Shown in pieces: positions 1 through 25,098 of a DNA stretch of 25,098 nt. The notes beneath the pieces are model-generated. The model worked only from the letters and a program-made list of their open reading frames with translations. It ran no database searches and was not told the origin of the DNA. Made by a program: the position numbers and the translations under genes. Source of the DNA: a virus; IMG/VR virus record IMGVR_UViG_3300025570_001526, positions 1 to 25,098 of that record. One strand, 5' to 3'. Position 1 is the first letter of the stretch. Every line of letters begins with the position of its first letter.

Positions 1-1203
1 AATATGCGCAATCATACGTTGCCATATGGTTTATTACCAAAGACACTCAGTTTTGCAAAGAATAGTGGATATGGAATTAACCTTTGCTCTACTCTTAAAA
101 ACAAAGAGGTTATAGATAAAGATGACCTTGATAAATTTGCAAATTCTCAAGAGCTAAGAGCTGGAGGAAAAAAAATTGAGCTTCGTGATTATCAGTATGA
201 CGCATTTATTCATGGAATTACTGAGGGCAGATCATTAATTGTTTCACCAACTGGTTCTGGTAAGAGTTTAATAATTTACATGTATATCAAATGGTATATA
301 GAAAATCATGATGATAATGTTTTAATCATTGTTCCAACTACTTCATTGGTTGAACAAATGAGTAAAGACTTTGCCGATTATAGTTCACACGATGATTCGT
401 TTGATGCTGATCTTGAAATACATAAAATATATTCCGGCAAAGAAAAAGAAAACTTTGATGCTCGTGTTATTATTTCAACATGGCAAAGCGCTATAAACCT
501 TCGTCCTGAATGGTTCGAACAATATGGAATGATCATTGGAGACGAAGCGCACCTCTTTAAAGCCAAGAGTCTTAATAAGATTATGGGGATGTTAGTTAAT
601 GCGCCTTATAGAATTGGTACTACTGGAACTCTTGATGGAAGTCTTTGTAATGAATTGGTTTTAATTGGAAACTTTGGTCCAACGTTTAACGTAATTTCAA
701 CTAAGAAATTAATTGATTCAAAGACACTTGCTGATCTTGAGATTAAATGTATTGTATGCAACCATGATGATGCTCTAAAGAAAGCAGTTGTTAAAATGGA
801 TTATCAAAGTGAAATTGCAACAATTGTTGAACACCCAAACCGAAATAAATTTATATCAAAGTTAGCGCTTGATCAAAATGGTAATACACTTGTTCTTTTT
901 AATCTCGTTAAGAAACATGGTAAACCTTTGTTTAAAATGATTCAAGACAGCGCAGATGATAAAGATAATATCTTTTATGTTAGTGGAGAAGTAAAAGCGG
1001 ATGACAGAGAAAACATTCGAAGTATTGTTGATACTAATCCCTTAACAACTACAATGAAATTTGGTTTAAAAAAGATCACTGTCGGGCAAAACGTAAAAGT
1101 TCCATTAACAGATGGATCTGAAAAATTAGCGTGTGAAATAACAATTGATGATGATATATTAGAAAATTGGGTAATGACTCGATGGCGTGAAGCGGGAATA
1201 TAA
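1..1203 (+). CDS. uvsW: UvsW-like DNA/RNA helicase, N-terminal fragment (5' partial, split gene)
   Basis: Superfamily 2 helicase of the T4 UvsW type, which unwinds recombination intermediates and R-loops and helps switch replication from origin- to recombination-dependent mode. Counting from the Met at position 4, Walker A SPTGSGKS is at residues 81-88, the DEAH box at 180-183 and GTTGT near 208. The frame is open to the first base, and the first visible residues match the region of T4 UvsW after its small N-terminal domain, so this Met is probably internal and the true start lies upstream. UvsW similarity ends near residue 345 (SIVDTNP). The frame then reads about 54 residues of unrelated sequence, including ENWVMTRWREAGI, before a stop at 1201. 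The missing helicase motifs V and VI are encoded from 1353 in another frame. Identity is firm; how the two halves are expressed is unknown. Confidence 0.9.
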   Translation, partial: NMRNHTLPYGLLPKTLSFAKNSGYGINLCSTLKNKEVIDKDDLDKFANSQELRAGGKKIELRDYQYDAFIHGITEGRSLIVSPTGSGKSLIIYMYIKWYIENHDDNVLIIVPTTSLVEQMSKDFADYSSHDDSFDADLEIHKIYSGKEKENFDARVIISTWQSAINLRPEWFEQYGMIIGDEAHLFKAKSLNKIMGMLVNAPYRIGTTGTLDGSLCNELVLIGNFGPTFNVISTKKLIDSKTLADLEIKCIVCNHDDALKKAVVKMDYQSEIATIVEHPNRNKFISKLALDQNGNTLVLFNLVKKHGKPLFKMIQDSADDKDNIFYVSGEVKADDRENIRSIVDTNPLTTTMKFGLKKITVGQNVKVPLTDGSEKLACEITIDDDILENWVMTRWREAGI

Positions 1204-1360
1204 AAGTAAAAAGACTTGGATGTTCTGGTGTACCTGGGAGGGTTATAATAAGAAGGACATAGATTTTAATAATGAAGGAATGGATGATTTAGATAAGATA
1301 AGTTATTCAGAATATAGAAAAAGATTAATATTAAAAAAAGAAAACAATTTATATGAAACC
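1041..1360 (+). other. Insertion of about 320 nt interrupting uvsW
   Basis: Conserved UvsW sequence leaves frame 1 at about 1040 and resumes in frame 3 at about 1360. Aligning the proline codons on either side (ccc at 1039, cca at 1359) gives 320 extra nucleotides, which is not a multiple of 3, so this cannot be an intact intein. The insert looks protein-coding: frame 1 gives about 50 residues from an ATG at 1054 to the stop at 1201, and frame 2 continues with KSKKTWMFWCTWEGYNKKDI up to a stop near 1361. The two pieces read like one small unknown protein broken by a frameshift near the A-rich run at 1202-1212. I found no convincing group I intron core or matching internal guide sequence. The exact ends are uncertain by a few bases. 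Confidence 0.7.
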
Positions 1361-1688
1361 AGATAAAATAACAAGCACAAGCGGAGCAATTATTGTGGCA
1401 AGTACTGGTGTGTTTTCAACAGGAATTAATATTAAGAACTTACATAATATTATATTCGCTAGTCCAACAAAATCTCAAATTAAAGTTCTTCAAAGTATTG
1501 GTCGTGGATTGAGAAAATCAGATGATGGAAGAAAAACTATTGTATTTGATATTTCTGATAACCTTAGTTGGCGTAAAAAGAAAAACTATACGTTTAAACA
1601 TGCTCAGGAAAGAATCCGTATATATAATAAAGAGGGATTCAAATACAAGATCTTCGAAATACCATTAAGTTTAGATGAAATACAATAA
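1353..1688 (+). CDS. uvsW: UvsW-like helicase, C-terminal fragment
   Basis: Continues the RecA-like second helicase domain. Motif V (ASTGVFSTGINIKNLHNIIF) and motif VI (LQSIGRGLRKSD) are present, both needed for ATP-coupled unwinding. The start is uncertain. The frame is open only from 1335, and the ATG at 1353 is the only nearby candidate; no good Shine-Dalgarno precedes it. If translated independently, the 111-residue piece could associate with the N-terminal fragment, as split helicases and nucleases sometimes do. If the insertion is removed from the RNA instead, the ATG is not used. It overlaps the next gene by 14 nt. Family identity is clear; whether it is a separate polypeptide or the remnant of a disrupted gene is open. 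Confidence 0.8.
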   Translation: MKPDKITSTSGAIIVASTGVFSTGINIKNLHNIIFASPTKSQIKVLQSIGRGLRKSDDGRKTIVFDISDNLSWRKKKNYTFKHAQERIRIYNKEGFKYKIFEIPLSLDEIQ

Positions 1689-2061
1689 CGACATATCAAA
1701 CAAACTTGATGTTAGAATCTTTACTACTATTTCTGGAAGAGTCTTAATTGGAGAACTTATTAATGTATCGGATATTGGAGTTGAATTAGAAAATGTATTT
1801 TTAATGGACCCTTCTAATCCCGAAGGGATGGTTCCCATACATCAAGATTCAATAATGAATACATCAATAATAACTTTATATGATAAGATTATTGAAACTG
1901 AAACACCAGTTAATAGTGAATCAACTTTAAGTAATTACATTCAACATTGTTTAGGTAATACTTTAATGGATATTGAATCTAACTTTCCAAAAAAAATCAA
2001 TAAAAAAAATAAGGATACTAATGATGATACCTTATTTAATTGGAGGAATAGGTTTAATTGA
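1675..2061 (+). CDS. Small protein with Sm/LSm-like N-terminal half
   Basis: A 128-residue protein of unknown function. Residues 10-65 have the feel of an Sm/Hfq fold: VRIFTTISGRVLIGELINVS followed by a variable region and then a strand ending in SIITLYDKI. In Sm proteins this pattern (a strand with a Gly after a basic or polar pair, then a closing hydrophobic strand) builds the five-stranded barrel. The C-terminal half is polar and lysine/asparagine rich (KKINKKNKDTNDD) and probably flexible. The start codon lies within the end of the uvsW C-fragment, suggesting translational coupling, and no separate ribosome site is visible. An RNA-binding role would follow only if the fold is confirmed; the resemblance is by eye. 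Confidence 0.6.
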   Translation: MKYNNDISNKLDVRIFTTISGRVLIGELINVSDIGVELENVFLMDPSNPEGMVPIHQDSIMNTSIITLYDKIIETETPVNSESTLSNYIQHCLGNTLMDIESNFPKKINKKNKDTNDDTLFNWRNRFN

Positions 2062-2160
2062 TTATTGTTTTTGTTATTCTATAGAATATTATACTATAAG
2101 ATCAATAGTATGTAAATAATAAAATTCATAATAATAAAAAAGATTGATAGCATTTTGTTA

Positions 2161-2189
2161 TATACATTAGACTAAATCTATGGTATAAT
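2161..2189 (+). promoter_or_regulatory. Sigma70-type promoter of the late sigma factor gene
   Basis: TATACA at 2161-2166, a 17-nt spacer and TATAAT at 2184-2189. Only 8 nt separate the -10 box from the ATG at 2198, so transcription should begin at or within two bases of the start codon. The -35 box is the only one of the eight in the window that is not TTTACA. Confidence 0.7.
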
Positions 2190-2197
2190 ATATACAT

Positions 2198-2884
2198 ATG
2201 AAGGATAAAGATAAACCTACATCAGATGAAGTAGTCAATAAGAAAGCCGTTAAGAAGAAGACGGCAAAAAAGAAAACTGCTAAGAAGAAGACTGCGAAGA
2301 AACGTGGCCCACATTATATTGATAACGCTTTATTCGGGCAAGCCGTATCTGAACATGTTAAAGGTGTTAAAGAAGATATTGAAAATGGTATAGATCCAAG
2401 AGGTATTACTGATTATGTTGGTAAATGTTTTTTGAATATTGCAGAAGGTCTTTCTCATAGTGGTAATTTTATTAACTATACATATCGAGAGGATATGGTT
2501 ATGGATGCAGTTGAGAATTGTATTAAGTATGTTAATAATTATGATATTGATAAACCTACGCGAACAGGAAAGCCAAACGCGTTTAGTTACTTTACACAAA
2601 TTAGTTGGTTTGCTTTTCTAAGAAGGATTGCTAAAGAAAAGAAACAAACTGAGATCAAACAAAAAATAATCAGTACATCTGCTGTTGATGTATTTGCTGA
2701 CTTTAGTGGAGACTCTGCTCAAATTGGTGAAGGAGTAATTAACAGGATGAGAAATACAAACCCATTCTTTAAAGAAGAAAAGGGCCCAACTCCTGAAGAA
2801 GTTGAGTTACCTCCAAAGCGTAGAGGAAGACGTCCTGCTAAGAAAGCTAAGAACGGTCCTTTAACTGATTTTTTCGATAAGTAA
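2198..2884 (+). CDS. 55: Late-transcription sigma factor gp55
   Basis: T4 gp55-type sigma factor, which redirects host RNA polymerase to TATAAATA late promoters. The core HNFINYTYR-like stretch (NFINYTYREDMVMDAVENC), the YFTQISWFAFLRRIAKEKKQ block and the overall order match T4 gp55. The C-terminus ends in PLTDFFDK, the short hydrophobic-acidic peptide through which gp55 binds the sliding clamp. Unlike T4 gp55, residues 15-36 are a lysine-rich tail built from repeats of KKKTA, and the segment before the C-terminus contains RRGRRPAKKAK, close to an AT-hook. At 228 residues it is longer than T4 gp55 (about 185), explained by these tails. A sigma70 promoter lies directly before the ATG. gp47 follows after 1 nt. 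Confidence 0.93.
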   Translation: MKDKDKPTSDEVVNKKAVKKKTAKKKTAKKKTAKKRGPHYIDNALFGQAVSEHVKGVKEDIENGIDPRGITDYVGKCFLNIAEGLSHSGNFINYTYREDMVMDAVENCIKYVNNYDIDKPTRTGKPNAFSYFTQISWFAFLRRIAKEKKQTEIKQKIISTSAVDVFADFSGDSAQIGEGVINRMRNTNPFFKEEKGPTPEEVELPPKRRGRRPAKKAKNGPLTDFFDK

Positions 2885-2885
2885 T

Positions 2886-3968
2886 ATGAAGTTAGTTGTA
2901 ATAACAGACACTCATGCGGGTGTTAAAAATGGTAGTGATATCTTCTTAGATTATTCTGAAAGATTTTATGATAAGGTTTTCTTTCCTTATTGTTTAGAAA
3001 ATGGTATAACTAAGATACTTCATCTTGGTGATTATTTTGATCATCGAAGAGTGGTAAATTTTAAAGTTCTTAGTAGGAATAAGAAAATGTTTCTTGATAA
3101 GTTAAGAGAACATGGAATGACCATGGATCTTATTCCAGGAAACCACGACGTATTTTATAAAAATACAAATTCATTATCAAGTTGCGAAGAGATTCTTCAA
3201 CATTATAAAGATGTTGTAAATCTACACATGGAACCAACCGTCGTGAGTTATGGTAGTTTGGATATTGCATTAATCCCTTGGATAAATTCTGAGAATTACG
3301 ATGAAGTAACTGACTTTGTTAAAAATGTAAAAGCTCCATTCTTAGGTGGGCATTTAGAACTTCAAGGATTTGATATGATGAAAGGAGTTCAAGCTAGTTC
3401 TGGAGCTATGAAGTCTGATATCTTTTCTCGATTTGAAATTGTAATGAGCGGCCACTTTCATACAAAAAGCAATAAAGGAAATATTCATTATCTTGGAACT
3501 CCCTTTGAATTAACCTGGGCAGATTGTAATGATCCAAAGTTTTTCCATGTTATTGATACAGAGACACGTGAGCTAATGCCAATTCGTAACCCGCTTACAA
3601 TTTATAATAAACTAGTATATGATGATAGTAAAGCGTCTGATGATATTATCACAGAGATTAAGTCGTGTAATTTTAGTTGTGTACCAGATTCATATGTAAA
3701 AGTAATTGTTATTAATAAGAAGAACCCGTTTCTTTTTGACAAATATATTGATGAGATAATTAATAAAGAGCCCTTTGATTTAAAGATTGTAGAAAACTTT
3801 GATGAATATCTTTCAGAAAATGTTGAAGATGAAAAGATTGAAATAACTGATACTGTCAGCTTATTGAATACATATGTTGATTCTGTTGAAACTGAATTAG
3901 ACTCTGACCGAATAAAATTAAAACTGCAAGAACTTTTTGTTGAAGCTCAATCTTCAGACGCACTATAA
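2886..3968 (+). CDS. 47: Recombination endonuclease subunit gp47 (Mre11-like)
   Basis: Mn-dependent phosphodiesterase subunit of the gp46/gp47 complex, the phage counterpart of SbcCD and Mre11-Rad50. It resects DNA ends for recombination-dependent replication and degrades host DNA. The calcineurin-like phosphoesterase motifs are all present: DTH at 8-10, GDYFDHR at 48-54, GNHD at 85-88, GGH at 154-156 and GHFH at 189-192. At 360 residues it is near the T4 length (339). The start is 1 nt after the gp55 stop with no Shine-Dalgarno, so translation is probably coupled. The C-terminal 90 residues are less conserved and presumably form the gp46-binding and capping region. gp46 follows after 6 nt. 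Confidence 0.95.
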   Translation: MKLVVITDTHAGVKNGSDIFLDYSERFYDKVFFPYCLENGITKILHLGDYFDHRRVVNFKVLSRNKKMFLDKLREHGMTMDLIPGNHDVFYKNTNSLSSCEEILQHYKDVVNLHMEPTVVSYGSLDIALIPWINSENYDEVTDFVKNVKAPFLGGHLELQGFDMMKGVQASSGAMKSDIFSRFEIVMSGHFHTKSNKGNIHYLGTPFELTWADCNDPKFFHVIDTETRELMPIRNPLTIYNKLVYDDSKASDDIITEIKSCNFSCVPDSYVKVIVINKKNPFLFDKYIDEIINKEPFDLKIVENFDEYLSENVEDEKIEITDTVSLLNTYVDSVETELDSDRIKLKLQELFVEAQSSDAL

Positions 3969-3974
3969 AATATT

Positions 3975-5696
3975 ATGATAGAATTCCATACCTTAACATA
4001 TTCAAATTTTCTCTCAGTTGGAGATACACCAATCACTATTGATTTTGAAGCAACTAAATCAACATTAATTGTTGGCCATAATGGATCTGGTAAGAGTTTA
4101 ATGCTAGATGCTCTTAGCTTTGCTTTGTTTGGTAAACCACACCGAGCTATTAATAAGCCTCAATTAATTAATAGTATCAATGGTAAAAAGTGTTTAGTAG
4201 AAATAACCTTTTCGGTTGGTAATAAGAATTACAAAATCGTCCGAGGACTTAAACCAAACATTTTTGAGATATGGGTTAATGGTGAAATGATTAACCAAGA
4301 ATCTCATTCCCGCGATTTTCAAAAGTTACTTGAGACAAACATTCTTAAATTAAACCATAAGAGTTTTCACCAAGTTGTTGTATTAGGTAATGGCAATTTT
4401 GTTCCATTCATGCAGATGCGCCAATATGAAAGGCGCAATGTTATTGAAGATCTTTTGGATATTAGTATATTTTCTAAGATGAATACTATTCTTAAAGATA
4501 ATAATGCTAAGCTGAAAGATCAAATTAAAGATAATGAATATCAGTGGAAGTTGATTAAAGAAAAGATTATTTTACAGCGTAAGCATATTGATAAGTTATC
4601 AGATATCAGTGAATCTAATCGAGTTAAATATGAATCAGAGATTGCAGATATTCAATCAGAACAAAACGTTTTAATTGAAAGTAACGAAAAAATCTTGGTT
4701 CGTTACAAAGCAGAGCATAGTGATACTGAAAAGAAGCTTAATACTTTAAATCGCAGTTTGAATAAAATGAAATCATTTGAATCTCAGATTAAAAGTAAAA
4801 TGAATGCTATTGAAAAGGAAGCCGATTTTTACAAGTCTAACTCAGCTTGCCCAACATGTTCTCAAGCTATTGATATTGTTATACGTGATGAGAAACTCGA
4901 ATCCTGTGGGTGTAAACAAGACGAATTGACTGAAGGTTTCGAAAAATTACAGAATAACATTAAATCTACCGGCGAACAACTACAAACCACTAATCAGGAA
5001 ATGCAAGAGTTGTTTAAACTTAATAATGAAATGACTAGTAATAATGTTTTGATTAAAAACTTTTCAAAGCGGATATCTGAATTAAGTACTCAAAAGAATG
5101 AAATCGCAGATGATAATGATTTAAAGAAATCGCAGAATGAATTACTTGATATGCAAACTACTAGGGATAACCTTAGCGATTTAAAATCAAATCAAATTGA
5201 AGAAAAACATTATAATGATGTTATCGGCGAACTGCTAAAGGATACTGGTATTAAAACGAAGATCATTCGTCAATACCTTCCCCCGATGAATAAGTTAATT
5301 AATAACTATCTGCAGTTGCTTGACTTCTTTGTTAGTTTTGAATTGGATGAAAACTTCAATGAAACTATTCGAAGTCGCCATCGTGATGACTTTAGTTATG
5401 CATCATTCAGTGAAGGAGAGAAACAACGAATTGACTTAAGTCTTTTATTTGCATGGCGACAAATTGCCAAAATGAAAAACTCAGCAAATACAAACCTTCT
5501 TATATTGGACGAAGTGTTTGATGCCAGTCTTGATTTTGACGGCATTGATAATTTGTTAAAGATAATGCATTCGCTTGATGATGAAACTCGTGTTTTCGTT
5601 ATTAGCCATAAGCAAGACCTCCTTGAAGGAAAATTTGATCGTAAGATTGAGTTTCAAAGACGCCAAAACTTTACAAGCATAAAATCTATCACGTAA
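3975..5696 (+). CDS. 46: Recombination endonuclease subunit gp46 (Rad50-like ATPase)
   Basis: SMC/Rad50-type ATPase partner of gp47. Walker A GHNGSGKS is at residues 34-41. A long coiled coil (about 170-420) is interrupted by a zinc hook CPTC at 292-295. The ABC signature SFSEGEKQ is at 477-484 and Walker B LLILDE at 508-513. A histidine switch (VISHK) follows. The length of 573 residues compares with 560 in T4. The start ATG at 3975 is preceded by TATAAAATATT, loosely like a late promoter, but the simplest reading is read-through from gp47. The last dozen residues (RRQNFTSIKSIT) are unremarkable. All catalytic elements are intact. Confidence 0.95.
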   Translation: MIEFHTLTYSNFLSVGDTPITIDFEATKSTLIVGHNGSGKSLMLDALSFALFGKPHRAINKPQLINSINGKKCLVEITFSVGNKNYKIVRGLKPNIFEIWVNGEMINQESHSRDFQKLLETNILKLNHKSFHQVVVLGNGNFVPFMQMRQYERRNVIEDLLDISIFSKMNTILKDNNAKLKDQIKDNEYQWKLIKEKIILQRKHIDKLSDISESNRVKYESEIADIQSEQNVLIESNEKILVRYKAEHSDTEKKLNTLNRSLNKMKSFESQIKSKMNAIEKEADFYKSNSACPTCSQAIDIVIRDEKLESCGCKQDELTEGFEKLQNNIKSTGEQLQTTNQEMQELFKLNNEMTSNNVLIKNFSKRISELSTQKNEIADDNDLKKSQNELLDMQTTRDNLSDLKSNQIEEKHYNDVIGELLKDTGIKTKIIRQYLPPMNKLINNYLQLLDFFVSFELDENFNETIRSRHRDDFSYASFSEGEKQRIDLSLLFAWRQIAKMKNSANTNLLILDEVFDASLDFDGIDNLLKIMHSLDDETRVFVISHKQDLLEGKFDRKIEFQRRQNFTSIKSIT

Positions 5697-5964
5697 CTCG
5701 TTAATGGTTAATAGGTTGAAATGCATAAAACGTGATAATAACGTAAAAAGGGCATTAGAGAGCAATTCTTCTTATTTCCTATAATATATACGTCAAACTG
5801 TTTTAAAATTGCTCTTTAAACGGTCTTTTCTACGACAAACCCTTATTTTACGGGGGTTGTAGAGAAAAATGCATATTTGTGAAATATATTATTTACATTC
5901 TATGCTTTTTAGAGTATAATATATCTACAAGGACGGCACGAGAATAGCCAACCACCACTATATC
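5697..5964 (+). other. Intergenic region with stem-loops and a promoter
   Basis: 268 nt without a convincing gene. It holds an inverted repeat, AGAGCAATT (5759-5767) with AATTGCTCT (5807-5815), that encloses a TATAAT at 5780-5785. Next is a stem-loop with TCTAC/GTAGA outside (5829-5833, 5859-5863) and AACCC/GGGTT inside (5838-5842, 5854-5858), with a GACA bulge. The promoter at 5892-5920 and a 44-nt leader follow. The stem-loop has no T tract on either strand, so it is not a classic terminator. A small RNA is possible but not shown. Confidence 0.5.
5892..5920 (+). promoter_or_regulatory. Sigma70-type promoter of the CobT-like gene
   Basis: TTTACA at 5892-5897, a 17-nt spacer and TATAAT at 5915-5920. 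Unlike most promoters here it leaves a leader of roughly 38 nt. The 19 nt from the -10 box onward (5915-5933, ending CTACAAGGA) are identical to those at the cobS promoter (8390-8408). Confidence 0.85.
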
Positions 5965-8322
5965 ATGATTAAAGAACCACAAGTTATTAAACCAAAGCCT
6001 GACCGCACTATTATTAATATAGACGCTCAGAAACAGCTTGCCAAATTATTAGCCACTGAAGATATTCAAGTGACTGTCGGTAATTTTAAGACAGCCTATT
6101 TTGATGTTAAAAATCGAGTTCTTGGATTGCCTGCGTGGAATACCGATACTAAAGAAGTTTCCGACCTGCTTGTTGGCCATGAAGTTGGTCATGCTCTATT
6201 TACTCCTGAGGATGGAATTACTAAATTTAAAGAGCGTTATCCAAAACTCCCTTTTGATATTGCCAACATTGTTGAAGATATTAGGATTGAGAAGATGATC
6301 CAATTTAAATATCCTGGCCTTATTAAATCCTTTAATGATGGCTATTCTTATTTTAAAGAAAACGACCTTTTTGAAATTAAAGATAAGGATGTGAATGCTT
6401 TAGGATTCATTGATCGTATTAACCTTAAAGGTAAATTAAGAGATCTTATTGATGTCCAATTCTCAGATGAGGAAACCGTATTATTTGATAAGGTTAACCG
6501 TTGTAAAACCTATGATGATGTATTGGACGTTATTCAAGAGCTTGCTGATTTTATTGAGAAAGAGGAAGAGAAAAACCCCAAAGAAAAGGCAAAACAGCCT
6601 TCTGATGACGGCGAGGATAACCAAATGTCTAACGATTCAGAATCAGGTGACGATGATTTAGAATCAGAAGATGATGATGGCGATTCCTCTTCAAAATCCT
6701 CAGAAGATAAAAACTCATCTCCAGATACTAATACATCACATGGTGGAAACTCTGGAGGACAGCTTCACAGTAAAGAAGAAGAAACCTCAGAAGCGTTTAA
6801 ATCAGAAACTCAAGATTCATTGGATAAACACCTTGAGGATCTTGGTGAAATGGCATCCAATGAAACTATCCTAAATAAATTTCCTGAAAAAAATGTGGGA
6901 AATTTAGTACACTCCCTCGATGACGTTCGCACGGCGCGTAAAGCATGCATTCATTATGATACTATTATGAATGATCCAATGGTTCACGAAAAGTGGGCCT
7001 TGTTTAAGAATTCTACAAAGAAAAATGTAAATATCCTTTGTAAAGAATTTGAAAGGCGAAAAGCTGCGCATTCATATTCAAGATCTACACAAGCTAGAAC
7101 CGGAGCCATCAATGTAAACAAATTGCATAGTTACCAATATGATGATCAGATTTTTAAATCGGTAACCAACCTTGCTGATTCTAAAAACCACGGAATGAAT
7201 ATTTTTATTGACAACTCAGGAAGCATGGGTAATTGCATCAGCGATGTTATTAAGCAGACTATTCAATTGGTTATGTTTTGTAAGACGGTTGATATTCCGT
7301 TCTCTGTTTATAGTTTCACCAGTAAATCCGGTAGAGCCTTTTTGGAAAATGGTAAGTATATTAGAAAATACGAAAATAAAAACGACTTCTTTAGAAATAA
7401 TTTCCAATACGGAAATAACCTTGATATCTTTACTACCGAGGTTTGTGAGTTAATGAATTCCTCTTTAAAGAAATCTAAATATGAAACTGCTTTAAAAGAA
7501 TTATATATTCAAAGCGGTGCAATATTTTCAGATGGAGATAAATATGATAAGCTATCCATTCAAATAAATCAACCGTATGGCACTAGAACATATCAGACTA
7601 ACCTATATTTGGAACATAACTGTATGAATTCTGAATTAGAAGAGATGGGCGGCACTCCTCTTATTGAAACTTTAATCATGGCTCACGGCCTTATCAAAAA
7701 TTTCAGGAAAACGCATAATGTTGAAAAAATGACAACTGTATTTTTAACAGATGGCGAAGGCCAAACTCCTCACTCTCATTCTACCGAGCCAAAAGTAGAG
7801 GATGAAGAAACTCAAATGTATTCAAATTCTAAAGACCCTTGGGGAAATTACCGATATATTAAAATAGGAAAAGATACTGTTGATATTAGTCGCCAAAACC
7901 CGAATGCATATTCTGACGTTGTAAAAAGTATTAAGAAGGACACCGGCTCTAAGATGATTGGATTCTTCTTAACTTCAAGTCCGGCAAATGGCAGAAATCA
8001 TTCATTCGGCGCATTGGCTCATATTAAAAATCTACGTAAGTGGGAATATATTGACAAGTGTAAAAATGAAGCTAAGAAACTAAAAAGCAACTGTTATGCT
8101 ATTGAAAATGGATATAACTATGATACCTATTTCGTTATTGATAACCTTAAATCCTTAAAAATAAATGATGAAGAAGAATTTCAAGTGCCAGACACCGTTG
8201 ATACTGAAGATCTTAACAAAGCCGCGAATAGAAGTAAATTGGCAACCTCCTTTAAGAAGTTTAATACCACTAAACGACAGAGTCGAATTTTCCTTAATAA
8301 ATTCATTGACACGGTGATTTAA
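5965..8322 (+). CDS. CobT-like VWA protein with N-terminal HEXXH metallopeptidase motif
   Basis: A 785-residue partner for the AAA+ ATPase encoded next. An N-terminal domain carries LLVGHEVGHALF, a zinc-binding HEXXH at 72-76. About 27 residues later comes NIVEDIRIE (101-109), where a glutamate could be the third ligand, as in gluzincins. Residues about 197-285 are a very acidic, Ser/Asp/Glu-rich linker like that of CobT, BchD and ChlD. The C-terminal VWA domain has a complete MIDAS: D416-x-S418-x-S420, T564 and D596. Related proteins in T4-like phages are called CobT or peptidase. In bacteria CobT pairs with CobS and CobN to insert cobalt, but no CobN is present and HEXXH suggests proteolysis or protein remodelling. 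MoxR-type ATPases often act with VWA proteins as chaperones. Domain calls are strong; function is inferred. Confidence 0.85.
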   Translation: MIKEPQVIKPKPDRTIINIDAQKQLAKLLATEDIQVTVGNFKTAYFDVKNRVLGLPAWNTDTKEVSDLLVGHEVGHALFTPEDGITKFKERYPKLPFDIANIVEDIRIEKMIQFKYPGLIKSFNDGYSYFKENDLFEIKDKDVNALGFIDRINLKGKLRDLIDVQFSDEETVLFDKVNRCKTYDDVLDVIQELADFIEKEEEKNPKEKAKQPSDDGEDNQMSNDSESGDDDLESEDDDGDSSSKSSEDKNSSPDTNTSHGGNSGGQLHSKEEETSEAFKSETQDSLDKHLEDLGEMASNETILNKFPEKNVGNLVHSLDDVRTARKACIHYDTIMNDPMVHEKWALFKNSTKKNVNILCKEFERRKAAHSYSRSTQARTGAINVNKLHSYQYDDQIFKSVTNLADSKNHGMNIFIDNSGSMGNCISDVIKQTIQLVMFCKTVDIPFSVYSFTSKSGRAFLENGKYIRKYENKNDFFRNNFQYGNNLDIFTTEVCELMNSSLKKSKYETALKELYIQSGAIFSDGDKYDKLSIQINQPYGTRTYQTNLYLEHNCMNSELEEMGGTPLIETLIMAHGLIKNFRKTHNVEKMTTVFLTDGEGQTPHSHSTEPKVEDEETQMYSNSKDPWGNYRYIKIGKDTVDISRQNPNAYSDVVKSIKKDTGSKMIGFFLTSSPANGRNHSFGALAHIKNLRKWEYIDKCKNEAKKLKSNCYAIENGYNYDTYFVIDNLKSLKINDEEEFQVPDTVDTEDLNKAANRSKLATSFKKFNTTKRQSRIFLNKFIDTVI

Positions 8323-8366
8323 TAGGAAAAAATGTGAAAATAAATGCATTTTCTATCATTATTCTA

Positions 8367-8395
8367 TTTACATTCACTAAGATTTAGTTTATAAT
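8367..8395 (+). promoter_or_regulatory. Sigma70-type promoter of the CobS-like gene
   Basis: TTTACA at 8367-8372, a 17-nt spacer and TATAAT at 8390-8395. The leader is about 55 nt and starts with the same CTACAAGGA as the preceding gene's leader, then becomes A/C-rich (TTACACCATCAAATTAC) before the ATG. Confidence 0.85.
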
Positions 8396-8456
8396 ATATC
8401 TACAAGGAAGGGAACGGATTCGCTAAGTACCTCCCATTACACCATCAAATTACATT

Positions 8457-9677
8457 ATGAAAAAAGACACCACAAATACGCAGAAGCCTGAGTCCAACTA
8501 TGACACTGTAATGTCAGAATTAGAACAAGCAGTCTCAACATATCCAATCGTTAAAACGAAGGATATTTACACACACGCTAGAGCCCACGGTTATAGTTAC
8601 AATAGTGCCAAAGAAACCTTTATGCACTCCGGCCCAAAGCGAGGTGAATGGGACATGCGCAATGTCTGCCTAACTAAGCCTACGCAAAAGAAAGCTTCGG
8701 TGGCTCAACCTCAGCAAAGTAACTCTGCTGATGAGAATTTCAAATTTGCCACTTCGGTCCAATCGGTTTCCAATGACGATGTTTATATCCCAGAGGTAGA
8801 TCCTAACTTTATTTCATGGGGCGACTTCTCAAAGATTAAGAAGATTATCGACTCAAAACAATTTTTCCCTCTGTACATTAGTGGAATGTCAGGAAACGGG
8901 AAAACAATGATGGTTGAACAAGCCTGCGCAAAGGCAAAGCGCGAATATGTTCGAGTACAGATATCACCAGAAACTGATGAAGACGATCTGATTGGTGGTT
9001 TTCGTCTCATCAATGGTGAGACTGTATTCCAAAAAGGACCGGTACTAAAAGCCATGGAAGCTGGATGTATACTATTGATCGACGAAATGGACCGAGGTTC
9101 AAATAAGATCATGTGTCTCCAAGGCGTCTTGGAAGGTAAGCCGGTGATGGTAAAGAAAACGGGTGGCGTAGTTCACCCCGCTCCTGGGTTCAACGTTATT
9201 GCAACGGCGAATACTAAGGGGCGGGGTGCCGATGATGGACGATACTCTGCCGCACAAATCATTGATGATGCTTTCGTAGAACGATTCGTAGCAAGTATCG
9301 ATCAGCCCTTCCCCGCATATAATGTCGAACTAAAAATTATTAAGAAGCATATGACTTCATGCGATGTCAGAGGGCACGATGATTTTGCCGATAAACTCGT
9401 CAGCTGGGGCGCAGTTATCCGTAAGACTTACGAAAGCGAGGGCGTTGACGAATTGATCTCAACTCGCCGACTATGCCACATTGTTAAAGCTCTCTCAATC
9501 TTTAATAATCGCCTAGAAGCAATTAAGATGTGTATCACTCGATTCGAAGATGAGACTAAGGAAGCTTTCCTCGATCTCTATACCAAGATTGATACAAATC
9601 AAATTGACAGAGATATGAATTTCACGACTGACGAAAACTCAACTGACGAAAACTCTAGTGATACTAGCCAACACTAA
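8457..9677 (+). CDS. cobS: CobS-like MoxR-family AAA+ ATPase
   Basis: AAA+ ATPase of the MoxR/CobS type (406 residues), a gene well known from marine T4-like phages. Walker A GMSGNGKT is at 143-150 and Walker B LLIDE at 206-210. The sensor-1 region is VIATANTKGRG, and DDAFVERF provides the likely arginine finger. Residues 1-110 are a separate segment with a short helical module (SELEQAVSTYPIVKTKDIYT) resembling a small helix-turn-helix, followed by a Gln/Ser-rich linker. It lies just after the CobT-like VWA gene and shares its leader element, so the two probably form one complex in which ATP hydrolysis remodels or delivers a substrate. A cobaltochelatase role would need CobN, not seen here. 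G/C at third codon positions appears higher than in the neighbours. The C-terminus repeats TDENST/TDENSS. Confidence 0.9.
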   Translation: MKKDTTNTQKPESNYDTVMSELEQAVSTYPIVKTKDIYTHARAHGYSYNSAKETFMHSGPKRGEWDMRNVCLTKPTQKKASVAQPQQSNSADENFKFATSVQSVSNDDVYIPEVDPNFISWGDFSKIKKIIDSKQFFPLYISGMSGNGKTMMVEQACAKAKREYVRVQISPETDEDDLIGGFRLINGETVFQKGPVLKAMEAGCILLIDEMDRGSNKIMCLQGVLEGKPVMVKKTGGVVHPAPGFNVIATANTKGRGADDGRYSAAQIIDDAFVERFVASIDQPFPAYNVELKIIKKHMTSCDVRGHDDFADKLVSWGAVIRKTYESEGVDELISTRRLCHIVKALSIFNNRLEAIKMCITRFEDETKEAFLDLYTKIDTNQIDRDMNFTTDENSTDENSSDTSQH

Positions 9678-9683
9678 TAAACA

Positions 9684-9723
9684 ACAAACGGCTATAACAA
9701 CAAAAACAACAAAAACAACAAAT
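9684..9723 (+). promoter_or_regulatory. Shine-Dalgarno-free A/C-rich leader
   Basis: Three near-perfect direct repeats of AACAACAAAA end 3 nt before the ATG. There is no G-rich ribosome site. Similar CAACAAAA leaders occur at 10761-10782 and, less perfectly, before 17100. Such unstructured A-rich stretches can allow ribosome loading without Shine-Dalgarno pairing. Confidence 0.5.
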
Positions 9724-9981
9724 ATGAATAAACAACAAATTGCCAAATTCCGCACGCTCGTTAAACGCAACAGTCAATCAGACGCCGTTGCCGAATGTCT
9801 TAACCGAGGCGAAGAGTTCTCAGTTGAAGATGCAAAAATGGCTGGCATTGGCGATCCCCGCCGTGTCGTAAATCGCCTTCGCACAGAGCGAGGTGTTAAG
9901 ATTTACTCTAACTCTCACCGCCTACGCGGCGGTACTACCGTTAAGCGATACACCCTAGTTAGTCCTAAGGCAAAACGTTAA
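9724..9981 (+). CDS. Small winged-helix-like DNA-binding protein
   Basis: An 85-residue basic protein, starting MNKQQIAKFRTLVKRN. The order of helices, then DPRRVVNRLRTERGVKIYSN and a final strand pair ending KRYTLV, fits a small winged helix: a recognition helix around RRVVNRLR, with the wing formed by the basic RLRGGTTVKR. This pattern is common in phage proteins of uncertain role. I chose the ATG at 9724 rather than 9658. The shorter form begins after the cobS stop and follows an A/C-rich leader with repeated CAACAAAA, while the longer form would consist of low-complexity Thr/Lys sequence read through that leader. It probably shares the cobS transcript and is ended by the terminator at 9999. 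Regulation of the neighbouring genes is possible but not shown. Confidence 0.7.
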   Translation: MNKQQIAKFRTLVKRNSQSDAVAECLNRGEEFSVEDAKMAGIGDPRRVVNRLRTERGVKIYSNSHRLRGGTTVKRYTLVSPKAKR

Positions 9982-9998
9982 TAGACGGTAATAATAGT

Positions 9999-10041
9999 AC
10001 CGTGCCAGGGTTGTGGTGGTCCTGGCACGGTTACTTTTTTT
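9999..10041 (+). terminator. Intrinsic terminator after the cobS operon
   Basis: A perfect 10-bp GC-rich stem, CCGTGCCAGG (10000-10009) with CCTGGCACGG (10021-10030), extended by one A-T pair. The loop is 11 nt. TTAC and a run of seven T (10035-10041) follow. It separates the ATPase operon from the clamp promoter, whose -35 box begins 2 nt later. Confidence 0.93.
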
Positions 10042-10042
10042 A

Positions 10043-10071
10043 TTTACAAATCACTGCAATTAGAATATAAT
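10043..10071 (+). promoter_or_regulatory. Sigma70-type promoter of the sliding clamp gene (leaderless)
   Basis: TTTACA at 10043-10048, a 17-nt spacer and TATAAT at 10066-10071. Six nucleotides (ATCATT) separate the -10 box from the ATG at 10078, so the usual +1 position falls on the start codon. Confidence 0.88.
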
Positions 10072-10077
10072 ATCATT

Positions 10078-10749
10078 ATGACAACGTTATCAAACGACAC
10101 CTTAAACATCCTAAAGAACTTTTCAGATATCAATCCAAATTTGGTTGTTAAGCCTGGGAATTCTCTAAGCACAATTGCCGAAGCAAAGAATATTTTTGCC
10201 GTAGCTGAAATTACAGAAACATTTGATTCTCAATTTGGAATCTATGATCTTAACGAATTTATCAATGTAGTTAACTTGGTAGATGAGCCTGAGCTTTCCT
10301 TTAACGGCGAATCAGTAACTCTACAAAATGGAAAAGCTAAAGCATCTTATCGCTTCGCCGATGAAAGCATTCTTACTTCGCCTCAAAACGAAATCACAAT
10401 GCCATCAACTGAAGTAAGTGTATCAATTAGTGGTAATACTTTAACTCAAATTAGGAGCGCAGCTCGTGTAATGAATCATGCTATCGTTTCGCTCAAAGGC
10501 GAAGACGGCGTAGTTACTTTAGCCGTGGTTGATCCAAAGAACCCATCAGCAAATACATTTTCAATTATTCTCGATGAAGATAACGAATGTAAATCATCTT
10601 TTGATCTGCAGTTCCTCATCGCGAATTTAAAAGTTCTTAGCGGAGACTATAATGTAAAAGTTAGTTCGAAGCTAATCAGTGAGTGGATAAATACATCGGT
10701 GCCTGTAAAATACTACATCGCCCTTGAAAAAACATCAACTTATAACTAA
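10078..10749 (+). CDS. 45: DNA polymerase sliding clamp gp45
   Basis: Trimeric processivity clamp for gp43 and, in T4-type phages, the mobile activator of late transcription through gp55. The 223 residues match the T4 clamp length (228). The start (LSNDTLNILKNFSDINPNLV) and the second-domain pattern (MPSTEVSVSISGNTLTQIR, then KLISEWINTSVPVKYYIALE at the end) are typical. There are no catalytic residues to check; the fold is a repeat of two PCNA-like domains. It begins directly at a strong early promoter with essentially no leader. Clamp-binding peptides are visible in three other proteins of this window: gp55, gp43 and the glycosyltransferase at 21599. Confidence 0.93.
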   Translation: MTTLSNDTLNILKNFSDINPNLVVKPGNSLSTIAEAKNIFAVAEITETFDSQFGIYDLNEFINVVNLVDEPELSFNGESVTLQNGKAKASYRFADESILTSPQNEITMPSTEVSVSISGNTLTQIRSAARVMNHAIVSLKGEDGVVTLAVVDPKNPSANTFSIILDEDNECKSSFDLQFLIANLKVLSGDYNVKVSSKLISEWINTSVPVKYYIALEKTSTYN

Positions 10750-10788
10750 ACTAGTAAAGTAAAAACAACAAAACAACAAAACATAATT

Positions 10789-11064
10789 ATGGAAAACGAA
10801 GAAAATACCGCAACGGAAACACCTGAAACTGTCGAAATTAACCTTGGAGCAGTAGCAATGGTATGTCGAGTAATCGCAGCATGCACAGAGCGTGGTGCGA
10901 TTAAAGCAGAAGAAATGTCAACCGTTGGTCAAGTATTTGATTATATGCGCGCATTCCTTCCTGCACCTGAAGCCGCTCCTGAAGCCGAAGAAGCAACTGG
11001 AGAAGTTTCTGCTGAAGAAACCGAAGAAGCTACCTCAGACATTCTTGAGCCGGCAAAAGCCTAA
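10789..11064 (+). CDS. Small acidic protein between clamp and clamp loader
   Basis: A 91-residue protein of unknown function. A hydrophobic/helical core, VEINLGAVAMVCRVIAACTE to about residue 58, is followed by a strongly acidic Ala/Glu/Pro-rich tail (PEAAPEAEEATGEVS). Its position between gp45 and gp44 suggests a role in clamp or loader function, but nothing in the sequence proves it. The leader (10750-10788) contains CAACAAAACAACAAAA and no Shine-Dalgarno. It is transcribed with the clamp gene. The acidic tail could be a DNA mimic or an unstructured solubility tail; neither is demonstrated. Confidence 0.75.
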   Translation: MENEENTATETPETVEINLGAVAMVCRVIAACTERGAIKAEEMSTVGQVFDYMRAFLPAPEAAPEAEEATGEVSAEETEEATSDILEPAKA

Positions 11065-11090
11065 ACTAAAAATTGACTTAAATTTATATT

Positions 11091-12026
11091 ATGACTGAAA
11101 CACTTTGGTGCGAAAAGTATCGCCCAACCACGATTGACGATTGTATCCTTCCTAACGAATTAAAGAAAACATTTAATTCTATTGTAAAATCAGGAGAGGT
11201 TCACAACATGTTATTGACCGGCACAGCTGGTCTTGGAAAAACAACTGTAGCAAAAGCATTATGCAATCAACTTAATCTTGACTATATGCTGATTAACGGT
11301 TCGGAAGAATCTGGTATTGACGTATTGAGAAATAAGATTAAACAGTTTGCTAGTAGTGTTAGTCTTGGCGGCGGTTTAAAGGTAATCATTCTAGATGAAG
11401 CAGATTACCTTAACGCTCAAAGTACACAGCCTGCTTTGCGCGGTTTCATTGAGGAGTTCTCTAATAACTGTAGGTTTATCTTAACTTGCAATTTTAAGAA
11501 TCGAATCATTGAGCCGTTGCATAGCAGGTGTTCAGTCATTGAGTTTAATACAAACAAAAAGGATCTTGCCGCACTTGCTGGTAAGTTCCTATCGCGTTTA
11601 AAAACTATATTAGATAAGGAAGGCGTTAAGTATGAAGATAAAATACTAGCCGAACTTATTATTAGATATGCTCCAGATTGGAGAAGGATTATTGGTGAGT
11701 GCCAACGATATGGAGCGAGCGGTGAGATTCCCCCAACTGTTTTGCTTGGAGTATCTGATTCTAATATTTCTGAGGTTATTACTTTCTTAAAGTCAAAAGA
11801 CTTTAAAGGAATGCGAGGATGGGTATGCAATAATACATCTCTTGATAGTACTGTTGTATTTAGAAAGATATACGATTCATTATATGATTATGCGGATCCT
11901 TCATCTATTCCTTCTGCGGTTTTAATCATTGCCGATTATAGTTACAAAGCAGCGTTCTGTGGTGATAAAGAAATCAACATGGTTGCCTGTTTAGTAGAGT
12001 TAATGGCAAACATTAAATGGAAGTAA
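11091..12026 (+). CDS. 44: Clamp loader large subunit gp44
   Basis: AAA+ ATPase that, as a gp44(4):gp62 complex, opens and loads the gp45 clamp at primer ends. Walker A GTAGLGKT is at 44-51, Walker B LDEAD at 101-105 and the SRC arginine-finger motif at 145-147. The N-terminal WCEKYRPTTIDDCILP is the usual RFC-type opening. At 311 residues it is close to T4 gp44 (319). The leader is AT-rich with no Shine-Dalgarno. It overlaps gp62 by a stop/start junction (TAATG at 12024-12028), which fits translational coupling of loader subunits. Confidence 0.95.
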   Translation: MTETLWCEKYRPTTIDDCILPNELKKTFNSIVKSGEVHNMLLTGTAGLGKTTVAKALCNQLNLDYMLINGSEESGIDVLRNKIKQFASSVSLGGGLKVIILDEADYLNAQSTQPALRGFIEEFSNNCRFILTCNFKNRIIEPLHSRCSVIEFNTNKKDLAALAGKFLSRLKTILDKEGVKYEDKILAELIIRYAPDWRRIIGECQRYGASGEIPPTVLLGVSDSNISEVITFLKSKDFKGMRGWVCNNTSLDSTVVFRKIYDSLYDYADPSSIPSAVLIIADYSYKAAFCGDKEINMVACLVELMANIKWK

Positions 12027-12466
12027 TGAGCAAAGTTAAAAAACTTTCCTTCTTTGATATTTTAAATAATATTAATGCAGGTTCTAAAGCTCCGGATATT
12101 CTTAAAGGTGTAACTGCTGATTCTAGTGAATCTTTACCAGACCCTGATAGTCCTGAGAAAGCTTATACTCCATTTATGATTAACCGAGGGTTATCTCAGT
12201 TTAATGATACTATTCTATTTGCTAATGAGATGAATATGAATTATCATCTCCCTGCTAGAATGCAATACGATTTTTATAAGAACGTATTACGTCCTCGTAA
12301 AAGATTTAGTAAATGGTTTAAAGCAATTCCTGACAGCGATGATATTAAAATTATCATGGATCATTATGGATATAGTTCTGAAAAAGCGCGAGATGTGTTG
12401 GATTTATTTAATAAAGAAGAGTTAAAAGCTCTACACCGTCATCATGATAAGGGCGGAAAAGCATAA
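12026..12466 (+). CDS. 62: Clamp loader small subunit gp62
   Basis: Non-ATPase clamp loader subunit that holds the gp44 tetramer as a ring. Recognised by position directly after gp44, size (146 residues from MSKVKK; T4 gp62 is 187) and the helical second half with FYKNVLRPRKRFSKWFKA. I chose the ATG at 12026, which overlaps the gp44 stop as TAATG; the alternative in-frame ATG at 12017 would add only MEV. The shorter length is mostly in the C-terminal half. Similarity is weaker than for gp44, as is usual for this family. Confidence 0.85.
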   Translation: MSKVKKLSFFDILNNINAGSKAPDILKGVTADSSESLPDPDSPEKAYTPFMINRGLSQFNDTILFANEMNMNYHLPARMQYDFYKNVLRPRKRFSKWFKAIPDSDDIKIIMDHYGYSSEKARDVLDLFNKEELKALHRHHDKGGKA

Positions 12467-12472
12467 TAAATA
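12465..12472 (+). promoter_or_regulatory. Late-type promoter variant before regA (AATAAATA)
   Basis: AATAAATA, one mismatch from the T4 late element TATAAATA, lies 6 nt before the ATG at 12479. This matches the geometry of the perfect late promoters at 12908 and 13283. The mismatch makes it a candidate only. Confidence 0.4.
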
Positions 12473-12478
12473 ACTATA

Positions 12479-12904
12479 ATGAATACTGATAATGAAAAAA
12501 TAATGAGCTGGTCTCCTGATCATATGCTTGAGATCTATTTGGCTGAGCCAGACGATTTTCTTAAAGTAAAAGAAACTCTTACTCGAATTGGAGTCTCTTC
12601 TCAAAAAGACCAAAACACTTTATTTCAAAGCTGTCATATTCTTCATAAGCAAGGGCGATACTTTATTCTACACTTTAAAGAATTGTTTCTACTTGATGGT
12701 AAACCGTCAACGTTTACTATTGAAGATTTTAAAAGAAGGAACACTATTACAACTCTCTTATCTGATTGGGGTTTGCTTGAATTAGCAAACTATACAAAGG
12801 CTAGTGAAAAGACTAACTTAAAAAAAATTAAAATTGTACCATTTAAAGAAAAGAAGAATTGGACTCTTAACTCAAAATATAATATTGGCAACGTAAAGAA
12901 GTAA
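12479..12904 (+). CDS. regA: RegA translational repressor
   Basis: RNA-binding repressor that in T4 blocks translation of early mRNAs, including gp45 and gp44, by covering their initiation regions. The match to T4 RegA is close: MLEIYLAEPDDFLKVKETLT, LFQSCHILHKQGRYFILHFK and a C-terminal WTLNSKYNIGN. The first 15 residues (MNTDNEKIMSWSPDH) precede the normal RegA start, so the true start may be the later Met at residue 16. The upstream start is favoured only if the AATAAATA 6 nt before it is a promoter. The order gp44-gp62-regA is the T4 order. Because many target mRNAs here seem leaderless, its binding sites would have to lie at or after the start codons. Confidence 0.93.
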   Translation: MNTDNEKIMSWSPDHMLEIYLAEPDDFLKVKETLTRIGVSSQKDQNTLFQSCHILHKQGRYFILHFKELFLLDGKPSTFTIEDFKRRNTITTLLSDWGLLELANYTKASEKTNLKKIKIVPFKEKKNWTLNSKYNIGNVKK

Positions 12905-12907
12905 TAT

Positions 12908-12915
12908 TATAAATA
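12908..12915 (+). promoter_or_regulatory. Late promoter TATAAATA
   Basis: A perfect T4-type late element, 5 nt before the ATG at 12921. The predicted start of transcription is at or beside the start codon. Promoter plus the first 11 codons form a near-duplicate of 13283-13328. Confidence 0.85.
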
Positions 12916-12920
12916 ATAGC

Positions 12921-13271
12921 ATGAGCACTGAAAAATATTTACTGCCTAATGAGAAGAAGCGTTTAGATGAATCTAAAACCGAATCTATTAAAGAATCAAT
13001 TACAATTCCAAAGAAAAAAGAAGAGGTTCTGAAACTAATTAATGATGCTCCTAAAACAAAAGCAACCTCTAAAGATACCAATAATCTATGGAACAAAATA
13101 GCCACTTCTTTAGTAGGTCCACTTGAAGATTTAATGTATAAAAAACCATATGATAAAGCATATAGCGCTGGATATAATGGTGATAAAGAACCAAAGAATC
13201 CATTTAAAAAAGATACATTAGCGTACTGGTTCTTTACTAATTTATATACTCAAGGTAGCAATGATAATTAA
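12921..13271 (+). CDS. Small late protein with putative capsid-targeting tag (tag copy 1)
   Basis: A 116-residue basic protein of unknown function, transcribed from a late promoter. Its first ten residues, MSTEKYLLPN, are identical to those of the next gene although the bodies are unrelated, and both have L-x-E at residues 15-17 (RLDE here). T4 internal head proteins carry a short N-terminal capsid-targeting sequence that the gp21 protease removes after (L/I)-x-E. By analogy this may be a virion-packaged protein cleaved after E17. The body is lysine-rich (KKKEEVLKLI, KTKATSKD) and ends in a more hydrophobic stretch, LAYWFFTNLYTQ. The tag similarity is seen directly; the packaging role is inferred. 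Confidence 0.75.
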   Translation: MSTEKYLLPNEKKRLDESKTESIKESITIPKKKEEVLKLINDAPKTKATSKDTNNLWNKIATSLVGPLEDLMYKKPYDKAYSAGYNGDKEPKNPFKKDTLAYWFFTNLYTQGSNDN

Positions 13272-13282
13272 TCTTTAATAAA

Positions 13283-13290
13283 TATAAATA
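13283..13290 (+). promoter_or_regulatory. Late promoter TATAAATA
   Basis: A perfect late element 5 nt before the ATG at 13296, with the same geometry and almost the same sequence as the one at 12908 (TATAAATAATAGTATGAG here, TATAAATAATAGCATGAG there). Confidence 0.85.
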
Positions 13291-13295
13291 ATAGT

Positions 13296-13637
13296 ATGAG
13301 TACTGAGAAATATTTACTTCCTAATCAAAGGCAGGCTTTAACAGAAGTATCAAAGAAAGCTCCGGCCGAGTACCTTGATTTTCAAACTGATTACAAAGGT
13401 TCGAAACTTGTAATTGCTATTAATAATGGAGAGAACTCAGTCAGTCCTGCAGAAAAGGCTTCTGATAATTGGCCAAGTGGAGCACCTGTTACGAAGACAT
13501 TTAAGAAAGCTACAGCACCTATTCCTAAAGGAGAATTCTGGGTGCTAGTAACTGATAAGCATCATTATTGGATGGTAAAAGGTACTTGGTATGCTACACA
13601 AAATAGCAAGATTACCACACCACCATTTGATTATTAG
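13296..13637 (+). CDS. Small late protein with putative capsid-targeting tag (tag copy 2)
   Basis: A 113-residue protein of unknown function. It starts MSTEKYLLPN like its neighbour and has L15-T16-E17 at the same position as the neighbour's L15-D16-E17. Base differences between the two tags over the first ten codons (AGC/AGT, GAA/GAG, CTG/CTT) are all synonymous, so the peptide has been conserved. The body differs: a beta-rich, Trp/Tyr-containing domain with GEFWVLVTDKHHYWMVKGTW and a proline-rich segment before it. Expressed from its own late promoter. Likely a head-internal protein delivered with the DNA, by analogy with T4 internal proteins; no enzymatic motif is recognised. Confidence 0.75.
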   Translation: MSTEKYLLPNQRQALTEVSKKAPAEYLDFQTDYKGSKLVIAINNGENSVSPAEKASDNWPSGAPVTKTFKKATAPIPKGEFWVLVTDKHHYWMVKGTWYATQNSKITTPPFDY

Positions 13638-13639
13638 AA

Positions 13640-13894
13640 ATGAAAAGTTTTAAACAATATTTAGAGGGATTGCGTATTGCTTATACTCCAGCTCAACAAA
13701 AAGCGATGGATAAAAGGACAAATGCGATGAATTCAGATCTTAAGAAAAAGTTTAAAGCTGGAAAGATTTCAATTAGATGGGCTCAAAGCCGAGGCGGTCA
13801 CGCTATCTTTGTTAAAGGTAGAATGGAAGGTCCTCTGTTTGATTCTGAAGATGACGCTGAAGAATATTTAAAAAAACTCGGTATTCGAGTATAA
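13640..13894 (+). CDS. Small basic late protein starting MKSFKQYLEG
   Basis: An 84-residue protein of unknown function whose ATG is 2 nt after the preceding stop, so it is probably co-translated. The N-terminus MKSFKQYLEG resembles the T4 internal-protein targeting sequence MKTYQEFIAE in pattern (MK, S/T, aromatic, polar, polar, aromatic, I/L). The acidic residue is one place earlier, so the (L/I)-x-E cleavage rule is not met exactly. The body is basic (KKKFKAGKISIRW) with SRGGHAIFVKGRMEGPLFDS, then a short C-terminal helix. It could be a third virion-internal protein. Confidence 0.65.
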   Translation: MKSFKQYLEGLRIAYTPAQQKAMDKRTNAMNSDLKKKFKAGKISIRWAQSRGGHAIFVKGRMEGPLFDSEDDAEEYLKKLGIRV

Positions 13895-13897
13895 ATA
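13890..13897 (+). promoter_or_regulatory. Late promoter TATAAATA of hsp20
   Basis: A perfect late element overlapping the stop codon of the preceding gene. The expected +1 is near 13903, exactly the first base of the first hairpin of the hsp20 leader. Confidence 0.8.
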
Positions 13898-13902
13898 GAT
13901 TT

Positions 13903-13996
13903 CGATACAATAAGTTTTTGTATCGTAGAGATGCCGAAAGGATCTCGAATTACTAAAATATAACTCGCTTTTATAAGGAGTTCAAAATAAAACAAA
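13903..13996 (+). promoter_or_regulatory. Structured hsp20 leader with ROSE-like RNA thermometer
   Basis: Three consecutive hairpins fill the leader. (1) CGATACAA (13903-13910) with TTGTATCG (13918-13925). (2) GAGAT, bulged G13933, CC, GAAA loop, GG, ATCTC (13928-13946). (3) AACTC (13962-13966), bulged G13967, CTT (13968-13970), loop TTAT, AAG and GAGTT (13975-13982). Hairpin 3 buries AAGGAG (13975-13980), the only clear Shine-Dalgarno in the window. Its anti-SD strand reads TCGCT (13965-13969), matching the ROSE consensus UYGCU with the single bulged G opposite the SD. The SD-ATG spacing is 16 nt, longer than usual. Confidence 0.75.
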
Positions 13997-14422
13997 ATGA
14001 CATTAACAAATACATTAAATTCGTTACCGCGTTCTTTCGCGGTTGGGTTCGATTCAATCTTTGACAGATTAGAATCAAGAGAGAAAGCATCTTATCCTCC
14101 TCACAATATTGTGAAGCATGGTGAAGATGAGTTTGAAATCGCACTAGCAGTCGCAGGCTTCAGTGATAAAGATCTTTCCGTCAAACAAGACGGAGATCAA
14201 CTTATCGTTGAAGCAGATTGTGTCGATCTAAATGGAGATAAAGAATATCTTCACAAAGGAATTGCTACTCGAAGTTTCATCAAGAAGTTTACATTAGCCG
14301 ATCACATTCGTGTCGAGCAAGTAGCGCTTGTTGATGGTATACTTTCAGTTCTACTAAAGAAAGAAATTCCTGAAGAAATGAAACCAAAGGAGTTTACTAT
14401 TCTTCCCAACTATAGCGTCTGA
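13997..14422 (+). CDS. hsp20: Small heat-shock protein Hsp20 (alpha-crystallin family)
   Basis: A 141-residue small heat-shock chaperone; Hsp20 is common in marine T4-like phages and thought to protect proteins during late infection. The alpha-crystallin domain spans about residues 33-125, with FEIALAVAGFSDKDLSVKQD, then EYLHKGIATRSFIKKFTLAD and the conserved VDGILSVLLKKEIP strand. The start MTLTNTLNSLPRSFAVGFDS is typical of phage Hsp20s (a short N-arm predicting interaction with the scaffold of the oligomer). A late promoter and a leader with three hairpins precede it. The hairpin covering its ribosome site suggests heat-responsive translation. A strong terminator follows. Confidence 0.95.
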   Translation: MTLTNTLNSLPRSFAVGFDSIFDRLESREKASYPPHNIVKHGEDEFEIALAVAGFSDKDLSVKQDGDQLIVEADCVDLNGDKEYLHKGIATRSFIKKFTLADHIRVEQVALVDGILSVLLKKEIPEEMKPKEFTILPNYSV

Positions 14423-14425
14423 ATA

Positions 14426-14442
14426 TTAAACTTTATGTTTAA
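14426..14442 (+). other. Small AT-rich hairpin before the terminator
   Basis: TTAAAC and GTTTAA arms around a 5-nt loop, lying between the hsp20 stop and the main terminator stem. It may help stabilise the 3' end; weak on its own. Confidence 0.35.
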
Positions 14443-14446
14443 ACAT

Positions 14447-14487
14447 AATAAAAGGGTTCTTCAGAGATGGGGAACCCTTTTATTATT
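14447..14487 (+). terminator. Intrinsic terminator after hsp20
   Basis: A perfect 13-bp stem, AATAAAAGGGTTC (14447-14459) with GAACCCTTTTATT (14472-14484), and a 12-nt loop. The T-rich 3' arm acts as the U tract. It insulates hsp20 from the polymerase promoter. Confidence 0.85.
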
Positions 14488-14497
14488 AACTTTAGTA

Positions 14498-14526
14498 TTT
14501 ACATCTATAGTAAAAGATGATATAAT
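14498..14526 (+). promoter_or_regulatory. Sigma70-type promoter of the DNA polymerase gene (leaderless)
   Basis: TTTACA at 14498-14503, a 17-nt spacer and TATAAT at 14521-14526. Six nucleotides separate the -10 box from the ATG at 14533. Confidence 0.88.
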
Positions 14527-14532
14527 ATATAC

Positions 14533-17061
14533 ATGAAGAACAGCATTAGTGGATTCTACACCAGCGTCGATAGACACATGAACATGATTAAGTATCGAGG
14601 ATACGATCATGATGGCAAAAAAATATATGATTCATTTAAATATCGACCAACGCTTTATGTAAATAGCAAAGACCGTAATTCAGAATGGAAAGCGATTGAT
14701 GGAACTCCTGTAGGCCCAATGCAGTTTGGCACTATGAGCGAATGTCGCCAGTTCTGTAAACATTACGAAGATGTTCCTTCGTTTAAAATATATGGAAATG
14801 AAAAACATGTTCCAGCATTTATTCAAAGCCAGTGGCCTGGTGAAATTGAGTATGATAAAAAGATGGTCGACATTCTTTACATCGATATTGAAACTGCTAT
14901 TGGTACAGGCTTTCCAGAACCAATGCGAGCAGAACAAGAGATTCTTACAATCGCAGTAAAGAGTAGCCGGTGTGATACTTATATCATCTGGGGACTAAAG
15001 GATTATGACCTTTCTAAAAGTGAAGTGCCACATCTTAGAAAAGAGTATCGCCAGTTTGATACTGAAACCGAACTCTTAAATGATTTTCTAGATTGGTGGA
15101 GTGATCCTATTAATACTCCAGATGTTATCACTGGTTGGAATACAGAGTTCTTTGATATTCCTTACATCGTTAATAGAATGGCTCGTATGTTGGGCAACGA
15201 TGCAACCAAGCGATTATCTCCTTGGAAAAAAATTACAGATAGAACCGTAAATGTATTTGGCCGTGAGCAAACCAGCTATAACATTATGGGTATTCAACAA
15301 CTCGATTACCTTGACTTATTTAAAAAGTTTACTCTTAATACTTATGGCCAACAAGAATCATATAAGCTAGATAATATTGCCGAGGTTGTTCTTGAACAAA
15401 AGAAGCTAGCTTTTGAAGGAGATCTAAAAGAATTATATGAACAAGATTTTCAGAAGTTTGTTGATTATAATATCGTTGATGTTGAATTGATTGAACTGTT
15501 TGAAAAGAAACTTGGCTTAATTGATTTGGTATTCACACTAGCATATTTTGGCGGAGTTAATTATACAGATACGCTTGGTACTGTTTCTATATGGGATAGC
15601 ATTATCTTTAGGAATCTTGCTAAAAAGAAAATAGCGATTCCTCCATCAAATCCAAGTGCCAAAGCAGAATATGCTGGAGGGTTTGTTAAGCCAGTCGTGC
15701 CAGGGATGTATGATTGGGTAATGAGCTTCGATCTAAACAGCTTGTATCCTAACCTTATTATACAATATAATATGAGTCCTGAGACCCTCGTAAGGCATTC
15801 TACAGTGCCTAATATTACACCTGATCGAGTACTCGAAGATCAAACAAACATATCCCCTGACAGTAATTTGGCGGTTGCCGCAAATGGCGCAACATTTAGT
15901 AGACATAAGCAAGGGTTTCTACCAGAGATTATTGAAGAGCTTTATAATAAGCGTAAGAAGATTAAAGCAGAAATGCTAGATAAAAAGAAAGAGAATGAAA
16001 AGCAAAAAAGTAAGATACTAGACTCAGAAATCGCCAGACTTGAAACTGAACAAATGGCGATCAAGATTCTAATGAACAGCCTGTATGGAGCTTTGGCTAA
16101 CAGATGGTTCCGTTACTTTGATCTTCTTGTTGCTGAAGGAATTACTCTTACAGGTCAACTTGTTATTCGTTGGGCAGAACAACATGCAAACAAATGGTTA
16201 TCTTCATTCCTTAAAGATGAGAAGCCAGTTGATAGAGTTATAGCAGCAGACACTGACTCCATTTACGTTAATGTTCAAGATGTAATTGATAAGCTTAATC
16301 CAAATAACCCAGTCGAGTTTCTTGATAAGTTTGCTGAAGAAGGAATGGTTCCTGCATTGGAAAAAGCTTTTAATAAGTTAGGCGGTATTACAAATTCATA
16401 TAAGAATACGATGGTGATGGCGCGAGAAGCTATTGCTGATAAAGCTATATGGACCGCCAAGAAACGATATATTCTAAATGTTCTTAATAACGAAGGTGTT
16501 CAATATGCCGAGCCTAAGATTAAGATCATGGGAATTGAAGCTATTAAGAGTTCTACTCCAAAAGTATGTCGAGGCGCTATGAAGGAAATGTTTAAAGTAA
16601 TGATGAGCGGGGATGAAGATAAAACTCAAAAAGCGATCGCTTTCTTTCATAACCACTTTAATTCTTTGCCGGCCCATGAAATCGCAAGTCCTCGTGGAAT
16701 TAATAATGTTACAAAATATTATGATTCACAAACTCTATATTGTAAAGGAACACCAATGCATTGCCGCGCGGCCTTAGTATATAACGATCAGTTAAAGAAG
16801 TTTAACTTAACTAATAAGTATAGGGAAATCCAAGGCGGCAATAAAATTAAGTTTGTATTTCTTAAAAAGCATAACCCAACTGGAGAAAACGTAATTGGGT
16901 TTATTGATAAGTTGCCACACGAATTTGGTTTAGATAAGTTCATTGATTATGAAACTCAATTCCAAAAAGCTTTCCTTGATCCAATTAATCTTATCTTACA
17001 TGCTATTAGTTGGTCGGCAGAACCTCAAGCTAGTTTGGAAGACTTCTTTGGGCAAGTATAG
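14533..17061 (+). CDS. 43: Family B DNA polymerase gp43
   Basis: Replicative polymerase with 3'-5' exonuclease, 842 residues (T4: 898). Exonuclease motif I is DIE (D118, E120), with VITGWNTEFFDIPYIVNRM as motif II and VDYNIVDVELI as motif III. Polymerase motif A is DLNSLYPN at 400-407, motif B KILMNSLYG at 511-519 and motif C DTDS at 573-576. The C-terminus SLEDFFGQV is the clamp-binding peptide. No intein or insertion interrupts it. It is transcribed from its own early promoter with essentially no leader. Two small genes follow, the first with an A/C-rich leader. Confidence 0.97.
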   Translation: MKNSISGFYTSVDRHMNMIKYRGYDHDGKKIYDSFKYRPTLYVNSKDRNSEWKAIDGTPVGPMQFGTMSECRQFCKHYEDVPSFKIYGNEKHVPAFIQSQWPGEIEYDKKMVDILYIDIETAIGTGFPEPMRAEQEILTIAVKSSRCDTYIIWGLKDYDLSKSEVPHLRKEYRQFDTETELLNDFLDWWSDPINTPDVITGWNTEFFDIPYIVNRMARMLGNDATKRLSPWKKITDRTVNVFGREQTSYNIMGIQQLDYLDLFKKFTLNTYGQQESYKLDNIAEVVLEQKKLAFEGDLKELYEQDFQKFVDYNIVDVELIELFEKKLGLIDLVFTLAYFGGVNYTDTLGTVSIWDSIIFRNLAKKKIAIPPSNPSAKAEYAGGFVKPVVPGMYDWVMSFDLNSLYPNLIIQYNMSPETLVRHSTVPNITPDRVLEDQTNISPDSNLAVAANGATFSRHKQGFLPEIIEELYNKRKKIKAEMLDKKKENEKQKSKILDSEIARLETEQMAIKILMNSLYGALANRWFRYFDLLVAEGITLTGQLVIRWAEQHANKWLSSFLKDEKPVDRVIAADTDSIYVNVQDVIDKLNPNNPVEFLDKFAEEGMVPALEKAFNKLGGITNSYKNTMVMAREAIADKAIWTAKKRYILNVLNNEGVQYAEPKIKIMGIEAIKSSTPKVCRGAMKEMFKVMMSGDEDKTQKAIAFFHNHFNSLPAHEIASPRGINNVTKYYDSQTLYCKGTPMHCRAALVYNDQLKKFNLTNKYREIQGGNKIKFVFLKKHNPTGENVIGFIDKLPHEFGLDKFIDYETQFQKAFLDPINLILHAISWSAEPQASLEDFFGQV

Positions 17062-17099
17062 ATAAAACAAAGGTATGACACTCACACAATAAAAAACAA

Positions 17100-17291
17100 A
17101 TGAACCAACTAAACAGAAACCTGACAAACGTTATTAACGAATTACAACAAGACTATTTAAAGTTTGATGATACCGTAAGAACCATCGAAGTTCTTAATGC
17201 GATTAACAATTACTTTCACACGACAGAGGAAACTCCTTTGTCTAATAAAAGCAGAGACATTCTAAAAGAAATTAAAATATATGGAAAATAA
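17100..17291 (+). CDS. Small hypothetical protein downstream of DNA polymerase
   Basis: A 63-residue, mostly helical protein of unknown function (INELQQDYLKFDDTVRTIEV, ending SRDILKEIKIYGK). Its leader is A/C-rich with no Shine-Dalgarno. The 3' end overlaps the start of the MazG-like gene by 11 nt in another frame, which supports it as a real, co-translated gene. No motif is recognised. Confidence 0.6.
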   Translation: MNQLNRNLTNVINELQQDYLKFDDTVRTIEVLNAINNYFHTTEETPLSNKSRDILKEIKIYGK

Positions 17292-17811
17292 TAAAACAGT
17301 AGAAGACGTGGTAAAACTAATTCCAGAAACACTTGATGATTGGGTAACGCTTGTTCCTAAAAATGACTCTCTAACATGGCAAGCATCATCTACCGATTGG
17401 CCAAGCGATATTGATAACATGCATAATAAGTATGGCGTTCATTGCGCGCTTAAAAAGTTAGATAGTAAAGACCTAAGAGAATTTCTAAACTTTCGTTTAG
17501 ACTTCCTAGAAGAAGAACTTACTGAAACAAAAAATGCAGTTGGTAAACTACATTGTGATGACGTTGATTGCGAAGAAGTGGTTGATGGTTTAATTGATCT
17601 TTGCGTTGTCGCTATTGGAACGTTAAATGCGTTTGGAGTTGACGAACATAAAGCGTGGGAAGCAGTTCATAACGCTAATATGAATAAGGAAGTCGGCGTT
17701 AAAGAAGGTCGAGACAATCCACTAGGTCTTCCAGATTTAGTAAAGCCTAAAGGGTGGGTCGCGCCAGATCATTCTGATAATCACGGGTTTCTTCCTAAAT
17801 TAAACGAATAA
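17281..17811 (+). CDS. MazG/HisE-like nucleotide pyrophosphohydrolase
   Basis: A 176-residue protein with the all-alpha NTP pyrophosphohydrolase pattern. Helix LNFRLDFLEEELTETKNAV carries the EExxE-type metal site (77-82), and EEVVDGLIDLCVVAIGTLNA carries the second ExxD site (99-106). Enzymes of this superfamily hydrolyse NTPs or dNTPs to the monophosphate, or phosphoribosyl-ATP. In phages, MazG-like proteins are proposed to adjust nucleotide or alarmone pools. The N-terminal 60 residues, with two Trp-containing segments, are an extension not found in the minimal domain. The start ATG lies inside the end of the previous gene. Substrate cannot be read from the sequence. Confidence 0.8.
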   Translation: MENNKTVEDVVKLIPETLDDWVTLVPKNDSLTWQASSTDWPSDIDNMHNKYGVHCALKKLDSKDLREFLNFRLDFLEEELTETKNAVGKLHCDDVDCEEVVDGLIDLCVVAIGTLNAFGVDEHKAWEAVHNANMNKEVGVKEGRDNPLGLPDLVKPKGWVAPDHSDNHGFLPKLNE

Positions 17812-17815
17812 AAGA

Positions 17816-17844
17816 TTTACATTTTAGTAAATATAGTATATAAT
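17816..17844 (+). promoter_or_regulatory. Sigma70-type promoter of the Imm-like gene (leaderless)
   Basis: TTTACA at 17816-17821, a 17-nt spacer and TATAAT at 17839-17844. Seven nucleotides separate the -10 box from the ATG at 17852. Confidence 0.87.
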
Positions 17845-17851
17845 ATTAATT

Positions 17852-18055
17852 ATGGATTTACTTCTATTCATCATGCTTTTAATAGTAGCAGCACTTTGCT
17901 ACTTAATACCCACTTTTGTGGCGGTCGTAAATAAACATAAATACGCTCTTCCTATTTTTATAGCTAACCTATTCTTTGGCGTTACGGTTGTGGGATGGGC
18001 CGCTCTATTAATCTTTGCTATACTTAAAGAGTTTAGAGCAGAAAATAAAGTATGA
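17852..18055 (+). CDS. imm: Imm-like superinfection immunity membrane protein
   Basis: A 67-residue inner-membrane protein with two hydrophobic segments, about 2-25 and 33-60, and a basic loop (NKHK). The pattern YLIPTFVAVVNKHK then IFIANLFFGVTVVGWAALLI matches the superinfection immunity family typified by T4 Imm, which blocks injection of DNA from superinfecting related phages. The early promoter with no leader fits a protein needed soon after infection. The stop overlaps the next start as ATGA (18052-18055). Family assignment is from pattern; T4 Imm is slightly larger (83 residues). Confidence 0.8.
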   Translation: MDLLLFIMLLIVAALCYLIPTFVAVVNKHKYALPIFIANLFFGVTVVGWAALLIFAILKEFRAENKV

Positions 18056-18990
18056 AATATTCATTAACTATATTTAAATCAATCTTTGATAATTCGACTC
18101 ATCGTAAGATGTCCTTTGACGGTTGGGATGAGTTTAAAGAACTTCTTTTAAACCTTAGTAAAGAAGATGGTTATAAACCAAAGAAAGACGAAAGAAAAGA
18201 TGGTTCACCTCTTATCAGCCCAGCAGTATATGATAAAGATGAAAAGCGAAGAAATGTAAATGTTTTATGTTGGGGTGGTTGGGCTGCAATTGACGTTGAC
18301 GATTATGAGTGTAATTTCGAACAAGCGTTGGTTGTTTTTAAAGATATCAAATGTGTTGTTTATAATAGCGCAAGCTCGACAAAAGAAAAGCCAAAGTTCA
18401 GAGTTATTATACCATTCACAAAGACTATAGAAAAGGATGATATAAAGCATTTATGGTTTGCTCTGAATAAAGAGTTTAATTCATTAGGTGATCCACAAAC
18501 GAAGGATCTATCAAGGATGTATTACGTCCCAGCACAATATCCAGGTGCTTATTCATTCATTCATTGTAACGATGACGCCGACTTTTTAGATGTTGATTTA
18601 ATAATGAAAAAGCATCCGTTTATAGTACCTCAAGAAAATTCATTTAGAAGTAAACTAAGTGAAGAAATGAAAATTAAGCTGATGAAGTATAAATCTAATC
18701 AACTTAACAACACATCTATTACTTGGTCTTCATATAGAGATTGCCCATTTGTAAATAAACAATTAGTAAATGAATATCGTGTTATTTCAGAAACTGGTTG
18801 GTATTCTAAATTATATTCAATTATGGTTAGTATTGCCGGATCCGCAATACATAAAGGATACCCAATTACTGTTAATGAAATTGTAAAGCTTGCTAAAGAT
18901 ATTGATATGGATACTGGATGCTGGTATAAAAATAGGCCATTAGATATTGAAGCAGAACGCGCATTAACCTTTGCACTTCAAAATGCGTAA
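18052..18990 (+). CDS. Primase-polymerase-like replication protein
   Basis: A 312-residue protein resembling archaeo-eukaryotic primase/RepB-type N-terminal domains. GWAAIDVDDYE holds a DxD metal site (D81, D83). VVYNSASSTKEKPKFRVIIP (102-121) matches the segment in PrimPol and VirE-N-type proteins where a basic residue follows a Ser-rich strand, and KDLSRMYYVPAQYPGAYSFI fits the third conserved block. The C-terminal part (about 215-312) is helical with WYSKLYSIMVSIAG and may be the primase C-terminal helical bundle. No helicase domain is attached. T4-type phages use the separate primase gp61, so this would be an additional or replacement priming enzyme. Confidence in the fold is moderate. 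Confidence 0.65.
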   Translation: MKYSLTIFKSIFDNSTHRKMSFDGWDEFKELLLNLSKEDGYKPKKDERKDGSPLISPAVYDKDEKRRNVNVLCWGGWAAIDVDDYECNFEQALVVFKDIKCVVYNSASSTKEKPKFRVIIPFTKTIEKDDIKHLWFALNKEFNSLGDPQTKDLSRMYYVPAQYPGAYSFIHCNDDADFLDVDLIMKKHPFIVPQENSFRSKLSEEMKIKLMKYKSNQLNNTSITWSSYRDCPFVNKQLVNEYRVISETGWYSKLYSIMVSIAGSAIHKGYPITVNEIVKLAKDIDMDTGCWYKNRPLDIEAERALTFALQNA

Positions 18991-18992
18991 TT

Positions 18993-19000
18993 AATAAATA
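18993..19000 (+). promoter_or_regulatory. Late-type promoter variant AATAAATA
   Basis: One mismatch from TATAAATA and located 5 nt before the ATG at 19006, the same spacing as the perfect late promoters. Confidence 0.45.
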
Positions 19001-19005
19001 ATATT

Positions 19006-19338
19006 ATGAAGATTGAAACCAAACTGAAACGCCAGTTTAATAAAATACAAAAGGATACTGGTGTAAAACTTCCAGCTGACTATGAGTATTATTGTGGTTT
19101 ATATAAATGGCCAAAAGGTTTGCGTAAGATTCTTAGTAAACGATTCAATAGCAGTTGTATGCTACATGATATTCATCATGTTTCAGGTGTTATTGATTAT
19201 AAAGAAGCCGATCGCATGTTCCTTAAAAACGCTAAAGAACAAGCAGGCCGCAACGATTTTTGGATATTAATGGCATATGTATTTTACGGCGCCGTTCGTA
19301 TATTAACAAAAACAAAAGCAATACGAAACAAGAAATAA
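19006..19338 (+). CDS. Phospholipase A2-like or DUF1353-like small late protein
   Basis: A 110-residue basic protein. SSCMLHDIHHVSG (C51-x-x-H54-D55) followed by YKEADRMFLKNAK (D69) resembles the catalytic CxxHD and second-helix Asp of phospholipase A2-like families. It also matches DUF1353-type phage proteins with HD..Y and ADRxF followed by a Gly-containing C-terminal helix (AYVFYGAVRIL). In PLA2 the His-Asp pair activates water with Ca2+; the calcium-binding loop before it is not obvious here. The late-type promoter suggests a virion or lysis-stage role, such as membrane disruption at entry or exit. Function is inferred from a short motif only. Confidence 0.55.
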   Translation: MKIETKLKRQFNKIQKDTGVKLPADYEYYCGLYKWPKGLRKILSKRFNSSCMLHDIHHVSGVIDYKEADRMFLKNAKEQAGRNDFWILMAYVFYGAVRILTKTKAIRNKK

Positions 19339-19350
19339 AACTCTAAACAT

Positions 19351-19358
19351 TATAAATA
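19351..19358 (+). promoter_or_regulatory. Late promoter TATAAATA
   Basis: A perfect late element, 7 nt before the ATG at 19366. Confidence 0.8.
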
Positions 19359-19365
19359 AATTTAT

Positions 19366-19599
19366 ATGAAAAAGAAAAACAAAAGAGCTCGTGACGAAGA
19401 AGGCCAGTTTGTTGGAGATGATCCAAGCACTCCTGATATTAATGAAGCCTTTGCAGAAGATGCTCAACCACCTAAAGAAGCACCAGCTAAAGCACCAGCT
19501 AAAGCGTCAGGCCCTAAAAAACTAACTCCGGGCCAGATTAAGAAATTAAAAGGCGAATGGGGTAGCCAGTTTAAAAATAAATTTAAAGGACGTTATTAA
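19366..19599 (+). CDS. Small basic late protein, probable virion component
   Basis: A 77-residue protein. It starts MKKKNKRARDEEGQFVGDDP and continues STPDINEAF, an opening that recurs in small structural-cluster proteins of T4-like phages. The middle is an Ala/Pro/Lys repeat (APAKAPAKA), and the C-terminus is basic (KKLKGEWGSQFKNKFKGRY). It is likely flexible and may bind DNA or another virion protein. Its late promoter and the terminator after it make it a single-gene unit. Confidence 0.65.
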   Translation: MKKKNKRARDEEGQFVGDDPSTPDINEAFAEDAQPPKEAPAKAPAKASGPKKLTPGQIKKLKGEWGSQFKNKFKGRY

Positions 19600-19624
19600 T
19601 ATTCACGTAAATAATTAAACCATG

Positions 19625-19660
19625 ATATGGCTTCTAGTATTTTTCTAGAAGCCATATTTG
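19625..19660 (+). terminator. Intrinsic terminator after the late gene at 19366
   Basis: A perfect 13-bp stem, ATATGGCTTCTAG (19625-19637) with CTAGAAGCCATAT (19645-19657), and a 7-nt T-rich loop. The T tract after it is short (TTGTTATTT), so efficiency is uncertain. The next promoter starts 4 nt later. Confidence 0.78.
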
Positions 19661-19663
19661 TTA

Positions 19664-19692
19664 TTTACAAACTTGGTAAAATATGGTATAAT
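19664..19692 (+). promoter_or_regulatory. Sigma70-type promoter of the dCMP hydroxymethylase gene
   Basis: TTTACA at 19664-19669, a 17-nt spacer and TATAAT at 19687-19692. The leader is about 26 nt with no Shine-Dalgarno. Confidence 0.85.
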
Positions 19693-19724
19693 ATCTTTAT
19701 ACATAATTATACTAACATTACAAT

Positions 19725-20423
19725 ATGAACATTAAATCCGTAAGAGACACCTTAGCAAATCTCCATAAAAATAAAGAATATGTCATAGTTAATAAACAAT
19801 TAACTGTTGAAATTATTGGAGCATCTTTCATAGCAAATACTGATTCTATATTTGGTTTGGCCAATGAAGATTATATTGATCGAGAATTAATGTGGTATAG
19901 AAGTATGTCTCGTAATGTAAATGATATTAAAGGTAAGGTTCCAAAGATCTGGGAAATTGTTTCATCGCCAAAAGGAGAGATAAATTCAAATTATGGATAT
20001 CTAATAAATCACAAAGATAACTATTACCAATACAAGAATGTATTAGAAACTCTTAAGAAGGATCCTAACTCGCGCAGAGCAATAATGATTTATACAAATC
20101 CTAAAATGCATACTCAATTTAAAAGGAAAGGTATGACAGATTTTGTTTGTACAAATACTGTTCAATATGTTATTCGTAAAAACAAATTGTCTGCAATTGT
20201 CCAAATGAGATCAAACGATGCTTGGGCCGGTTATAGAAACGATTACGCTTGGCAGAAATATGTTCTTAACAAGTTAGCAAAAGACCTAAATTGCAAAGAA
20301 GGTAACATTCATTGGAATGCTGGTAGCTTACACGTATATGAAAATCAATTCTACCTACTAGACCATTATTTAAAAACAGGAGAACACGAGATTACTAAAA
20401 AACAATATAATAACAACCTCTAA
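19725..20423 (+). CDS. 42: Deoxycytidylate 5-hydroxymethyltransferase (gp42-like)
   Basis: Thymidylate synthase superfamily enzyme, 232 residues (T4 gp42: 246). Catalytic Cys is C142 in DFVCTNTVQY. The following segment QMRSNDAWAGYRNDYAWQKYV carries Asp at 173, where thymidylate synthases have the dUMP-binding Asn. The C142-D173 spacing equals that of Cys148 and Asp179 in T4 gp42, and the Asp is the known determinant for dCMP. The reaction uses methylene-tetrahydrofolate to make 5-hydroxymethyl-dCMP, which is then phosphorylated and put into DNA in place of dC. This implies base-modified DNA unless the enzyme has drifted. It leads an island with a glycosyltransferase and nucleotide-activating enzymes. 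A plain thymidylate synthase is less likely given D173. Confidence 0.85.
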   Translation: MNIKSVRDTLANLHKNKEYVIVNKQLTVEIIGASFIANTDSIFGLANEDYIDRELMWYRSMSRNVNDIKGKVPKIWEIVSSPKGEINSNYGYLINHKDNYYQYKNVLETLKKDPNSRRAIMIYTNPKMHTQFKRKGMTDFVCTNTVQYVIRKNKLSAIVQMRSNDAWAGYRNDYAWQKYVLNKLAKDLNCKEGNIHWNAGSLHVYENQFYLLDHYLKTGEHEITKKQYNNNL

Positions 20424-20439
20424 AAACCCACCACCCAAT

Positions 20440-21189
20440 ATGTACAGTATTAAAAAACTAGGATATGACGATTGGAATGACGCGCTTGATGCTTTCTTAG
20501 AATATAAAACCAGAGATGTGGAAAAAAACAATTTATCATTTGATGAATGGTATTCTTTTAAAACAAGAATCAAAAAAATTAATGAAAAAATTAAAAATGG
20601 GGAAGCATCTTCTAATGTTAATAAACATATAAAAAAAGATATCAAAAAACATAGCGATGACTCTGAAAATTTAACATTAGCAGAAAATGAAATTTTGGAA
20701 ATGCTGAATAACTTAAATTTAGATGTAAGCATTTCGCCTAGATATAAAGAAGAATCATACTCTGAAAGAATATGCAGAGAAGCGGAAGAGCTAGCTCGCC
20801 GCGCCCATATTGGTCAAACTCGCCATAATGGAAACCCTTACATTCATCATATTGAAGATGTTGTTAACATAATTAAATCTAATAGTAATAGCAACACCGC
20901 TGAAGCAATTATTGTTGCATGGTTACACGACGTTATTTCAACCACTTCTTACACAAGTGAATTTTTATTAGAGCAATCTTGGGTAACTAAAAGAATGCTT
21001 AATGCTATTGAAGAAATTGAAATTGGTTATTTTGAAACATATCAACAGTATGTTAACAGATTAAAAGAAAATAATTTAGCTTGGGTCGTTAAGTTAGCAA
21101 AGCTTATGTCTCTTATGGATAATAATCCGACACAAGATGAGCAATTTGAGATTGAAACATTTTGCGATTATCTTGAAGATGAGCCGTAA
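20440..21189 (+). CDS. SpoT/MESH1-like HD protein, probably catalytically altered
   Basis: A 249-residue protein. The C-terminal 145 residues are close to the (p)ppGpp hydrolase HD domain of SpoT/MESH1: AHIGQTRHNGNPYIHHIEDV, then AIIVAWLHDVI and VKLAKLMSLMDN. Metal ligands H137, H163 and D164 are kept. The catalytic Glu-Asp pair that normally follows (HDVxEDT) reads HDVISTT, and the last metal ligand of the usual VKLAD motif is K221. The protein may therefore bind a nucleotide without hydrolysing it, or have a different reaction. Residues 1-100 are a lysine-rich, helical extension of unknown role. The leader is A/C-rich (CCCACCACCCAAT). It lies between dCMP hydroxymethylase and an Nmad1-like gene. 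Confidence 0.75.
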   Translation: MYSIKKLGYDDWNDALDAFLEYKTRDVEKNNLSFDEWYSFKTRIKKINEKIKNGEASSNVNKHIKKDIKKHSDDSENLTLAENEILEMLNNLNLDVSISPRYKEESYSERICREAEELARRAHIGQTRHNGNPYIHHIEDVVNIIKSNSNSNTAEAIIVAWLHDVISTTSYTSEFLLEQSWVTKRMLNAIEEIEIGYFETYQQYVNRLKENNLAWVVKLAKLMSLMDNNPTQDEQFEIETFCDYLEDEP

Positions 21190-21207
21190 AATAACTAAAT
21201 AAAAAGA

Positions 21208-21236
21208 TTTACATTCCCTATAAAATGTGATATAAT
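21208..21236 (+). promoter_or_regulatory. Sigma70-type promoter of the Nmad1-like gene (leaderless)
   Basis: TTTACA at 21208-21213, a 17-nt spacer and TATAAT at 21231-21236. Seven nucleotides separate the -10 box from the ATG at 21244. It probably drives the genes up to the window end. Confidence 0.87.
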
Positions 21237-21243
21237 TAATCAT

Positions 21244-21591
21244 ATGAATAAGGAAGCTAAAGAAAGTATTAAGGTATTACGAGAGTGTGCCGAATTACAA
21301 ACTGCTAAATCAAGAGATTATCAAAATCCTAACAGCCGAATTAAACAAGCTGATTATTATCCACGAGGCATCGCATCTATCTTAGATATTATTTACGCCA
21401 AAACTCTTAGAATGTATTCGGTTCTAGAAGCTATGGAATCTGATACTGGATATGAGCCAAACTTTGAATCTCTTGAAGATTCTGGTAAAGATCTTATTAA
21501 CTATGCATCATTCCTAGTAGCTTATATGAGACATGGTATAGATGGCCAAGATGTTAATAAAGATTTTTTAAATCGAAACGAAAACAAATAG
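21244..21591 (+). CDS. DUF1599/Nmad1-like protein (nucleotide modification associated)
   Basis: A 115-residue all-helical protein. AKSRDYQNPNSRIKQADYYP, then GIASILDIIYAKTLRMYSVL, then ESLEDSGKDLINYASFLVAY follow the DUF1599 pattern (DYGN-like, iKxxR and DsxxDliNY). The family is called Nucleotide modification associated domain 1 because it co-occurs with DNA base modification genes in phages. It is related in appearance to MazG/HisE-type helical pyrophosphohydrolases, with Glu/Asp-rich helices suggesting metal-dependent nucleotide binding. Its reaction is unknown. Here it sits between dCMP hydroxymethylase and a glycosyltransferase, as expected. The glycosyltransferase follows after 7 nt. 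Confidence 0.75.
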   Translation: MNKEAKESIKVLRECAELQTAKSRDYQNPNSRIKQADYYPRGIASILDIIYAKTLRMYSVLEAMESDTGYEPNFESLEDSGKDLINYASFLVAYMRHGIDGQDVNKDFLNRNENK

Positions 21592-21598
21592 ATATATT

Positions 21599-22876
21599 AT
21601 GAGAATTGGTATCGGTAAGATCGGTAAGTCTGTATTATTCAATAGTAAAAATTGGGGCGCCGTTGGCGGTGACAATGAAGCTCCTATTTTATATGAACAC
21701 CTAATAACACAAAACCCTGAGCATACTTTTGTTATGCTTGGTGCTAGTGACTTTGACAGGTTATCTATTGCCGAGCAAGAACGAATTAATGTTCATGGTA
21801 ATTTCATATATGCTTTCTCTGGGTTTTCCGAATGGCGAAAAAATCAATGGGATAGATCTAAAGCTCAGCATCCTTCAAATGATAGGCAAGAGTTTATGGA
21901 AAATATTATTATTCCAAATCCAAAATTTGAAATTGATGCTGGTGTTTTTATGTGCGGTCAAGTTTCAACTACTAATGTTGGGGGTTGGGCTCGTAAACAA
22001 ACTGATCATACTCAATTAGCAAAGCCACTTGATGTTCAACGAAAGTACGCAGGACCAACAATTCATTATCTTAATAAGTATAAAGAAGTACCATGGCTTA
22101 TGTTATTAAACGATCCTCGCCTTTATCCTGGGAAGATGAGAGATTTAATGAATCCTCCTAGGAAGATATACTCTCAATATAATAGAAAATGTTTGCATCT
22201 TAATAGTCTTGAATATGATAGCTCTGTTAGGGAACAGACTGAAATAGATCAACTATATAAAGGTATTGAAACCACATTTCTAATTGGTAAAGAGAAAGGT
22301 AAATCAATTCAAGAAGCACCAACCACATTAGATAGTTTCTTTGGCGAAGCTGAAGAAAAGACAACTGAAAAAGATATTAACTTTATGATTGTTTGTAATG
22401 AAGGCAAACCATCGCGCTATCCTGATTTGAAAAAATATATTCTTGAGCATGTTCAAGATGTAAATATTTACGGCCAATGGAATCCTAAAACGGTTGGTGA
22501 TGATCATAGGTTTAAAGGACCTAAAAAGTTCAACGACCTAATGCAGATGTTGCCAAGAGTTAAATACACATTTTGTATCCCAATTAAAAAAGGATGGGTT
22601 ACCGCAAAGTTTTGGGAAATGGCTCATTATGGAATTATACCATTCTTACACCCTACATACGATGATCAGAAACATTTAGACGTTCCTGACTTTATTAGAG
22701 TAAAAGATTCAAAAGATCTTTTTAATAAAATTAAATTCCTTGAGGAAAACCCTAAGGCTTATGCTGAACTTCGCGATCGGTTAGATGAAATGCTCAAAGA
22801 AGAGTATTACGACGGATCTTATATGAACAACTTATTAATAAACGGACTATATGAAATTAAAATCGATTGTATTTGA
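21599..22876 (+). CDS. GT-B glycosyltransferase, probable DNA hydroxymethylcytosine glycosyltransferase
   Basis: A 425-residue protein. The C-terminal half follows T4 beta-glucosyltransferase in order: a strand and Arg-containing loop (NFMIVCNEGKPSRYPDLKKY, 261-280), helix and strand VNIYGQW, then LMQMLPRVKYTFCIPI, then AKFWEMAHYGIIPFLH (336-351, compare RVWETMASDAVMLI in T4), then DFIRVKDSKDLFNKIKFLEE and a final helix. The N-terminal half is a second Rossmann-like domain with HYLNKYKEVPWLMLLNDPRL. The linker between domains contains TLDSFFGE (243-250), like the clamp-binding peptides at the ends of gp43 (SLEDFFG) and gp55 (PLTDFF). T4 alpha-glucosyltransferase is known to bind gp45. The sugar cannot be read from sequence; a surface-polysaccharide glycosyltransferase is the main alternative. 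The HAD gene start lies within its 3' end. Confidence 0.75.
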   Translation: MRIGIGKIGKSVLFNSKNWGAVGGDNEAPILYEHLITQNPEHTFVMLGASDFDRLSIAEQERINVHGNFIYAFSGFSEWRKNQWDRSKAQHPSNDRQEFMENIIIPNPKFEIDAGVFMCGQVSTTNVGGWARKQTDHTQLAKPLDVQRKYAGPTIHYLNKYKEVPWLMLLNDPRLYPGKMRDLMNPPRKIYSQYNRKCLHLNSLEYDSSVREQTEIDQLYKGIETTFLIGKEKGKSIQEAPTTLDSFFGEAEEKTTEKDINFMIVCNEGKPSRYPDLKKYILEHVQDVNIYGQWNPKTVGDDHRFKGPKKFNDLMQMLPRVKYTFCIPIKKGWVTAKFWEMAHYGIIPFLHPTYDDQKHLDVPDFIRVKDSKDLFNKIKFLEENPKAYAELRDRLDEMLKEEYYDGSYMNNLLINGLYEIKIDCI

Positions 22877-23213
22877 TTTAGATGACACTATTTGTTATCC
22901 TAATCATGACCAAAGCGACAGCTATAAAAAGTATGGTTTGGCTAAACCAAATCAATCTATTATTGACAAGATGCAAGCTATGAAAAAAGATGGCTGGCAT
23001 ATTATTATTTCTTCTGCTCGACGAATGGCAACTCATAACGGTAACGTTAGCGCGATCGTTGCAGACATTGGAAAAATAACTATTGATTGGTTAGACCAAC
23101 ATGAAGTACCTTACGATGAATTACATTTTGGAAAACCTTATGCCAATACATACTATGTAGATGATAAAGCTATGACGCTAGATCATTTTGAAAAATGGAA
23201 CTATAATGAATAA
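22851..23213 (+). CDS. HAD-family phosphatase (sugar-phosphate type)
   Basis: A 120-residue HAD hydrolase with no cap domain. Motif I is FDLDDT (nucleophile D9, acid D11), motif II an S in IIISSARR, and motif III/IV KPYANTYYVDDKAM. Small HADs of this type appear in polysaccharide and nucleotide-sugar pathways, removing a phosphate from a sugar phosphate. Its start overlaps the end of the glycosyltransferase by 26 nt and its end overlaps the nucleotidyltransferase-kinase by 8 nt, a tightly coupled trio. Substrate unknown; supplying or recycling the activated donor for the glycosyltransferase is the natural inference. Confidence 0.85.
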   Translation: MKLKSIVFDLDDTICYPNHDQSDSYKKYGLAKPNQSIIDKMQAMKKDGWHIIISSARRMATHNGNVSAIVADIGKITIDWLDQHEVPYDELHFGKPYANTYYVDDKAMTLDHFEKWNYNE

Positions 23214-24705
23214 AATTAATTTAATAATACCTGCAGCTGGAGAAGCCACTAGGCTAAAACCACTGTCTAATAATACTTCTAAAATTATGGTTAGGGTTAA
23301 TGGTAAACCCTGCCTTGATTATATTATTGAACAAGCTAATAAACTCGGAGATGTTCAAGAGATTGTTATTGTTGATGGAAAGTTTGATGATGTTCGTGAA
23401 TATTGTTCTCTTAAACATCCAGAGGTTACTTTTATTAAACAAGAAAACTTAAATGGCCCTCGTCCAGCTATTGCTTTAGGTTTTACTAAAATTGAAAACG
23501 ATCTCCCAACTGTCGTATGGTTAGGCGATGCAATTATTCTTGAAGATAATTTACCACTTGGCGAAGATTTTCTTTTATGTAAACAGGTTGACAACCATTC
23601 ATCATGGTGTATGTGGGATGGCTCTGATTATTATAATAAGCCAGATCAAACCGTTAATGATAGCGTAGCTCTTGTTGGTTTGTATTCTTTTTCAGATGGC
23701 GAACAAGCAAAGTATTCGTTTCAATCTGTTAACTCATATGATATTTCAGACGCTTTAGAAAACTATACAGATAAACATATAAAACGTTTTCAAAGAGTTC
23801 TTACTGATGAATGGTATGATATTGGAACTCTTAGTGTATATCATGAAACTTGTGGAAAACTATTGAGGCTAAAAAGCCGAGCTTTTAATAACATATCATT
23901 TAACGACGAACTTGGAACCGTTACTAAATCTCCAGACTATCATGACAAGCATTCTGTTGATACACTTAACTCAGAGCGGTTATGGTATAAAAATATAACA
24001 GCCGAACAGTCATTGCTGGTTCCTAGAGTAATTCCGCATGAGAATGATTTAATAATGTCTTATGAGTCAGGCTCATTATTATCAGACTTAATGTTATATG
24101 AAAACTTATCAGAATCTAATTGGAGTTTTATTATTGATAAACTGTTTCGTATTAAATTAAAATACTTTTCAGAACCACTTAACAGAGTTTTAGAAGATGA
24201 TTTTAGTATGCTCTCTAAAAGGATCTGGATAGATAAAACAGAAGAACGTTTAGATCAAACCACCTTTGACAAAAAAGAACGCGAAACTTTAAATGATATT
24301 GCAATAAAAATACATCGCAATACAATTCCTGTTCAAACTCACCATGGTGATTTACATTTTGGAAATGTTCTTTACAACCATTATACAAACCAATTTAAAT
24401 TAATTGATCCAAGAGGTAATTACGGAGGAGTAATCTCAACGCTTGGTGATAACTATTATGATTGGTGTAAATTGGCTCATGATCTTTATCATGGCTATTC
24501 GGCAATTGTTGCAAATGTTAAACAAAACAAAATTGTAAAGAAAGTTTTTATTGAGAAGTTAAAAGAATATAAACTTCCCATAAATGATATAGTAGACGGC
24601 GGCTTGTTGTTATTAGCAACATGCATACCATTACACTATGATGACTCTGATAGACAAAAAAGAATATCAAAATACGTAAGTAAAACATTAAAACAAAATA
24701 AATGA
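23206..24705 (+). CDS. Bifunctional sugar nucleotidyltransferase and APH/choline-kinase-like kinase
   Basis: A 499-residue fusion. Residues 1-235 are a nucleotidyltransferase like RfbA/GlmU-N: IIPAAGEATRLKPLS (the GxGTRL loop in the form GEATRL), then IMVRVNGKPCLDYII and VVWLGDAI for the metal site. Residues 255-499 are a kinase of the aminoglycoside/choline kinase fold, with catalytic loop HHGDLHFGN (D382) and metal-binding LIDPRG (D401). Kinase plus nucleotidyltransferase on one chain can turn a free sugar or alcohol into its NDP/CDP-activated form, as LicA and LicC do for choline as separate proteins. I chose the ATG at 23206 because it gives the usual start MNKINLIIPAAG and overlaps the HAD stop by 8 nt; 23188 would add only six residues. 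The substrate is unknown. Confidence 0.85.
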   Translation: MNKINLIIPAAGEATRLKPLSNNTSKIMVRVNGKPCLDYIIEQANKLGDVQEIVIVDGKFDDVREYCSLKHPEVTFIKQENLNGPRPAIALGFTKIENDLPTVVWLGDAIILEDNLPLGEDFLLCKQVDNHSSWCMWDGSDYYNKPDQTVNDSVALVGLYSFSDGEQAKYSFQSVNSYDISDALENYTDKHIKRFQRVLTDEWYDIGTLSVYHETCGKLLRLKSRAFNNISFNDELGTVTKSPDYHDKHSVDTLNSERLWYKNITAEQSLLVPRVIPHENDLIMSYESGSLLSDLMLYENLSESNWSFIIDKLFRIKLKYFSEPLNRVLEDDFSMLSKRIWIDKTEERLDQTTFDKKERETLNDIAIKIHRNTIPVQTHHGDLHFGNVLYNHYTNQFKLIDPRGNYGGVISTLGDNYYDWCKLAHDLYHGYSAIVANVKQNKIVKKVFIEKLKEYKLPINDIVDGGLLLLATCIPLHYDDSDRQKRISKYVSKTLKQNK

Positions 24706-25098
24706 AAAAAGAAGACATAACATATGGTTCAATCGTACCTCTTATTGGTGGCGAAAGTTTAGCGATACAAAACGTATTAAATGATAAACACCCTGAGTGG
24801 GTAATATCTTATAGAGCGTTTGAAGAAAACGATTCTCATTATATGAATCATATTAGAAACCAAGGGTATGAAGGAGATTATGTATTTCTTGATGAAGACA
24901 CTAGTTATGCGCCTAAGCAGGTTGACGTAGTTAATACGGTTTGTCCTTGTGCAGGCCTTTCATCTTTATCAACAACATCTTCTGCAGAATCTGCAACAAA
25001 CGATTGGTTATATCATACATCTGAATACATTCTTGAGAAAGTTAAACCAAAAGTATTCTGGGGTGAGAACGCGCCACGTCTTGCTATGTCAACTGGAG
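24702..25098 (+). CDS. C5-cytosine DNA methyltransferase-like protein (3' partial)
   Basis: Starts at an ATGA overlap with the previous stop (ATG 24702, TGA 24703-24705) and runs out of the window after 132 codons. PLIGGESLAIQ resembles the SAM-binding motif I of C5 methyltransferases. VVNTVCPCAGLSSLS holds the catalytic PC in the form of motif IV (PPCQGFS). VKPKVFWGENAPRL matches the ENV of motif VI. The CPCAGLS variant is known in phage C5-methyltransferase-like proteins. The target-recognition part lies beyond the window. In a genome whose cytosines may carry hydroxymethyl groups, its role (methylation, or part of the modification) is an open question. Confidence 0.78.
   Translation, partial: MKKEDITYGSIVPLIGGESLAIQNVLNDKHPEWVISYRAFEENDSHYMNHIRNQGYEGDYVFLDEDTSYAPKQVDVVNTVCPCAGLSSLSTTSSAESATNDWLYHTSEYILEKVKPKVFWGENAPRLAMSTG

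Follow-up and report, generated by a model that had tools for sequence, protein, structure and literature searches.

A Probable Cytosine-Decoration Module with Phage-Encoded Donor Activation in a Fragment of a T4-Like Phage

The window analyzed in this study, the whole 25,098-nt stretch of the IMG/VR record IMGVR_UViG_3300025570_001526, is a fragment of a T4-like phage, and the gene island at 19725-25098 is probably a cytosine-decoration module with a phage-made activated donor. The first-pass annotation had proposed a cytosine-modification island, and this is still the best reading, with donor activation encoded by the phage, gp42 in the locus of 33/37 distinct glycosyltransferases (GTs) with enough upstream sequence, and DNA glucosyltransferase families in the same slot of related loci. 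The further suggestion that the transferred group is a new decoration was not supported; homologous fusions connected with arabinose or pentose on cytosine are already known from RB69 and Thanatos, as described in excerpts of PMC6024577 and PMC12838424.

Gene Content of the Island

All seven open reading frames previously assigned to the island were present at about the expected positions. They are listed below together with an upstream pyrophosphohydrolase gene.

17281..17811, + strand, MazG/PRA-PH-like nucleotide pyrophosphohydrolase (PF01503, 1.7e-7)
19725..20423, + strand, dCMP hydroxymethylase of the T4 gp42 type, 232 aa (profile against T4 gp42, 8.6e-102; C142, D173)
20440..21189, + strand, SpoT-like HD phosphohydrolase (TIGR00691, 1.6e-8; phrog_990, 2e-23)
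21244..21591, + strand, Nmad1/DUF1599-like protein (PF07659 in 14/28 aligned relatives)
21599..22876, + strand, GT-B glycosyltransferase (GT), T4 beta-GT-like, 425 aa (predicted model and T4 BGT match)
22851..23213, + strand, HAD-family phosphatase, EcbF/BcbF-like, 120 aa (TIGR01689, 8.6e-28; DxDxT)
23206..24705, + strand, nucleotidyltransferase fused to an APH-type kinase (PF00483, 3e-14)
24702..25098, + strand, C5-cytosine-methyltransferase-like protein (C5MT), first 132 aa, cut by the window end (full-length relative, L009:11104-12318)

As noted earlier, the last four genes overlap, GT and HAD by 26 b and the fusion and C5MT by 4 b (ATGA). The HAD/fusion overlap is 8 b when ATG at 23206 is taken as the start of the fusion (499 aa), and 26 b when TTG at 23188 is taken (505 aa). 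The same neighboring genes recurred in loci with GT identity down to 26-67%, indicating that the arrangement is more than chance.

The identification of a dCMP hydroxymethylase with the diagnostic Asp was confirmed. Specifically, the window protein matched Thymidylat_synt (9.7e-22), the profile of its family recovered T4 gp42 at 8.6e-102, and D173 and C142 aligned with T4 Asp179 and Cys148, respectively, both being invariant in a 26-row alignment. MetaGPA ties Asp-type thymidylate synthases to modified environmental phage DNA, and among the domains found together on the modified contigs described there are PF01503, thymidylate synthase and carbamoyltransferase (PMC8670742, in part). The PRA-PH gene, which follows gp43 in a syntenic position in relatives, is a possible dNTP-pool partner. 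As regards dCTP removal, for which T4-type hmC glycosylation has a gp56-type dCTPase, the window carries this PF01503 gene, whose product showed no BLASTP similarity to the Thanatos-2 dCTP pyrophosphatase.

Glycosyltransferase and Donor-Activation Genes

GT-B folds are common to many other enzymes. The window GT alone matched no Pfam family above cut-off, and T4 BGT was its top match in a profile search, with a weak E-value of 0.039. When the predicted GT model (pLDDT 90.9) was compared with known structures, T4 BGT was again the top match both by Foldseek (6.9e-8) and by VIA-align (Z 21.2, 315 aligned, rmsd 3.9), the best non-BGT row in the latter having Z 18.4. Furthermore, R273, K337 and E340 of the GT align with R195, R269 and E272 of BGT. 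The earlier description of a T4 beta-GT-like enzyme was thus upheld by the profile search and two structural comparisons.

We counted the genes associated with 52 distinct full-length GTs from IMG/VR relatives (L009-L095). Among distinct GTs with an upstream flank of 5 kb or more, 33 of 37 had gp42 in the locus, and among those with a downstream flank of 4.5 kb or more, 40 of 43 had C5MT. For GTs with both flanks, a nucleotidyltransferase-kinase or HAD-kinase fusion was present in 31/32 and HAD in 29/32. Whether phages with this operon carry gp42, as the first-pass annotation had asked, was hence answered largely in the affirmative. Four GT loci (L053, L056, L079 and L080) had no gp42 in the entire record, these records being 26-155 kb long and possibly fragments; the L056 record carries ThyX. 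A tblastn search of 50,697 phage records matched the GT in 6 of them. When genomes of 84,980 species of bacteria and archaea were scanned by pattern, a single GT relative turned up, and its contig is probably viral, having the same length (28,041 b) as the IMG/VR contig of L032.

The HAD protein matched EcbF-BcbF (TIGR01689) at 8.6e-28, which is under the curated cut-off of that family, and the DxDxT motif was found in 55/55 distinct family members. The fusion protein of the window matched NTP_transferase (PF00483) at 3e-14 and APH weakly (0.24), HGD was found in 38/39 distinct members of its family, and its profile matched sugar-1-P nucleotidyltransferases, e.g., 7o2n (2.5e-19), as well as LicC 1jyk (3.3e-15). 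The fusion is homologous to Thanatos-2 TH2_063 over residues 6-437 with 22.5% identity (E 1.8e-10 in an 8-sequence comparison and 5e-6 in the phage collection). Cultured phages unrelated to the window virus, namely Pseudoalteromonas XG4, Enterococcus 9183 and Planchet, also carry the GT/HAD/fusion trio together with a gp42-type enzyme. Members of the fusion family occur without the GT in Stenotrophomonas phage DLP_6 and in S-SRM01 and S-SKS1, in the last two within surface-glycan-like clusters, and gp42 had no match in any of the three, indicating that the fusion by itself is not diagnostic. No SIS-type sugar-phosphate isomerase turned up in Thanatos-2 or in 12 metagenomic virus records, the latter being possibly fragments.

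A Swappable Slot between gp42 and C5MT

Between gp42 and C5MT lies a swappable slot, with 41 gene orders among 57 distinct loci. Its occupants in other relatives include a DNA alpha-GT (PF11440, 3e-32), a TET-associated GT (PF20691, 5e-19), UDP-galactopyranose mutase and inositol-phosphate synthase. The donor cassette was replaced by a partly non-homologous one even around 92%-identical GTs, the fusion of L009 contrasting with a HAD-kinase plus a TagD/RfaE-type nucleotidyltransferase in the L011/L012/L016 group (representative L014). On the GT tree, the cassette label changed 6 times, and at least 4 of these changes were forced by well-supported branches. In a check for TET-based 5mC oxidation islands, Tet_JBP dioxygenase matched 0/13 records, though the control matched nowhere.

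It is doubtful that the HD gene belongs to the module. Its product matched HD_4 weakly (6.4e-5, under the Pfam cut-off) and the RelA/SpoT family (TIGR00691) at 1.6e-8, far under the family cut-off, and the gene was found in only 3/57 slot loci, all three close relatives, so that its earlier inclusion as an island member was not supported. The Nmad1 protein of the window had an E-value of only 0.02 and was unlisted at 0.01; PF07659 matched 14/28 of its aligned relatives (best 4.7e-8), and an Nmad1-like gene lies near gp42 in many relatives.

If the slot works as proposed, many T4-like phages would vary their cytosine chemistry by exchanging donor-plus-transferase cartridges at one genomic address, in a manner resembling bacterial O-antigen gene exchange. 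This could help explain phage escape from modification-dependent restriction, and new DNA glycosyltransferases, along with nucleotide-sugar enzymes, could be drawn from the slot.

Proposed Mechanism and Alternatives

From the gene content, conservation, swapping, predicted folds and motif state observed here, we infer the following reactions and a protective function. Judging from its family and active site, gp42 would convert dCMP to 5-hydroxymethyl-dCMP, to be incorporated as hmC. The kinase half of the fusion may then phosphorylate a host-derived phospho-sugar or alcohol at the activation position. The distal phosphate already present would be taken off by the HAD phosphatase, and the NDP-donor would be formed by the nucleotidyltransferase half. 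Heptose activation follows such a kinase-phosphatase-nucleotidyltransferase logic. Our best guess for the donor substrate, by pathway logic only, is pentose-5-phosphate (as proposed for arabinose) or heptose-7-phosphate. The fold and conserved donor-site residues of the BGT-like GT suggest that it moves the group onto the hydroxymethyl of hmC in DNA. These cytosines would then be the target of covalent catalysis by the C5MT-like enzyme, whose reaction is probably not ordinary methylation from SAM. In relatives, donor and transferase genes exchanged like cartridges would yield different decorations. Counting against the module reading are the weak GT-BGT sequence similarity (E 0.039) together with the wide use of GT-B folds, the fusion in phages with no gp42 match, the four GT loci without gp42, and the lack of a SIS-type isomerase match in the 12 possibly fragmentary records.

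A surface-glycan pathway, in which GT, HAD and the fusion make a sugar for host LPS or capsule (superinfection exclusion) and stand beside gp42 by chance, seems improbable to us. In S-SRM01 and S-SKS1, which have no gp42 match, fusion relatives do lie in sugar clusters with multiple GTs, and a jumbo-phage review interprets clusters of this sort in cyanophages as genes for outer polysaccharides (PMC7824862). In addition, the best named HAD family is a capsule biosynthesis phosphatase, and L080 has ORFs resembling, as named by eye, an aminotransferase and an epimerase. However, the GT tracks both gp42 (33/37) and C5MT (40/43), its nearest fold is T4 BGT, it was not found in cyanophages S-SRM01 and S-SKS1 by tblastn, DNA GT families occupy its slot in relatives, and family searches of the seven proteins named a single GT, and neither a polysaccharide polymerase nor a flippase. 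A consistent occurrence of GT and fusion relatives with capsule genes in phages lacking gp42, which the first-pass annotation had named as refuting DNA modification, was largely not seen; the fusion, but not the GT, occurs in the glycan-like clusters of the two cyanophages.

That the GT adds plain glucose from host UDP-glucose as in T4, with HAD and the fusion serving another purpose such as repair or cofactor salvage, is very improbable, even though T4 BGT, its nearest fold, is a UDP-glucose user. The kinase-bearing fusion accompanies 31/32 and HAD 29/32 of the well-flanked distinct GTs, the donor cassette occurs in two versions with unrelated nucleotidyltransferases, and host-derived glucose would need no such cassette.

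Comparison with Known Systems

The decoration module proposed here belongs to an already known kind as far as self-made donors are concerned, since donor enzymes homologous to those of the window lie beside a gp42-like gene in Thanatos. A homologous nucleotidyltransferase-kinase fusion (TH1_060/ORF53_52c type) and a phage-made donor are shared with RB69 and Thanatos, according to portions of PMC6024577 and PMC12838424. In Thanatos-2 (L006), the fusion, HAD and a dCMP-hydroxymethylase-like gene are side by side, whereas in the window HAD adjoins the fusion and gp42 lies three genes upstream of the GT. Thanatos-2 also differs in having another gene order, no tblastn match to the BGT-like GT, no C5MT, and a fusion just 22.5% identical to that of the window; its hydroxymethylase-like enzyme keeps the Asp without the RSND/GxxND context, whereas the window gp42 is much closer to the T4 type. 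Thanatos cytosines bear a pentose by LC-MS, and the sugar was reported to be O-glycosidically bound directly to cytosine, not via hydroxymethyl as in T4 (PMC12838424, in part), so that this precedent leaves the linkage in the window virus unfixed.

The window resembles T4 hmC glucosylation (gp42, alpha-GT and beta-GT) in combining gp42 with a BGT-fold transferase within the gp43-gp42-uvsX region, but has its own donor-activation enzymes, C5MT and the swappable slot. The carbamoylated hmC islands in the MetaGPA account (PMC8670742, in part) share an Asp-type thymidylate synthase, PRA-PH, a tailoring transferase and, in relatives, dCMP deaminase; they tailor by a carbamoyltransferase, whereas the window would do so by a sugar-donor cassette and GT. 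Bacillus phage G gp301-gp319 includes an Asp-type thymidylate synthase, two alpha-GT-like genes, a nucleotidyltransferase, HAD, an APH-like kinase and a C5MT relative, but the genes are separate and in another order, and its C5MT keeps the SAM Glu.

C5MT and Its Altered Cofactor Site

The C5MT match was 1.5e-4 for the window piece and 8.8e-17 for the full-length 404-aa relative of L009, whose predicted model (pLDDT 91.1) matched M.HaeIII with Z 25.8. The family comprises at least 572 matched viral stretches. The catalytic Cys, EN and RxR motifs were each conserved in 115/115 aligned sequences. In contrast, at the SAM site (HhaI numbering), the SAM-ribose Glu40 was replaced by Ser/Thr in 114/115, motif-I Phe18 by Val/Ile in 111/115, Gly20 by Leu in 113/115, and Asn304, a position inferred from the HaeIII alignment, by Gln in 115/115; the SAM-adenine aromatic position (Trp41) was still Tyr/Phe/Trp in 110/115. 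SAM-site roles of the equivalent CmoX residues are given in PMC12783734. The changed site was also found in C5MT of Pseudoalteromonas phage XG4 and cyanophage S-TIM5.

The CmoX/CmoA/CmoY carboxymethylcytosine system likewise reuses a C5-MTase fold for phage DNA hypermodification. C5MT differs from the CmoX carboxymethyltransferase; the SPPC motif IV was found in 0/115, and Gln stands in 115/115 at the HhaI Asn304 position, where CmoX has Arg350 (system, motif and residue as given in portions of PMC12783734). CmoA had no match in 13 records, 10 of them possibly fragments, while the control matched 9/14 genomes, above cut-off in 1.

C5MT may instead be an ordinary SAM-dependent 5mC methyltransferase shielding residual dC, a reading that is compatible with the best explanation for the other genes and that we hold to be possible, if somewhat doubtful. 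The fold, every catalytic residue and, in most members, an aromatic residue at Trp41 are kept, in agreement with it. Nevertheless, Glu40, Phe18, Gly20 and Asn304 are replaced in nearly all members, and the gene accompanies gp42, so that its genomes should contain little unmodified dC. A bolder scheme, which we consider unlikely, is that phages of a widespread family use a C5MT-fold enzyme that no longer handles SAM normally. Its conserved Cys would attack C6 of hydroxymethylated phage cytosines, and the group at C5 would be removed, swapped, or newly added from a different cofactor. Exchangeable cartridges on the gp42 side (pentose/heptose, galactofuranose, uronate, inositol) would work alongside it, allowing a single phage lineage to re-code its DNA-surface chemistry. 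The family poses a testable question, namely how a C5-MTase with a changed SAM site acts on hydroxymethylated DNA. Cultured entry points are XG4 and S-TIM5 for C5MT, and the GT and donor genes can be approached through Enterococcus phage 9183. Both the altered cofactor site and the cassette swapping go beyond the first-pass annotation.

Gene content of the island and its conservation in relatives

The window, a virus record of 25,098 bases, carries T4-type replication genes in the order gp55, gp47, gp46, gp45, gp44, RegA and gp43, named by likeness to annotated phages and to relatives, and by eye. The genes of the island are as follows.

19725-25098: island, in order gp42-type dCMP hydroxymethylase, HD protein, Nmad1-like protein, T4 beta-GT (BGT)-like glycosyltransferase (GT), HAD phosphatase, nucleotidyltransferase-kinase fusion, and the start of a C5-cytosine-methyltransferase-like protein (C5MT)
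20440-21189: the HD protein (SpoT-like)

The overlap of the last four genes claimed in the first-pass annotation was confirmed, the overlaps being 26, 8 (given the ATG at 23206) and 4 bases. The gp42 family profile matched T4 gp42 at 8.6e-102, and D173 and C142 aligned with Asp179 and Cys148, respectively. The Nmad1 match was sub-threshold in the window protein, and PF07659 was matched by 14 of 28 relatives. An Rfam scan of the window gave no RNA family at the gathering threshold, and the window's MazG showed no similarity to the dCTPase of Thanatos-2.

We collected relatives from IMG/VR, comprising 74 loci by GT profile, 38 by GT alone and 8 by the fusion, as overlapping sets. Note that these loci are overlapping metagenomic contigs and that counts take distinct sequences only. 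Of 52 distinct full-length GTs, 37 have 5 kb or more of upstream sequence, and for 33 of these the locus includes gp42, on either side of the GT. Downstream sequence reaches 4.5 kb or more for 43 GTs, of which 40 have C5MT. Where both flanks were present (32 GTs), the fusion or a HAD-kinase fusion was found in 31 and HAD in 29. The exceptions were the loci L053, L056, L079 and L080 (no gp42), L053, L078 and L079 (no C5MT), and L081 (no activation genes). The order in Pseudoalteromonas phage XG4 is gp42-HAD-fusion-GT-second GT-C5MT, and in Enterococcus phages 9183 and Planchet, which gave no C5MT match, an Asp-type (gp42-like) thymidylate synthase is followed by dUTPase, HAD, fusion and GT. The genes from gp42 through C5MT, which had been proposed to form one island, are present as a set. 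The island, which is predicted to decorate cytosine and to supply donor enzymes of its own, is real and conserved. Beyond sequence and predicted fold, the functions that we give to it are inferred.

When 24 whole records, chosen to include the misses, were searched for gp42, it was present in 12 and not found in the other 12, of which nine were shorter than 35 kb and three were the records of L056 (155 kb), L079 (49 kb) and L080 (54 kb). ThyX was rejected as a general stand-in for gp42, as among the exceptions it occurs in the record of L056 but not in those of L053, L079 and L080; it is also found in the record of another relative, L047, alongside gp42. In L056, ThyX (11866-12552; PF02511 1.6e-35) adjoins C5MT in a record that gave no match to gp42 or to thymidylate synthase, and the same cluster has an ORF that looks radical-SAM-like by eye (6258-7160).

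Predicted donor-activation genes

The N-terminal half of the fusion matched sugar-1-phosphate nucleotidyltransferases and LicC. Its C-terminal half is of APH-type kinase; among 39 distinct full-length members, 38 have HGD there (35 in the strict searched form). DxDxT was found in 55 of 55 distinct members of the HAD family. In Thanatos-2, a fusion 22.5% identical to that of the window adjoins HAD and dCMP hydroxymethylase. The Thanatos study (PMC12838424) reports that Thanatos-1 cytosine bears a deoxypentose by LC-MS, that propagation was almost lost when the fusion gene, TH1_060, was inactivated, and that TH1_063 acts in vitro as a UDP-xylose pyrophosphorylase. The sugar is reported there to be bound directly to cytosine, with no hydroxymethyl link, and therefore the linkage in the window's phage may differ. 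For RB69 ORF53_52c, a homolog of the fusion, the proposed role is UDP-arabinose synthesis (PMC6024577). A phage-made donor is therefore of an already known kind; the contrast drawn earlier with T4, which takes its donor from the host, stands, but the idea has precedents. An SIS isomerase, sought to pin down the sugar, was matched in none of 12 metagenomic virus records and in one among 8 named records, S-SRM01, the other 7 giving none.

The glycosyltransferase

T4 BGT was the best match of the GT model (pLDDT 90.9; Foldseek 6.9e-8), and VIA-align gave Z 21.2 (315 residues, 3.9 A), the top non-BGT row having 18.4. T4 BGT also came first among PDB chains in a sequence-profile search, with a weak E of 0.039. 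R273, K337 and E340 of the GT, kept in 58, 57 and 56 of 58 distinct GTs, align in the profile alignment with R195, R269 and E272, the residues of BGT that bind the donor. In a scan of bacterial and archaeal genomes (84,980 species) with one peptide pattern, 60 stretches matched and one was confirmed, on a contig that is probably viral, being exactly as long as the IMG/VR contig 2778260989_000002.

An exchangeable cartridge between gp42 and C5MT

The interval between gp42 and C5MT was characterized from the best 80 of at least 572 viral relatives of the C5MT profile. Upstream sequence of 6 kb or more was present for 54 distinct C5MTs, and gp42 lay upstream of 49 of them; the gap was 1.1-6.0 kb across all 58 measured cases. 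For the remaining five C5MTs, gp42 was downstream in two loci (L081, L135) and absent in three (L056, L080, L136). There were 41 gene orders in the 57 distinct loci that have both genes, a count that includes small-ORF differences. Note that ORFs were called greedily on one strand, non-overlapping and of at least 240 b, so that small genes are missed, and that family names come from one scanned representative per cluster.

Table. Occupants of the slot between gp42 and C5MT, other than those of the window's type (57 distinct loci with both genes)
dCMP deaminase-like: 36 of 57 loci
NAD-dependent sugar epimerase: 11 of 57 loci
AGT-family GT: 10 of 57 loci
UDG-superfamily protein, small: 10 loci, L172:4977-5348 (PF03167 5.7e-7) and nine others
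TET-associated GT: 7 of 57 loci
Inositol-3-phosphate synthase: 5 loci, L134:2368-3660 (TIGR03450 9.9e-64), L117, L139, L154, L157
UDP-glucose dehydrogenase-like: 3 of 57 loci
UDP-galactopyranose mutase: 2 loci, L122:7245-8246 (PF03275 2.9e-53), L153

With inositol-3-phosphate synthase in the slot, inositol-linked cytosine is possible, as is galactofuranose on DNA with UDP-galactopyranose mutase. In the inositol-3-phosphate synthase loci, three more proteins without a family match share the slot, one of them HAD-like by eye.

The GT and fusion of L009, a close relative, are 100% and 98% identical to those of the window, and its cassette is HAD plus fusion. The GTs of three further relatives (L011, L012 and L016) are 92% identical to that of L009, whereas their cassette consists of a HAD-kinase fusion, a protein of 305 aa that matched no family, and an RfaE/TagD-type nucleotidyltransferase; their representative, L014, matched EcbF-BcbF at 1.7e-10 and RfaE domain II at 1.2e-21. 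Activation cassettes are swapped around a GT that is retained. On the GT tree (47 rows, some with long branches), the cassette label, scored by ORF length with a HAD ORF above 850 b taken as HAD-kinase, changes 6 times, at least 4 of which are forced by starred branches. As two unrelated nucleotidyltransferases sit beside kinase and HAD, we argue that kinase, phosphatase and nucleotidyltransferase belong to one activation pathway.

That pathway might instead build a surface glycan. The fusion family is present in S-SRM01, S-SKS1 and DLP_6, all without a gp42 match, and a jumbo-phage review reads similar sugar clusters as surface glycans (PMC7824862). However, established DNA glucosyltransferase families fill the same slot in relatives, so the simplest reading of the window's GT cassette is that DNA is its target, and the surface-glycan reading is kept as a rival but not favoured.

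With its own donor enzymes, the island is of the RB69/Thanatos kind, with two features that deserve specialist attention: the exchangeable slot and a C5MT whose cofactor site is altered. MetaGPA already ties Asp-type thymidylate synthase, PRA-PH and deaminase to modified phage DNA (PMC8670742); among the open-licence PMC papers listed, none has a title or abstract start that describes the slot or the altered-site C5MT.

A C5-methyltransferase fold with an altered cofactor site

The full-length C5MT of L009 (404 aa, pLDDT 91.1) was modelled with a C5-MTase fold (M.HaeIII Z 25.8, M.HhaI 25.5). The catalytic Cys, the Glu-Asn and both RxR Arg are invariant in 115 distinct sequences. On the other hand, HhaI Phe18 is replaced by Val/Ile in 111, Gly20 by Leu in 113, Glu40 by Ser/Thr in 114 (the sole Glu being that of phage G) and Asn304 by Gln in all 115. 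The HhaI and 3g7u alignments agree on Glu40 to Ser36, and the HaeIII alignment also supports the Asn304 position; the variable column of residue 59 (HhaI D60) was left out of the evidence. In CmoX, of the carboxymethylcytosine system, the residues that correspond to Phe18 and Glu40 hold the cofactor adenine and ribose, respectively, and an Arg at the Asn304 position touches the carboxymethyl group of Cx-SAM (PMC12783734).

These replacements, together with the company that C5MT keeps, suggest that its substrates are cytosines in hydroxymethylated genomes and that its cofactor is changed or missing. In the absence of SAM, C5-MTases can attach hydroxymethyl groups in vitro or take them off, so removal or exchange of the C5 substituent is a concrete guess. 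Identity with CmoX was ruled out by motif IV (SPPC in 0 of 115) and by Gln, not Arg, at residue 350. Neither CmoA nor Tet_JBP (the TET route) was matched in 13 records, in searches whose controls were weak (over the cut-off in one genome only) and silent, respectively. In S-TIM5, which gave no tblastn match to the GT or the fusion, a C5MT relative lies beside an Asp-type thymidylate synthase. A more distant C5MT relative keeps the same company in phage G, where about 15 kb (gp301-gp319) hold such a synthase, two alpha-GT-like proteins, a nucleotidyltransferase, HAD, an APH-like kinase and C5MT.

Other features of the window

The SpoT-like HD protein was seen, among the loci examined, only in the window's close relatives; it may hydrolyse alarmones or nucleotides and be unconnected with DNA decoration. 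At 1-1688, a UvsW-like helicase, so named because it resembles an ORF of XG4 that is unbroken (13387-14841 of locus L003), is interrupted by about 330 bases not fitting a helicase, with conserved motifs restarting near 1390; the interruption has no Rfam match and could be what remains of an intron or intein. Between gp46 and gp45 (5965-9677) lie two genes whose products, named by eye, are a VWA-like protein of 785 aa and a MoxR-like AAA ATPase.
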